A DNA stretch of 64,000 nucleotides from NCBI GenBank assembly GCA_021234155.1, contig JAJEKV010000092.1, positions 4,019,708 through 4,083,707 on the forward strand, in the 5' to 3' direction. Of this stretch, positions 1 to 64,000 are shown in pieces. The DNA is from Isoetes taiwanensis (lineage: Eukaryota; Streptophyta; Lycopodiopsida; Isoetales; Isoetaceae). The first letter of the stretch is position 1, and the number at the start of each line of letters is the position of its first letter. The translations under genes were made by a program, and so were the position numbers. The notes beneath the pieces were generated by a model that saw only the letters and a list, made by a program, of their open reading frames with translations, did no database searches and was not told where the DNA came from.

Positions 1-62
1 GGCGAGGGGTTGGAAAGAGTCGGCAGAGGAGTTACCATCGCGCCCGTGAACAAGCTATAGGC

Positions 63-433
63 TTGTCGAGGGTTGGGACGGCCTCCGTTATTTATCACCA
101 AGGGCAGGAGTACCTCCTCTTGGATGATATCATCCGACTTATCATATGGTGGCGGATTCGACGCAAGCGCAAGGACCATGTACTTTTACGAGCTTGGAGT
201 ATTGCATGGATGATTTTATCGACTTCACTTCTATCGAGCTTCCTTCGGAGGGTGTACGGTACTGCCTCGGTTCCGTCGGGGAGACCCTAGAGCCCGCGGA
301 GACTTTATTACGCCGGGACTTTGTGATGCAGGAACCGCCTTCACGACCGCACGAAGCCTTCCGCCTATGGGACCTCACGTCCCAAACATTAATATGGTTG
401 AGGTTCCCTCCGACTCGGATGATGAGGGCTTAA
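63..433 (+). pseudogene. accessory ORFy remnant, N-terminal part (chromovirus copy 1)
   Basis: Two overlapping frames (63-290 and 146-433) appear to be one frameshifted coding region. The first contains QEYLLLDDI, matching EEYLLLGDI in copy 2 near 33505 and the equivalent region of copy 3 near 61610. The second is acidic (MDDFIDFTSIELPSEGV) and corresponds to the acidic stretch of copy 2 at 33840-33930. No known domain is recognised. In copies 2 and 3 this ORF lies between a palindrome/TATA spacer and gag. Function unknown; homology between copies is by eye. Confidence 0.45.
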
Positions 434-558
434 GATTTATATCATAACCACGCACACAAGAAGGAGGAGCAGGGGAGCTCAAGGAGGAAGAAGTCCCCAT
501 GGACTTGGATAAGGAGGTGGCCGCACGAAACTCCACTTAAAGGGAAGGTGCCGGGTAA

Positions 559-879
559 CCACCTTACCCGTTTCTTTTGTCGGCCTTCAAATACGGGCAA
601 AGTTCTCTTCATAGCGGGGACTTAGGGCGAGAGGCTGAAGCTTCATGGTGGGCCCCTCGTGCACTTTCTACACTCGCCGGCCACAAGAAGCTTCCCCTAT
701 CGCACGCGTTTACGTATGTACTGCACGACGGGATCTTGCCCTTACGCCTTGGGCGGGGATATTGCGCCTTTGATGGGCATGAAGCTCCTCCGGCAGCCCC
801 ATTGGCCGTTGCTTATCCACCGGAGGTTGCATCTGCTATGGCTGACCCACCGTGGACCCAGGGTAGCTCTGGCTCATGA
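559..879 (+). pseudogene. accessory ORFy remnant, C-terminal part (chromovirus copy 1)
   Basis: An open frame at 577-879 contains an AGH...YVLHDG segment that loosely parallels the C-terminal part of ORFy in copy 2 (34060-34246, with YLCLSQEGNG). Both end with a short run rich in alanine and acidic residues, followed by an AT-rich spacer with a TATA-like sequence. The region 434-558 between the two ORFy parts has stops in all frames and is probably decayed coding sequence. Unrecognised product; assignment rests on position and weak similarity. Confidence 0.3.
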
Positions 880-1153
880 CACCGACCGCCTCCACCACCT
901 CCTAGGGCTAAGGATAAAGAGGCAGGGCCTAGTTCCTGAACTAAAGATGCTATATAAATTTTGTTATATACATATATATACACACATGTAGTTATGAGAT
1001 TTTGGGATTGGCAATTGTTTAAACCATATTGAAAAAATGTGTACCTTATCTACTTATTAAATACAAAGTTTTCTTGATGAGCATAACTAAATTGTTTTTT
1101 TTATGACATCCTCTTCCAAAGCATTAAAGTTTAGGGTATAGTGGAATTACAAA
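880..1153 (+). promoter_or_regulatory. AT-rich spacer with TATA-like box between accessory ORFs
   Basis: Non-coding. TATATAAAT lies at 951-959, followed by alternating TATATACA runs to about 985 and AT-rich sequence up to the ATG at 1154. A TATA-like box in the same relation to the next ORF occurs in the spacers of copies 2 and 3. Promoter activity is inferred only. Confidence 0.4.
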
Positions 1154-1774
1154 ATGTTCTCTATTCACTCCAACTATGTTGCAGAGGAAACCATTTGGGA
1201 ATATGAGGAAAGAATTACCGACATGGTTAGGAGGGACGATCCCGGGCCGCCAGACCAGGACTATGGCCAGAGATATGGTGAATATCCAGAGTGGGAGGAA
1301 GGCTATGAAACCGAACCACCGCCACCAGGGGAACTCTATGACCCTGATAAAGGGCTAGAGATAGTTAGCATCCTCAGGGATCGAGCTTTCGAGGATCTGA
1401 AGATGACCCTGTGTCGTACCTGGGACTATTGGAATATGACCAGGCACGAAGCCTTTGAGGACGCCAACGACCATCTTTGGCAACTCTTTTATGCGATGCG
1501 AAGGCTCTTTAACCTTCTGATTATCAGCCCAACATGGGAGTACCAAGCAATCATTGTCCAAGCCTGGGCACGCTTACAAACTCGTCCGAAGCATGCGGAG
1601 AGTACCCTTCTGGCGATCCTCAGTACCCCTTCGCCAACCCCTAGGCTTGGTCTCTTCCGTTGTGTTTTTCGTTGTTGTGGTTACTGTTGTGTGCCGATGG
1701 AGAACTTTAAAAGTTCCCATTGTATCATACCTACTTTTGTCTCAATCCATGTATCAATCGACCCGTTGTTATAA
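1154..1774 (+). CDS. accessory ORFz, acidic 206-aa protein of chromovirus copy 1
   Basis: An intact 206-codon frame, the longest unbroken accessory ORF of this copy. Residues about 1-75 are strongly acidic and proline-rich (PEWEEGYETEPPPPGE), followed by an aromatic, probably helical part (TWDYWNMTRHEAFEDANDHL). The last ~50 residues after the TPSPTPRLG stretch look like read-through into non-coding DNA, with low-complexity FRCVFRCCGYCC. There is no signal peptide or known domain. It lies directly upstream of gag, separated by a 106-base AT-rich spacer. No counterpart is obvious in copies 2 and 3 at this position. It could be a gag N-terminal extension split off by a stop; function unknown. 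Confidence 0.5.
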   Translation: MFSIHSNYVAEETIWEYEERITDMVRRDDPGPPDQDYGQRYGEYPEWEEGYETEPPPPGELYDPDKGLEIVSILRDRAFEDLKMTLCRTWDYWNMTRHEAFEDANDHLWQLFYAMRRLFNLLIISPTWEYQAIIVQAWARLQTRPKHAESTLLAILSTPSPTPRLGLFRCVFRCCGYCCVPMENFKSSHCIIPTFVSIHVSIDPLL

Positions 1775-1880
1775 TCAACTGGAATGAAATACAATAGTTG
1801 TCTTCTGTTTGTATATACTTTTGTTCAATTAACTTAAAAAGGGATTGCACATTAAGGTAAATCTGCTTATATATTCATGA
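1775..1880 (+). promoter_or_regulatory. AT-rich spacer with TATATAT before gag
   Basis: Non-coding spacer between ORFz and gag. TATATAT is at 1868-1874, only a few bases before the first in-frame gag ATG at 1881, so if it is a promoter element the functional gag start must lie further downstream. Placement parallels the TATATAAATA at 34426 in copy 2 and 62608 in copy 3. Confidence 0.3.
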
Positions 1881-3060
1881 ATGACTCCTATAGGCGGTTA
1901 TGTAATGCGAACGCATTGGCAAACACCCTCCAACGCTAGTAGGCTCACCCCTGAACAAGAATTGATGTTAATGAAAAGGCAACTCGGCGAGTTACAGGCC
2001 TATGTTTTACATACCAATCCACTGCCACATACTCAGGAGGATGGACCGGAATTGCCTCCGCGACCACTGAGTCCACCTGCGCAACAGCCATCTCCTCCCA
2101 GAGCTAGCCCTGTACCTGTACCACGGGGAACTCATGCTAAACGTCACGGAGTTCCTCTAAGGATAGCGCCGCCTCCTCACATTGGCCACCTCGGGTTCTT
2201 GGGGTCCATTTGTCGACAAATGACCATTCAAGGCGTAAGGATAAGGAGTACCGGAAAAGCTGTTGATCTGACCATCACTAGCATATGGAAGAACCGGAAA
2301 TTAGCTTTCGGTTTGTGGAAATCGAGGAGGCTTGAACGCAGAATCTTGGTTGGATGAGATGAAGGAATTTGGGAAGTCCTATGGAATGGCGGAGAAGGAT
2401 CTGAGGAAGGTCGCCACCACCAACCTTACTGGAGCTGCCCGTATTTGGTGGAAGGGTTACGCTAGAGCTAAGCACCTGGACAGGAGCAGATGCAAGTTCA
2501 AGAAGTTCGCTAAGGCTTTTAAATCGCATTATGTGCCTCGTGCGCACAAATGCCAACAGATTCAGACCTTTTATAGGTTGGAACAGAAGGGCATGTCCGC
2601 GGCAGGCCTACATCGAATTCATGCGTTTGAGGTTGTATGTACGGGAATGAATGAGAAAAGGGCGATAGGGCTACATTGAAGGATTGGCCCCATCCATTAA
2701 ACGTATGGTCAAGGCCATTGACCCAAAGTCAGTAGCAGAGGCGGAAGCTAAGGCATTAAGCCTTGAGGAAGACACGCCAAGGAGCCAGTATCCGCGACCT
2801 GCTCCTTATTCGCAGCCACGGCCGTCCACACCTTACAAACCCCGTTCGCCAAGTCCGGGGCCCTCTCAGCACAATTCTTACAACCGCCAGGAGAAGAAAG
2901 TCGCCTTTAGCACGCCAGATAAACAGAACAATGCTGGTAAGGAAGTTTGGGCCTCTTCTGATCCATTCCTAAAGAGGCGGAGAGAACGGCTCCCACGGAT
3001 AAGGCATGTTACCGGTGCATGAGGCCTGGACATTTCATGCAGAATTGCCCGTACGTTACG
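1881..3060 (+). pseudogene. gag: gag (capsid domain and CCHC zinc knuckle), frameshifted
   Basis: Gag packages element RNA into cytoplasmic particles. The frame at 1881-2357 begins with a helical Q/E-rich segment (LTPEQELMLMKRQLGELQ) and a proline-rich linker. The frame at 2332-2679 holds the Retrotrans_gag core, with LTGAARIWWKGYA matching the family's conserved A..WW segment and KKFAKAFKSHYVP following. After another shift, 2684-3022 is a Pro/Ser linker. The knuckle at 3007-3048 is C-X2-C-X4-H-X4-C (CYRCMRPGHFMQNC), complete. At least three frame changes break it. Confidence 0.85.
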
Positions 3061-3245
3061 CAGACTGCTCAACTGGCCATGGCCGACCTGGATTGGGAAG
3101 ATCTGGAGTCCAATCTTCTTTGCGGAGGGCCGAGGCTCCCGAAAGTACATTCGCGGTCGTCTCATATTCTTCTTGCTATAGAAACAGTAATGCTGAAAGT
3201 CAGCCTTCGCTATTTTTCTACAATAGGCCAAATAGGCAAGTAAGC

Positions 3246-3600
3246 CCTTCATAATTTTGATGGACACGGTAAATACGATAATTTTGCTTCTCCTAGAATG
3301 GCCAGAAATTGTTGGTGGAGACTTTGAAATCCCGACCTAAGCCAGTCACATTGGCCAGTGGTAAGATCAGACATACTCATGGTCGCCGTATTAACCTTAA
3401 GATGCAGTTGCCAGGTGCACCAGTTGCCTTGGGTGCCGAGTTAATGGACATTGGAAAATATGATCTTATTGTGGGAATGGAGTTTTTAGCGTCTGCCAAG
3501 GTCAACATAGACTGTGAGAAACGGGAGGTCACCTTCAACGCCGCTAATGGAGCACGTGTGACAATAAAAGGTGATCCATTCAACTCCGCTATGCAGTCAA
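3246..3600 (+). pseudogene. pro: retropepsin-like aspartic protease domain
   Basis: The protease cleaves the Gag-Pol polyprotein. The active-site region lies at about 3255-3285: bases encode LMDT followed by a one-base loss where the DTG motif is expected, then a short N-x-F-type stretch. The downstream beta-strand segment is in a clean frame (from 3309): VTLASGKI, then [19 protein letters not shown], the hydrophobic flap and IIGMD-like strand typical of plant RVP_2 proteases. The frame runs directly into RT, as expected for a fused pol. Confidence 0.75.
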
Positions 3601-3699
3601 TGTCCTTAAAACAGTTACGAAAAGCTATATGCAGGAGTGAACTCCTTTGCGTCATTAGAATTGCTTCCATTGAGTCTGACTCTAAAAAGAAGCAAGAAA

Positions 3700-4460
3700 T
3701 CGATGCCTTACCATTAGATATTGCTACCCTTCTTCGGGAATTTAGCGATCTTTTTCCAGATGAGATCCATAAGCTTCCTCCTTTTAGAGGGGTAGAATGT
3801 GAGATAACTCTTGAACCAGGAACGAAGCCTACCAGCAAGGCCCCGTACCGAATGAGTCCTCCGGAGTTAGCGGAGCTTAAGAAACAGCTACAAGAGTTAC
3901 TGAATTTGGGGTTTATTCGGCCTAGTGTTTCGCCATTTGGCGCTCCTATTCTTTTTGTCAAGAAGAAAGATGGCTCCTTAAGGATGTGTATTGATTATAG
4001 GCAACTCAACAAGCATACCATCAAGAATCGCTATGCTTTGCCTAGGGCAGATGATCTTATGGACCAGTTACAAGGAGCAAAATATTTCTCAAAGATTGAT
4101 TTGCGCCCGGGTACCATCGGATAAGGATTAAGGAAGAGGACATCCATAAGTCCGCTTTTAGGTACCCGATATGGGCATTATGAATTCCTTTGTCATGCCT
4201 TTTGGATTGACCAACGCCCGTTTAGCGTTTATGCGGTGATGAATGACATCTTCCGCCAATACTTGGATGACTTTGTTGTCATTTTCTTTGATGACATTCT
4301 CATCTATAGTAAAACCTTGCAAAAGCAACATGAACAACATCTTCGATTAGCTTTGCAAAAGCTAAAGGCGCCATCGACTCTTCGCCAAGTTCTCTAAATG
4401 CAAGTTCGCCACTCAGGGTGGACTACTTGGGGGCATATTATCTCCAGAAGGAATTGCTAC
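3700..4460 (+). pseudogene. pol: reverse transcriptase domain
   Basis: Synthesises cDNA from element RNA. The block [14 protein letters not shown] and [20 protein letters not shown] leads into [27 protein letters not shown] (3930-4010), the fingers of Ty3/gypsy RT. The frame breaks after YFSKIDLR near 4112, where the GYHQI box is damaged, and resumes with FGLTNAP (about 4200). The catalytic box reads FFDD (4284-4295), followed by ILIYSKT; two aspartates are intact. A further shift near 4395 precedes the thumb/connection region. FxDD with F at the second position instead of V is shared with copy 2. Confidence 0.9.
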
Positions 4461-4489
4461 AGACCCGGCTAAGATAGAAGCGATAAAGG

Positions 4490-5090
4490 ATTGGCCCATT
4501 CGGCTAATGTTTCGGAGGTCCGGAGTTTCTTGGGACTCGCAGGATATTATCGGAAATTTGTTAAGGACTTTGCAACAATTGCCGCACCTCTTACTAATCT
4601 CACAAGACATGAGCAAGTAAAGGATTGGATGGAACATTGGAAAACAAAAGTCCAAGTCGGCTTTCAGAAACTCAAGGATGCTTTAACATCGGCACCAGTC
4701 CTTACCTTGCCTGATCCGGAAAAGGATAAATCGGTAGCCACCGATGCGAGTAAGATAGCTACGGTGGTGTGTTAATGCGAGGGGGGAGAGTTGTTGCCTA
4801 CGATTCAAAGAAGATGAATGATGCAGAGCAGCGATACCCTACCCATGACCAGGAGTTGCTGGCAGTTGTACGTGCGCTCCGTATTTGGAGACACTACCTT
4901 CTTGGTAGAAGATTTCAGTTGGATACGGATCATCGAGTCTCGCTATCTATCCACCCAGCCAAATCTAAATCTCGTCGGTGAAGATGGATGGAATTCCTTG
5001 AGGAATATGACTTGAGATTGTATACAAGCCGGGAAAGCACAATGTGGTTTGCGGATGCTTTGTCACGTCATCCCTTTATAACCCGCACCC
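4490..5090 (+). pseudogene. pol: RT connection and RNase H domain
   Basis: RNase H degrades RNA in the RNA:DNA hybrid. The frame at 4491-4775 carries [19 protein letters not shown], the conserved connection of Ty3/gypsy pol, then LPDPEKDKSVATDAS with the first catalytic aspartate. The next frame (4769-4981) has SKKMNDAEQRYPTHDQELLA (catalytic Glu in QELLA) and RIWRHYLLGRRFQLDTDH (third acidic residue in TDH). This is the short chromovirus RNase H, without an added archaeal-type domain. Two or more frameshifts; ends near LNVV-like residues at about 5080. Confidence 0.85.
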
Positions 5091-5258
5091 ATTGTAATGC
5101 CATTTCCACACTCACCCAAACAAGTTTGGGAAGCGAGATAGAACAGACCTTGGCCTGAGATCCCTAATTACGTAATATTTGGGAAAGTTTGGGTAGGGAA
5201 GCCGTCATCAGATAGAGAACGTGAAGCATTCCGTTCATATAAGAAGGAGGGCAACTTA

Positions 5259-6271
5259 TTATATTACAAAGATAAGTTGTGTGTTCGGTGACTTGAGGGG
5301 TTCGAAAGTTGATTCTCCATGACACCCACTAACAGCCCTATAGCGGGACATGCGGGTTTTATGAAAACTTACTTTAAGATCCGCTCCGGCTATTTTTGGC
5401 CTTCCATGAAGAAGGATATTGCTAGGTACATCAAGCGATTGTCGGGTTTGTCGGCAAACCAAAGGCGAGCAATTAAGAGTCCACAGGGGAGTTGCAACCT
5501 TTGGATGTGCCCTAACGCCAAGTGGGAAGTCATAACCATGGATTTCATTGTGGGGCTTCCCATTACTCTCGTGGGTATGATGCCTTAATGGTCGTGGTCG
5601 ACAAATTATCAAAGATGGCTCACTTCCGCCATGTCACCACCGGACCGCCTTCGACACCGCCTTGCTCTTTGCAAAGGAAATTTTCAGGTTGTAATGCGGG
5701 ATGCCAAGAGTAATTGTATCGGATAGGGATCCTAAGTTTGTCGATTGCATGCGGAAGGATTTCTTCGCCACCATTCAGACCAAGCTTGCCATGAGTACTG
5801 ACCTACCATCCTCGAACCCGGATGGTCAAGCGAGCGTGTCAATCATTATTATCGAAGACATGCTAAGAAGCTATGTATGGAGTAAACTTGATCACAATGG
5901 GCGGATTATATTTACTTGGTAGAATTAAGCCTACAACAAGTCAAAAAGGGAGTCTTCTAGAATGTCTCCCTTCATGATAAATTATGGCTATCAATGTCTT
6001 ACTCGGACACATGGCATAATCTGTTTCTAAAGTGGAGGTCTCTCAACAACTCCTTCCGGAAATGCGGGCCTTGGTGGAAGAAGTTGGGGGTTACTTATTG
6101 GCACGCACGATGTCGTCGAGAAAAGTCTAGCTGATAAGCACCGAACCCCACCGGATCTTCGTGGTGCGAATCGGTTTGGCTTAAGATCAAAGTAAAACAA
6201 GCCAAGCTTAAAATTGGGAATCAGAAGAAGTTGGCACCGGATGAGATGGGCCATTCAGGATTACTGAACGT
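5259..6271 (+). pseudogene. int: integrase (HHCC zinc finger and DDE core), frameshifted
   Basis: Inserts the cDNA into the genome. The zinc-binding region at 5310-5475 has the two histidines (H before [12 protein letters not shown]) and two cysteines (CRVC in a shifted frame near 5440). Core: NAKWEVITMDFIVGLP (first Asp, ~5515-5565), [27 protein letters not shown] (second Asp, ~5701-5745) and a GQ..ERVN-like segment with IIEDMLRSY near 5825-5875 (catalytic Glu). Frames change at about 5440, 5590, 5700 and 5820. The C-terminal part between 5925 and 6270 is badly broken. Confidence 0.85.
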
Positions 6272-6640
6272 GTGGGAGAACAGGCATATCGCTTGGACTT
6301 GCCACCCCGCTTGAAGATCCACAAGGTCTTTCACGTGAGTCTTCTGAAGCAACACACCCCTGATCCAGAGGAGGTTTTGGATACTCCAACACTCCTAGAA
6401 ATGACGGAAGAGCAACTGGAAATAGTGCCCGAAGCTCTTCTTGATCGAGCTTACAAACAGACCAGGAGGACTCAAATGTTGCAATACTTGGTCAAGTGGA
6501 AGCACTTACCAGTTGAGGATGCTACCTGGGTGATGAAGATAGACCTTGAGAAGCACTATCCGGACTTCATGCGGGAATCTCAAGGCCGCACCATCAATGA
6601 TGCTATCAACCCCGCTTCCGGCGGTAAGCTTGAAGGCTGA
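6272..6640 (+). pseudogene. int: integrase C-terminus with chromodomain
   Basis: A clean 122-codon frame. It starts with YRLDLPPRLKIHKVFHVSLL, the GPY/F-type C-terminal module of chromovirus integrase, and continues through an EEQLEIVPEALLDRAYK stretch to a chromodomain: LQYLVKWKHLPVEDATWV, with the aromatic residues Y, W and W expected for a histone-tail-binding cage, then LEKHYPDF. Chromodomains of this kind direct integration to heterochromatin. The stop after GGKLEG closes pol. The corresponding segment of copy 2 is at 39060-39310. Confidence 0.85.
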
Positions 6641-6663
6641 TTTGCCGAGAATCATGTTCTAGA

Positions 6664-6780
6664 GGGGTAGATGCATCGTACCGTATAACAATAACCGATG
6701 ATGAGATCACCTTCGTGTTCTCTAGGACGTGGTGTATTGTTGATGTTGACATGACCGCGCATTGCTTGAAAAGCATATAG
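6664..6780 (+). pseudogene. small post-pol reading frame (conserved with copy 2)
   Basis: Downstream of the pol stop a 39-codon frame reads TITDDEITFVFSRTWCIVDV then DMTA before the stop at 6778-6780. Copy 2 has, at the same place (39422-39715), VVTDDGTTTVISREWCNVNV followed by GMTA. The spacing of TDD, SR, WC and MTA is identical. No domain recognised. Either a small extra protein or a former C-terminal part of pol. Confidence 0.4.
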
Positions 6781-7270
6781 TAAATAGACCGCGTTCATTC
6801 CGGCAATGCGGGGAACTGAACCATTCCTTATGCCGCAATAAATTGCAAGCCCTAGACATGATAGACTCCCTTCTAGATACTTTCTATTTTTCTTTATAGG
6901 GGGTGGCCCCTTTAACCACACCTTCATCATATTATTAATCTACGGGTATATGGATATGTGCGGGCTGAATTGAGCAGTCGTCCGCCTTGTATAGAGGGTT
7001 CTTTGATGACCCAACTTTTCCCGTAGTCCTTTTGTCTACATGTGTGATTTATGTTGTCTAAATGTTTTGAATCGGACTGTGGTCCTAAACTCTCTTGATG
7101 ATAACTTGTGTAAGGCACCTTCGTGCTTGTACTTTGCTATTGTAACTTCAATATATATTACTGTCAGAAATACTATAATTTCAACGTAGTAATGTTATAT
7201 TCTTAACTCCATTTTTCTAATTAAATACATTCGTTTAGTTGACCCCAATGCTGAGGACAGCATTATTTTT
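6781..7270 (+). other. 3' untranslated region of chromovirus copy 1
   Basis: No coding signal on either strand. Moderately AT-rich, ending in a T-rich run immediately before the polypurine tract. I see no repeat or structural RNA. Confidence 0.5.
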
Positions 7271-7272
7271 TT

Positions 7273-7285
7273 AAGGAGGGGAGAA
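7273..7285 (+). promoter_or_regulatory. polypurine tract (plus-strand primer)
   Basis: AAGGAGGGGAGAA sits directly before the LTR start TGTGACGTTC. The same purine run (AAGGTGGGGAGAA) precedes the 3' LTR of copy 2 at 40243-40255. Confidence 0.8.
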
Positions 7286-9010
7286 TGTGACGTTCCACGT
7301 ATTTATACGGTCTACGTCACGTATTCATACGAGGCACGTACAAATACAAGCACGTCACCCCCCCTAAAGGTACGCTACCATGGGAGTATGGGAACGTGAT
7401 TGCAACCTAAGGGGTTACCTTACAATGGATTAAATTAGCTATGCTAATTTAACACAGTAATAATAATAACCTATAACTTAGGAAGTGGGGCTAATTACCA
7501 TTTGGGGAGGCGCCACCTGCTCCAATCGATTGGGGTGCATGGGGGTTGCCAAGTTTGGATGCCAACTTGACCCCTATCCCTGGGATTGACTCCTCTAATC
7601 GACCAAGGAAGGCCGGAGTGGCGCCATCATCACCTGCAGAGAATCACCATACTAGTCGTCCCCGATGCGGCAAAGAAGCCGGTGAATTCCTAACTCCCCG
7701 GAGATGGGGCGCCCCATGGAAATGAGTCCAGCCAGAATTCAGGTAGGTGGCTATGTGAATTCTAGATAACGCTTGGTTGTGTCCGTTTCTCTCTTCTCTT
7801 TGGGATTCAATCTAACCCTTGGTTGTACAAACAAATTCTCTTTATATTCAATTCGGATTTCTACTCTGAGAGGATGAATTGTTAGCTCTTCGTTAAATCG
7901 ACTCACAAAGCGGGGGATTACGGGGGTAGAGACCTCTGAACCATGTATTGTAGTATGCTCCTAGATAGCGCCCAATAGAGTCCCATTAATTGCGGCCTGT
8001 GCACAAGAACCCACCGGGTCCTAGATGCTATGGTCTGGCTTAGCACCAGACAAGGAACACAGTGGTGACATGAGGGGTGGGGTCTTGCATGAGCATACAT
8101 GGCTCCTGAGACTCCTACAGTGGGCTAGGCCTGATAGCCGGTCACGTAGAGGGCCGGGTATGGGTCTGACACTCCCTGGGTGGGAAGGTGTGATCCGTAT
8201 GGAGCACCTTGCACTTTGAGTAGATTTAGGGCGAGTAAGTCGGGTACGGATACGGGGGTCGCTGATGCGCGCGCGTATTCTCTAGCTTCGCCCGGTGGAA
8301 CCCCGCGGATTACGGAAGGGGACGCTTCCCCAGGACCACGCCTCATCGGACCAGCGTCATGAACACGGAGTAGGCTCAAAGGGTGATTCCTCCGAACTGC
8401 GTCTCAGGAAGGCTATAGCAAAGCCATAGCATGAATTGACCCATCTGCAAAGTGTGCACAGGAGGGGCGGATGGAGTGGACAACCCTAGCCGATGTTCTA
8501 TTGCCCGCCAACGCCATGCCAAGATTCGGTCTGCTGATCTCTTGAGGCCTAGCCGTCAGTCGATCCTCACTGGAGTCTGAGCCGGGGTAGAACACGGGTT
8601 AAGGTGTTTTCCTAGGATTAGATGCATATTCTATGCCGTTGGTATATTAGATGGATGCGCCACCCTTCGTGGTGGTTATTTATGTATATTCATGCTGTGT
8701 GCTAACCCTTGTATTCATGCTTCCGCGACGTAGGAGTCCCATTGAAGGCGTGGGCCGAATGACCCCTTCGTGTCCTTCTTTCGGGCCTCATTTCATAGGT
8801 GGCCCGAAACAGACGGAGGGCCCTGCTCATGGCGAGATGTTCGCCATGGGAGGGGAAAGTCCCCGTATGTATACGTCCGAGGGTCGTATATATTCTGGGA
8901 GCGTCACAAGGGGTTGCCCTCTGGGGGCCCGAGAGTGTGTTTTCATGGGTTCTATTTCGTCGTCTTCTGGTGGGTTTTGTTTGTTTTATATGGAGCCGTG
9001 TAATTCAGGG
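7286..9010 (+). repeat. 3' LTR of chromovirus copy 1
   Basis: Starts TGTGACGTTCC right after the polypurine tract. The end is placed near GTGTAATTCA (about 9008-9010) by comparison of length with the LTRs of copies 2 and 3 (about 1.7-1.77 kb); it is uncertain by tens of bases. The stretch 8440-8515 (AAAGTGTGCAC... GGGGCGGATGGAGTGGACAA) is nearly identical to 29838-29910 in the copy 2 LTR, although the first half of the LTR differs. A direct repeat CGTATTxATACG lies at the 5' end. Confidence 0.7.
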
Positions 9011-12000
9011 TGCATATAGACATCATCCTGCAGCAAAGGAATGATCATCTAATATTAACCTTTCAGCAAAGATGTATGTTGACGTACAACTTTGCTGGAA
9101 ATTATAGATGACTATATGCTATTGTAGTATCATAGCAGCTTGTAGTCTTTACAAGCCCTAATTACATATTGAGAACATGATCATCCTTTTGGAGTGGCCG
9201 CTTCGTATTGAAGATCTAACTTTTATGCTACCTCACTGTTTATAGAATTTCTACTAGAGTTACCAGAAACTGTTGCACTAAGATCTCAAACATTGCAAAG
9301 AAAAACAAGGGCCTCTCGCATATCAATACACTCGATGTAAACATGAATGAGAAGATGAGATGGAATATATTATTGTTGAGAGTATTCCGGTTGTAAATCT
9401 TCGTGCCGTGCTATTTGCAAGACTATAGTTGTGGATCTCCACCAATCGAGGACGATGAGTGAGCCCACGACCTCTGGCGCCAACTTTGCAAATTGGTACT
9501 CGGAGGCATTATTTGAAAGGTAGCATATCAATCATATACTTTTTCAACAATTCACGAAAAACAATTGAGAGAAAGGAGAACCAACCCGGGAGTATAGATT
9601 GGGAAGCTCCTCGGTGCCACATCCATTATATCTGCAGATTATAAGATGCGGCATTGCTCTAGCGGCTGTGGGAAGTTCTTCAAGTAATATCCGAACATTT
9701 GTCAAACACCCGGAAATCATGTATTAATAGCAATTGCACATACCTATCAACGTAGTTGCCGGGTCAACTTGCAACCTTCTAACGATTAAGCTACATGAGT
9801 CACATCAAGAATAAATTATTAAGGCAAACATTTCCATGATGCACATTTGCACATGCAAAGCAATCAGTAGTAATATGGATGAAACAAGAGAAACAAGTAC
9901 AAGCCTAGGAAGCATTAATACTTAAGGCATCTATTAGTCGTAATTGCCGAAATGTGTGATAGTCCTGCTCACTTCTAAAGCGAGAGCAACCGTAAGGCAT
10001 GAGACATCAATGTGCGCTCCAATATCCACGAATAATACGCTACCATGGCAAATGAAGTGCCAAGCAAGCTCGAAAAGACAAGTATGCAAGATACAAATAA
10101 GGTGAACGTTTAGGTAATCTACAAGACACTTTGCATGGTGGCCTTTGCCGTGAAGTTGGGAAATGTGTGGGAGTTGAACCCCGGTAGTCCCCCACAAATG
10201 TCTTGAAGCTACTCATATTTGCGGACTTTGTGGCTGATGTTATTCAACTTCACATGTTTTCGGTCGTTGTTAAGCTTGGTTTAGTGTATGCATGCAGTGC
10301 TAATAAATAATGTTTGCATGCTAAATTTAAGGAAAATTAAACAGGGTTAGATTTCGGTTTGTGCATATATTATACTCTGCTCAAGATAAAGTTTAAAAGT
10401 TCCTAGCTTTTGGCCATTGCTTCTTCTAAAGCACAACTCACATAACAAAAACTAGATTTCCGATTCTGGCGTGATTTCTAAGAACGAATCGTAACACTAC
10501 AGGCGATGGCCTACAAGCAAAAACATCACCCAAGTTTTACTCACATTTCATTATCGGGGAGCTCCCTTCTTTGCCATCTTTGTGTGCGTCCAGTAGGAAG
10601 ACTTCCTCGATGGCGAAGATGTTATAGAACGTTTATAGCCTTGGCTATAATGTAGATAGATGTTGTACCATAACCATAGGCATTTAGCACATCATTAGAA
10701 TCTATTGGCTTAGTTGTGTCACCAACTTGTTTAAAATTGTGCCCTTCATAACTCATGGTTTATAATCTTCCCAGACCATGGCCACCGCTTCTTTGTTGAG
10801 TCAATCGATTTTCTTTGCCACAAGTATAATTAGCGGAAGAAGTATGAGAAACTAAAAATAAATGTACTACAACGAACATCAAAAGGGATTGACAATTCGG
10901 AATTTGAAAGGTTTAATGGAAGGTGAAGAAACGTTTGACATGTTCAAAGAATGTACAATGCACATCAATAAATTGTGAACAAAGCCTAAACAAAGCCTAA
11001 AAAAAGATATATTGCTTTTTGAACAATTTTTAAGTCAAAATACACGTATGTTAGGTAGATATGCTTTTTTGATTGGTTCTTGTTCTTGATTCAATGCCAG
11101 TAACTTTGGCTACACATTGAAGAGGGGGAAAATTTAGAAATCAATCGAATTCTTAAAAACTATAATGCACTTTCTAAACCCATATCGGCATACGTTATCC
11201 ACCTTTACTCAAAGTGCTAGAAGAATTTATGTGTTCTAAGTAGTGCCACAATGGAATTATAGACGCCAAACAAATTGCCAAAGCAATGCCTAAACAAAAC
11301 AACCCTGTGCAATAACCATTAAGCTTGGGATCGTACCTTGGGATCGTACCATTGTTCAAATTGAAATAATATGTTGTAGCAAGACAAATCGGGACAAAAA
11401 GTGAGTAGCATGTCTTGTTGCAGTTTAAGAATAGCTAAGTTAGTGATGAATTTGCATGAGCCACAATCATAAATACATATAGATTCATTTTACACAATTT
11501 ATTTACAACATAAATATAGGCATCATCCCATGAGTGACTTGACACTAACATGAAAAGGGATTGGAATAACATAAAAAGTCTCAGAGTTTAGCTCTATTGC
11601 AAAAAATGAACTGGTAGTGGGCTTATGATACTTTAGAAGTTAGATAGTTTAGCCAATGTCATACCAGCCTAATATATGGCATAACAAATTGTAAAACATG
11701 ACAATAATCAGCCTTATAGCGTATAATCAATTATGTATGTTCGATACAATGCAAATTCATATATAATATAACTCTATTTCCAATATCATTTCCATTGTTA
11801 GTGTCGTATAAATAGTAGACAGCATATAGGATTTCTAGAGAAGAGATGTCACACAATATTGAACAAATTGTTGTTGTTTATCATAGATAGGAACAGTAGC
11901 TTGAATATACTTCAACTTCCAGCCTCAATTGTTTTGCTTTTTCACCTGTCATATATGTCTGACAAACAAAAAGAAATGCATCCAATCATGCTGCTGCTAA

Positions 12001-12189
12001 GCCATCATAGACATGTGCTGCAAAAAAAAAAGATAAAGCAATGCATGTAAGCTTATGATAAGGCCTTTTACTTGGAAGGCCTGATCCAATAAAGCTAACA
12101 ATCAGGCATGCTAACTTTAAAAAAAAAACTTACAATTTATTAAAGAGTTGTAGCAATCAGAAATTGCAAACAATGGAGCACAACAAATG
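9011..12189. other. AT-rich non-coding region
   Basis: No convincing gene, RNA or full transposon in about 3.2 kb. Open frames are short and lack homology I can recognise; the longest is 9934-10197 on the minus strand (87 codons, cysteine-rich). A 34-bp near-palindrome lies at 9064-9097 (CAGCAAAG ... CTTTGCTG). Possibly intron or old, unrecognisable repeat. Confidence 0.4.
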
Positions 12190-12265
12190 CCTTTTTGCAA
12201 GTGATTTGAACAACTATAGGTTATGGTACTTTTGCAAGTGATTTGAACTACTATGGGCTATGATA
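12190..12265 (+). repeat. 38-bp tandem duplication
   Basis: TTTTGCAAGTGATTTGAAC occurs twice, at about 12193 and 12230, each followed by A-ACTAT-GG-TATG. Simple local duplication. Confidence 0.7.
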
Positions 12266-12723
12266 CAGGTATATGTACAGGCCTAGATAGAAATAAATGG
12301 GTCTAATTTGCAAGCTTCTATGTAGTGTATATGAGATTTGCCCATAAATGAGAGGAGCCAATCTTCAGAATCAAAATTATAGCTACAGTTTGCAAGACTG
12401 TGTTATGCTCTTTGAACCATAGTGCTGCAACTTATTTTGAAAATGCAATAACTTTGTTGTGCCATCTAAGACCCAGCAAAAGAGCACATAGACATGATAC
12501 CAATTTATCTAAAATTTATAATGATTCACATGCAGTTTTCCTTTGCAAGTCTCAAAGTGACGGAGATAGCAAGTAAAACTTGGTCTATATTTCCATATGC
12601 CCAAAAGTTTGCAGTCCTTGGGAAAGCCAAGTCTATACTCTAATGGCGGCTAGAAAAGCAACAATTTCTTAAAAACAAAGAAGTGATTGTCTACTATAAA
12701 ATGAACTTCCAAAGCATTCTTAC

Positions 12724-12926
12724 CTTCATTGAATGATCTATGACGCTGACACACTCTGAGGATGTCAAGCACATGGCCATATATCTGCTATACCATCAAA
12801 GAAAAACCTAAAGATGGAGTAAAATGGATGTACCAGTTATAAGAAGGCGATTCTTCAGCTTCCTAAATTCATACCTCCAGATCGGCCAGTAGCTTTGGTT
12901 ACAAAAGTTTCCACTAAGGTTCTCTG
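12724..12926 (-). other. two exon-like segments, minus strand
   Basis: On the minus strand, 12926-12875 is bounded by CAG and GGAG|GTATG, and 12784-12724 by ATAGCAG and GAAG|GTAAG, good plant splice signals. Joined, one frame stays open through both (ending SVIDHSMK), and another frame of the second alone is also open. No family recognised. Might be part of a host gene on the minus strand, or chance. Confidence 0.2.
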
Positions 12927-14621
12927 CTGCACCAAAATACAACTTTAGAAATTGCAACATGGAAAGTCTTTATCATAAAGGAATTTTTTATTTGGCTATG
13001 CCAGCTAGGAGCACCAAATATTAAAACGTGCAAAATGGTAATTATTGACTCTATTCCAAGTGTTAAACAGTCAGCAAGTGTTATTTGGATTGTGCAAATG
13101 TCTCTTCTATTTCATGGGTTAACTACATTTGCCCCTTGCGTTTGCGCTATGCAAAAGAAAAGAAACGCAAGCTAAAACATCAAGGCAGCAATAGCAGGGA
13201 AGATCAAGAAGCTTAACTGCGTATCTATTAGTTTGAGCTGTGACAATGGCAAAAATCAGAATGGGGAAGAAAAAGCAAGCATTGCAGAAGCAGAGATTCA
13301 TAGACCGTACATCTCAAAAACATTCATATGGAAGAAAAAAATTCAAATACACATCTGTTATTCATTTGTTTACTATTTACAAAATGATTAAAAGTCATCT
13401 TACATATTTCAAGATTTTGGGTCTTGAATGCAAGATTTCAGACAGTGATCCTTTCTAAACATGTAGAACAGCCATGGATACATAAAATATAAAAGAAAGG
13501 GCAAGCTGGGAAGGTGAAAATAAGAGAGAACAGAAAAGCTAAGGATGAAATGCATTAACCACAGCAAATCCGGCCATTTTAACTTGCTATGATTAGCTTG
13601 TTAGGAGAAATACCTGTGAAGCGCTGGAAATAGAAATGAGGAGGCCACTGCCACGCCATTCCATCCTTCACGCAGTGGGACTGATTCAGAAGTTTTTTTA
13701 CTCAAGCCAGATGCGCAGAGCAGAGACCTGAAGATTTTCAGGTGCTAAGAATTACAGGGAAGTAGAGAAAAACTTCCCGGATCAAAGGAATCTGTGCAAA
13801 AGTGAAAAATGACGGCAACCAAGTGATTTGCATTTCGATTTTCTTTTCTTCTGATATATCAACGCTCCATGCAACCATGTTGAAAGTGCCGCTCGCCTGT
13901 TGTCATTTCCTCAAATGAAGAAATGGTAGAACTGCAAAATCCGCCTTAAAATCCTAAAATCTAAAATCCGGTTGCTTGCTTGCTTGCTGGCTCTATTTTC
14001 CCCTTTGTCCATTTCTCTTTGCATCCTCCGCTCTTCTCTTCGAAACGGCAAGCGCAGCTCGATATGATGATCGAATCTGTACTAATGTGGGTCGATTTTA
14101 TCATAGATACATTTAGGGTATGTGCCGGAAAGGAAAAAAAGTTAAGAACCAAATCTGATCTTCAAGAATGACCACTGAGATCTTCAGGACCTTCCAGGAT
14201 CTCTGAAAACGCCACAAACTCTGACTCTGACTCCGTTTTTAGGGCTCAGAGCTACGCTCGAACCTATCCGCAAAATCATCTCTGGTAAATATCTCCGTTT
14301 CTTGCTTATCAGAATAGCCGCCCTGTGAAGATAGAATAAGAAGCCACCTGCTCTCATTCTTATGCCCCTGGACCCTAAGACGGAATGGAGGTCGAATATA
14401 TATATGTTCCATTCCTCCAAGGCGGTGCATGCCGTAATATGGATCAAAGACCAAGAAAGCCGTGGTTGATCTGTTGTTCACCATGGCATCATAGCGCAGA
14501 GAATAATGGCTTCCAGCCTCTTTCAAAGTGCTTTGCTCTCAGATTCAGTAGAAACCGGTTACCCAGTTTGCACAGCCTCCGCCCAACGACACTCGCGACC
14601 TGGCATTTACAGGCAACAAGA
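12927..14621. other. AT-rich non-coding region with weak coding hints
   Basis: A third exon-like segment ends at 13614 on the minus strand (GAGCGCTTCACAG|GTATTTC in that orientation is a good donor; upstream frame has VPLREGWNGVAV). The minus-strand frame 14526-14239 (95 codons, DPYYGMHRLGGMEH) is open but unrecognised. No promoter, RNA gene or transposon termini identified. Confidence 0.2.
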
Positions 14622-14723
14622 GGTTTTTAGCAGTCACCAGCATATCTTAGGTATATTCTAGCATACACCTAGGATATGCTAAAAACCCACATAAACGAGG
14701 GTTTGCCCCCCTAGGGGCAACCC
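14622..14723. repeat. two adjacent inverted repeats
   Basis: GGTTTTTAGCA (14622-14632) pairs with TGCTAAAAACC (14677-14687). Inside it AGCATATCTTAGGT (14639-14652) pairs with ACCTAGGATATGCT (14667-14680), one mismatch. Just downstream GGGTTTGCCCC pairs with GGGGCAACCC (14699-14723). Together they could be a small non-autonomous element, but target duplications are not evident. Confidence 0.5.
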
Positions 14724-15302
14724 AAAAAACAAAATCTATTAAAACTAGTAATGGTGCCCAGCGTTATTGGGCATAAGTTGCGAGGTTGTCAATGTTTTGG
14801 CTAAAATGAGAAAAGTGTGTAGTGATAATCTAGCTTTTGTAACTTTTGTAACCAATCCTAGCATTGTTGGGCTACATTTGGACCCTAGATGACCAATAAA
14901 CACAATGGAAATATAGTGAAGATCTATAAAGAATTTCAACAGTAGAGGGGTAAGTTAAGATGCCTTGCATTGCTGGGTATAAGCTAAAAACCTGTAAATG
15001 ATAAGCCATAGCTATCTCCTTTTATGTCTCAATTTAAGCTTCGATTCAACATAAAGACCCAATTACGCTCTTAAATTATTCCTAAAAAAAACCTCCTTAT
15101 CTAGTCAACAATGATCCTCAAACGTATCAATAGACAATGGCAACAAATTCCGTTGCTTAAGTCCCAACAGTACTATAATAGTCATGTTAATACTTAGTGT
15201 ATTTGAGTTATGGCAACTTACACTCATGGCTAGGTTGCGTGAGCAAGTTTTTTTATTTTTAAGCCAATTCGCCATTAACTATTCACTATAATATAGACTT
15301 CC

Positions 15303-15590
15303 ATTGTCTAAGGCCTTCAAATATATGCTTCAATTCTTGAAGGCAAACGCTTCAATTCCTAAAGGTAAATGTTCAAAGTTCCTGGGCAAAACGCCTTCAA
15401 ATGTATGCTTCAATTCTTACAACCAAGGTAAATGTTCAGAGTTATTTACTCTTAAGATTGTTAAGATGTGTGATAGAACTATTCTATTCTATTGCTAACT
15501 TGTTTGTATTTTATTGTTCATGATCTTAACATGTATGATAGAACTCTTGCTAAGTTGTTTGTATTTTATTGATTCATGTTCATGAATCAA
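15303..15590 (+). repeat. local tandem duplications
   Basis: GCCTTCAAATATATGCTTCA (about 15311) recurs with one change at about 15390, each followed by a GGTAAATGTTCA copy. Downstream, a TGTATTTTATTG-containing segment of about 65 bases with TATGATAGAACT is duplicated at about 15455 and 15520. No coding function. Confidence 0.6.
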
Positions 15591-16073
15591 CGGTCTTGTT
15601 AATATGATATATACATTTGTGATAACAAATATTTGCTCTATATCGCTCTATATCACGTTTCTAATTTGCAACTACTATACTATGCCATGGACACTTAGCT
15701 TGTGATAAAAAAGCCCAGGTATATTGAGTAGGTTTGATGGTAGACAAATTATGGTCTTACAATGGGGCATAAAAAATGCTTACGTTGAACAACACAAATA
15801 ACCACAACAGATTTTAGTGTATTAACAAAATTCTTTTATTTCATTATCAGCATATATTCGTAGATTTAAAACCAGTTTTGCATATAATAAATGTAAAACA
15901 GTCTTCAAGGTCACATTAACAAAGAAATGTTTTGTCATCCCATTCCGATGCGTATGGAAGAAATTCCTTCTTAGTAAACTCCTGGAGAATGAAAAACCTG
16001 TAATGTTTCCAATTGCCTATAGCGGTTAAGTCTATGAAAATAAATGCAAGCTTTGAATTGTTGGAATGTCATC
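15591..16073. other. AT-rich non-coding stretch
   Basis: Nothing recognised on either strand; low GC, no open frame of note, no hairpin or repeat that stands out. Confidence 0.4.
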
Positions 16074-16936
16074 CTAAAATAGTTGGAATTGCAAGCTTAG
16101 AATACCACAAGAACCCAACTTAAATGGTTGACGGATGACATGTATTATATGAATGCGGTTCATCAGAACACTGGTAAATATCCTTCCAGCAAACTCTTTT
16201 TTTACAGTCTCCAGAAGTACGTATGTTAGCACTTCTGCATCTAAAAAATCTGCAACATCGAGTACCCAAGATCTACAAAAATGGCACATTGTTTCAATGC
16301 AGGTCTGAACATGTGTTCTCATCATATAACCTAAGAGGCTAGAATCCAGAAATTCGCAAATTCCAAGAGCAGATGCGTCTTTTAACAATGTTTATTACCA
16401 AAGGCCCCGCTCAAGGCTACTGCTTTTTTGCATTTATTGCCAAAGGCCTTTGTTGTTTTGTTTTCCAACACTACTCTTCTAAAGGTTTACCAAAATAAAT
16501 TGAAAAGCGAGATTAAAGGTCCACCCTCTCCTGTATATAAACGAAGACCAGGTCAACAATCTGCTCCATAGAACAGGAATTGATCCAAGGATATGCAACA
16601 ACAGATTGAAACTCCAATAGAAAAAATACTATAACGTATAATGGAGCAACAGATAACATCTCTTAGCACATTCGATTCTATAATATACCTGGACATATGA
16701 AGCTACACAGCCATCAACTTCAAGAAGCTATTTTGTTTTAACAAATTTTGCAACAGATCCTTCCATGTCAGCACCCCTTCATCATATATGGTTCCTGTAG
16801 AGTATAACCTTAAACAGAGTGTGTAATATCCAGTGATTAAAGCTAAATCTCATATTCCAGAAGAAATTTGCTCACCAATTCCTTGAGTACTGCATCTTTG
16901 AGATGTTTTGAGGATAAATCTCTGGCATCACCATCT
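16074..16936 (-). other. exon-like segments of an unrecognised gene, minus strand
   Basis: On the minus strand, 16936-16878 is bounded by GGCAG and |GTGAGC and is open (ARDLSSKHLKDAVLKEL). The segment 16804-16690 follows a CTACAG acceptor and has an open stretch YDEGVLTWKDLLQNLLK, but the reading phases do not join without a stop. The 104-codon frame 16388-16074 (LDAEVLTYVLLETVKKEF) continues in the same direction. A decayed or mis-sequenced host gene is possible. I recognise no protein family. Confidence 0.2.
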
Positions 16937-17010
16937 GCCATATCAAACAAGATTGCGTATTAAACGGGAGCAAATCATTGAAACGGGAGCAAAAGGAATA
17001 TTCCTTTCAA

Positions 17011-17042
17011 AGATAAGATAAGATAAGATAAGATAAGATAAT
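17011..17042 (+). repeat. (AGATA)n microsatellite
   Basis: About six uninterrupted AGATA units. A short copy of the same word (AGATAAGATAA) recurs at about 17168-17180, flanking a 125-bp segment. Confidence 0.9.
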
Positions 17043-17127
17043 TTTTTACGTCCACGGGAACCCAACGGGTTATGGGACGGCACATGCAAGGGCAACAGCC
17101 CATCTAAAACTTGGGGACTAGGCCCCA

Positions 17128-18268
17128 TCACCAAACACAATAACCAAATATTAAAAGGCTACCAAGAATAAGATAAGATAATGCTAATGCTAGTAGTAAA
17201 TTTATGCTTGTAAAATTATCTAGACATAGCCAGTCCAAGGATTGGAAGGCCATTGATCTAGAATAATTCTTTGCGCCTCCCCAGCTTTGCCCATTTCTTT
17301 TTGCGGGTGGGCTGCCCTCACCTTCTAAGAGCTCCTCCTTACGGTTACACAATTGAAGAGGGGAGAGGTCCTCCTGTACTGAGAAACTAGTCCCTCTGAG
17401 ATGGTTTCCATGCTGAAGAACATGTAAGCGGCTAAGAGTGTCTTGAAACCGAACCAAAAGATGGCGAGGACGATCAGGTCTTGCCGCTCCCACCCTAGTA
17501 GCGGAGACAACTCCACCAGCCTTCACATGCATGACATCAGTGAAAAAATGCAAAGCAGCATCCATATCGAGAAAGGGCATCATCTTACGCCTCTGCACCC
17601 CCTATAATCACATAAGTTCGGGCTCCTAGTAGCAGAAGATCTTGAGGGAGCCTGCACGCTCATCGCTAAGCTGCTTTTTGCGCCTCTGGTCCCCTTGGGA
17701 TTGTGGAGATGTCCATGCGCCCACCTCAACATGTTCCCTTTCCAATATGCGCACTTCGCTTCAACATAATGTTTCTTACGTGGCTGTAATTACGTATCTA
17801 GTGTAAATCTTGAGGCATCACTTGTGCCCACATCTTGGGCTTTAGGGTGCGGAAGGAAGGCATGTATTAAGCTGTAATAAGTGTGTCCATCTCTCAATAG
17901 ACACGATCATAGATGTGGCCGTCATTCCTCCCTCGAATGAATGAGTCGTACACAGTCGCGAAGTGTAGGCGACAAACCGAACTTGCGTGGGTCTAGAGCA
18001 CTTTGGAGATCCTCCCGATCTTGGAAGGTAAATGTACGGGCACGCTTGTGCCGATATGAAGAGGCCGTTGGGGACCAAAAAGAGAAGATGGCAAATCCAT
18101 TATTACACTGGAATTAGCTTGCCCCTGACCATGGAGCTGTATGCTAGACCGAGCACTTGTGGGACGAGGGACCTCCTGTGCAAACAATGATTCCTGAGTA
18201 GGAGGCTTTTTCTTTTCCCTGGCCATCCTTACACCAAATCTCTCCTTATTACTGGCCATTTCTGTCAT
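17128..18268 (-). pseudogene. LINE ORF1 remnant (RRM-like nucleic-acid-binding protein)
   Basis: The minus-strand frame at 17598-17128 contains RPRHLLVRFQDTLSRLHVLQ, then RGTSFSVQEDLSPLQ and RKEELLE. This order (P..LLV.F....R..VL, then F..DLSP, then R.E) is that of the RRM-like core of L1-type ORF1 proteins in plants. The frame 18268-17993, beginning near MASNKERFGVRMAREKKKPP, lies upstream in the same direction and is basic, as expected for an ORF1 N-terminus. The middle (17600-17990) is broken. No endonuclease or RT follows, so the element is truncated. It lies just beyond the poly(A) end of the LINE at 18308, and both share orientation. Confidence 0.55.
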
Positions 18269-18307
18269 GATGAAGCTCTCTAAATGAAATCAAAGCGGCT
18301 ATATACA

Positions 18308-18349
18308 TTTTTTTTTTTTTTTTTTTGAGAGAATGGGGTTTTTTTTTTT
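18308..18349 (-). other. LINE poly(A) tail
   Basis: On the minus strand: 11 A, then CCCCATTCTCTC, then 19 A. An interrupted or double poly(A) at the 3' end of the LINE. Confidence 0.8.
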
Positions 18350-18574
18350 CATTGATTATAGAAAAAGGTACATTGGTGTGAGTGAGTCATGTAGTTGACT
18401 ACTCAACATTAAGCTTAAAAACAAAGTAAACAAAATAGACATCAGTGGATGCCATGCTGTAAAAGCAGCAAAAGTGATTGAAATTAAGAAGTCCTTGTCT
18501 TCCATGTGAAAGGTATTAAAACCTTGACCGCTTGCTCTTGAATTGAACCTTTGGAAACCGAGGAAATGAGTAAG

Positions 18575-19159
18575 CTATTTGTTTTGAGATTGAGAATGGG
18601 ATTGGATGTAAGGATTGGAATTCGTGAATTCAGGAATTGGGATTTGATGGGATATTGGATAGAAAATGATAAGAGTGAAGGTAGTCAAATTTTGCACGGA
18701 AATCACGGTTTGCAAAATGAGAGTTCTACCATTTCCCCAATTTAGCTCTTGAATAAGTCTGTCAGCATTGGTTGTAGACATGAGGATGATGAGTGTACCA
18801 TAAGCATCTGCCAAACATCTATGATGGTAATAGTGCTGTCTGTAATATTGGAATTGTTGGTCTGTCATGTTTCTGCTATTAATTTCCATGAACCACCATA
18901 GTTGCACCATTAAGTATGTGCCTCTGCAAAATTCTATTGCCCAATCAATTTCTTGATCTGGGATATCAGGAATGTCAATGTTTGTGATGCCTCTGACTAG
19001 GCCTGTCCATAATCCATCCTCTGTGTACTGAATATCGTGAACTAACCTCTGCCCTGGGAAAAGTGTATGCTCAGCTGGCTCAACAGATGTGTTAAAATCT
19101 CTGCTAAGACTCATCATGTAATCTAGCAAGGTAACAATCATTGTCAGTAAATGCAACAT
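18575..19159 (-). pseudogene. LINE 3' reading frame of unknown function
   Basis: A 194-codon minus-strand frame downstream of the zinc-knuckle region, in a different phase. It starts inside the end of the preceding frame. Contains NIDIPDIPDQEIDWAIEF and a Tyr/His-rich run (QYYRQHYYHHRCLADAYG). Many plant LINEs carry an RNase H domain here, but I do not see its DED catalytic pattern clearly. Unidentified. Confidence 0.4.
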
Positions 19160-19909
19160 TGCAATTTAATTTAAACAATTGATAGAACCCTATGAAATGA
19201 CCAATGTTATGCCACTTGTTATCCACAGAATCTCTATCTACATGCATCTGACTAGTTGCAGCCATTTCAATGTCATATATAACCTGTCTTTTTATCCAGT
19301 GAATAGATATTCTTTTTCTCCCATAATGACATCTATTTCTATGTTTCCATACATTCCATAAAGCAATGAAGCATAAAGAGTTTGTGAAAGCATCATCATT
19401 CATCATGAAATCCAACAGAGTAGCAGGACATATAATTTTGAAAGTATCTTCAAACCAAAGCCAGAAGGAGGTGAGCTTTACACAACCGAAGATGTGCTCA
19501 AAATTTTCCACATACCCACATCCAAGAGGGCAATTTGAATCAATAGGATGAGTATTATTCGAGTGCCTAGAGAGCATTTCCAAGTTGGATAAACTCTTAT
19601 TTGCAATAAGCCAGACAAAGTAAGAGATCTTTGGTGGCAGATAGGAATGCCAAATGTTTGTGAAGAGTCTGGTTTCAGTTTCATCTGAGATAGCCCATAT
19701 AGTTTAGCCTTTGAAGGCACATTTGGTTTGTTTAAATGTCTGTAGACTTTCTGGACACTATAGCTTGGTTTGTCAAGTAGGGTCCAATCAGTAATAATGG
19801 GATTAGCCATAAGATTGATTGTGTGGACCTTGTGCATAATATATCTAAAAAGAGTTCTATCGGAGGAACTTCCCCGATTTTTGTGCTTCAAGTTAGTCGG
19901 GTAATCCAT
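19104..19909 (-). pseudogene. LINE ORF2 C-terminal zinc-binding region (zf-RVT)
   Basis: Two frames (19909-19478 and 19583-19104) overlap by a frameshift. The second has CPLGCGYVENFEHIFGC followed by FWLWFED, matching the zf-RVT pattern C..C....E...H.F..C of plant LINE-type ORF2 proteins, then LCFIALWNVWKHRN, also typical of that region. It probably binds RNA or assists target-primed reverse transcription. Belongs to the same ORF2 as the frame at 22767-20008. Confidence 0.75.
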
Positions 19910-20007
19910 CCGCCTACGATCGAGAGATCACCAAGGGTGAGAATATTATTATCTTTCCATTTCTTGTACATCCGTTTATGCACGATGGCGGAGGAGTAGA
20001 CTGGTCT

Positions 20008-22914
20008 CTATAAAAATTGGGATTCAAAAATATTAGTGTTGATGTATTTGTTTTCCGGTTGGAATGATGGAAAGTCCGATGAACCTTGTTCGAGGCAATA
20101 ATCATGTTTCTCATGAGAGGAGAAACATTGGGGGCTGGTTGAAGAGTTGTGAAAATTTGAATGTGGGAGATTGTGAGAGATGGATGCATGATGCTTTGGA
20201 TGGCTAATAGAAAGCCAGTATTTGATAAAGATTGAGGCAGGATTACTATTTGAGAATATAGACTTCCAGAAGTACTTACCTGCCAAGGCATAGCTTTGCA
20301 AGGCAATATTCTTACATCCCAAACCACCTTGAATTTTACTTCTGGTAATTGAGGACCAATTAACCATATGATGCTTTCCCCATATGAAATTTCTCACTAT
20401 TCTCTCAATCTGAGATAAATGCATTTGGGAGCTAGGAGTCTGAAGAGAAATAAATGTGGGAGGCTGCAATGATGAGAGTTTGCAATTAGAGTTCTTCCCC
20501 GCCAAAGAGAGACAGTTGCCATAATTCCCAAGTTTCTTTCTAATCCTCTCTACAATGGGATTCCAAAGACATTTGAGACTAGGATTGAGAGATAGAGGCA
20601 TGCCTAGAAGATTAGTTGTCTCAGTGTCAGTCATACATTTTATGCCAGCAATGCTATCTGTGTTGAAGTCCCCAATGATGGTACATTTATTTCTATTCAG
20701 GTGAATACCAGAGGCAGAACCAAAGTTATGAATAGTCTGCAAGAAAATGTGAATAATATTCAAGTCATTCTTGAGGAAACTGAAAGAGTCATCAGCATAT
20801 TGAAGGATTGAGAGATTCGTGATGTTGTCAGGAAGGTTTAGACCAACAATTGTCCCTGTTGATTGGAGATGAGTGATAACTCTAGTTAACATTTCAAGAA
20901 TGACTAGAAATAAATATGGTGCTAAGGGGCACCCTTGTCTAACTCCTCTAGCAAGGGGGAAGAATTGTCCTGGGGATCCATTAACAAGCACAGTAGATTG
21001 AGATCTGGAGTTAAGCCCCAGGATCAACTGGATAATCTTGTGGCCGAAGCCAAGTTTCTCAAGAGAGAATTTTAGAAAGTCCCATCTAACTGTGTCGAAG
21101 GCCTTTGAAAAATCAAGCTTTAAGAGAATGCAGTCTTGATTAGTCAGCTTGTTCCAATGCAAACCCTCCATGGCAGCAATGTAGTTATCTAGGATGAATC
21201 TATTTGGGAGAAATGCAGATTGATTGGAGCTAATGACTTCCTGAAGGTGAGTTTTGACCCTGTTTGCAATTATCTTAGCACAAACTTTATAAGTAGAATT
21301 TGTCAAGGAGATTGGCCTCCAATCAGAGAAGGATTGAGGATTGTCAACCTTTGGAATGAAAGTGATAAGTCCAGCAGAAAGAGCAGGGTGTAGGTGGTTT
21401 GAATTCCAGTAGCCTTTAATCATAAACGTGAAATCTTCTTTAATTATGTCCCAGAATTTAAGATAAAATTCGGGTGGAAGGCCATCTGGGCCAGGACTTT
21501 TCCCTTTGGCAAGACTTTTAAGAGTAGCAAAGATTTCCTCAGTGGAGGGGATAACTTCCACAGTGTTAGACATCACAATGTCACTGTGAAGACCATTATT
21601 AATAATCATATCTGAAAATGATTTGGCTTCCTCAACTTGAGTGGGGGTATCAATAGGTTGGGAGAAGATTGCAGCATACTTGGAGCAAAAGTAGTTAGAT
21701 ATCTCTTTCTGGTCATCAAGAGTAACCTCATTATCATCCTTAATGGTAGAAAGTTGGCTTTTCAAAAGCCTTGATTTGGCCACCCTGTAAAAAAACTTAG
21801 AGTTCCCATGATCCATTTTGGAAAAATATTTAAGCTTACATCTGATTGAGGAGCTTTTGGCTTCATATTCTTCAATGGTTTTGATGGCCATTTCTAGATT
21901 ACCTTCTTGCCAATGGAGCTCAATATTAAGGGGATCATCCTGAAGTTTCATTCTAACCTCTTTCATATCTTGAAGGTAAGCTCTTTTCTCAGCAAGCTTA
22001 TTGTCATGAAGGTGCTTGGACCAGTTCTTGATCCAGGATTTGGATTCTTTGATATTAGAATAGAATGACCTCATTGAGCTTGTAGATCTAACTCTGGGAA
22101 GGGAATTATAAAAAGCTTTGAAATCTTCACAGAATGCAGCAGAGTCCAGGAGGGAGCAATTTAGCTTGAAAGGTGTGTTACCATGCCTCTTTATGGAGAG
22201 TACATGCTTGGTGATTAGAAATTGAGGCTGGTGATCAGAGATTGAGGTACACTCATCACTGTGGACAAGGCAGTTATCCCAAAAGTCGTGCTGACTGTTG
22301 TTAATGTAGAATCTGTCGAGTGCACAGTACACCCTATTATTCCCTTCTTGTTTGTTTGACCAAGTATATGCTGATGTTGAGGATGGAATATGCTGAAGGA
22401 AGTGCATATCAAGCAGTAAATCCCATTGAGATCTTTCATCAGTACACATGTTTAAATCCCTACCAATTTTCATATCCCAGGTTGGGGTGTTGTTGAAGTC
22501 ACCTGCCATAATCCATGTATCACAGTTCTGAGTTGAGAGCCAGTTATTGATAGAAGTCCATGTTGTAGTTCTGAGTCTAGAATCAGTTGAAGCATAAATA
22601 TTGATGATCCCAAAAGAAATGTCCTTATTTGTGAGAACCATCATTTGCCGGGTCTTGCATGGGCTATTATAAATCAAATTTTGATTTAAGTGCTTCCAAA
22701 TAATGCCTGATCCACGAGATGTGCCTGTGGCTTCAATCCATATAGAGGAAAACCGGGGCCAATCCAATCAGCAAGGTTGGAGCACTCAAAATTAGGCGAT
22801 CTCAATTCTTGCGGAAGGATAATGTCCTTTGTCATAGTTTCTAATCTGAGATATAACTCTCCTCCTTTTTAAAGGGCCTTTTATTCCCCTGAGATTCCAG
22901 CTGAGAATCTTCAT
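20008..22914 (-). pseudogene. LINE ORF2: endonuclease and reverse transcriptase
   Basis: The ORF probably starts with ATG at 22914 (MKILSWNLRGIK, the usual start of an EEP endonuclease), with frame changes before 22767; from there 919 codons are open. In that frame: AGDFNN at residues 88-93 and SDHQ at 177-180 (endonuclease catalytic motifs); KGKSPGPDGLPPEF at 421-434, DWRPISLTN at 482-490, LDFSKAFDTVRWDFL near 551-565, RGVRQGCPLAPYLF near 607-620, and the catalytic QYADD at 656-660 (RT). IRNFIWGK-like sequence follows the RT. This protein nicks target DNA and primes cDNA synthesis from the nick. The final part of the frame (after about residue 850) is out of frame. Confidence 0.9.
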
Positions 22915-22953
22915 GGAGAATAAATTTGTAAGAAGAAGCAGAGAGTAGGGTTC

Positions 22954-23313
22954 CTAAATGTCTTTTCTGGATCTTAGCCTAGTGTTAGGCTGCCGGGAGT
23001 CTTTGGAAGAGGAAGGTGCTCTTAGATTTTTCTTCTTTTTAGCCTTTTTGCTATTGGATTTAGCTATGACAGCAGTTTTTTGATTGGATGTGAGATAGAT
23101 ATCATCATCCCAGGTGTTTTCAATGGTGTTGATAGCATGTAAAGCATTCTCCTTGTCTGATCCAGTGTCAGCAGAATCTGTGTCCATAGGGTTTATGAGG
23201 TCATGATTCTCTTCATGATGGGGGCAACTCCAAAACTTTGACTTACAGCAAGTGTCATTAGCAAAGTTTGTATCAGTAGGGCTAATGTTTGTGGTAGCAT
23301 CACTTATATACAA
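22954..23313 (-). pseudogene. LINE ORF1 C-terminal fragment
   Basis: A 119-codon minus-strand frame ending 39 bases before the ORF2 start. It is acidic and Asn/Thr-rich at first (MDTDSADTGSDKEN), then strongly basic (KSNSKKAKKKKNLRAPSSSK, RLRSRKDI), resembling a nuclear-localisation tail. Upstream 23314-23494 is open in another phase (LDSGFCFDLNFVYK). No RRM core is seen, so the ORF1 is 5'-truncated or diverged. Confidence 0.5.
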
Positions 23314-23500
23314 AATTTAAATCAAAGCAAAAGCCTGAATCTAAAAGATCTGGAACACAATATCCAATACTGCAAACCCTACCAAAGCCGGCCGGAACAG
23401 GACTGTTCTGACACAGAAAATGTAACCAAAGATGGGCATACCATACGCCATCGGAAAGATCCTGGAAAGAGCTTTCCAACGCAATAAGCCTCACCTGAAA

Positions 23501-23809
23501 CGGAGTCCTGGATCGAAAGTTATGCTAGAAGGAGCTAAAATGAGGTAAAAAATTTATTTTGGTCATAAAATTGCATTTTGACCCCCCCAAAATCACTCAT
23601 TTTTTTGTGCAAAGAGAAAATTGACAATGTCAAATGTGACACTTTTTCTAACAGTTAGAATTTACCCAAAGTGTGTTTTTAGAGAAAACCACTAATTTAA
23701 GTGTATGTCCTACACAACATTTTGTAAGCTTGAATTATATTCCAAAAAAGGTACTTTTAGGTTACAATGTGTGTCATTTTTTAATGATGTAATATTTCAA
23801 AGTACTAAA
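23501..23809. other. AT-rich spacer
   Basis: No gene or known repeat; poly-C run at 23582-23588 and T-rich tracts. Probably flank of the LINE insertion. Confidence 0.4.
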
Positions 23810-23814
23810 ATTGT

Positions 23815-23962
23815 AATCCGGAATACACTTTTGCTATTCGAGGATAACAGAAGTGTATTCCGGAATACACTTTTTCTTTTCTTGAAAGTCAAAGTGTATT
23901 CAGAATACACTTTTGGTTTTGCTCGAAATCCAAAGTACATTCCGGAATACACTTTTGTTGTA
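23815..23962 (+). repeat. CCGGAATACACTTT minisatellite
   Basis: TCCGGAATACACTTTTG-like words recur at about 23816, 23859, 23896 (one base lost) and 23940, often with an inverted partner (AAGTGTATTCCGGAATACAC is itself palindromic at 23851-23870). A further copy lies at 24299-24316. Spacing about 38-45 bases. Confidence 0.75.
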
Positions 23963-24514
23963 CAAGTTTTTGAGACTCAACAGTGATCCTGGGGTTTTTC
24001 GGGTTTTCAACATTTTCAATGACCTCGCAACTTTTTTATTTCAATTGATTTGAATGACCTTGCGATTTTATTTGTTTTTTATGTGGGGACAAGAACAAAG
24101 TTCTAAATAATGAAGGGATTAGCGAAAGGGAAAAACAAACCAACAACAACTAGATTTTATAGCATATTCAATTTATTTTTATGACCTTTCAATTGTTTTT
24201 ATTATGGTATTAAATAATAAAGGGATTTTGATTTTTTTGTTCTAAGACCAGGGATATTGGATCTTGGTTTCAAATCATAAGAATAGAATAGGGAAATGTA
24301 TTCCGGAATACACTTTGCATTCCATAATACATTTTTTTTTTCTAGGAGGACAGAGACGTGTTTTTTTTGCCCTTTCTGCTCTGGCGATCTTTGTCTACGA
24401 ACCTTGCGCCACCATTTTATGCTCAGATGGGAAAAGGCTATGGCGTTGGCTAAAGCTTAAGCCAAGGCGCTGGCTAAGCGTCTTTGAAAATCTTTTTTTG
24501 CATTAGGGTCGAAT

Positions 24515-24712
24515 GCCAAAATATAGGGTCGGATGTAGCAGAATCAGATCGGATGCCAGAATCAGCTCGAATGTAGAATCGGATGTAGGGTCGCATGTAG
24601 GGCACAGAGTTTTTTCCAATAGGGTCGGATGCTAGAATCAGATGCCAGAATGTTGGATCATTCAGGTCGGATGCTAGAATCAGATGCTCTTAGATGCCAG
24701 AATCGAGAAGCA
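24515..24712 (+). repeat. GGTCGGATG / CCAGAATCAGA minisatellite
   Basis: About ten degenerate copies of TCGGATG(C/T)(C/T)AGAATCAGA, some shortened to GGTCGGATGTAG. Non-coding; adjoins a GGTGGCTATG-rich stretch at 24785-24890. Confidence 0.75.
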
Positions 24713-25471
24713 AAGGACTGTTGGCTGACTGATTCATGGAGTTTCGAATATGGTGGAGCATGTCAAGTCAAACAAGGTTGTTTTGGTGGCTATGGTGGCT
24801 ATGCAGCAGCGAACCTATGGTGCCTCTGGTATTTTATATGGCATGGCTGCATCGAAGCTACGGTGGCAACACAGCTATGGTGGCAGTGAAGCATGTCATC
24901 CAAAGTAAGTTGCATAGTTTTCTTTTCTTTTTTTTTAAAAACTAGATGAGCAGGTCTGACCATTTGAAGCAAGGAGATATTCTTGATTTGCCCATGCTAT
25001 ATCCTCTATGTTTAACCTGGAGCTTCTTTTCGCATTGTACATTGAAGCTTTGAAATAACAGCTGAGAAATATGGTATGGCCATGCTTTGCACTGTAAAAA
25101 AGGACAGTGATGAATGAGAATTTTGTTGTATGAGACCTTGAAGCAGGAAATGCTTTTGTGGTACCTCAGTTCCATCCCCATATTATGGTAAGATATTTTC
25201 ACGTTTTCGTGTTTTTTTAGTTGCCATTGCTAACTTTTGTCAACATATTCTGTTAATTCTTAAGTGTCGATTTAATTATTCTATCACTTCTTGCGGATTC
25301 TTAGCATAGAGTTCTGTTTTAAAGTAGGTTTGCATGACTATTTTTTCTGGCCAAGTTTAGCCAGTTGGTTGCATTTCTTTTTAGGACTGGAATTTTCCTT
25401 AGTTTTTTTTAGCTTTGAAGATCTTATGTTAACTGTTTGTGTACTAGATTGCAGGTTCTATTTCAGTTTTG
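24713..25471. other. spacer left of tRNA array
   Basis: No gene identified. Contains a GGTGGCTATGG-type short repeat (24785-24810) and a T-rich tract (24920-24938). Ends where similarity to the array unit begins (GATTCCACCATCGCACGAGG, 25472). Confidence 0.4.
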
Positions 25472-25586
25472 AGATTCCACCATCGCACGAGGATATGTCT
25501 CCTTGTCCTATTCAAAGCCATATTTCGACGAGGCTGCAATTCCAAAGTATTTCATTACCACAATTGCGGTTAGAATCTTTGATCGT

Positions 25587-25658
25587 GTCGATGTAGTATA
25601 GTGGTGAGAATTCCCGGCTGTCACGCAGGTGACCTGGGTTCGATCCCCAGCATCTGCG
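25587..25658 (+). tRNA. tRNA-Asp(GTC), diverged edge copy
   Basis: 72 nt. A and B boxes and GTC anticodon present. The anticodon stem has mismatches (CCCGG against GCAGG) and position 3:70 of the acceptor stem is mismatched, so it is probably not functional. T arm is fully paired (CTGGG/CCCAG). A T5 terminator follows (ATTTTTGG). Confidence 0.7.
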
Positions 25659-26238
25659 CAATTTTTGGCCTAACTTGTCCAAAATAATGTATATATTCAA
25701 AATCGAGATCTTATATTCAAAATGAACTAAAAGATTCCTATTTAAGAGACGGTGACGAGAGAAAAGAAATTAGTATCAGGTTACACCGGGGATCTGACGA
25801 TGTCAGCTAGTTCATCAAAACTATTTCAAGGACCTAGCTTTTAAGATATAGATAGCTTCCAAGCCAATCGGGCTTTGGATCTCAAGCTCCGGGTAAACCA
25901 TGGCAACGCAATTGTCGAAAATAGCATCCAGGCTCTAGAAAAAGCAATGCCTTTCTTTGGAACCCTATTGCATAGTTACGGTGTAAAAAGCGGTCGTCTT
26001 TGAGCCCTTGTTATGCTTCCATCCATTTCTCACACATGCGGATGGAGTACGGCAATTGCCACTGGGATTCAGCAACTAGACGCCCTGACGGCTCCAACGG
26101 AGCAAAAAATCACCTCCATTGGACCGGCGGATGTAGAGATATGCCAAACTGAAGTTAAGCTTCCAGTTATGGATGTCTCCGTGCCTTTAAATTTGTTTCT
26201 TTTTTTAGCGCGCCTTTTAAGCAGTCATATTTGAGTGC

Positions 26239-26857
26239 TTACCGGAGGTTCCTTTCATTGCCTTGCTTTTTGCCTCCTTCTGTGCCTACCCGAAAGTGGT
26301 TGATCAAATGTACATCCTGCTCAGCGACTAATAGATAGTCCACCACACTAGATCCTCCACCCTGATTCTCTTGTCTGCAGGTGCACTTACAGGAGGAAGG
26401 CCACTGTGCCAAGCCATTACAAATTACCAAGTCAAAGACACCACATAGTAGAAGCAATCGCCTGCCTTAAAGCGTGACGACTATCATCGATGTTAGGTGG
26501 CCAAAGCCTCGGCGGGCGCAGGTTGTAACACATCCTGAGCCAAAGGATCAAGTCTCATGGGCTGCTCTACTCCTGTCCGTGCATTGAAGTCCCCAAGGAG
26601 TACCACACTACCCAACTGTCTATGTTGCTGTATGTCATCATATAGATCGACATATGGAACTAGCCACATCCCACATCGGACAGTGGGCATGGTAAAAGTT
26701 GCTTTACGCGATGTGGAAAGTAGCAAGCGACCAAGAAGAGAGGGTTGCCACTACAATTACGCACCCGCACCCACAAGTACCGGTTGTGTCTGTCAATCTT
26801 GTGCGGGGAAAACCGACTGTGCCAAAGACTCCCGGTAATAACAGGCAACCCCTCCAT
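26239..26857 (-). pseudogene. endonuclease/exonuclease/phosphatase (EEP) domain fragment
   Basis: Three overlapping minus-strand frames read in order: 26857-26660 (LFLVACYFPH, where EEP proteins have ...V.NVY.P), 26726-26493 (VVLLGDFNARTG, the catalytic GDFN motif) and 26457-26239 (LLLLCGVFDLVICNG ... GSSVVDYLLVAEQ, with the GSSVVDYLL signature common beside the DH motif of LINE endonucleases). The subtype differs from the L1-type endonuclease at 22914-22200. Two frameshifts; no RT in the window. A LINE relic is the best explanation; a host EEP gene fragment is less likely. Confidence 0.65.
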
Positions 26858-27384
26858 GTCCCCTCTTGCCTGTGCAGCTATTGAAGACTGAGAAATGTTG
26901 ATAGCCTAAAAGATCAGGTAGCCTATGTCCTGCGTGCTCCCATGTCTCCATGAGGAAGATGAGATCCATACATGCAGCAACAGAGTTGAGACTATCTCAT
27001 TTCTGCCATGGGAAACCTCGACAATTCTAGGAGACCACCTGAAGGCACATTCCCTATTTGTTAGCAGCAGAGGCATGCGCAGATTGAGTTGTGGGGGAAG
27101 AGTGGGAAGTGGTAGCAGACTGAGTCATGTGGACAGAGTGAGAAGCAGTAGGGGTTGGGGCAGAGTGAGAAGCAGTAGGAGTTGGGGTGGCATATGACTG
27201 AGGAGTAGTGGCAGTGGCAGCAGGGCATGGGGCTGGAGCAGACGGTGGAGGAGCATGATCAGAGGAGGTGGGGGTTGTAGCTGAATGGCCCGGAGGGTCT
27301 GCAGCAACATTCGGTGAGCGAAAAATGTGCATCTTGCCTCGAACTAGTCCCGTAGCTCCTCCTTGACAGTGGATGCCTCGAACC
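26278..27384 (-). mobile_element. LINE-type endonuclease fragment inserted in first array unit
   Basis: Sequence absent from all other units, inserted between TTTTTGCCTCC and TTTGCCTTCACTT of the unit. Read on the minus strand it encodes a proline/serine-rich stretch then a frameshifted endonuclease domain. No RT follows. The termini show no obvious inverted or target repeats. On the plus strand 27130-27195 has a short tandem repeat (GAGTGAGAAGCAGTAGG, twice). Confidence 0.6.
27054..27332 (-). pseudogene. proline/serine/threonine-rich coding stretch upstream of the EEP fragment
   Basis: A 92-codon minus-strand frame of low complexity (SDHAPPPSAPAPCP, repeated PTPTASHS). It precedes the endonuclease fragment in the same direction and may be the linker N-terminal to the endonuclease. 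It could also be non-coding minisatellite. Confidence 0.3.
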
Positions 27385-27545
27385 TTGATTTGCCTTCACT
27401 TAGGTCCCTGGGCTAATTCCCCAAAAGTTCATATTTCATAATTCGTCATCAAGGGATGCCTCCTTGTCATATTCAAAGCTATATTTTGACGAGCCGATAC
27501 TTCAATAATATTCTCTTATCACAATTGCTCTTAAGTTTTCATCAT

Positions 27546-27617
27546 GTCGATGTAGTATAGTGGTGAGTATTCCCGCTTGTCATGCGGGTGACCCGGGTTC
27601 GATCCCCGGCATCGGCG
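27546..27617 (+). tRNA. tRNA-Asp(GTC)
   Basis: 72 nt, all four stems pair: acceptor GTCGATG/CATCGGC (one G-T), anticodon stem CCCGC/GCGGG with loop TTGTCAT, T stem CCGGG/CCCGG. Discriminator G. Followed by a T5 Pol III terminator (GATTTTTG). A- and B-box consensus intact. Type a flank (TTTTCATCAT upstream). Confidence 0.95.
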
Positions 27618-27745
27618 TGATTTTTGTTCTATCTCGCCTAGTGCATATCTTTCCAAAGTGTAGCACATGAATATGACTCCCACCCCTTAAAAGCTGTATG
27701 TTATGACTCCTACCCCCTTCAAACTGTGTTAGAGTTTCTATAATG

Positions 27746-27811
27746 CCAATCTCGCATAGTGTTGAGTGTTCTTGGTCATGTCGGCGACCCGTGTTCGATT
27801 CCACCACCGCA
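27746..27811 (+). pseudogene. decayed tRNA-Asp-like sequence (one per unit)
   Basis: Aligns with tRNA-Asp from CATAGTG (A box region) through GGTCATG (anticodon region) to GTTCGATTCC (B box). Acceptor stem is lost. Equivalent relics lie at 40915-40980, 42153-42219, 43405-43482 (with GTTCTTGGTCAT duplicated), 44661-44727, 45917-45984, 47168-47235, 48421-48490 and 49675-49742. Confidence 0.7.
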
Positions 27812-27910
27812 CGAGGATGTGTCTCCTTGTCCTATTCAAAGCCATATTTCGACGAGGCTGCAGTTCCAAAGTATTTCATTGCCACAATTGCAGTTACAAT
27901 CTTTGATCGT

Positions 27911-27982
27911 GTCGATGTAGTATAGTGGTGAGTATTCCCGCCTGTCAAGCGGGTGACTCGGATTCGATCCCCGGCATCGGCG
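27911..27982 (+). tRNA. tRNA-Asp(GTC), near-intact
   Basis: 72 nt; anticodon loop CTGTCAA in a perfect CCCGC/GCGGG stem. T stem has one A-C mismatch and one G-T (TCGGA/CCCGG). T5 terminator in GCAATTTTTGG. Type b flank (GATCGT upstream). Confidence 0.85.
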
Positions 27983-28699
27983 CAATTTTTGGCCTAACTT
28001 GTCCAAAATAATACATATATTCAAAATCGAGATCTTATATTCATTTCATCAAAACTATTTCAAGGACCTAGCTTTTAAGATATAGATAGCTTCCAACCCA
28101 ACCGGGCTTTGGATCTCAAGCTCCGGGTAAACCATGGCAACGCAATTGTCGAAGACAACATCCATTCAGATCAAAAGGCTGTAGAAAAAGCAATGCCTTT
28201 CTTTGGAACCCTATTGCATAGTTACGGTGTAAAAAGCGGTCGTCTTTGAGCCCTTGTTATGCTTCCATTCATTTATCACACATGCGGATGGAGTACGGCA
28301 ATTGCCACTGGGATTCGGCAACTAGACGCCCTGACGGTGCCAACGGAGCAAAAATCACCTCCATCGGACCGGCGGATGCAGAGATATGCCAAACTGAAGT
28401 TAAACTTCTAGTTATGGATGTCTCCGTGGCTTTAAATTTGTTTCTTTTTTTAGCGCGCCTTTTAAGCAGTCATATTTGAGTGCTTACCGGAGGTTCCTTT
28501 CATTGCCTTGCTTTTTGCCTCCCTCTTAATTTGCCTTCACTTAGGTCCCTGGGCTAATTCACCAAAAGTTCATGTGACGTTCGGCCGACGTTATACGCTC
28601 CGGGGCGTATATTATCTTTGCCGCCACGCATTACCGCCACCCCGATTGGCGTAATGCCAGCGTATAGCCAAGTGGGTAGCCCTAGGGGGCAACTTGCTA

Positions 28700-28912
28700 A
28701 GAATGTGCATTAGTATTAATGTGCACATTTTCCAATGTACACATTAATGTGGGCACACATTTCCATGTGGCCACTTGATGCCAAGTGGGCCATACCCATA
28801 GGTGCAATTAATGTGCACATTTTCCAATGTACACATTCATTAATGTGCACACATTTCCATGTGAGCACATTTGGGTGCACACATTTCCATGTGGGCACAT
28901 TTGGCCACCTAG
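28700..28912 (+). repeat. LTR subrepeats (ATGTGCACATTTTCC / CACATTTCCATGTG)
   Basis: Upstream of the LTR TATA box, words such as AATGTGCACATTTTCCAATG and CACACATTTCCATGTG recur seven or more times; many are self-complementary (ATGTGCACAT). Present also at 56695-56905. Such clusters in the U3 part of plant LTRs often act as enhancers; that role is inferred. Confidence 0.7.
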
Positions 28913-28993
28913 CCCTTAAAGGCAAGTGGGCCCATTTCCAATTATCCCACATGCCAAAAGGGGATAATTGGAAACCCTAGCCAACCCCCTTGT

Positions 28994-29001
28994 CTATATA
29001 G
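28994..29001 (+). promoter_or_regulatory. LTR TATA box, copy 2
   Basis: CTATATAG in a GTCTATATAGGGTTGG context, with GGAAACCCTAGC 8 bases downstream. Same at 56982-56989 in the copy 3 LTR. Confidence 0.6.
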
Positions 29002-30278
29002 GGTTGGAAACCCTAGCTAACCCAATTTTCGATTTTGGGGCTTGAGAACTCGTTTTGGTGCCTCAGCACCAAAACCGCATCCCGAACTTGATTTGGGAGA
29101 ATTGCATCCTTAGTTTCTCCGGGTTCGGCGTTTCAGCCGGGATGGTGGGAGCTCGGTCGGGGAGGAGCCCCTCAAGGATCAGGTATTTGGTCAATTAGAT
29201 AGTCTAAACCCTATTTTAGTCATTGAATCGTGAGGGTTTAGCCTATTAGATTGCCCACAAAGACCCTCTAGATCTCTAGATATAGATTCTAACTAAAGAA
29301 CCTAACTCTATGTTGTAGATTAGATTTAGTTCTTTAGTTCTCTCTGTGGAAGTATATGGATGATGCATCTCTATGAACTCCTTGTATTGGGAAGGGGGTA
29401 GAGACCTAAAGCTTGTAGTTGATGCTCCTAGAGTAGCCTCTCTAGCACTGCTTGTAGATGCGACTGTCGCAAGAGCCACACACGGTTGTGGGTGAAGGGG
29501 CCAGACGGCTTATAAGGAGGTTCATGTTCGACTCTTGAGCGACCCTATGGTGTGTTAATGCCGGGGTCACGTGACTAGGTCTAATGGCTTGCCACTGCGC
29601 GTGTGGGCAAGGCATGGGCTCGACACTTCGTGAGGTGGTGAATATGACCTTCCATTGAGTTCAAGTCGGGATATGGGCGGTGGCCCTCTAGTCACCTTGA
29701 GTCAGCATTGTAGATCTCGGAGGGAGAGATCCCTACCGCCCCATCGGAACTGGGGAGATGTAACCCGGGATATAGCCCAGCGGCTGCTATGCATCCGTGA
29801 ACTCTGGTCAGGTCCCAACACTTTTCAATCTACTACGCAAAGTGTGCACGGGAGGGGCGGATGGAGTGGACAACCCTAGGCCATGTTCTTATGCCCGCCC
29901 AAATCCATTGCCATGAATTTCATGCGCAATGAACTCGGAGACCCAAGCTTGTCGGTCCATCCACATTAATGCGAGCCTTGGGTAGGATTCCCTATGTGAT
30001 GTCTTTGATCTTTGTCTATGCGGATATGTGGAGGACCATCCTTCGTGATGGTCATATGATGTTGATGTATGTGCTAACGACATGTATGTTTTACGCCCGC
30101 AGACTAGGTAGGCCCCGAGGGAGCGGGGTGCAATGACCCTTCCACTCTTCCCACTTTGGAACCCGATTACGGTTGCGGTGTCATGTGGAGGGCCCCCGTA
30201 TTTAACGCGGAGCTGGTATGGGGATGAACTCTGGTTGTATCACGGTGAGTGCACCGTATAACAGTAGGGGACGTCCGA

Positions 30279-30290
30279 TGGTATCGAGCT
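30279..30290 (+). promoter_or_regulatory. primer binding site (tRNA-iMet type), copy 2
   Basis: TGGTATCGAGCT, one base short of the plant initiator-Met complement TGGTATCAGAGC. Located at the LTR end. Copy 3 has the same sequence at 58343-58354. Confidence 0.75.
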
Positions 30291-30487
30291 ATGTTCTTGG
30301 AGACCAAGAGCAAAGCAGCCGCCATGTTCCCGATAGCACTAACTTGATAGGATCCTCAAACCTCAAAAAAAAAAAATGAGAAAATTTTTCTCATTTTTGT
30401 AGTTTATGCTAAGCTAGTAACAGATTAAAATGAATAGAAACGTTAAAAAGACTAAAATTGATGAGCCAACATCCAAAAAGTAGAATT

Positions 30488-30540
30488 GGTCTCACACGTC
30501 GCGCCGGAGATGATTTCTACATTTTAGAAATCGGGTCAAT
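30488..30540 (+). promoter_or_regulatory. palindromic motif 1a, copy 2
   Basis: GGTCTCACACGTC, then GCGCCGG, then GATTTCTA-CAT-TTTAGAAATC (30512-30532), then AACGTCTTG. Inner palindrome is perfect; the outer right arm is degraded. First of four copies in this element. Confidence 0.75.
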
Positions 30541-30671
30541 AACGTCTTGAACATTCAACTGACACCAAAAAGTTGTAAATTACAAGTAAAAATATCTTGC
30601 TAATTCTAAATTTAAGCTAGAATTAGTAGATTTAGCATGTTACATGTTAATTTAATAGTGGGCCCCACCAT

Positions 30672-30740
30672 GTCTCACACGTCGGCGGCCGGGGATGGGT
30701 TTCTAGATTCTAGGAATCGGGCTGGAAAAGCGTGTGAGAC
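30672..30740 (+). promoter_or_regulatory. palindromic motif 1b, copy 2
   Basis: GTCTCACACG (30672-30681) and CGTGTGAGAC (30731-30740) are perfect reverse complements. Between them GGCGGCCGG and a second, inner inverted repeat TTCTAGA-TTCTAGGAA. Located 75 bases upstream of a TATAAATAG box. Confidence 0.85.
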
Positions 30741-30814
30741 CTTACTTAATTAGGTGTTTTAGATGCCTTAGACAACCCAAAAGGGTAGTTTAAAAGTTGA
30801 CCTAAAATTGGCCC

Positions 30815-30823
30815 TATAAATAG
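30815..30823 (+). promoter_or_regulatory. internal TATA box before ORFx, copy 2
   Basis: CCCTATAAATAGAAC, a strong plant TATA context, followed 60-130 bases later by GCGATCTTCGGC and the first ATG of the ORFx region (30922). Copy 3 equivalent at 58869-58877. Confidence 0.6.
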
Positions 30824-30921
30824 AACTGGACCCCTCCCATTTTTCCCCGGTCCTTCGAGAACTTCGGCTCCTATTGTCAAGGCGATCTTCGGCGCGTAGC
30901 TCAATCGATTTAACCGTAAAA

Positions 30922-31960
30922 TGATGGCCCGCGATCGGCAGCGATCAAGAAAGGGAAGCCTAGCCATGCCTGGATCCTGAGCCCGGGCGGGGATTCTTCT
31001 CGCAACGCCTTCTCCACGGCGACTAATCTTCGGCCAAGTGAGGAAGCAGGGGGACCGAGGCACCCAGGAAAATCTTGAGGACGGTGGACGCCATGAGCGA
31101 GATCCTCAATGAAATTGAGCTAAGCAGGAGGCGTAGCCTGGCAGCGGGAGCAACACGGGGACGCCAAACCACGTGAGGAGCAGAGGGAACACCGGGCAGG
31201 GGAGGCGGGAAGAGAGGAGGAGCAGCCACGAACTCACCCCCGGAAGAAAGGTCGACCTGACGCTTCATCCACAATCACGGCCAAGGAGCGCCACGGAGCA
31301 GGACAAAGAGTTCGGGAGAGGCTAACCCGACTACTGGCCGGACCCAAGAAGAGGAGGGCCAAAGCCGTGAATGGCAAAAGGCAAGAGGAAGCCGGGTGAA
31401 GGTAGGAAGAGAGCGAAGGTCCGGTCATCAACGAGCCATCGGGAGGTGAGACCCGCCCATCACAAGCCATTCGGACCAAGACTACGTGCCAGCGCGAGGC
31501 GGGGCAAGCTCTTCAAAGCCCCCGTCAGAGGAAGAGGTACCCGGCGAGCGGCCCCAAGAGCGAGGAGGAGGCCGGACGGTGGCGAAGCCCCCACCATTTC
31601 GGCGTGGGATAGGGTCAAGGCCCCACGGCCCGCGGGGAAGCCTATGTGATAGACCCCTTAAAGGTCTATCGAGGAAGAGGATCGAGGGAGCAGCAGCGTA
31701 TATGGCGAAGTGGGAGGCCTACAACACCTATTACCGGGAGCAGGGGGTGAGAACGATTGAAGGCGGGCACCCGGCGAAGAGCCGAACACTAAAGCCCCCT
31801 CCACCAAAGCCCAAGCCCCCACGAGCACCGGGAAGAAGCGGAGCAAGAAGAAACAGAGGGAAGGCGGGGCACTCAAGGAGATCCGCCACTTCGAGAAGAG
31901 TTACGGACTCGATTCCCGAGGCGCCGTTCCGGCGTCCGGGTCCTTGAAGTCATTCAAGAA
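30922..31960 (+). pseudogene. accessory ORFx: basic, proline-rich protein, frameshifted
   Basis: Coding content is spread over overlapping frames (31371-31649, 31486-31947). Recognisable pieces include EILNEIELSRRRSL (from 31099), AYMAKWEAYNTYYREQG (about 31700), a PPPPKPKPPRAPGRSG linker and, near the end, QEYNTDTRGVMGEML. The product would be Arg/Lys/Pro-rich with a helical tail. Copy 3 has the same pieces at 59160-60140 (NEIEQ, YNTYYQ, EYNADMR). No known domain; not a gag or pol domain. Position between LTR and gag is unusual. Could be RNA-binding, judging only from composition. Confidence 0.45.
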
Positions 31961-32281
31961 TACAACACGGACACGCGCGGCGTGATGGGCGAGATGTTGC
32001 TATGTTTGCAAGAGGCTAGAAGCCCACATAGTGAAACATTTTGAAGATTCAACTACCGCGACGGTGCACGCGAAGAGGGTTACCCTCATGAGGCGAGGAT
32101 ATGTATCTTGCCGGGCACATCAAGGGTGAACGACCACGAGTTTTGTAAATAACGAAAAATTTTGTTAATATAAAGAAAATTTTGTGTAAATAAAGTGTCA
32201 AACCTTGTTTAAATCGGTCAAGATATCGATCCCTAGCTTTTGTTTTAATTAAATTGGAGTTTTGAGCAAAATTGAGGCGAT

Positions 32282-32345
32282 GTCTCACACGTCAGCGCCA
32301 GACGATTTCTACATTTCGGGGAATGGTGGGCATAACGTGTGAGAC
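32282..32345 (+). promoter_or_regulatory. palindromic motif 2a, copy 2
   Basis: GTCTCACACG (32282-32291) and CGTGTGAGAC (32336-32345) form a perfect 10-base inverted repeat, around GATTTCTACATTTCGGGGAA. 1.6 kb downstream of motif 1b, in front of the next ORF. Confidence 0.85.
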
Positions 32346-32482
32346 CATGCCCAAAAAAATGCCCAAAACAGCTCCAAATCGACCAAGTAAGGGGTCAATT
32401 GCGCCTAACTTTCGATGAGTTTAGTGGAATTACAGCCTTAGATCACCTAAATTGAGTAATCCTAGCCCAATCAGGGACCTAT

Positions 32483-32546
32483 GTCTCATACGTCGGCGCC
32501 GGGAATGATTTCTACATTTTAGAAATCGGGCTTAACGCGATGAGAC
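32483..32546 (+). promoter_or_regulatory. palindromic motif 2b, copy 2
   Basis: GTCTCATACG and CGCGATGAGAC flank the perfect inner palindrome GATTTCTACATTTTAGAAATC. About 180 bases upstream of TATAAATA. Confidence 0.8.
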
Positions 32547-32723
32547 CCCCATTCATTCATCACCAAATGATCTCCAAATTGCACAATAAGTTCGGTAGCT
32601 CTCCTTAGCATGCTCAAACCCTAGAAATATACTTCAAACTTGCAATTGGATCACTTAATAGGTTAGAATTGCCTAATCTCAGTAAATTCTAAGTCACCCA
32701 AAAATTAGGGTTTTCCCCTTTTC

Positions 32724-32731
32724 TATAAATA
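32724..32731 (+). promoter_or_regulatory. internal TATA box before ORFy, copy 2
   Basis: TTTTCTATAAATAAGTTCCCC, followed by a GCGATCTTTCGGCTC segment also present (GCGATCTTCGGC) after the first internal TATA box. Copy 3 equivalent at 60832-60839. Confidence 0.6.
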
Positions 32732-32888
32732 AGTTCCCCAATTCTCAATTGGTACCTCGCAAAAATTGCTCCCCCTTTGCTTAGGCGATCTTTCGGCTCC
32801 CGAGGTAAACGCATCCGTTTGATACTCCCTTCCTTGCTAGATCAATGGCTCTTTGCTGATTTGAGGCGATGGTGCAAGCCCGGTGCCC

Positions 32889-34250
32889 ATGCCTCTCGAG
32901 GCGGATGTCAACGACATCTTCCAAGTCTTTGTGAAAGAAATCGACATCCAAGCTAATGCTAAATGCAACCCCGGCTTATAGGCGGGTGCTAGCGAGAATT
33001 CCAAGCTAGGGTAGGACCCTCCCTTGTTCAAGTTCCCCTTGCATAGGATACTTTGTTCCCCGCCAATCCCTTCAAGAGGCCTTGGGCGATGTCCCCAACA
33101 TCGCCAAATACTTGACTAATAAGGCGCAGAGGCTACCCGATTACATGGTCCCCGACAAGCCAGCGGGACCAAGTACTTCTCTTACACCGCCGCCCCCTAG
33201 CCATCTTCTTATCCCAATGCAGAGAACCCGATGGGGGCAACCTCTATCCCTCCGATGGAGGTAGACCCCATAGGCGAAAGCAGGAGGAAGAGCAAATGCC
33301 GCTGCCAGTATCAACAAGAACAGGAAGCAAGAGAGGATGAAGAAGAGCCGGACGACGAAGGATACACTGAACTTTCGAGGGACGAAGAAAGGCGCCAAGG
33401 AGAGCAGGAGCTGATCAATTTTGAGCGAGCACACGGGGCATCGGAAGTTGCTCCCCCTCCGGGCTAGGCATCACAAGCCTAGCCCCTATCATCATCGACG
33501 GAGAGGAGTATCTACTCCTCGGCGACATCCGTAACCTCCCGAATGTAGGAGAGGGAGCCCGGGTTGGAATAATCGCTGCTCCACAGGTGCGGCGGAGACC
33601 GACCCGGACGACTTCATCGTCGGGGAGCATCCAGACTTCCCGGCTCAAGTGAGGGAGTCCGACACCTACACGGGGAGGCGACCTCCGGATATCCGGGCCT
33701 ACAGCAAGCATCGGGCAATTGATGGACGGCGGGAGCTGCCAACAGAGGAGGAGTTCCTCGCCCTCCAAGAGCGGATGGGGATCAGGTGGGAAGACCACGA
33801 GCATCCTAATGCCGGGTCCGCCGATATCACCCCCGCCAAAGGAGAAGGAATCGACCTCGGGAGGTTCGACCGCACAATTGAAGACTACGAGGAGCTCACC
33901 GAAGTAGAGGTCGGCGAGAGTACGCCGGGCAAGACAGGCTGGAGGCCAAACAAGCGAGAAGCTTCGGCGACACACAACAACGTCGCTCGGTACTACTTAC
34001 CACCGGCCGATGGATGGGAGAATAGCGGTAATTCACATAAGTTCAGTCCGTGGGCTGAAGAAGGAGTGTTTATGCCGATTGCACTCGGGCCGGCAGCATG
34101 CTCGAATAGCAACAAATGTCGACTATCTTTGTCTTAGTCAAGAGGGCAATGGCACTTTCGACCTCTTCGACTTCGCCATCCCCCACCCAGACGTCGAGGC
34201 GAGATTAGCGATGGATGCGGCCCTTACATCCCGACCGCTGGGGTAGAAGA
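32889..34250 (+). pseudogene. accessory ORFy: acidic protein, frameshifted
   Basis: Starts probably at ATG 32889 (MPLEADVNDIFQVFVKEIDI). Later frames: 33231-33467, highly charged (EDEEEPDDEGYTELSRDEER); near 33500 IIIDGEEYLLLGDIRNL; 33649-34137, RAIDGRRELPTEEEFLALQE and GRFDRTIEDYEELTEVEV; and 34010-34246, ending near PHPDVEARLAMDAAL. About 450 codons in all. No domain known to me. Matching pieces exist in copies 1 and 3, so it is a real, conserved part of the family. It lies between the second palindrome/TATA spacer and the gag spacer. Confidence 0.5.
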
Positions 34251-34389
34251 CCCGTGAGAGCTATCCAGGAGGCTCGTCGGCAAGCATCATCGGGAACTTG
34301 GGTCACTTTCGGTAGGGGCGGCCCAAGTTAAGAAGTTTCTTGAAGACAACCCCGCCTTACCTACGATTTCAAGACTAGTTAGACTCTTG

Positions 34390-34576
34390 ATCCGGGAGAC
34401 TTTTTGTATTTAAAATATTATATGATATATAAATACAATTCTCTTTGCACTTTAAATGTTTTGTTGATATATTTTGCCCCACAATTATACCAACAAACAT
34501 AAACAATGCAAGAGAACAAATGGAACTAACCATATAGCCATTAATCACTTGTGGATGCAGCTAGAGGGCTAAAGCC
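34390..34576 (+). promoter_or_regulatory. AT-rich spacer with TATATAAATA before gag, copy 2
   Basis: TATATAAATA at 34426-34435 in a 150-base AT-rich spacer, followed by ACCATATAGCCATTAATCAC. Nearly identical spacer at 62585-62745 in copy 3. No palindrome pair here, unlike the two upstream spacers. Confidence 0.5.
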
Positions 34577-35810
34577 TTGGGAACGACAAGCTGCGAGACC
34601 TTAAAGAAGAGCAAACCCCTTGAGACCACCCAGGCAAGGAACCTATTTGAAGATAGGGAACCCATGACCCCAGAGCGGGGAGATAGCCCGGATGAGGGGC
34701 GGATCCGGGCAGATAAAGGCATTACTTGTCCCGTGCAGCGGGAGTGGGTTCGGTGGGCAATGCTCGATTGCCGCAAGCATCAGCTCGGAGGGGGAAGGAA
34801 GGGACAAGAAGAGGAGCAAGAGAAGGAGATCCCCGGTCAGGAATCTTCCCGACTCAAGTTGAACTCGGACTCAGGACTACGAGGGAAGAGGAAGAGCGAG
34901 GCTCGAACCAAACAGAGGGAAGGCAGAGGAACACCCGGAGGGACGACAAAGAGATACCGGGGCCTCCACTACCGGAAGAAGGTAGATTCCGACTTGGCAA
35001 AATGTATGGAAGGCCCGGAACTAGAACAGTTCTCGGGGAGAACAGTCGGAGGATTGGAAGCGAGAGGCATGGGTTTGGACGAGATGAGCGAAAATCACGA
35101 AAATGCTTATGGCATGAAGGATAAGGACAAAGGCGAGTTGCAACAGCCAACTTGAAAGGAGCCATTTCGGATTTGGTGGAAGGGCTATGCAAAGGCACAC
35201 GGTTTAAGCAGGGATGCTTGTAAGTTGAGAAAAAGTTTGCTAAAGCCTTCAAAGCGCCATTACGCCCAAGGGAACATAAGTCCAAAGATGATGTTAGCTT
35301 TTTACTGAGTTAAAAGCAAGGCAACAAATCAGTTCAGAAATATCTGAGAGGAATTCATGAGGCTAAGGCTGTATGTGCCGGTTGGGAGAGAAGCATGCGA
35401 GAAAGCTATATCGAGGGGCTGAATGAGGAGATCCCGCAAGCTTGTGAGAGCAATAAACCCTAGGACGATGATCGAAGCGTAATCCAAGGCTATAAGCTTG
35501 CAGGGGGTCGGGACCTCGAATAGCGGGCACAAGCAGCTAGTACTTCAGGAGAAAGGCAAATGACGAGGAAGCTATAGCCCTGTGGCAGCTTTACCCAGTC
35601 CGGCTAGAACCCAATATGGTGGGAACCGGGGAAGCGGCGGGGAGAAGAAGCGAGGTGTCCTTCAAGGACAAGCGAGGAGAAGTCAAACTACTCCAAAGCG
35701 GTGCAATCCTTTTGCAAGCGATGCCCAAGGAAAAGAGCGAGGAGTGCATAGCGGTTGTGCCGAGGGTGCTTCCAGCCGGGCCATAGGGACGACAAGAACC
35801 GCCCCTCACG
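34577..35810 (+). pseudogene. gag: gag, copy 2 (frameshifted) with CCHC-like knuckle
   Basis: Frame 34577-35155 is basic and Glu-rich. From about 35160 the capsid core follows (WWKGYAKA- and KFAKAFKAHYA-like words, spread over frames), then QKYLR and YVPVGREACEKAI matching the capsid C-terminal part. The knuckle at 35758-35799 reads CRGCFQPGH then RDDKN: CX2CX4H with Asn where the last Cys is expected, possibly a base error. Collinear with gag of copy 1. Confidence 0.7.
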
Positions 35811-36029
35811 TCATGAGTGCGGCTCTAGCGGAGTTGGGAGATTGGGAAGCTCCTCTCGGACGACGGCGGCGAAGGCCAGCGACTATATTCGTGGTGAGTG
35901 TCATATCTTTGCCTTAATAGATCTGAGCAAGCAAGCCGAGAGCCGATTATAAGGTAATTTCCACGAGTAGGGAAGGCTAAAGCTAAGTCCTTCATAGTCT
36001 TGATAGACTCGGGGAAGTAGCCATAACTT

Positions 36030-36330
36030 TGCATCCCCCGAATGGTTCAGATGTTGAAGTTGAAGCCGCTAAAGTCAAAACCAAGACCCGTTGTTTTAGC
36101 AAGTGGTGCGGTAAAGGCGGCGGCCGGGCAAGAGAATTAACCGACATCGACTTGCGGGGATTAATATCGGATGGGGGCAGAAGTAATGGGCATTGGAAAG
36201 TATGACTTGATCATAGGAATGGAGTACCTTGGGCCAGCGGGGGCCATTATCGCTGTGGAAAGCGGAAGGTGACCTTCCGAGGCGCCCGGCGGCAAGATCA
36301 TTGAGATAACAGGTAAAGAAGTTGTTCCCA
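36030..36330 (+). pseudogene. pro: protease domain, copy 2
   Basis: Broken frames. GIGKYDLIIGMEYLGPAG is the strand and hydrophobic segment corresponding to [14 protein letters not shown] of copy 1. The DTG region near 35995-36015 survives as IDSG in one frame (ATAGACTCGGGG). Confidence 0.6.
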
Positions 36331-36486
36331 TCATGCGATTGCATGTCTTCTAAACTAATTTTGTTCAAGTGCATCAAGAGTGAGCAAGTGGCATACATCT
36401 TCAAGCTTGAGATTAGTGAGCCGGAATCGGAAGGAAGCAAAGAAGACCTTGGCTCGGCACAGAAGTTGCCGAAGCAAGTATCTCGG

Positions 36487-37400
36487 CTAATCCGCGGAGT
36501 TCCATGATCTCTTTCGGATGAGATCAAGCAGCTCCCCTCCTATAGGGGAGTCGAGTGCGAGATAGCTTTTCGAACCAGGAACAAAGCCAACAAGCAAGGC
36601 TCCATATAGAATGACAACACGGGGAGTTGCCTGAGCTGAAAAGCGATTTGCGGGGCTGCTTTCGACCCTAGGTTTCATTAGACCTAGTGTCTCGCCGCTT
36701 TTGGGCGCCCATTCTTTTTGTCAAGAAGAAGGATGGATCTTTGAGGATGTGCATAGACTATAGACGGTTGAATAAGCACACCATTAAGAACAAGTATCGC
36801 GCTCCCAAGATCGGGGCGACTTGATGGATCAGCTCAAGGTGCAAAGATCTTCTCCAAAATCGACTTAAGGTCAGGTTATCATCAGATCAGGATAAAGGAA
36901 GAAGACATCCATAAGACCGCCTTTAGAACGCGGTATGGGCATTATGAGTTCACAGTAATGCCTTTCGGCTTATCAAATGCCCCTTAGCGTTCATGAGGCT
37001 CATGAGCGATATCTTCGAGGGGAGTTCTGGACACCTTTGTGATTGTTTTCTTTGACGACATTTTGGTGTATAGCAGATCCCTTGAAGAGCACGTACAACA
37101 CTTGAGAAGAGTGCTAGAAAAGTTGAAGAGGCACCAGTTGTACGCCAAGTTGTCGAAGTGCCACTTCGCAACAGAAAAGGTGGAGTATCTAGGTCATGTG
37201 ATCTCAGCAGAAGGCATCTCAACAGACCCCGCCAAGATTGAAGCCGTCATTCAGTGGCCGGCGCCGAAGAATGTGCATGAAGTCAGAAGTTTCCTTGGCC
37301 TAGCAGGGTACTACAGGAAGTTCGTAAAGAACTTTGCTAAGATAGCAGCGGATTAACAGACTGGACGAGGGAGAAGGTGAAAAGATTGGGTAGAGCATTG
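36487..37400 (+). pseudogene. pol: reverse transcriptase and connection, copy 2
   Basis: LPSYRGVECEIA near 36530, [20 protein letters not shown] at 36710-36770, then [20 protein letters not shown] (36875-36930), FGLSNAP, and [15 protein letters not shown] in the clean frame 37039-37356, whose [13 protein letters not shown] and [19 protein letters not shown] are textbook Ty3/gypsy. The catalytic box is FFDD, as in copy 1. Frames change at about 36650, 36815 and 36990. Confidence 0.9.
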
Positions 37401-37439
37401 GCACAAGAAAGCCCAAAGGGGTTTGAATTGTTGAAGGAA

Positions 37440-37821
37440 GCTTTAACAACAGCCCAGATCTTAACCCCGGACCGGAGAAAGATAAGCTTGTAGCAACAGA
37501 TGCGAAAAGTAAGATAGCTACAGTGCGGTGCTTATGCAAGAAGAGTGTGGTAGCGTATGATTCAGGAAGATGATGGCCTTGCCGAGCCAGCGCTACCCAA
37601 CGCGCACGATCGGGGAGTTGCTGGCGGTTGTCAGGGCATTAAGAATATGGAGGCATTATCTCTTGGGAAGGAAGTTCCAATTGGATACCGACCATCAGAG
37701 CCTCCAATATGTATTCACGCAACCACACCTTAATCTGAGGCAGCGGAGATGGATGGAGTTCCTCGAAGAATATGACTTTGATATAGTCTACAAGCCGGGG
37801 AAGCTCAATGTGGTAGCGTGA
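37440..37821 (+). pseudogene. pol: RNase H domain, copy 2
   Basis: VATDAK near 37490, then 37570-37821: QRYPTRTIGELLAVVRALRI (catalytic Glu), FQLDTDHQSLQYVF (catalytic Asp) and RRWMEFLEEYDFDIVYKPGK, the conserved end of RNase H. One frameshift at about 37540. Confidence 0.85.
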
Positions 37822-37852
37822 TGCACTTTCAAGGCATCCCACGACAACTAGA

Positions 37853-38900
37853 GTGCATTGCAATGCAATTTCGACGCTCTCCAGCGACTTTGGTAAAAGG
37901 ATTGAAGAGTCCTTGCCAACGGATGTGGATTTCAGGGAAGTATGGGCAAGCCTTTCGAAGGAGGCCAGAACAGATAAAGAGCGGGAGGCCTTCAAGCATT
38001 ATAAGAAGGAAGGCAACCTGTTATACCATAAGAACAAGTTGTGCGTACCCGAATCATCAGGTGTAAGGAAGTTGATCCTCCATGACACGCACAACAGCCC
38101 AATAGCTGGCCATGCGGGATTCATGAAAACATATTTCAAAGTACGCAGCAGCTATTATTGGCCAGGAATGAAGAAGCAGGTAGCTCGCTACATCAAGGAA
38201 TGCCAGCTATGTCGGCGGACAAAGCGGGGCGGCTTAATTCGGGGGCATTAGAGCCATTAGCGGTGCCAAACGCTAAGTGGGAGGTAATCAGCATGGATTT
38301 TATCACAGGACTCCCAAGATCGGTGAGAGGCAAGGATGCCTTGATGGTAGTGGTCGACAAGTTGTCGAAGATGGCACATTTTGTGCCTTGCAGAACCACA
38401 GATACAGCCATGGATACAGCAAAGCTCTTCACCAAAGAGATCTTCAGGCTTCATGGCATGCCAAGGGAGATCATCTCCGACAGAAGGGATCCGAAGTTCA
38501 TGAGTGCCTTTTGGCAAGACCTCTTTGCGACGATCGGGCGAAGCTATCCATGAGCACGGCATATCATCCTCAGACGGATGGCGGGGCGGAAGCGGACCAG
38601 CGGGATTTTAGAGGACATGCTACGAAACTATATGCGGAATAAGCAAAGTATGTGGGAAGAATTTATTCACTTGGTGGAGTTTGCATACAATAGCACCAGC
38701 GAGGAATCATCCCAAATGTGGCCGTTTATGATCAATTACGACTATCGATGCCCTAACTCGGACACTTGGCACAACCCGTGTCAAAGGTGGAAGTTTCGCG
38801 GCGGATGTTGGCCGATATCGGCGGCTTCGTAGAGGAAGTTCGTGGCTATCTCGCTAGCGGCAAGAAGTGATCAAAAGAGCATCGTAGACAAGCATCGAGC
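37853..38900 (+). pseudogene. int: integrase, copy 2 (HHCC and DDE core)
   Basis: The frame 37853-38251 holds the zinc finger: [20 protein letters not shown], then ECQLCRRTK, complete. Next frame: [16 protein letters not shown] (first Asp), [31 protein letters not shown] (second Asp, one extra residue), then TAYHPQTDGGAE and ILEDMLRNYM (catalytic Glu region) and WEEFIHLVEFAYN. Frames shift at about 38230 and 38555. Better preserved than copy 1. Confidence 0.9.
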
Positions 38901-39059
38901 GATAAGAGAGTTCAAAGTTGGAGATGATGTTTGGCTCAAGATTAAGGTGAAGCGGTGGCTTCGGGATCGGCAATTGCAAGAAGCTTGCTCCAAGGTGGGC
39001 TGGACCTTTCAGAATAGTTAGAAACTAGGCAATCAAGCCTACAAGCTAGACTTGCCGGA

Positions 39060-39330
39060 CACACCTAAAGATTCATAAGGTCTTCCACGTGAGTTCTTTG
39101 AAGAAGCATACCCCAAATCCGGGCGAAGTCTTGGATTAGGCTTATTTGTTGGAAATGGCCGGAGGAACAGACTGGAAATAGTTCGAATTGATTCTTGATA
39201 AAGCTTTCAAGAAAGCGAGGAGATCGAGAATTCCTCCAAATTATTTGGTCAAGTGGAAACACTTACCGGTGGAAGGCATACGTGGGTACTTAAGAAAGAT
39301 TTAGTAAGCGGTACCCACGGTTTATGGAGC
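39060..39330 (+). pseudogene. int: integrase C-terminus with chromodomain, copy 2
   Basis: IHKVFHVSSLKKH near 39070, then LILDKAFKKARRSRIPPNYL (about 39190) and VKWKHLPVEG, the chromodomain core with Tyr and Trp. Broken by stops and shifts, but clearly homologous to 6272-6640. Confidence 0.75.
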
Positions 39331-39421
39331 AATGGGGACGGCAAAGGTCATCTCGAAGAAATCGAAACCGGGCATGTCGATTTGTGTAGGTTAATTCTTG
39401 TATAGTTAAGATTAATCTCGC

Positions 39422-39715
39422 ATGCCACCTACGCTTAGTATGGGTGCATGCGTTGTCACCGATGATGGGACCACTACGGTGATCTCTAGGGAGTGGTGTA
39501 ATGTCAATGTAGGCATGACCGCGTTTCGGGCCAGGCGAGTGGAAGGTAGATTAGAAAGTCTATACGTCCCGCGAGTAGGCGACCTCGAGAGAAAGGAGGT
39601 CATTGAGGAATGCATTGATAGGAAAAGCACCTTTAGCCCCATATATGCTTTGATGGGAGGAATCTATCGCCAGCGCCCCCATGCGAGAAGGATATCCTCC
39701 ATGTTGGGCAACTAG
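39422..39715 (+). CDS. post-pol ORF of chromovirus copy 2 (97 aa)
   Basis: Open 97-codon frame after the chromodomain, starting MPPTLSMGACVVTDDGTTTV and including ISREWCNVNVGMTAF. The TDD/SR/WC/MTA pattern is shared with 6664-6780 in copy 1, in the same place relative to pol. The C-terminal half (YVPRVGDLERKEVIEECIDR) has no match in copy 1. No recognised domain, no signal peptide. Confidence 0.4.
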   Translation: MPPTLSMGACVVTDDGTTTVISREWCNVNVGMTAFRARRVEGRLESLYVPRVGDLERKEVIEECIDRKSTFSPIYALMGGIYRQRPHARRISSMLGN

Positions 39716-39719
39716 AGGT

Positions 39720-40240
39720 GTAGGCATGGCGGCATATAGGCATGTAGTATTTGTCTCGGCCATAATGGAAGATTCACCCTCTTCCCTGGCCAGGAGATTA
39801 GCCATGCATCCATGTAGATAGGTGGGGTGGTCACCATATAACCAAAAATTTTAATTAAATAATTAAATGGTACTAGCGTAGTGTCGACCTGAGGGCCCGG
39901 TAGAAGCTCGGGAGGGGCAAGGAGGTCGAACTCATAAGACTTGCAACACAAATTTTGTTGGAATGTGTTGCAAGGAATCAAGGGTACCTCGAGCGTTAAT
40001 TTTAAATTTTGATAAACTTAATAGTAATGTTAAAGGGAATGTTGGAGTAATCTGTTAGTAATGTTGTGAATTGATAAGTTATTTTATAATATAATAATGT
40101 GATAAAAGTATTACCTTAAGGTAATCGTAATAAATGTGTGTAAGTATTATAGTAGTATGCTCGTATGCATCGGGTTGATTGCGAGGTTAGGAAGATTCCA
40201 AGGTGGGGAGAACCCGCGATCTGCAGGGGCGGACATCATT
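39720..40240 (+). other. 3' untranslated region of chromovirus copy 2
   Basis: Non-coding, AT-rich from 39835 onward. Contains a first AAGGTGGGGAGAA at 40199-40211, a duplicate of the polypurine tract 44 bases before the real one. Confidence 0.5.
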
Positions 40241-40242
40241 TC

Positions 40243-40255
40243 AAGGTGGGGAGAA
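40243..40255 (+). promoter_or_regulatory. polypurine tract, copy 2
   Basis: AAGGTGGGGAGAA, immediately followed by TGTGGCGTTCGG of the 3' LTR. Confidence 0.8.
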
Positions 40256-40425
40256 TGTGGCGTTCGGCCACGATATCGCTCGGGGCGTATATTATGCTGC
40301 CACGTCGCGTATTACACCACCCGATTGGCGTATGCGTAGCGTATAGCCAAGTGGGTAGCCCTAGGGGGGCAACTTGCTAGAATGTGCATTAGTATTAATG
40401 TGCACATTTTCCAATGTACACATTT
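40256..40425 (+). repeat. truncated 3' LTR of chromovirus copy 2
   Basis: Collinear with the first 170 bases of the LTRs at 28573 and 56569, up to CCAATGTACACATTTCTAG, where array sequence (CTAGTTATGGATGTCTCC) takes over. The remaining 1.5 kb of LTR is missing. Confidence 0.85.
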
Positions 40426-40718
40426 CTAGTTATGGATGTCTCCGTGCCTTTAAATTTGTTTCTTTTTCAAGCACCTTTTGGTCAATTTGATAGTCTAAGG
40501 TCCCTTTCATTGAGTGCTTAAGGAGGTTTCCTTTCATTGCCTTGCTTTTTGCCTCCCTCTTCATTTGCCTTCACTTAGGTCCATGGGCTAATTCACCAAA
40601 GTTCATATTTCATAATTAGTCATCAAGGGATGCCTCCTTGTCATATTCAAAGCTATATTTTGCGAGCCGATACTTCAATAATATTCTCTTGTCACAAATG
40701 CTCTTAAGTTTTCATCAT

Positions 40719-40782
40719 GTCGATGTAGTATAGTGGTGAGTATTCCTTTGTCAGCGGGTGGGGTTCGATCCCGGCATCGGCG
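40719..40782 (+). tRNA. tRNA-Asp-like, type a, damaged
   Basis: 64 nt. A box and acceptor stem present; anticodon arm shortened to TTCCTTTGTCAGCGGG and the GACC before the T stem is missing. Confidence 0.5.
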
Positions 40783-41076
40783 TGATTTTTTGTTCTATCT
40801 CGCCTAGTGCATATCTTTCCAAAGTGTAGCACATGAATATGACTCCCACCCCTTAAAAGGCGTGTGTGTTATGACTCCTACCCCCTTCAAAGTTGTGTTA
40901 GAGTTTCTATAATGCCAATCTCGCATAGTGTTGAGTGTTCTTGGTCATCCCGTGACCCGTGTTCGATTCCACCGGTATGCGAGGATGTGTCTCCTTGTCC
41001 TATTCAAAGCCATATTTTAATGGGCTGCAATTCCAAAGTATTTCATTGTCACAATTGCGATTAGAATCTTGATCGT

Positions 41077-41141
41077 GTCGATGTAGTATAGTGGTGAGTA
41101 TTCCTTTGTCAGCGGGTGACGGGTTCGATATGGGCATCGGG
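41077..41141 (+). tRNA. tRNA-Asp-like, type b, damaged
   Basis: Same shortened anticodon arm as the type a copy 358 bases upstream; T arm reads GGGTTCGATATGGG and the acceptor end lacks one base. Confidence 0.45.
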
Positions 41142-41951
41142 CAATTTTAGCCCTAACTTGTCCAAAATAATGCATATATTCAAAATCGAGATCTTATATT
41201 CAAAATGAACTAAAAGATTCCTATTTAAGAGGCGGTGGCGAGAGAAAAGAAGTTAGTATCAGATTACAGGGGATCGGCGGTGTCGACTAGTTCATCAAAA
41301 CTATTTCAAGGACCTAGCTTTTAAGATATAGATAGCTTCCAACCCAACCGGGCTTTGGATCTCAAGCTCGGGTAAACCATGGCAGCGCAATTAGCCGAAG
41401 GCGGCATCCACTCGGATCAAAGGCTCTAGAAAAAGCAATGCCTTTCTTTGGAACCCTATTGCATAATTCGATTGTACAAACAAAACGGTCGTCTTTGAGC
41501 CCTTGTTATGCTTCCATCCATTTCTCACACATGCGGATGGAATGCGGCAATTGCCGCTGGGATTGACAACTAGATGCCACGGGCGGTTCCAGCGGGCAAA
41601 AATCACCTCCATCGGACGGCGGATGCGAGAGATATGCCAAAGCGAAGTCAAGCTTCTAGTTATGGATGTCTCCGTGCCTTTAAATTTGTTTCTTTTTTTA
41701 GCGCACCTTTTGGCGGTCATATTTGAGTGCTTCAGGAGGTCCCTTTCATTGCCTTGAGTGCTTACAGGAGGGTTCCTTTCATTGCCTTGCTTTTTGCCTC
41801 CCTCTTAATTTGCCTTCACTTAGGTCCCTGGGCTAATTCACCAAAAGTTCATATTTCATAATTCGTCATCAAGGGATGCCTCCTTGTCATTTTGGCGAGC
41901 CGATACTTCAATAATATTCTCTTGTCACAATTGCTCTTAAGTTTTCATCAT

Positions 41952-42023
41952 GTCGATGTAGTATAGTGGTGAGTATTCCCGCCTGTCACGCGGGTGACCC
42001 GGGTTCGATCCCCGGCATCGGCG
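41952..42023 (+). tRNA. tRNA-Asp(GTC), type a, canonical
   Basis: 72 nt with perfect anticodon stem (CCCGC CTGTCAC GCGGG) and T stem (CCGGG TTCGATC CCCGG), discriminator G, T5 terminator. Confidence 0.97.
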
Positions 42024-42317
42024 TGATTTTTGTTCTATCTCGCCTAGTGCATATCTTTCCAAAGTGTAGCACATGAATATGACTCCCACCCCTTAAAAGC
42101 TGTGTGTTATGACTCCTACCCCCTTCAAAGTTGTGTTAGAGTTTCTATAATGCCAATCTCGCATAGTGTTGAGTGTTCTTGGTCATGCCGGTGACCCGTG
42201 TTCGATTCCACCAGCGCACGAGGATGTGTCTCCTTGTCCTATTCAAAGCCATATTTCGACGAGGCTGCAATTCCAAAGTATTTCATTGTCACAATTGCGA
42301 TTAGAATCTTCGATCGT

Positions 42318-42383
42318 GTCGATGTAGTATAGTGGTGAGTATTCCTTTGTCAGCGGGTGACCGGGTTCGATCCGGCATCGGCG
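42318..42383 (+). tRNA. tRNA-Asp-like, type b, damaged
   Basis: 66 nt. Anticodon arm shortened (CTTTGTCAGCGGG); T arm CCGGGTTCGATCCGG lacks two bases of its 3' strand. Confidence 0.5.
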
Positions 42384-43208
42384 CAATTTTTGGCCTAACT
42401 TGTCCAAAATAATGCATATATTCAAAATCGAGATCTTATATTCAAAATGAACTAAAAGATTCCTATTTAAGAGGCGGTGCGAGAGAAAAAAAGTTAGTAT
42501 CAGATTACACGGGGGATCTGACGGTGTCAGCTAGTTCATCAAAACTATTTCAAGGACCTAGCTTTTAAGATATAGATAGCTTCCAACCCAACCGGGCTTT
42601 GGATCTCAAGCTCCGGGTAAACCATGGCAACGCAATTGTCGAAGACAGCATCCACTCAGATCAAAAGGCTCTAGAAAAAGCAATGCCTTTCTTTGGAACC
42701 CTATTGCATAGTTACGATTGTACAAAGCGGTCGTCTTTGAGCCCTTGTTATGCTTCCATCCATTTCTCACACATGCGGATGGAGATGCGGCAATTGCCGA
42801 TTTGGGATTCGGCAACTAGATGCCACAGCGGTTCCAGCGGGCAAAAATCACCTCCATCGGACCCGGCGGATGCGAGAGATATGCCAAAGCGAAGTCAAGC
42901 TTCTAGTTATGGATGTCTCGTGCCTTTAAATTTGTTTCTTTTTTTTAGCGCACCTTTTAGGCGGTCATATTTGAGTGCTTACGGAGGTCCCTTTCATTGC
43001 CTTGAGTGCTTACGGAGGTTCCTTTCATTGCCTTGCTTTTTGCCTCCCTCTTCATTTGCCTTCACTTAGGTCCATGGGCTAATTCACCAAAAGTTCATAT
43101 TTCATAATTCGTCATCAAGGGATGCCTCCTTGTCATATTCAAAGCTATATTTTGAGCCGATACTTCAATAATATTCTCTTGTCACAAATGCTCTTAAGTT
43201 TTCATCAT

Positions 43209-43275
43209 GTCGATGTAGTATAGTGGTGAGTATTCCCTTTGTCGCGGGTGACCGGGTTCGATCCCGGCATCGGCG
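43209..43275 (+). tRNA. tRNA-Asp-like, type a, damaged
   Basis: 67 nt. Anticodon arm reads CCCTTTGTCGCGGG; T arm short by one pair. Confidence 0.5.
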
Positions 43276-43580
43276 TGATTTTTTTTGTTCTATCTCGCCT
43301 AGTGCATATCTTTCCAAAGTGTAGCACATGAATATGACTCCCACCCTTAAAAGGCTGTGTGTTATGACTCCTACCCCTTCAAAGTTGTGTTAGAGTTTCT
43401 ATAATGCCAATCTCGCATAGTGTTGAGTGTTCTTGGTCATGTTCTTGGTCATCGTGACCCGTGTTCGATTCCACCAGCGCACGAGGATGTGTCTCCTTGT
43501 CCTATTCAAAGCCATATTTCGACGAGGCTGCAATTCCAAAGTATTTCATTGTCACAATTGCGATTAGAATCTTCGATCGT

Positions 43581-43646
43581 GTCGATGTAGTATAGTGGTG
43601 AGTATTCCTTTGTCAGCGGGTGACCGGGTTCGATCCCGGCATCGGG
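43581..43646 (+). tRNA. tRNA-Asp-like, type b, damaged
   Basis: Anticodon arm CTTTGTCAGCGGG; T arm CCGGGTTCGATCCCGG; acceptor 3' strand CATCGGG lacks a C. Confidence 0.5.
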
Positions 43647-44458
43647 CAAATTTTGGCCTAACTTGTCCAAAATAATGCATATATTCAAAATCGAGATCTT
43701 ATATTCAAAATGAACTAAAAGATTCCTATTTAAGAGGCGGTGGCGAGAGAAAAGAAGTTAGTATCAGATTACACGGGGGATCTGACGGTGTCAGCTAGTT
43801 CATCAAAACTATTTCAAGGACCTAGCTTTTAAGATATAGATAGCTTCTAACCCAACCGGGCTTTGGATCTCAAGCTCCGGGTAAACCATGGCAACGCAAT
43901 TGTCGAAGACAGCATCCATTCAGATCAAAAGGCTCTAGAAAAAGCAATGCCTTTCTTTGGAACCCTATTGCATAGTTACGATTGTACAAAGCGGTCGTCT
44001 TTGAGCCCTTGTTATGCTTCCATCCATTTCTCACACATGCGGATGGAATGCGGCAATTGCCGCTGGGATTCGGCAACTAGATGCCACGGCGGTTCCAGCG
44101 AACAAAAATCACCTCCATCGGACCGGCGGATGAGAGAGATATGCCAAAGCGAAGTCAAGCTTCTAGTTATGGATGTCTCCGTGCCTTTAAATTTGTTTTT
44201 TTTTTAAGCGCACCTTTTAGGCGGTCATATTTGAGTGCTTTTAGGAGGTCCCTTTCATTGCCTTGAGTGCTTCTAGGAGGTTCCTTTCATTGCCTTTCTT
44301 TTTGCCTCCCTCTTAATTTGCGTTCACTTAGGTCCCTGGGCTAATTCACCAAAAGTTCATATTTCATAATTCGTCATCAAGGGATGACTCCTTATATTTT
44401 GGCGAGCCGATACTTCAATAATATTCTCTTGTCACAATTGCTCTTAAGTTTTCATCAT

Positions 44459-44531
44459 GTCGATGTAGTATAGTGGTGTGAGTATTCCCTTTGTCACTGG
44501 CGGGTGACCGGGTTCGATCCCGGCATCGGCG
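44459..44531 (+). tRNA. tRNA-Asp-like, type a, damaged
   Basis: 73 nt owing to an extra TG in the D loop (GTGGTGTGAG). Anticodon arm CCCTTTGTCACTGGCGGG, not pairable as a normal stem. Confidence 0.45.
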
Positions 44532-44822
44532 TGATTTTTGTTCTATCTCGCCTAGTGCATATCTTTCCAAAGTGTAGCACATGAAATACTGACTCCACCC
44601 CTTAAAAGCGTGTGTGTTATGACTCCTACCCCTTCAAAGTTGTGTTAGAGTTTCTATAATGCCAATCTCGCATAGTGTTGAGTGTTCTTGGTCATGTCGT
44701 GACCGTGTTCGATTCCACCGGCCGCGAGGATGTGTCTCCTTGTCCTATTCAAAGCCATATTTCGGCGAGGCTGCAATTCCAAAGTATTTCATTGTCACAA
44801 TTGCGATTAGAATCTTGATCGT

Positions 44823-44889
44823 GTCGATGTAGTATAGTGGTGAGTATTCCTTTGTATCCGGGTGACCGGGTTCGATCCCGGCATCGGCG
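44823..44889 (+). tRNA. tRNA-Asp-like, type b, damaged, GTC lost
   Basis: 67 nt. Anticodon region CTTTGTATCCGGG no longer holds GTC. Acceptor and B box intact. Confidence 0.45.
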
Positions 44890-45715
44890 CAATTTTGGCC
44901 TAACTTGTCCAAAATAATGCATATATTCAAAATCGAGATCTTATATTCAAAATGAACTAAAAGATTCCTATTTAAGAGGCGGTGTGAGAGAAAAGAAGTT
45001 AGTATCAGATTACACGGGGATCGGCGGTGTCGACTAGTTCATCAAAACTATTTCAAGGACCTAGCTTTTAAGATATAGATAGCTTCCAACCCAACCGGGC
45101 TTTGGATCTCAAGCTCCGGGTAAACCATGGCAGCGCAATTGTCGAAGGCGGCATCCACTCAGATCAAAGGCTCTAGAAAAAGCAATGCCTTTCTTTGGAA
45201 CCCTATTGCATAGTTCACGGTGTGTACAAAGCGGTCGTCTTTGAGCCCTTGTTATGCTTCCATCCATTTCTCACACATGCGGATGGATGCGGCAATTGCC
45301 CGCTGGGATTCGACAACTAGATGCCACGGCGGTTCCAGCGGAACAAAAATCACCTCCATCGGACCGGCGGATGCGAGAGATATGCCAAAGCTGAAGTCAA
45401 GCTTCTAGTTATGGATGTCTCCGTGCCTTTAAATTTGTTTCTTTTTAAGCGCACCTTTTAGGCGGTCATATTTGAGTGCTTAGGAGGAGGTCCCTTTCAT
45501 TGCCTTGAGTGCTTACCGGAGGTTCCTTTCATTGCCTTGCTTTTTGCCTCCCTCTTCATTTGCCTTCACTTAGGTCTATGGGCTAATTCGCCAAAAGTTC
45601 ATATTTCATAATTCGTCATCAAGGGATGCCTCCTTGTCATATTCAAAGCTATATTTTGACGAGCCGATACTTCAATAATATTCTCTTGTCACAAATGCTC
45701 TTAAGTTTTCATCAT

Positions 45716-45787
45716 GTCGATGTAGTATAGTGGTGAGTATTCCCGCCTGTCACGCGGGTGACCCGGGTTCGATCCCCGGCATCGGCG
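45716..45787 (+). tRNA. tRNA-Asp(GTC), type a, canonical
   Basis: 72 nt, identical to the locus at 41952 over its whole length; three units (3764 bases) downstream of it. Confidence 0.97.
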
Positions 45788-46081
45788 TGATTTTTGTTCT
45801 ATCTCGCCTAGTGCATATCTTTCCAAAGTGTAGCACATGAATATGACTCCCACCCTTAAAAAGCTGTGTGTTATGACTCCTACCCCCTTCAAAGTTGTGT
45901 TAGAGTTTCTATAATGCCAATCTCGCATAGTGTTGAGTGTTCTTGGTCATGCCGGCGACCCGTGTTCGATTCCACCACCGCACGAGGATGTGTCTCCTTG
46001 TCCTATTCAAAGCCATATTTCGACGAGGCTGCAATTCCAAAGTATTTCATTGTCACAATTGCGATTAGAATCTTCGATCGT

Positions 46082-46153
46082 GTCGATGTAGTATAGTGGT
46101 GAGTATTCCCGCCTGTCACGCGGGTGACCCGGGTTCGATCCCCGGCATCGGCG
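46082..46153 (+). tRNA. tRNA-Asp(GTC), type b, canonical
   Basis: 72 nt, identical to the intact type a gene although its flanks differ (GCAATTTTTGG terminator side). The only fully intact type b locus right of the chromovirus. Confidence 0.97.
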
Positions 46154-46971
46154 CAATTTTTGGCCTAACTTGTCCAAAATAATGCATATATTCAAAATCG
46201 AGATCTTATATTCAAAATGAACTAAAAGATTCCTATTTAAGAGGCGGTGTGAGAGAAAAAAGTTAGTATCGATTACCGGGGATCGGCGGTGTCGACTAGT
46301 TCATCAAAACTATTTCAAGGACCTAGCTTTTAAGATATAGATAGCTTCCAACCCAACCGGGCTTTGGATCTCAAGCTCCGGGTAAACCATGGCAACGCAA
46401 TTGTCGAAGACAGCATCCACTCAGATCAAAAGGCTCTAGAAAAAGCAATGCCTTTCTTTGGAACCCTATTGCATAGTTACGGTGTACAAAGCGGTCGTCT
46501 TTGAGCCCTTGTTATGCTTCCATCCATTTCTCACACATGCGGATGGAGTGCGGCAATTGCCGCTGGGATTCGGCAACTAGATGCCTGACGGTTCCAACGG
46601 AGCAAAAATCACCTCCATCGGACCCGGCGGATCGAGAGATATGCCAAAGCGAAGTCAAGCTTCTAGTTATGGATGTCTCCGTGCCTTTAAATTTGTTTCT
46701 TTTTAAGCGCACCTTTTAGGCGGTCATATTTGAGTGCTTCTAGGAGGTCCCTTTCATTGCCTTGAGTGCTTCAGGAGGTTCCTTTCATTGCCTTGCTTTT
46801 TGCCTCCCTCTTCATTTGCCTTCACTTAGGTCCATGGGCTAATTCACCAAAAGTTCATATTTCATAATTCGTCATCAAGGGATGCCTCCTTGTCATATTC
46901 AAAGCTATATTTTGACGAGCCGAGACTTCAATAATATTATATTGTCACAAATGCTCTTAAGTTTTCATCAT

Positions 46972-47038
46972 GTCGATGTAGTATAGTGGTGAGTATTCCC
47001 TTTGTCAGCGGGTGACCGGGTTCGATCCGGCATCGGCG
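46972..47038 (+). tRNA. tRNA-Asp-like, type a, damaged
   Basis: 67 nt. Anticodon arm CCCTTTGTCAGCGGG; T arm CCGGGTTCGATCCGG. Confidence 0.5.
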
Positions 47039-47332
47039 TGATTTTTTGTTCTATCTCGCCTAGTGCATATCTTTCCAAAGTGTAGCACATGAATATGACT
47101 CCCACCCCTTAAAAGGCTGTGTGTTATGACTCCTACCCCTTCAAAGTTGTGTTAGAGTTTCTATAATGCCAATCTCGCATAGTGTTGAGTGTTCTTGGTC
47201 ATGCCGTGACCCGTGTTCGATTCCACCGGTATGCGAGGATGTGTCTCCTTGTCATATTCAAAGCCATATTTCGACGAGGCTGCAATTCCAAAGTATTTCA
47301 TTGTCACAATTGCGATTAGAATCTTCGATCGT

Positions 47333-47399
47333 GTCGATGTAGTATAGTGGTGAGTATTCCTTTTTGTCGGGTGACCGGGTTCGATCCCCGGCATCGGCG
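47333..47399 (+). tRNA. tRNA-Asp-like, type b, damaged
   Basis: 67 nt. Anticodon arm reduced to CTTTTTGTCGGG; T arm 3' strand complete (CCCCGG). Confidence 0.5.
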
Positions 47400-48222
47400 C
47401 AATTTTTGGCCTAACTTGTCCAAAATAATGCATATATTCAAAATCGAGATCTTATATTCAAAATGAACTAAAAGATTCCTATTTAAGAGGCGGTGGTGAG
47501 AGAAAAAAGTTAGTATCAGATTACAGGGGGATCGGCGGTGTCGACTAGTTCATCAAAACTATTTCAAGGACCTAGCTTTTAAGATATAGATAGCTTCCAA
47601 CCCAACCGGGCTTTGGATCTCAAGCTCCGGGTAAACCATGGCAACGCAATTGTCGAAGACAGCATCCACTCAGATCAAAAGGCTCTAGAAAAAGCAATGC
47701 CTTTCTTTGGAACCCTATTGCATAGTTACGGTGTACAAAGCGGTCGTCTTTGAGCCCTTGTTATGCTTCCATCCATTTCTCACACATGCGGATGGAGTGC
47801 GGCAATTGCCGCTGGGATTCGGCAACTAGATGCCCTGACGGTTCCAACGGAGCAAAAATCACCTCCATCGGACCGGCGGATGCAGAGATATGCCAAACTG
47901 AAGTCAAGCTTCTAGTTATGGATGTCTCCGTGCCTTTAAATTTGTTTCTTTTTTTAGCGCACCTTTTAGGCAGTCATATTTGAGTGCTTACCGGAGGTCC
48001 CTTTCATTGCCTTGAGTGCTTACCGGAGGTTCCTTTCATTGCCTTGCTTTTTGCCTCCCTCTTCATTTGCCTTCACTTAGGTCCATGGGCTAATTCACCA
48101 AAAGTTCATATTTCATAATTCGTCATCAAGGGATGCCTCCTTGTCATATTCAAAGCTATATTTTGACGAGCCGATACTTCAATAATATTCTCTTGTCACA
48201 AATGCTCTTAAGTTTTCATCAT

Positions 48223-48294
48223 GTCGATGTAGTATAGTGGTGAGTATTCCCGCCTGTCACGCGGGTGACCCGGGTTCGATCCCTGGCATCGGCG
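48223..48294 (+). tRNA. tRNA-Asp(GTC), type a, intact
   Basis: 72 nt; single change from canonical turns one T-stem pair into G-T (CCGGG/CCTGG). Should still fold. Confidence 0.93.
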
Positions 48295-48586
48295 TGATTT
48301 TTGTTCTATCTCGCCTAGTGCATATCTTTCCAAAGTGTAGCACATGAATATGACTCCCACCCCTTAAAAGCTGTGTGTTATGACTCCTACCCCTTCAAAG
48401 TTGTGTTAGAGTTTCTATAATGCCAATCTAGCATAGTGTTGAGTGTTCTTGGTCATCTTAGGTGACCGTGTTCGATTCCACCGGTATGCGAGGATGTGTC
48501 TCCTTGTCCTATTCAAAGCCATATTTCGGCGAGGCTGCAATTCCAAAGTATTTCATTGTCACAATTGCGATTAGAATCTTGATCGT

Positions 48587-48655
48587 GTCGATGTAGTATA
48601 GTGGTGAGTATTCCTTTGTCACGCGGGTGACCCGGGTTCGATCCCGGCATCGGCG
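48587..48655 (+). tRNA. tRNA-Asp-like, type b, partly damaged
   Basis: 69 nt. Right half of the anticodon arm is intact (GTCACGCGGG) but the left strand is CCTTT instead of CCCGCCT; T arm one base short. Confidence 0.6.
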
Positions 48656-49474
48656 CAATTTTTGGCCTAACTTGTCCAAAATAATGCATATATTCAAAAT
48701 CGAGATCTTATATTCAAAATGAACTAAAAGATTCCTATTTAAGAGGCGGTGCGAGAGAAAAAAGTTAGTATCAGATTACAGGGGGATCGGCGGTGTCGAC
48801 TAGTTCATCAAAACTATTTCAAGGACCTAGCTTTTAAGATATAGATAGCTTCCAACCCAACCGGGCTTTGGATCTCAAGCTCGGGTAAACCATGGCAGCG
48901 CAATTGTCGAAAGCGGCATCCACTCAGATCAAAGGCTCTAGAAAAAGCAATGCCTTTCTTTGGAACCCTATTGCATATTTACGATTGTACAAGCGGTCGT
49001 CTTTGAGCCCTTGTTATGCTTCCATCCATTTCTCACACATGCGGATGGAATGCGGCAATTACCCGCTGGGATTCGACAACTAGATGCCCAGCGGTTCCAG
49101 CGGGCAAAAATCACCTCCATCGGACCGGCGGATGCAGAGATATGCCAAACTGAAGTCAAGCTTCTAGTTATGGATGTCTCCGTGCCTTTAAATTTGTTTC
49201 TTTTTTTAGCGCACCTTTTAGGCAGTCATATTTGAGTGCTTACAGGAGGTCCCTTTCATTGCCTTGAGTGCTTACCGGAGGTTCCTTTCATTGCCTTGCT
49301 TTTTGCCTCCCTCTTCATTTGCCTTCACTTAGGTCCATGGGCTAATTCACCAAAAGTTCATATTTCATAATTCGTCATCAAGGGATGCCTCCTTGTCATA
49401 TTCAAAGCTATATTTTGACGAGCCGATACTTCAATAATATTCTCTTGTCACAAATGCTCTTAAGTTTTCATCAT

Positions 49475-49546
49475 GTCGATGTAGTATAGTGGTGAGTATT
49501 CCCGCCTGTCACGCGGGTGACCCGGGTTCGATCCCTGGCATCGGCG
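49475..49546 (+). tRNA. tRNA-Asp(GTC), type a, intact
   Basis: 72 nt, same G-T variant in the T stem as the locus at 48223, so these two units are close relatives. Confidence 0.93.
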
Positions 49547-49837
49547 TGATTTTTGTTCTATCTCGCCTAGTGCATATCTTTCCAAAGTGTAGCACATGAA
49601 TATGACTCCCACCCCTTAAAAGCTGTGTGTTATGACTCCTACCCCCTTCAAAGCTGTGTTAGAGTTTCTATAATGCCAATCTCGCATAGTGTTGAGTGTT
49701 CTTGGTCATGCCGTGACCCGTGTTCGATTTCCCGGTATGCGAGGATGTGTCTCCTTGTCCTATTCAAAGCCATATTTCGGCGGGGCTGCAATTCCAAAGT
49801 ATTTCATTGTCACAATTGCGATTAGAATCTTGATCGT

Positions 49838-49904
49838 GTCGATGTAGTATAGTGGTGAGTATTCCTTTATCAGCGGGTGACCGGGTTCGATCCCGGCATC
49901 GGCG
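49838..49904 (+). tRNA. tRNA-Asp-like, type b, damaged, anticodon changed
   Basis: 67 nt. Anticodon region CTTTATCAGCGGG has ATC in place of GTC and a shortened stem. Last tRNA of the array. Confidence 0.45.
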
Positions 49905-50703
49905 CAATTTTGGCCTAACTTGTCCAAAATAATGCATATATTCAAAATCGAGATCTTATATTCAAAATGAACTAAAAGATTCCTATTTAAAAGCGGTGGC
50001 GAGAGAAAAAAGTTAGTATCAGATTAGGGGGATCGGCGGTGTCAGCTAGTTCATCAAAACTATTTCAAGGACCTAGCTTTTAAGATATAGATAGCTTCCA
50101 ACCCAACCGGGCTTTGGATCTCAAGCTCCGGGTAAACCATGGCAACGCAATTGTCGAAGACAGCATCCACTCAGATCAAAAGGCTCTAGAAAAAGCAATG
50201 CCTTTCTTTGGAACCCTATTGCATAGTTACGGTGTACAAAGCGGTCGTCTTTGAGCCCTTGTTATGCTTCCATCCATTTCTCACACATGCGGATGGAGTG
50301 CGGCAATTGCCGCTGGGATTCGGCAACTAGATGCCCCAGCGGTTCCAGCGGGCAAAAATCACCTCCATCGGACCGGCGGATGAGAGATATGCCAAAGCGA
50401 AGTCAAGCTTCTAGTTATGGATGTCTCCGTGCCTTTAAATTTGTTTCTTTTTAGCGCACCTTTTAGGCGGTCATATTTGAGTGCTTAGGAGGAGGTCCCT
50501 TTCATTGCCTTGAGTGCTTACCGGAGGTTCCTTTCATTGCCTTGCTTTTTGCCTCCCTCTTCATTTGCCTTCACTTAGGTCCATGGGCTAATTCACCAAA
50601 AGTTCATATTTCATAATTCGTCATCAAGGGATGCCTCCTTGTCATATTCAAAGCTATATTTTGACGAGCCGATACTTCAATAATATTCTCTTGTCACAAA
50701 TGT

Positions 50704-52280
50704 GATATGGAGCATGCTAGGGGGAGTGGTCAGAGAACTAAGGCAATGAGGCACATGAAACCCATGGTTACAAGGCAAAGAATAGGTGAGGAAATACTCA
50801 ACATGCAACTATATTTTCCATGAAGATATTTTATAAAAGGGATGATATTTTAGCAAAAGTTACGGTCAGCTTCATGCAACCCTTATTGCAAAAAAGGACG
50901 AATTGGGTTGATTCAAGAATAGCAGGTGCAGGTGCCTTATCCGGGAAAGAAAGAAGGGGGCGAGCAGGATATAAGGAGGAGTGAGCCGACCTGAGAATCG
51001 GATATGAGAGCAGTCTCCCGCCAGCTATTCCGGCTCCTGCAAATCAGCATCTGCAAGCTCCAACTCACTAGGATGTATCATGTGCACATCAGGGCCATCA
51101 TAGTCACCATTTGAGGAGTCCTCGTCACTGGAATTACTTTCCAAGTCCTCGTCTTGCCTGATAAGCCCTGATCTACTGTAGCTTTGATCCATCCGCAGGG
51201 CTTCATCTTTTCCTTTTTATCTCCAATTCTCCAATGATATAAAAGTTTTTACAATCATCTCATAAGAAGCTAGATTAGAGTCCACATCTGTAATAGGCAA
51301 TCTGCCTTTCTCATAATTCATATTCTTAGCTTCCTTCGCTCTTTTGCTCCCAGCATAAACAACATTTGGCTTATAATTTCCCGACAGCTTGGCTTGCCTT
51401 CCTGGATTGCAAGGCATCATACTCTTCTTGATATTGTGCTTGGTAACATTGAGCGTTGGGCCATTGATCAGTCACGTGGGGATCAACTCGCTCACGATAC
51501 CACTTGATATGGTTTAAGAATTCTAAGAGATATTACCCACTTGCTGCGGTTTAACGGATAGAAGACATAAGTGATAATCCTTAAAGACTTATAGCAGCTC
51601 TTCTCAAGGCGATTGTACATAGTTTCCACAACCCGAGGATTAGAGCATCGGTTTCCCCCAACGGATCCAAGAAATCTAAAGGCAATTCCAAGGGGTTTGG
51701 CGAAAGAAATGATCAAGGCTTATTCTCCCTTAGCATAAGATCTTCCTTTTTACAGCAGCTATGGACTTAAATGGGTTCAATCCAGCCAACAGCGATGCAA
51801 ACGAAATAATCTCGGGCTTTACGGGGAAGGCGCGGTTAAAGCTCTGCTTACAAGACTTCAACCGTTGTCACATATAGCTTCGATCGCATCCCGAACACGG
51901 GGACCCGGTCGAATCTCAGTGGGGATTGGGAAGCAAACTTTCGGAGATCTTGATTTGCGAGGCGGAATAATTTGGCGGGGAGGCTGCTCTCATATCCGAT
52001 TACAGTACGGCCGCCCTCCTTATATCACATTGGCCCTTCTTTCTTTCGGGATAAGGCACACGCACCTGCTATTCTTGAATCAACCCAATTCGTCCTTTTT
52101 GCAATAAGGGTTGCATGAAGCTGGCCAGTAACTTTTGCTAAAATATCATCCTTTTTATAAAATATCTTCATGGAAAATATAGTTGCATGTTGAGTATTTA
52201 GCCCTATTCTTTTGCCTTGTAACCATGGGTTTCCATGTGCCTCATTACCTTAGTTTCTGGACCACTCCCCTAGCTAGCTA
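50704..52280 (-). mobile_element. long-TIR DNA element, copy I (internally deleted)
   Basis: Left end GATATGGAGCATGCTAGG (50704) and right end ...CCTAGC near 52280 are inverted copies of each other over about 350 bases (50704-51056 against 51930-52280). Inside, minus-strand coding fragments occur (51716-51492, FAKPLGIAFRFLGSVGG; 51420-51217, IVKTFISLENWR; and an acidic part near 51180-51060). Long TIRs suggest a Mutator-like or foldback element. No transposase recognised and no 9-base target duplication found. Confidence 0.6.
51217..51716 (-). pseudogene. unrecognised coding fragments inside long-TIR element, copy I
   Basis: Frames 51716-51492 and 51420-51217 on the minus strand correspond to less well-preserved frames in copies II (53440-53240) and III (55740-55240), so they belong to the element. 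Words: GGNRCSNPRVVETMYNRLEK, then PNVVYAGSKRAKEAKNMNYE, then an SSDEDSSNGDYDGPDVH-like acidic tract. Not matched to a family I know; could be a remnant transposase or a captured host gene fragment. Confidence 0.35.
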
Positions 52281-52289
52281 CATTTGCAT

Positions 52290-52756
52290 CGATTAGCCTT
52301 GCCTATGCCTAGCGGTCGGCAAAAGTATAGCGAGGCAAGTGGAATTCTTTGTCTATCTTGTACGCTTCCTACGGATATTTATCGCAGCCCTCATAACCTC
52401 CTTTGCCTAATGGTCCTCCACGGTAACTCCATACCGCCACCAAAAAATTTGAGAAAATGGTTAGAAAGTAGACATGCGTCTTTCAAAGGGGGAAAGACAA
52501 AGCCGAGTCAAGGTTTGTCAGTTTATCGGTCAATGGGAAAAGTTCTTTGAGCGTGTAATGCGAACCAAGAGATGTGGAAAAGGCGCAAGCCATGGATACC
52601 TATCTAAAGGATCAAGCCCAAGCATGGTGGCAAAGCGAGGAGAATGTGATCCCAAGATCGCGATTGGGAAAGTTTTTAAAAGCGGCATGCGGCAATGGTT
52701 ACGAAAAGAAGCGGGGGAAGAGGAAATCAAGGTAGGCCAGAAAAAGGAAACTAGAG
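52290..52756 (+). pseudogene. gag-like fragment between long-TIR elements
   Basis: Around 52590-52650 a frame reads DTYLKDQAQAWWQSEENV, which fits the LxGxAxxWW helix of a Retrotrans_gag domain; FLKAACGNGYEKK follows where the F...F...Y segment would be. Frames 52284-52550 and 52474-52791 overlap it. Different from the chromovirus gags in this window. A short relic of another LTR retrotransposon. Confidence 0.4.
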
Positions 52757-53944
52757 GCGAAATACTCAACATGCAACTATATTTTCCATGAAGATATTTT
52801 ATAAAGGGATGATATTTTAGCAAAGTTCACAGTCGACTTCATGCAACCCTTATTGCAAAAAGGGCGAATTGGGTTGATTCAAGAATAGCGAGTGCGGTGC
52901 CTTATCCGGAAAGAAAGAAGGGCGAGCGGATATATAAGGAGGCGGCCGATTCGAATCGGATATGAAGCGGTCTCCTTGACTATTCCGGCTCACGCAAATC
53001 AGCATCTGCAAGCTTGCTTCCCAATGTCAGACTCGAGATTAATTCGATGCGTGTTCGGATCGTCGAGCTTACATGTGACAGCGGTTGAAGTCTTGTAGCG
53101 AGCTTTAAGCTGCGGCCTTCTGTAAAACTGAGATTATTTACGTTTACGTGCTGGTTGTTGTTACGTGATTGAACCTATTTAAGTCCATAGCTGTTGTAAA
53201 AGGAAGATCTTGTGCTAAGGGAGAATAAGCCTTTGATATGGTTTAAGAATTCTAAGAGATATTACCCACTTACTGTGAGTTTAACGGATAGAAGACATAA
53301 GTGATAATCCTTAAGACTTATAGCGACTCTTCTCAGAAGCGATTGTACATAGTTTCCACAACGGGATTAGAGCATCGGTTTCCACAGCAGGATCAAAGAA
53401 ATCTAAGGCAATTCCAAAGGGTTTGAGGCGAAAGGAAATGATCAAGGCTTATTCTCCCTTAGCACAAGATCTTCCTTTTACAACGACTATGGACTTAAAT
53501 GGGTTCAATCCACGATAACAGCGTGTGCAAGCTTGAAATAATCTCGGGCTTTCGGGGAAGGCGCGATTAAAAGCTCTGCTTACAAGACTTCAACCGTTGT
53601 CACATGTAAGCTCGATCGCATCCCGAACCACAACGGACCCGAATTGAATCTCTAGGTCGGATTGGGAAGCAAGCTTGCGAATGCTGATTTGCGAGGCCGG
53701 AATAGGTGGCGGAGGCGCTCTCATATCGGTCGTAGTCGGCCGCCCTCCTTATATCTATTCGGCCCTTCTTTCTTTTCCCGGATAAGGCACTTTGCACCTG
53801 CTATTCTTGAATCAACCCAATTCGTCCTTTTTGCAATAAGGGTTGCATGAAGCTGGCCGTAACTTTTGCTAAAATATCATCCCTTTTATAAAATATCTTC
53901 ATGGAAAATATAGTTGCATGTTGAGTATTTCGCCTATTCTTTTG
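52757..53944. repeat. 1.19-kb palindrome (two long-TIR right ends head to head)
   Basis: Left arm 52757 to about 53238 and right arm about 53439 to 53944 are reverse complements with scattered indels, e.g. GGCGAAATACTCAAC at the left edge against GTTGAGTATTTCGCC at the right, and GTGCTAAGGGAGAATAAGCC against GGCTTATTCTCCCTTAGCAC near the centre. A 200-base loop separates them. The right arm continues to the terminus at 54017. Confidence 0.85.
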
Positions 53945-54017
53945 CCTTGTAACCATGGGTTTCCATGTGCCTCATTGCCTTAGTTCTCTGGACCACTCCC
54001 CTAGCATGCTCCATATC
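53945..54017. repeat. terminus of long-TIR element, copy II
   Basis: CCTTGTAACCATGGGTTTCC ... CCCCTAGCATGCTCCATATC, the outer end of the TIR, same as 56240-56320 and inverted at 50704-50780. Confidence 0.75.
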
Positions 54018-54169
54018 GGTTCCATCCCTTCTTAAAGAAGATCGAAAAAGCGATCTTTCGAATACGCTTGAGATGGGTCCATCCCTTCTCAAGATGATTG
54101 CTCGAATCAAGTTGCGTTAAAGGGTTCTCTAGTCCTGCAAACTTAGAAATAGTTATGGATATCCGTGCT

Positions 54170-54290
54170 TCAGCGGTATGATATACCCTTGTACCTCCAG
54201 CGGTACTACTTGATTGTATCTCCCGCGATCGGTATCTCCACGATACCCAATCGGTGTATCTCCGCGATCTTGATGTAAATAGAACCGGGG
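54170..54290 (-). repeat. short tandem repeat (GTATCTCCRCGATAC)
   Basis: Four degenerate copies of a 22-25 base word containing GTATCTCC(A/G)CGAT within 120 bases. Confidence 0.5.
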
Positions 54291-54309
54291 CCTATTGCTA
54301 CAACTATAA

Positions 54310-55229
54310 TTACCATTCTTCAAAATTTACATCTAATGCACCATGCTTATTCCACACAAAAATCTTCAAATCATCAAAAGCGAAAACCATCAAATTGATA
54401 TTCTTCAAGCTACCAATGCAGTTGGAAAGTAGGAATCTCGAACTTCCGGTTACCATAGCTGAATAAGCGACTATCCCAAAGTCGATGGCATCCTCTATCT
54501 CCATAAGGTATCTGCGGTACATTCACAACCTTGCGCATTGTGAACAGCTCCTTCTGGGCGCAATACCAATCGCCATTTCTGTCTTGGTGGTGTGCGGGGA
54601 ATTGGTCTTTACAAACTTATTCGTTTGAAAAAGAGGTAAAGGAGTAGAAGATGGTAGTGCTTGCTTTTTTATGCTTGAGGTGATCTTGAGGTACGTTTTA
54701 TCGAAGGCCATAGCCGTTATTCTAAGTGGCGACATGTCATCACGAGCACTCAAATCCTCGATGGGAGATGTGGTAGCTTGACAACCACCGGATCCATCGA
54801 GGCGACATCTGATATCAAAGATATTGACATGTATTTCATTTTCCCACTTCCATATTACTTTATCGTCCAAGAATTTTTCCATGGCACCCCTTGCGCCTTC
54901 ACGATAAAGGGTTTGTAAGCGTCTCGACTCACCACCAATATCTTCCACCTTAAAGTGAGCAATTTTGCTGCGGCTCAATGCAATTACTTAAATGATCTTG
55001 GATACACTACCCGAGGGGAGACTTATTAATCCCATCAATTACATATGCGGGCGTCTCTTGGAAATTCATAACAAAGCTCATCTTCAAGCTCCAACTCACT
55101 AGGATGTATCATGTGCACATCGGGGCCATCATAGTCACCATTTGAGGAGTCCTCGTCAGCTGGAATTACTTTCCAAGTCCTCGTCTTGCACGATAAGCCC
55201 TGATCTCTTGTAGCTTTTGATCCATCCAT
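54310..55229 (-). pseudogene. internal coding region of long-TIR element, copy III
   Basis: Minus-strand frames in order: 55229-55035 (WKVIPADEDSSNGDYDGPDV, acidic), 54978-54523 (151 codons: FKVEDIGGESRRLQTLYREG, KFLDDKVIWKWENEIHVNIF, FDKTYLKITSSIKKQ) and 54522-54310 (AIDFGIVAYSAMVTGSSRFL, LKNINLMVFAFDDLKIFV). The longest frame is intact with balanced composition and looks like real coding sequence. I recognise no domain. Candidate captured gene fragment or transposase part. Confidence 0.4.
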
Positions 55230-56320
55230 GGGGCTTCATCTTTTCCTTTTATCTCAATTCTCCAATGATATAAAAGTTTTTACAATCATCTCATAGAAGC
55301 TAGATTAGAGTCCACATACGTAATAGGCAATACGCCTTTCTCATAATTCATATTCTTAGCTTCCTTCGGCTCTTTTGCTCCCGGCATAAACAACATTTGG
55401 CTTATAATTTCCAGCGGCTTGGCTTGCCTTCTGGATTGCAGGCTGTCATACTCTTCTTGATATTGTGCTTGATAACATTGAAGCGTTGGGCCATTGATCA
55501 GATGCGAGGATCAGCTCGCTCTCGATACCACTTGATATGGTTTTAGAATTCTAAGAATATTACCCACTTGCACTGCTTGAGTTTAACGGATAGAAGACAT
55601 AAGTGATAATCCTTAAAGACTTATAGCGGCTCTTCTCAAGGCGATTGTACATAGTTTCCACAACCCGGGATTAGAGCATCGGTTTCCACCAACGGATCCA
55701 AGAAATCTAAAGGCAATTCCAAAGGGTTTGAGGCGAAAAGGAAATGATCAAGGCTTATTCTCCCTTAGCACAAAGATCTTCCTTTTTACAACAGCTATGG
55801 ACTTAAATGGGTTCAATCACAGCCAACACGATGCAACGAAATAATCTCGAGGGCTTTACGGGAAGGCGCGATTAAAGCTACGCTTACAAGACTTCAACCG
55901 TTGTCACATGTAAGCTCGATCGCATCCCCGAACCACGACGAGGCCGAATTGAATCTGCGGAGTCGGATTGGGAAGCAAGCTGCAGAATCTTGATTTGCAG
56001 GGCGGAATAAGCTGGCGGAGGCTGCTCTCATATCGATTCTGTGTCGTAGCCCTCTTATATCCATTCGGCCCTTCTTTCTTTTCGGATAAGGCACACCGCA
56101 CCTGCTATTCTTGAATCAACCCAATTCGTCCTTTTTTGCAATAAGGGTTGCATGAAGGCCGTAACTTTTGCTAAAATATCATCCTTTTATAAAATATCTT
56201 CATGGAAAATATAGTTGCATGTTGAGTATTTTAGCCCTATTCTTTTGCCTTGTAACCATGGGTTTCCATGTGCCTCATTGCCTTAGTTCTACGGACCACT
56301 CCCCTAGCATGCTCCATATC

Positions 56321-56568
56321 GGTTAGTACTTGATCGCTTTAAGGAGACTTAAAGGCGTAATTACAACAATTACCTGAGAACAAGACAAAGATGAACAATC
56401 TTTATGTATGAAGAAGGCTTGGTTTCCACAACCAATGGATTTGGGCATCCGGTTCTCCACCATGCCCGGATCGAGGATAAAACTAAGGCAATCTCGAGGC
56501 AGGATCGGATAAAACTAAGGCAATCTCCGGGGAAAAGAATGAAAGGATCGGGGCGGACCTATTATACG
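56321..56568. other. spacer between long-TIR elements and chromovirus copy 3
   Basis: Contains a diverged copy of the element-internal word GGTTTCCACAAC...GGATTT and a duplicated AAAACTAAGGCAATCTC (about 56471 and 56510). No gene. Confidence 0.4.
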
Positions 56569-58342
56569 TGGCGTTCGGCCACGATATCGCTCTCGGGGCG
56601 TATATTGTCTTGCCCGTCAGCGTACCGCCATCCGATTGGCGTGTCGTAGCGTATAACCAAGTGGGTAGCCCCTAGGGGCAACTTGCTAGAGGTGTGCATT
56701 AGTATTAATGTGCACATTTTCCAATGTACACATTAATGTGGGCACACATTTCCATGTGGCCACTTGGCGCCAAGTGGGCCATACCTATAGGAGTAATTAA
56801 TGTGCACATTTTCCAATGTACACATTTATTAATCAATGCACACATTTCCATGTGAGCACATTTGGGTGCCTACATTTCCATGTGGGCACATTTGGCCACC
56901 TAGCCCTTAAAGGCAAGTGGGCCCATTACCAATTATCCCACATGCCAAAGGGGATAGTGGAAACCCTAACCACCCCCTTGTCTATATAGGGTGGGAAACC
57001 CTAACTAACCTAATTTTTCGATTTTAGGGTTTTGAACTTCTGTTTTTGGCTGCCTCAGCGGTAAAAGCGCATCAGAACTCATTTGGGAGAATTGCAACCT
57101 TAGTTTCTCTAGATTGGCGTTTCAGTGGGATGGTCGAGCTTCGGTCAGGGAGGAGTCTCTCAAGGATCAGGTATTTGGCCAAGTTAGATAGTCTAAACCT
57201 GTTTTGGTCATTGAATTAGTAGGTTTAGCCTATTAAGTTGCCCATAGCAGCCCTCTAGAACTCTAGATAGATTCTAACTAAAGAACCTAACTCTATGATA
57301 TAGATTAGATCTTGTTCTTTAGTTCTTCGTGATAATACATGGATGATGTATCTCTGTGAACTCCTTGTATTGGGAAGGGGGTAGAGACCTAAAGCTTTGT
57401 AGTTGATGCTCCTAGAGTAGCCTCTCTAACTGCTTGTAGATGCGGCTGCGTACAATAGCCCTTTGTGTTGTGTTCTTAGGGGTTGAACCAGGTTGATAAG
57501 GGTGGTTGTGTGACCATAGCGGTTGCTCTCGGGATGTAAAGTCTACGGGAGAAACCTGCGGACTAAGCTCTTTTCGAGGGGCTGCGTGCCCAGTATGAGT
57601 TCGACACCGTTTTGGGGATAAGCCGTGCGGCGGCAGTGCCACCGGGGTTTCAGCAGGAGTCTGTAATGCGATGGTTGTCTTTGTACGAGTCCGGGACACA
57701 GGTGGTGGTAGTTCCCTTCAAGTGGGTTAAAGTCGAGTACGGACGGTTGGTGTCCTCTAGTCACTTTGCTATGGCATTGATCATCTGGTGGGGAAACCTC
57801 CCTACACGCCTCATCGAAGTGCAGGGAGATGTAACCCGGCTATAGCCCCTTTGGCTATGATCGTGAGGCCTACGGTCCAACCAGAAGTTCTTCAACCTAT
57901 CACGCAAAAGTGTATGCCTTGGGAGAGGCGGATGGAGTGGACAACCCTATGCCATGTTCTTATGCCAGCCAAATCCATTGCCATATTGCATGCAATGAAC
58001 TCGGGAGACCAAGCCCGTCAGTCATCCCTTTGAGTCGAGCCTTGGGTAGGACTCCCTATGTGATGTCTTTGATCTTTGTCTATGAGATATGTGGAGGGCC
58101 ATCCCATTGATGGTCATATGATGTTGATGTATGTACTACTGACATGTATGTTTACGCTTCCGCGGACTAGGTAGAGGCCGAGGGAGGCGGGGTGCAATGA
58201 CCCTTCCACTCTTCCCACTTGGGACCCGTCCGGGTTGCGATTGTCGTGTGAAGGGCCTGTATTAACATGGAGCTGGTATGGGGATGAACTCCTGTTGGTA
58301 TCACGGTGAGGGGCACCCGTATCTGCGAGTAGGGGCGTCCGG
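56569..58342 (+). repeat. 5' LTR of chromovirus copy 3
   Basis: Starts TGGCGTTCGGCC (one or two bases shorter at the edge than copy 2) and runs to the primer site; about 1.77 kb. Contains the short subrepeats, TATA box at 56982-56989 and the block GGCGGATGGAGTGGACAACC shared with all LTRs here. Confidence 0.85.
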
Positions 58343-58354
58343 TGGTATCGAGCT
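58343..58354 (+). promoter_or_regulatory. primer binding site (tRNA-iMet type), copy 3
   Basis: TGGTATCGAGCT, as in copy 2. Confidence 0.75.
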
Positions 58355-58544
58355 ATGTTCTTGGAGACCAAGAGCAAAGCAGCCATGTTTCGATAGCACT
58401 AACTTGATAGGATCCTCAAACCTCGAAAAATGAGAAAATTTTTTTCTCATTTTTGTAGTTTATCACTAAGCTAGTAGCAGTTAAAAAAGAATAGAAGCGT
58501 AAAAAGACTAAAATTGATGAGCCAACATCAAAAGTAGAATTGGT

Positions 58545-58797
58545 CTCTGCGTCGGCCGGAATGATTTCTACATTTTAGAAATCGGTACAAGAACATAGCG
58601 TCTTGAACATTCGGCACTGACACCAAAAAGTTGTAAATTACAGTAAAATATCTTGATAATTCTAAATTTAAGCTAAAATTAGTAGGTTTAGCATGTTACA
58701 TGTTAATTTATTAGTGGGCCCCACCATGTCTCACACGTCGGCGCCCGAGCGAGGTTTCTAGATTCTAGGAATCGGGCTGAAACATAGCGTCAGACCT
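58545..58797 (+). promoter_or_regulatory. palindromic motif pair 1, copy 3
   Basis: Motif 1a at 58545-58608 (inner palindrome GATTTCTACATTTTAGAAATC intact) and 1b at 58727-58797 (GTCTCACACG left arm intact; right arm reads GCGTCAGACC). Outer arms are more degraded than in copy 2. Confidence 0.7.
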
Positions 58798-58868
58798 TAA
58801 CAATTAAGTGTTTTAGATGCCTTAGACAACCCAAAAGGTAGTTTAAAAAGTTGACCTAAAATTGGCCC

Positions 58869-58877
58869 TATAAATAG
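58869..58877 (+). promoter_or_regulatory. internal TATA box before ORFx, copy 3
   Basis: CCCTATAAATAGAAG, about 70 bases after motif 1b. Confidence 0.6.
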
Positions 58878-59029
58878 AAGCTGGACCCCTCCCATTTTTT
58901 CCCGTTCTTCACGAGAACTTATTTCGTATTGTCAAAGGCGATCTTCTGGCGTAGCTCAATCGTGAGCAGAAAAATGATAGCCGCCACAAAGCGGTGCTAG
59001 GAAGCCTGGCCAGGCGGATCCTCAGCGCC

Positions 59030-60145
59030 CGGCTCCGGCCTTGTTCATAGGATTCTTCGGGAGCGCCTTCTCGGAGTGTCGGCCGGATCTTCGTCGGCGA
59101 GAGTCAGTCGGGCGGGGGCGACCATCTGAGAGATCTTGGAGGACGTCGGCCCGGGCGTCATGGCCGAGATCCTCCTCAATGAAATTGAGCAATGAGGCGA
59201 AGCGGCGGCCAGGAGCAACACCCGAGGCGGGCGCTCCAGCCCACGGGAGGAAGCGAGAGGAGGCGGTGGAACCCACCCATAGGCCAGAACAACCCGGGGA
59301 TGACATCCACAGGGAGGGGAGATGCGGAAGCGGCCGGCCGCCCGGGAACTCACCGGAGGAAGAGCCGACCCTAAGCAGCCCCGTCCCAACCGTCTGAAAT
59401 CAAAGAGGCGCCGCCCGGGAAGCGAAGATCGAAGGATCGGGGAAGACAGGGACCCAAGAAGCGGAGGCCAAAGGCCATCAAAAGCAAACAAAAGGCTGAT
59501 GAAGGTTGGGGAAGCTTGGCCAGGATCCGGTCATCAGCCAGTCCCGTCGGGAGGAGACCCGCCCCACAAACCCGATTGGACCAAACTACGTGCGGCCTTG
59601 AGGCAGGGGAGCTCTTCAAAGCCCGGTTGTAGAGGAGGAGGTGCAAGCGAGCGGCCCAAAAAAGCAGGGGAGGAGGCCCGGGCAGTGGCGAAAGCCCCAC
59701 CATTTCAGGCGTGGGATAGGGTCAAAGACCCCCACGGCAGCCCGGGAAGCCCGTGATGGACCCCTTAAAGGTCTATGAGAAGAGAATGAGGAGCACAACT
59801 TATATATATGGCCGAAGTGGGAGGCCTACAACACCTATTACCAGGGGAACAGGGTGAAACGATCGAAGGCGGGGGCGCACCCGAAAAGCCGGAACACTAA
59901 AGCCCCCTCCACCAGACCCCAAGGCCCCGAGCACCAGGAAGAAGCGGGCAAGAAGAAGCGGGGAGGAAGACAGGGCACTCAAGGAGATCGCCACTTCCGG
60001 AAAGATTCACGGACTCCGATTCCGCAGGCGCCCGTTCCAATCGTCTGGTCGCGAAGTCATCAAGAATACAACGCGGACATGCGGCGTGGCGGAGCGAGAT
60101 ATTCTTTGTGTTTGCAGGAGGCGGCGAAGCCCACTTGGTGAAACA
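59030..60145 (+). pseudogene. accessory ORFx, copy 3 (frameshifted)
   Basis: Frames 59041-59397, 59322-59756 and 59854-60141 together parallel ORFx of copy 2: LNEIEQ-like near 59170, an Arg/Pro-rich middle, YNTYYQ near 59830, PSTRPQGPEHQEEAGKKKRG, and SHQEYNADMRRGG at the end. Very basic. No domain known. Confidence 0.4.
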
Positions 60146-60387
60146 TTTTGAAGATTCAGCGGCTGATTACCGGTGCGAAAGAGGTCACCCTCATGAGGCG
60201 GGGATATGTATCTTACCCGGACACATCAAGGAGAAGCAGACCTTGAACCTTGTAAATATTTGTAAAATTTTGTTAATATAAAGAAATTTTTGTGTAAATA
60301 AAGTGTCCAAACCTGTTTAAATAGGTCAAGATATCGATCCTAGCCTTCGTTTTGATTAAATTGGAGTTTTGAGCAAAATTGAGGCGA

Positions 60388-60656
60388 TGTCTCACCGCGT
60401 CGCGCCGGGGAATGATTTCTACATTTTAGAAATGAGAATTTTTAGCGTGTGAACCATCTTAAAAATGCCCAAAACAGCTCCAAATCGACCAAGTAAAGGG
60501 GTCAATTGCGCTTTAACTTCGATGAGTTTAGTAGAATTACAGCCTTAGATCACCCTAAATTGAGTAATCCTAGCCCAATTAGGACCCATGTCTCTACGTC
60601 GGCGCCGGGCCTGATTTCTACATTTTAGAAATGGGGCTGGAGCATAGCGTATGAAC
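60388..60656 (+). promoter_or_regulatory. palindromic motif pair 2, copy 3
   Basis: Motif 2a at 60388-60455 and 2b at 60588-60656. Both keep GATTTCTACATTTTAGAAAT; outer arms are GTCTCAC...GCGTGTGAACC and GTCTC-TACG...GCGTATGAACC. Confidence 0.7.
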
Positions 60657-60831
60657 CGATACCATGTCATCACCAAATGATCCCCAAATTGCACAATAGG
60701 TTGTTAGCTCTCCTTAGCATGCTCAAACTCTAGAAATAGTCTTCAAACTTGCAATTGCATCCCTTAATAGATTTAGAATTACCTAATCTCGGTAAAATCT
60801 AGGTCATCCAAAATTAGGGTTTTCCCCTTTC

Positions 60832-60839
60832 TATAAATA
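60832..60839 (+). promoter_or_regulatory. internal TATA box before ORFy, copy 3
   Basis: TTTCTATAAATAAGTTCCCC, same context as 32724 in copy 2. Confidence 0.6.
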
Positions 60840-60989
60840 AGTTCCCCATTTCTCAATTGGCACCACACCAAATTTGCTCCCCCCTTTGCTTGGCGATCTT
60901 TCGGCTCGCGCTACGCATCCGTTTGATACTCCCTTCCTCGCTAGATCAATGGCCCGCTTGCTGATTTGGACTGATGGTGCGGCGCCCGG

Positions 60990-62340
60990 TGCCCATCTGC
61001 TTGAGGGCGGATGTCAATGACATCTTCCAAGTCTTTGTGAAAAGAAATTGACATCCAAGCTTCTGAATGCACGCCTTGACATATAGGCCGGTGCTAGCGG
61101 AATTTCAGGCTAGGGTAGGACCCTCCCTTGTCCAAGTCCCCTTGCATAGGATATTTTAGTTCCCCATCCATCCCTTCAGCGGCCTTGGGCGATGTCCCAA
61201 CATCGCCAAAGTACTTGACTAATAAAGCATTGAGGCTACTGATTACATGGTCTGACGATTAGCGCGGGACCAAGTACTTCTCTTACACCAGCGCCCTAGC
61301 CATCTTCTTATCCCCTTGTAGGGAGAGCAGATGGGAGCAACCTTCTATCCCTCAATGGAGGTAGACCCAATAATAGCTGAGCAGGAGGAAGAGCAAATGC
61401 TGCTGCCGGTATCAACAAGAACGGGGAAGCAAGAGAGGATGAAGAAGAGTCGGACGGCCGAAGGTTACCGCGAACTAGGCTTCGGGAAGAAGCGGCGCCA
61501 AGGGAAGCGAGGAGCTGATCAATTCGGCCGAGCGGCCCGAGGGCATCGAGTTGCTCCCCACTTGGGCTAGGCATCACAAGCCTAGCCCCTATCATCATCG
61601 ACGGAGGAGTATCTACTCCTCGTGACATCGAGAACCTTCCCGAATGTAGGGAGAGGGGCTTAGGTTGAATGAACTGCTCCACCAGGCTGTGAGAACAGAC
61701 TGGGCGACTTCATCGTCCAGGGGAGCATCGAACTTCCAGCTTCAAGTGGGGGAGTCCGGCACCCTACCGGGGAGGCGACCTCAGGCATCGGGGCCTATGC
61801 GACATGGGAGCAATTGATGGGCCGGGGGCCAGCAGGAGGAGGAAGTTCCTGCGCCCTCCAAGAAGCGAGATGGGGATCATTGGGAAGACCACGAGTATCC
61901 TAATCTTAGGGTCCTTCAATATCACCCTTGCCAAAGGAGAAGGAATGGCGACCTCAGGAGGCTCGATGGCACAATTGAAGACCTCTGAGGAGCTCAGAGT
62001 AGAGGTCGGCCGAATGCATTTGAGCGACCAATTTGGAGGCCAAACAAGTGGAGAAGACGACACACAATGACGGTCGCTCGGGTACTACTTACTACTTTGA
62101 TGGATGGGAGAATAGCGGTAATTCACTTAAAGTTGAGTCCAGGCCGAAGAAGAGTGTTTATCTTTGATTGCACTCGGGCTTGGCGGGCATGCTCGAATAG
62201 CGGCAAATGTCGACTATCTTTGTCTTAGTCAAAGAGGGCAATGGCACTTGACCTCTTCGACTTCGCCATCCCCCCAAGCGTCGGGGAGATTAGCGGTGAT
62301 TGCGGCCCTTACATCCGGCGCGGGGTAGAAGACTGGTGAG
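60990..62340 (+). pseudogene. accessory ORFy, copy 3 (frameshifted)
   Basis: Collinear with ORFy of copy 2: EADVNDIFQVFV-like near 61005, MGATFYPSMEVDPI at 61331, an EEYLLL-like word near 61605, and the NVDYLCLSQ / FDLFDF region near 62205-62265. Multiple indels. Confidence 0.45.
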
Positions 62341-62423
62341 AGCCATCGGGGAGGCTTCGCCCGGCAAGCATCATCGGGAACTCGGTAGGGGTCAGTTTCT
62401 TGGACAAGGAGTCTTCACCCAGA

Positions 62424-62551
62424 CACTACTACAAAATACCCACAAAAAGTGACAATCCTCCCTTCTTTTAACGTCACTTTTTCTTGAAGCACAAGCGTCA
62501 ACCGTTCTTCTGCGGTAAAAAAGTGGGAGGATATCTTTTGTCACTTTGATT
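62424..62551. mobile_element. CACTA-like terminal fragment or MITE
   Basis: Sequence absent from copy 2 at this point. Begins CACTACTACAAAATACCCAC, the terminal motif of plant CACTA (En/Spm) elements. An internal inverted repeat (AAAAAGTGACAATCCTCCC against GGGAGGATATCTTTTGTCAC) brings the sequence back, but the opposite terminus is missing. Confidence 0.6.
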
Positions 62552-62584
62552 TCAAGACTAGTTAGACTCTTGATCAGGAGACCT

Positions 62585-62745
62585 TTTGTACCTAAAATAT
62601 TATATGATATATAAATACAATTCTGTTGCACTTTAAATGTTTTTATGGATGTATGTTGCCCCACAATTATACCAACAAAGCGTAAACAATGCAAGACAAC
62701 AAATGGAACTAACCATATAGCCATTAATCACTTGTGGATGCAGCT
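62585..62745 (+). promoter_or_regulatory. AT-rich spacer with TATATAAATA before gag, copy 3
   Basis: TATATAAATA at 62608-62617; rest nearly identical to 34390-34560. Confidence 0.5.
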
Positions 62746-62899
62746 AGAGGGGGCTTGAGGGAGCGACAAGCTGCGAGACCTTATAGAAGAAAGCAGACCC
62801 GCCTAGACCACCCGACAAAGGAACCTATTTGAAGATAGGGAACCCATGACCCGAGGCGGGGAGATAGCGGATGAGGGCCGGATGCGGAGCAGATAAAGC

Positions 62900-64000
62900 A
62901 TGCTTGTCCGTGCAAGCAGGTAGGTTCGATTGGGCAATGCTCGGTTGCATAAGCATCGGTTTCGGAGGAAGGAAGGGACAAGAAAGAGGAGCAAAGAAGG
63001 AGAATCCCCGGTCCGGAATCTTCCAGACTCAAGTTCAGACTCGACTCTGACTACGAGGAAAGAGGAAGAACAGGCTCAAGGAACAACAGAAGGAGCAGAG
63101 GAACACCCGGGAGGGGCGACAAAAAGATACGGGGAGCCTCCAGGCTACGGAAGAAGGTGGGTCCGCTTTGGGCAATGTATGGAAGGCGAGGCTGGAACTT
63201 GTTCGAGGGGAGAAACAGTTCGAGCTTGGAAAGCGAGAGGCATTTGGGCGAGAAATGGCGAAGTCTGGAAATGCTTATGGTATGAAGGATAAGGACAAAG
63301 CCCGAGTTGCAACAGCCAACGAAAAGGCCTTCAATTTGGTGGAAGGGGTATGCAAAGGCACCGCGGCTTAGCGAGGGATGCTTGCATAAGTTGAAAAGTT
63401 TGCTAAAGCCTTCAAAGCGCCATTACGTTCAAGGGAACATAAGTCCCGATATGATCACGGCCGGTTCTGGGATTGCGACAAGGCAGCTCATCGGTTAGAA
63501 ATATCCTGGAGAAATTCATGAGGCTAAAGAATTTGTATGTGCGAAGTTGGGAGAAAAACATCACGATGGAAAGCTATCCGAGGCTGAATAGGGAGATCCC
63601 ATAAGCTTGTGAAAGCAATAAACCCTAGAGACGATATCGGAAGCGGGAATCAGGCTATAAGCTTGCGAAATTCGAGGACCTCGAGAATAAGCGGGCAAAG
63701 CGACACTACTTCAGGGGAAAGGCAAAGACGACGGGAAGCTATAGCGGGGCTGACCAGTCGAGGTCCAGCTAGAACCAATATGGGTGGGAACGGGGAAGCG
63801 GCGGGGAAAAGCGGGTGTCCTTCAAGGACAGCGGGAGAGATCAAACTACTCCAAGCGATTGCAATCCTTTTGCAAGCAATGCCCAAGGAAAAGTGCATAA
63901 GCGGTTGTGCTTGAGGTGCTTCGGCCAGACCATAGGGCGACAAGCGCCCCTCGTGCTGAGTCGCGACTCTAAGCCCGAGTTAGGAGATTAGGAAAGCCAC
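62900..64000 (+). pseudogene. gag: gag, copy 3, cut by window end
   Basis: Frames 62930-63292 and 63168-63498 parallel copy 2: a basic Glu-rich start, MKDKDKARVA, then WWKGYAKAPRLSEGCLHKLK and KRHYV of the capsid core. A knuckle-like TGCTTGAGGTGCTTCGG (CLRCF) lies at 63908-63924. The protein continues beyond the window. Confidence 0.65.

Follow-up and report, generated by a model that had tools for sequence, protein, structure and literature searches.

Paired hairpins and TATA boxes as putative internal promoters of two accessory genes, the first ending in a histone H3 domain, in a chromovirus family of Isoetes taiwanensis

What do paired palindromes, each pair followed by a TATA box, do inside a retrotransposon? 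The question is raised by a 64-kb stretch of the Isoetes taiwanensis genome (hereafter the window), in which two copies of one chromovirus family, copies 2 and 3, carry such pairs ahead of two open reading frames, ORFx and ORFy. We hold with moderate confidence that each hairpin pair is a cis-regulatory part of a putative internal promoter, one for each of these accessory genes. The features referred to below are, in window coordinates:

1-8908, forward strand: copy 1, another chromovirus, with the end of an ORFy-like gene (approximately 1-290), gag, pol, chromodomain and 3' LTR (8038-8908)
28574-30278, forward strand: 5' LTR of copy 2, matching the 5' LTR of copy 3 and its own 3' stub
from 30279, forward strand: primer-binding-site-like TGGTATCGAGC of copy 2
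30489-30552, forward strand: hairpin m1 of copy 2, outer 3' arm mismatched
30672-30740, forward strand: hairpin m2 of copy 2, 10-base outer arms perfect, RNA fold z -4.2
30815-30822, forward strand: TATAAATA upstream of ORFx in copy 2, exact in 39 of 40 family copies
30921-32133, forward strand: ORFx region of copy 2, frames broken, a long tail and a C-terminal histone H3 domain (approximately 31869-32133)
32189-32194, forward strand: AATAAA 3' of ORFx in the copy 2 sequence, kept in 41 of 42 copies
32282-32345, forward strand: hairpin m3 of copy 2, 10-base outer arms perfect, inner part damaged, RNA fold z -4.6
32483-32546, forward strand: hairpin m4 of copy 2, RNA fold z -2.4
32724-32731, forward strand: TATAAATA upstream of ORFy in copy 2, exact in 42 of 42 family copies
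32845-34250, forward strand: ORFy region of copy 2, second accessory gene, frames broken
34428-34435, forward strand: third TATAAATA of copy 2, upstream of gag, without hairpins nearby
34561-39400, forward strand: gag-pol region of copy 2, with reverse transcriptase, RNase H, integrase and a chromodomain-like C-terminus
40256-40424, forward strand: 3' LTR of copy 2, a stub only, adjoining a tRNA-Asp repeat array
58543, 58728, 60389 and 60590 (stretch 58543-60656), forward strand: hairpins of copy 3, in the same arrangement as in copy 2
58869 and 60832, forward strand: TATAAATA of copy 3, with an ORFx with H3 match between the two

Copy 2 has the traits of a Ty3/gypsy chromovirus, that is, two LTRs and a primer binding site, and reverse transcriptase and RNase H before integrase; ORFx and ORFy sit between the 5' LTR and gag. 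Its 5' LTR matches that of copy 3 at 88% (28574-29466 with 56568-57448), and the order in pol is RVT_1 (7e-11 and 2.2e-13), RT_RNaseH (4.9e-17) and Integrase_H2C2 (3.1e-20), with rve at 2.1e-5, below its cut-off. The gag of copy 2 has no Pfam match. The C-terminus of the copy 2 gag-pol region receives no Pfam chromodomain call and, stops included, matches the chromodomain piece of copy 1 at 52% over 91 aa (E 1.4e-23), the match reaching into the chromodomain. In copy 1 the chromodomain at the end of pol was detected by PF00385 (9.3e-9), the LTRs are 94.8% alike over 878 nt, and the primer binding site, TGGTATCAGAGC, is at L057:863, L057 being the locus just left of the window. Copy 2 interrupts a tandem array of approximately 1.25 kb units with tRNA-Asp genes (10, ARAGORN; 25473-28573 and 40424-50700).

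The first-pass annotation had described paired palindromes followed by TATA boxes in copy 2, and we find four hairpins of 64-69 bp at 30489-32546, as two pairs upstream of ORFx and ORFy, with TATAAATA at 30815 and 32724. The distance of roughly 180-200 bases that it gave for the pairs agrees with start-to-start spacings of 183 bp (m1-m2) and 201 bp (m3-m4), the perfect 10-base outer arms that it saw in two copies belong to exactly two of the four (m2 and m3), and the four motifs and both TATA boxes that it assigned to copy 3 were all located. Of the four hairpins of copy 2, only m1 and m4 have the inner 21-mer exactly, m2 being a variant and m3 damaged, and in neither window copy does m1 have a 3' outer arm that matches. 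With up to three mismatches, the inner palindrome gives eight matches in the window, corresponding to five sites on one or both strands, and none in 100 shuffles; TATAAATA occurs eight times against 3.05 expected, a count reached by 2 of 100 shuffles. The whole motif is above chance, unlike the outer 5' arm alone, whose 12 window matches (up to three mismatches) against 6.91 expected are within chance. In copy 3 the third TATAAATA, at 62610, also lies upstream of gag without hairpins nearby.

According to the internal promoter reading, promoter 1 (m1, m2 and the TATA box at 30815) would drive ORFx and promoter 2 (m3, m4 and the TATA box at 32724) would drive ORFy, both being RNA polymerase II promoters inside one Ty3/gypsy chromovirus family, while the genomic RNA and gag-pol would still begin in the 5' LTR. 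Transcription would begin at the TATA boxes of the modules, the hairpins would be bound as double-stranded dyad sites, and ORFx and ORFy would be co-regulated. ORFx may act on chromatin, either that of the element or that of its target, a role that we infer from the fold of ORFx alone.

The host assembly (1.66 Gb, 1110 contigs) has 943 matches to the inner palindrome with up to two mismatches (464 and 479 by strand, where a near-symmetrical site may count twice) and none to its reversed control. From approximately 100 places listed of the 943 matches, 40 loci were fetched, 20 by match spacing and 20 from single matches; since they were chosen by palindrome matches, every one has at least one exact inner palindrome. 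The chromovirus family of copy 2 is present at all 40, with m3 and m4 in their element flanks, and among the first 20 loci ORFx, its 3' region, module B (m3, m4) and ORFy were found in 20/20 and the LTR end and module A (m1, m2) in 18/20. Including the two window copies, we read m1 in 39, m2 in 40, m3 in 42 and m4 in 42 copies, leaving out m1 of L014, L015 and L037 and m2 of L014 and L015 (module A was unmatched there). Upstream of ORFx TATAAATA is exact in 39/40 (the remaining copy has TATAAAT) and upstream of ORFy in 42/42, and a GGCGATCTT box 3' of the TATA box, common to both modules, is present in 34/40 (ORFx) and 41/42 (ORFy); the third TATAAATA, upstream of gag, is in place in 26/39. 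Median hairpin spacing is 186 (179-195) for m1-m2 and 199 (189-205) for m3-m4, and the TATA box follows m2 at a median of 71 nt (69-74) and m4 at 176 nt (173-181). Such a TATA box at a fixed distance from upstream elements is as predicted for an RNA polymerase II promoter. Constancy within one family is, however, explained by common descent, so that the counts establish the features as family traits and do not reveal their function.

The hairpins of the two modules resemble each other (similarity 0.74-0.81), while the module spacers (0.54, against 0.51 shuffled) and the outer flanks (0.47-0.49) do not stand out in this way, and the stretches from TATA box to ATG of the two ORFs show more similarity than shuffles do (matched by 0/300 and 1/300). 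The alikeness of the hairpins may reflect constraint, repeated insertion or conversion, and we prefer constraint. Alike hairpins in unrelated flanks are also what a tiny foldback or MITE-like element would leave behind, as functionless remnants, after four insertions or gene conversion, a history that we consider distinctly improbable, given that no target-site duplication was seen by eye in the window copies and that 40/40 fetched loci hold the hairpin within the chromovirus and none outside it (40 loci of 943 matches). One duplication as the origin of modules A and B was weakly supported by the spacers (z 2.9 and 1.9) and was set aside. Outside the host, the palindrome was found neither in viral contigs, where three had a 16-base arm match and the ORFx and ORFy pieces had no relatives, nor in prokaryote genomes.

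As RNA stem-loops of the genomic RNA the hairpins could take part in packaging, dimerisation or processing, or in internal initiation ahead of the two ORFs, and most copies do fold better than shuffles: z is below -2 for m1 in 28/39, m2 in 34/40, m3 in 41/42 and m4 in 37/42 copies, with medians of -3.2, -3.5, -5.2 and -5.1. A longer, near-perfect 68-nt form, letter-identical at m3 of five loci and at m4 of two, has an RNA fold of -40.7 kcal/mol, and the inner stem of m2 is maintained through G-U pairs. Within the window, on the other hand, m1 of both copies has a z near zero or weak, as do m2 and m3 of copy 3. The first-pass annotation had named compensatory changes in the arms as a check for RNA stem-loops, and these did not appear: in 39, 39, 42 and 42 copies of m1-m4 (one further m2 was left out) pairing within a copy is no better than pairing between arms exchanged among copies, 4743, 2106, 4736 and 2482 of 5000 arm-swap permutations equalling or exceeding own pairing. 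An m4 pair that looked compensatory between the window copies is mostly a mismatch elsewhere (among 16 m4 with both arms readable, nine C/A, two T/G, five C/G and no T/A). Because transposon copies decay neutrally after insertion, the arm-swap test weakens the RNA reading, short of excluding it, and we regard that reading as unlikely, though deserving of serious weight.

We treat the two halves of the earlier promoter-or-RNA proposal differently: TATAAATA, GGCGATCTT and AATAAA are kept, so that promoters are plausible from the sequence, while the arm covariation that would go with RNA stem-loops was not found in the 39-42 copies per class. Moreover, the 5' arm of m1 persists (GTCTCA in 28/39) where the 3' arm is often lost (TGAGAC in 20/39), which would suit a sequence read as DNA. 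Several observations count against promoters, namely the third TATAAATA without hairpins, the good folding of the hairpins as RNA, and that no E2F consensus is found inside the modules (four matches lie elsewhere in the window); fixed spacing also proves little, as the copies share descent. On balance we favour internal promoters over both RNA elements and inert foldbacks.

What the putative promoters would express is clearer for ORFx than for ORFy, for which no Pfam, PDB, family or structure match was obtained. A 38-residue piece of copy 2 ORFx matches H3 in the PDB (4e-4), and a frameshift-tolerant alignment to H3 scores 172 for copy 2 and 124 for copy 3, with 25 shuffles each at 37.3 (sd 4.0) and 37.8 (sd 4.5); the same alignment on ORFy and gag is at background level. 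The joined ORFx frames of the window copies were chosen with H3 in mind, and the 38-residue piece, the frameshift-tolerant alignment and the unbroken genomic copies are free of that choice. Among six ORFx pieces fetched from the family, three match PF00125, i.e. L032, which is unbroken (E 4.2e-28; H3.3 in the PDB at 2.5e-30), L023 (7.4e-28) and L018 (2.1e-26), while L013 is weak (0.045) and L031 and L027 give no match. ORFx thus ends in a histone H3 domain, which the first-pass annotation had not recognised, the unbroken genomic copies settling its identity. The domain is 60% identical to a host canonical H3 (L056). With its divergent H3 fold and a few CENH3-like residues ORFx shares features with CENH3/CENP-A, and CENH3 was suspected on the basis of those few residues; this identity was not supported, as loop 1 has the length of canonical H3 and is not longer, and identity to CENH3 of Arabidopsis (55%) and maize (53%) is lower than to host H3.

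Both window copies and most of the family copies fetched have broken ORFx frames, and differences found in single copies are near neutral (25 synonymous, 41 not), as might be the case if the H3-like segment were a captured dead gene fragment and not a working part of the element. Copies 2 and 3 (28574-35848 against 56568-63994) diverge far more in GC-rich coding sequence than in AT-rich spacers, a pattern that resembles what sequencing error in methylated DNA, or genuine damage, would leave; as sequencing error is the probable cause, broken frames say little about whether a copy is dead. Codons were compared with those of L032 in 39 of the 41 other copies (L041 and copy 3 were too short; 416 indels were excluded), and substitutions at codon positions 1, 2 and 3 number 115, 85 and 332. 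Overall 334 differences are synonymous and 198 are not (27% synonymous expected), approximately 0.22 of the neutral ratio, and those common to at least four copies are likewise mostly synonymous (28 against 14). Between L023 and L032, which lie on different contigs, there are six nucleotide differences, every one at a third position. Together with unbroken H3-tailed ORFs of 468-485 aa at three other loci and 55 of 150 scored PF00125 matches in open frames of at least 300 aa, these data make a dead fragment very improbable.

The three unbroken ORFs are part of a larger set. Searching the genome with PF00125 gave 8704 first-look candidates, of which 150 were scored; the best 15 look like canonical H3 genes (L056 was the one read), and none of these is among the 55 in open frames of at least 300 aa, 36 of which are in frames of at least 400. 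The 55 of 150 suggest that very many H3-tailed ORFs may be present in the host genome. Those at L053 (484 aa), L054 (485 aa) and L055 (468 aa) match PF00125 with E 3.2e-42, 5e-42 and 1.9e-43, have an H3 core 86-88% identical to host H3, and are mutually alike at 43-73% over 401-462 residues, H3 part included. The ORFs that follow at L053 and L054 are mutually related (E 5.6e-38). The second ORF of L053 weakly matches ORFy pieces from six loci (E 5.6e-7 to 2.8e-5, the set compared comprising a few dozen proteins), which the second ORF of L054 does not match. At L055 the H3-tailed ORF is followed by one related to copy 1 gag (56% over 132 residues, E 9.3e-43). Immediately left of the window, L057 contains the LTR end and primer binding site of copy 1 and an H3-tailed ORF whose frame is broken (E 1.5e-13 against host H3), and the ORFy-like frame of copy 1 (185 aa, 54% to L053, E 7.6e-47) extends into the window. 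A single H3 capture for all families was considered and not retained, since a small tree does not resolve L054 and places the window's family on a long branch.

Hairpins, and TATAAATA upstream of ORFx, are absent at L053, L054, L055 and L057; L053 has one TATAAATA between its two ORFs. On this basis the accessory gene pair looks like a shared trait and the hairpin-TATA modules look like an addition of the window's family, so that the promoter arrangement would not be needed for such genes generally, a further point against the promoter reading. The other H3-bearing loci must express two pre-gag ORFs without such promoters, a point in favour of the RNA stem-loops weighed above.

Retrotransposons are policed by host chromatin marks, many of them on histone H3. 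Elements with their own H3-type protein, in many copies and with signs of purifying selection, would open a direct study of how chromatin is handled, and the hairpin-TATA modules hint at a way in which one family may express accessory genes apart from gag-pol. The window's family shares with plant Ty3/gypsy chromoviruses the LTRs, the primer binding site, the order of reverse transcriptase, RNase H and integrase and, putatively, a chromodomain-like C-terminus, and differs from them by two added ORFs between 5' LTR and gag, of which the first has H3 at its end, and by a hairpin-TATA module before each. In the parts of the literature consulted, the nearest case found of a separately promoted accessory gene is gene23 of the plant element Grande, transcribed from its own promoter (PMC7264820). 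Accessory genes are kept in the family there and in Retand, as here, whereas in the portions of those sources drawn upon theirs are for the most part located 3' of pol, ahead of the 3' LTR, are often antisense and include no histone (PMC7264820, PMC11963269). Orchid Gypsy elements with an AlkB RNA-demethylase domain as an extra ORF similarly keep a captured host domain, though a different one, and a histone is not among the domains from 121 angiosperm genomes that are named in the part of the text consulted (PMC9289625). Phrase queries of the open-licence literature, preprints not included, listed no title or opening of an abstract that describes a histone-encoding LTR retrotransposon; such queries may miss other wordings.

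A more speculative scenario, to which we attach a rather low probability, is that a large group of plant chromoviruses acquired an H3 gene, joined it to a tail specific to the element and retained it with ORFy before gag. The element-made H3 would replace host H3 on element cDNA or chromatin and, its tail differing from that of H3, may resist H3K9 methylation or be read by the element's integrase chromodomain for targeting, and the paired hairpins of the window's family would be operators co-regulating both genes, perhaps via ORFx or ORFy itself.

Elsewhere in the window, a LINE-type non-LTR element occupies 18575-22767 on the minus strand (PF00078 reverse transcriptase, E 7e-35; 919-residue frame), and a LINE probe gave one weak match, in a bacterial record, against prokaryote genomes. 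Finally, the region at 50704-56320 consists of nested direct and inverted repeats with arms of 60-104 nt that are up to 99% complementary.
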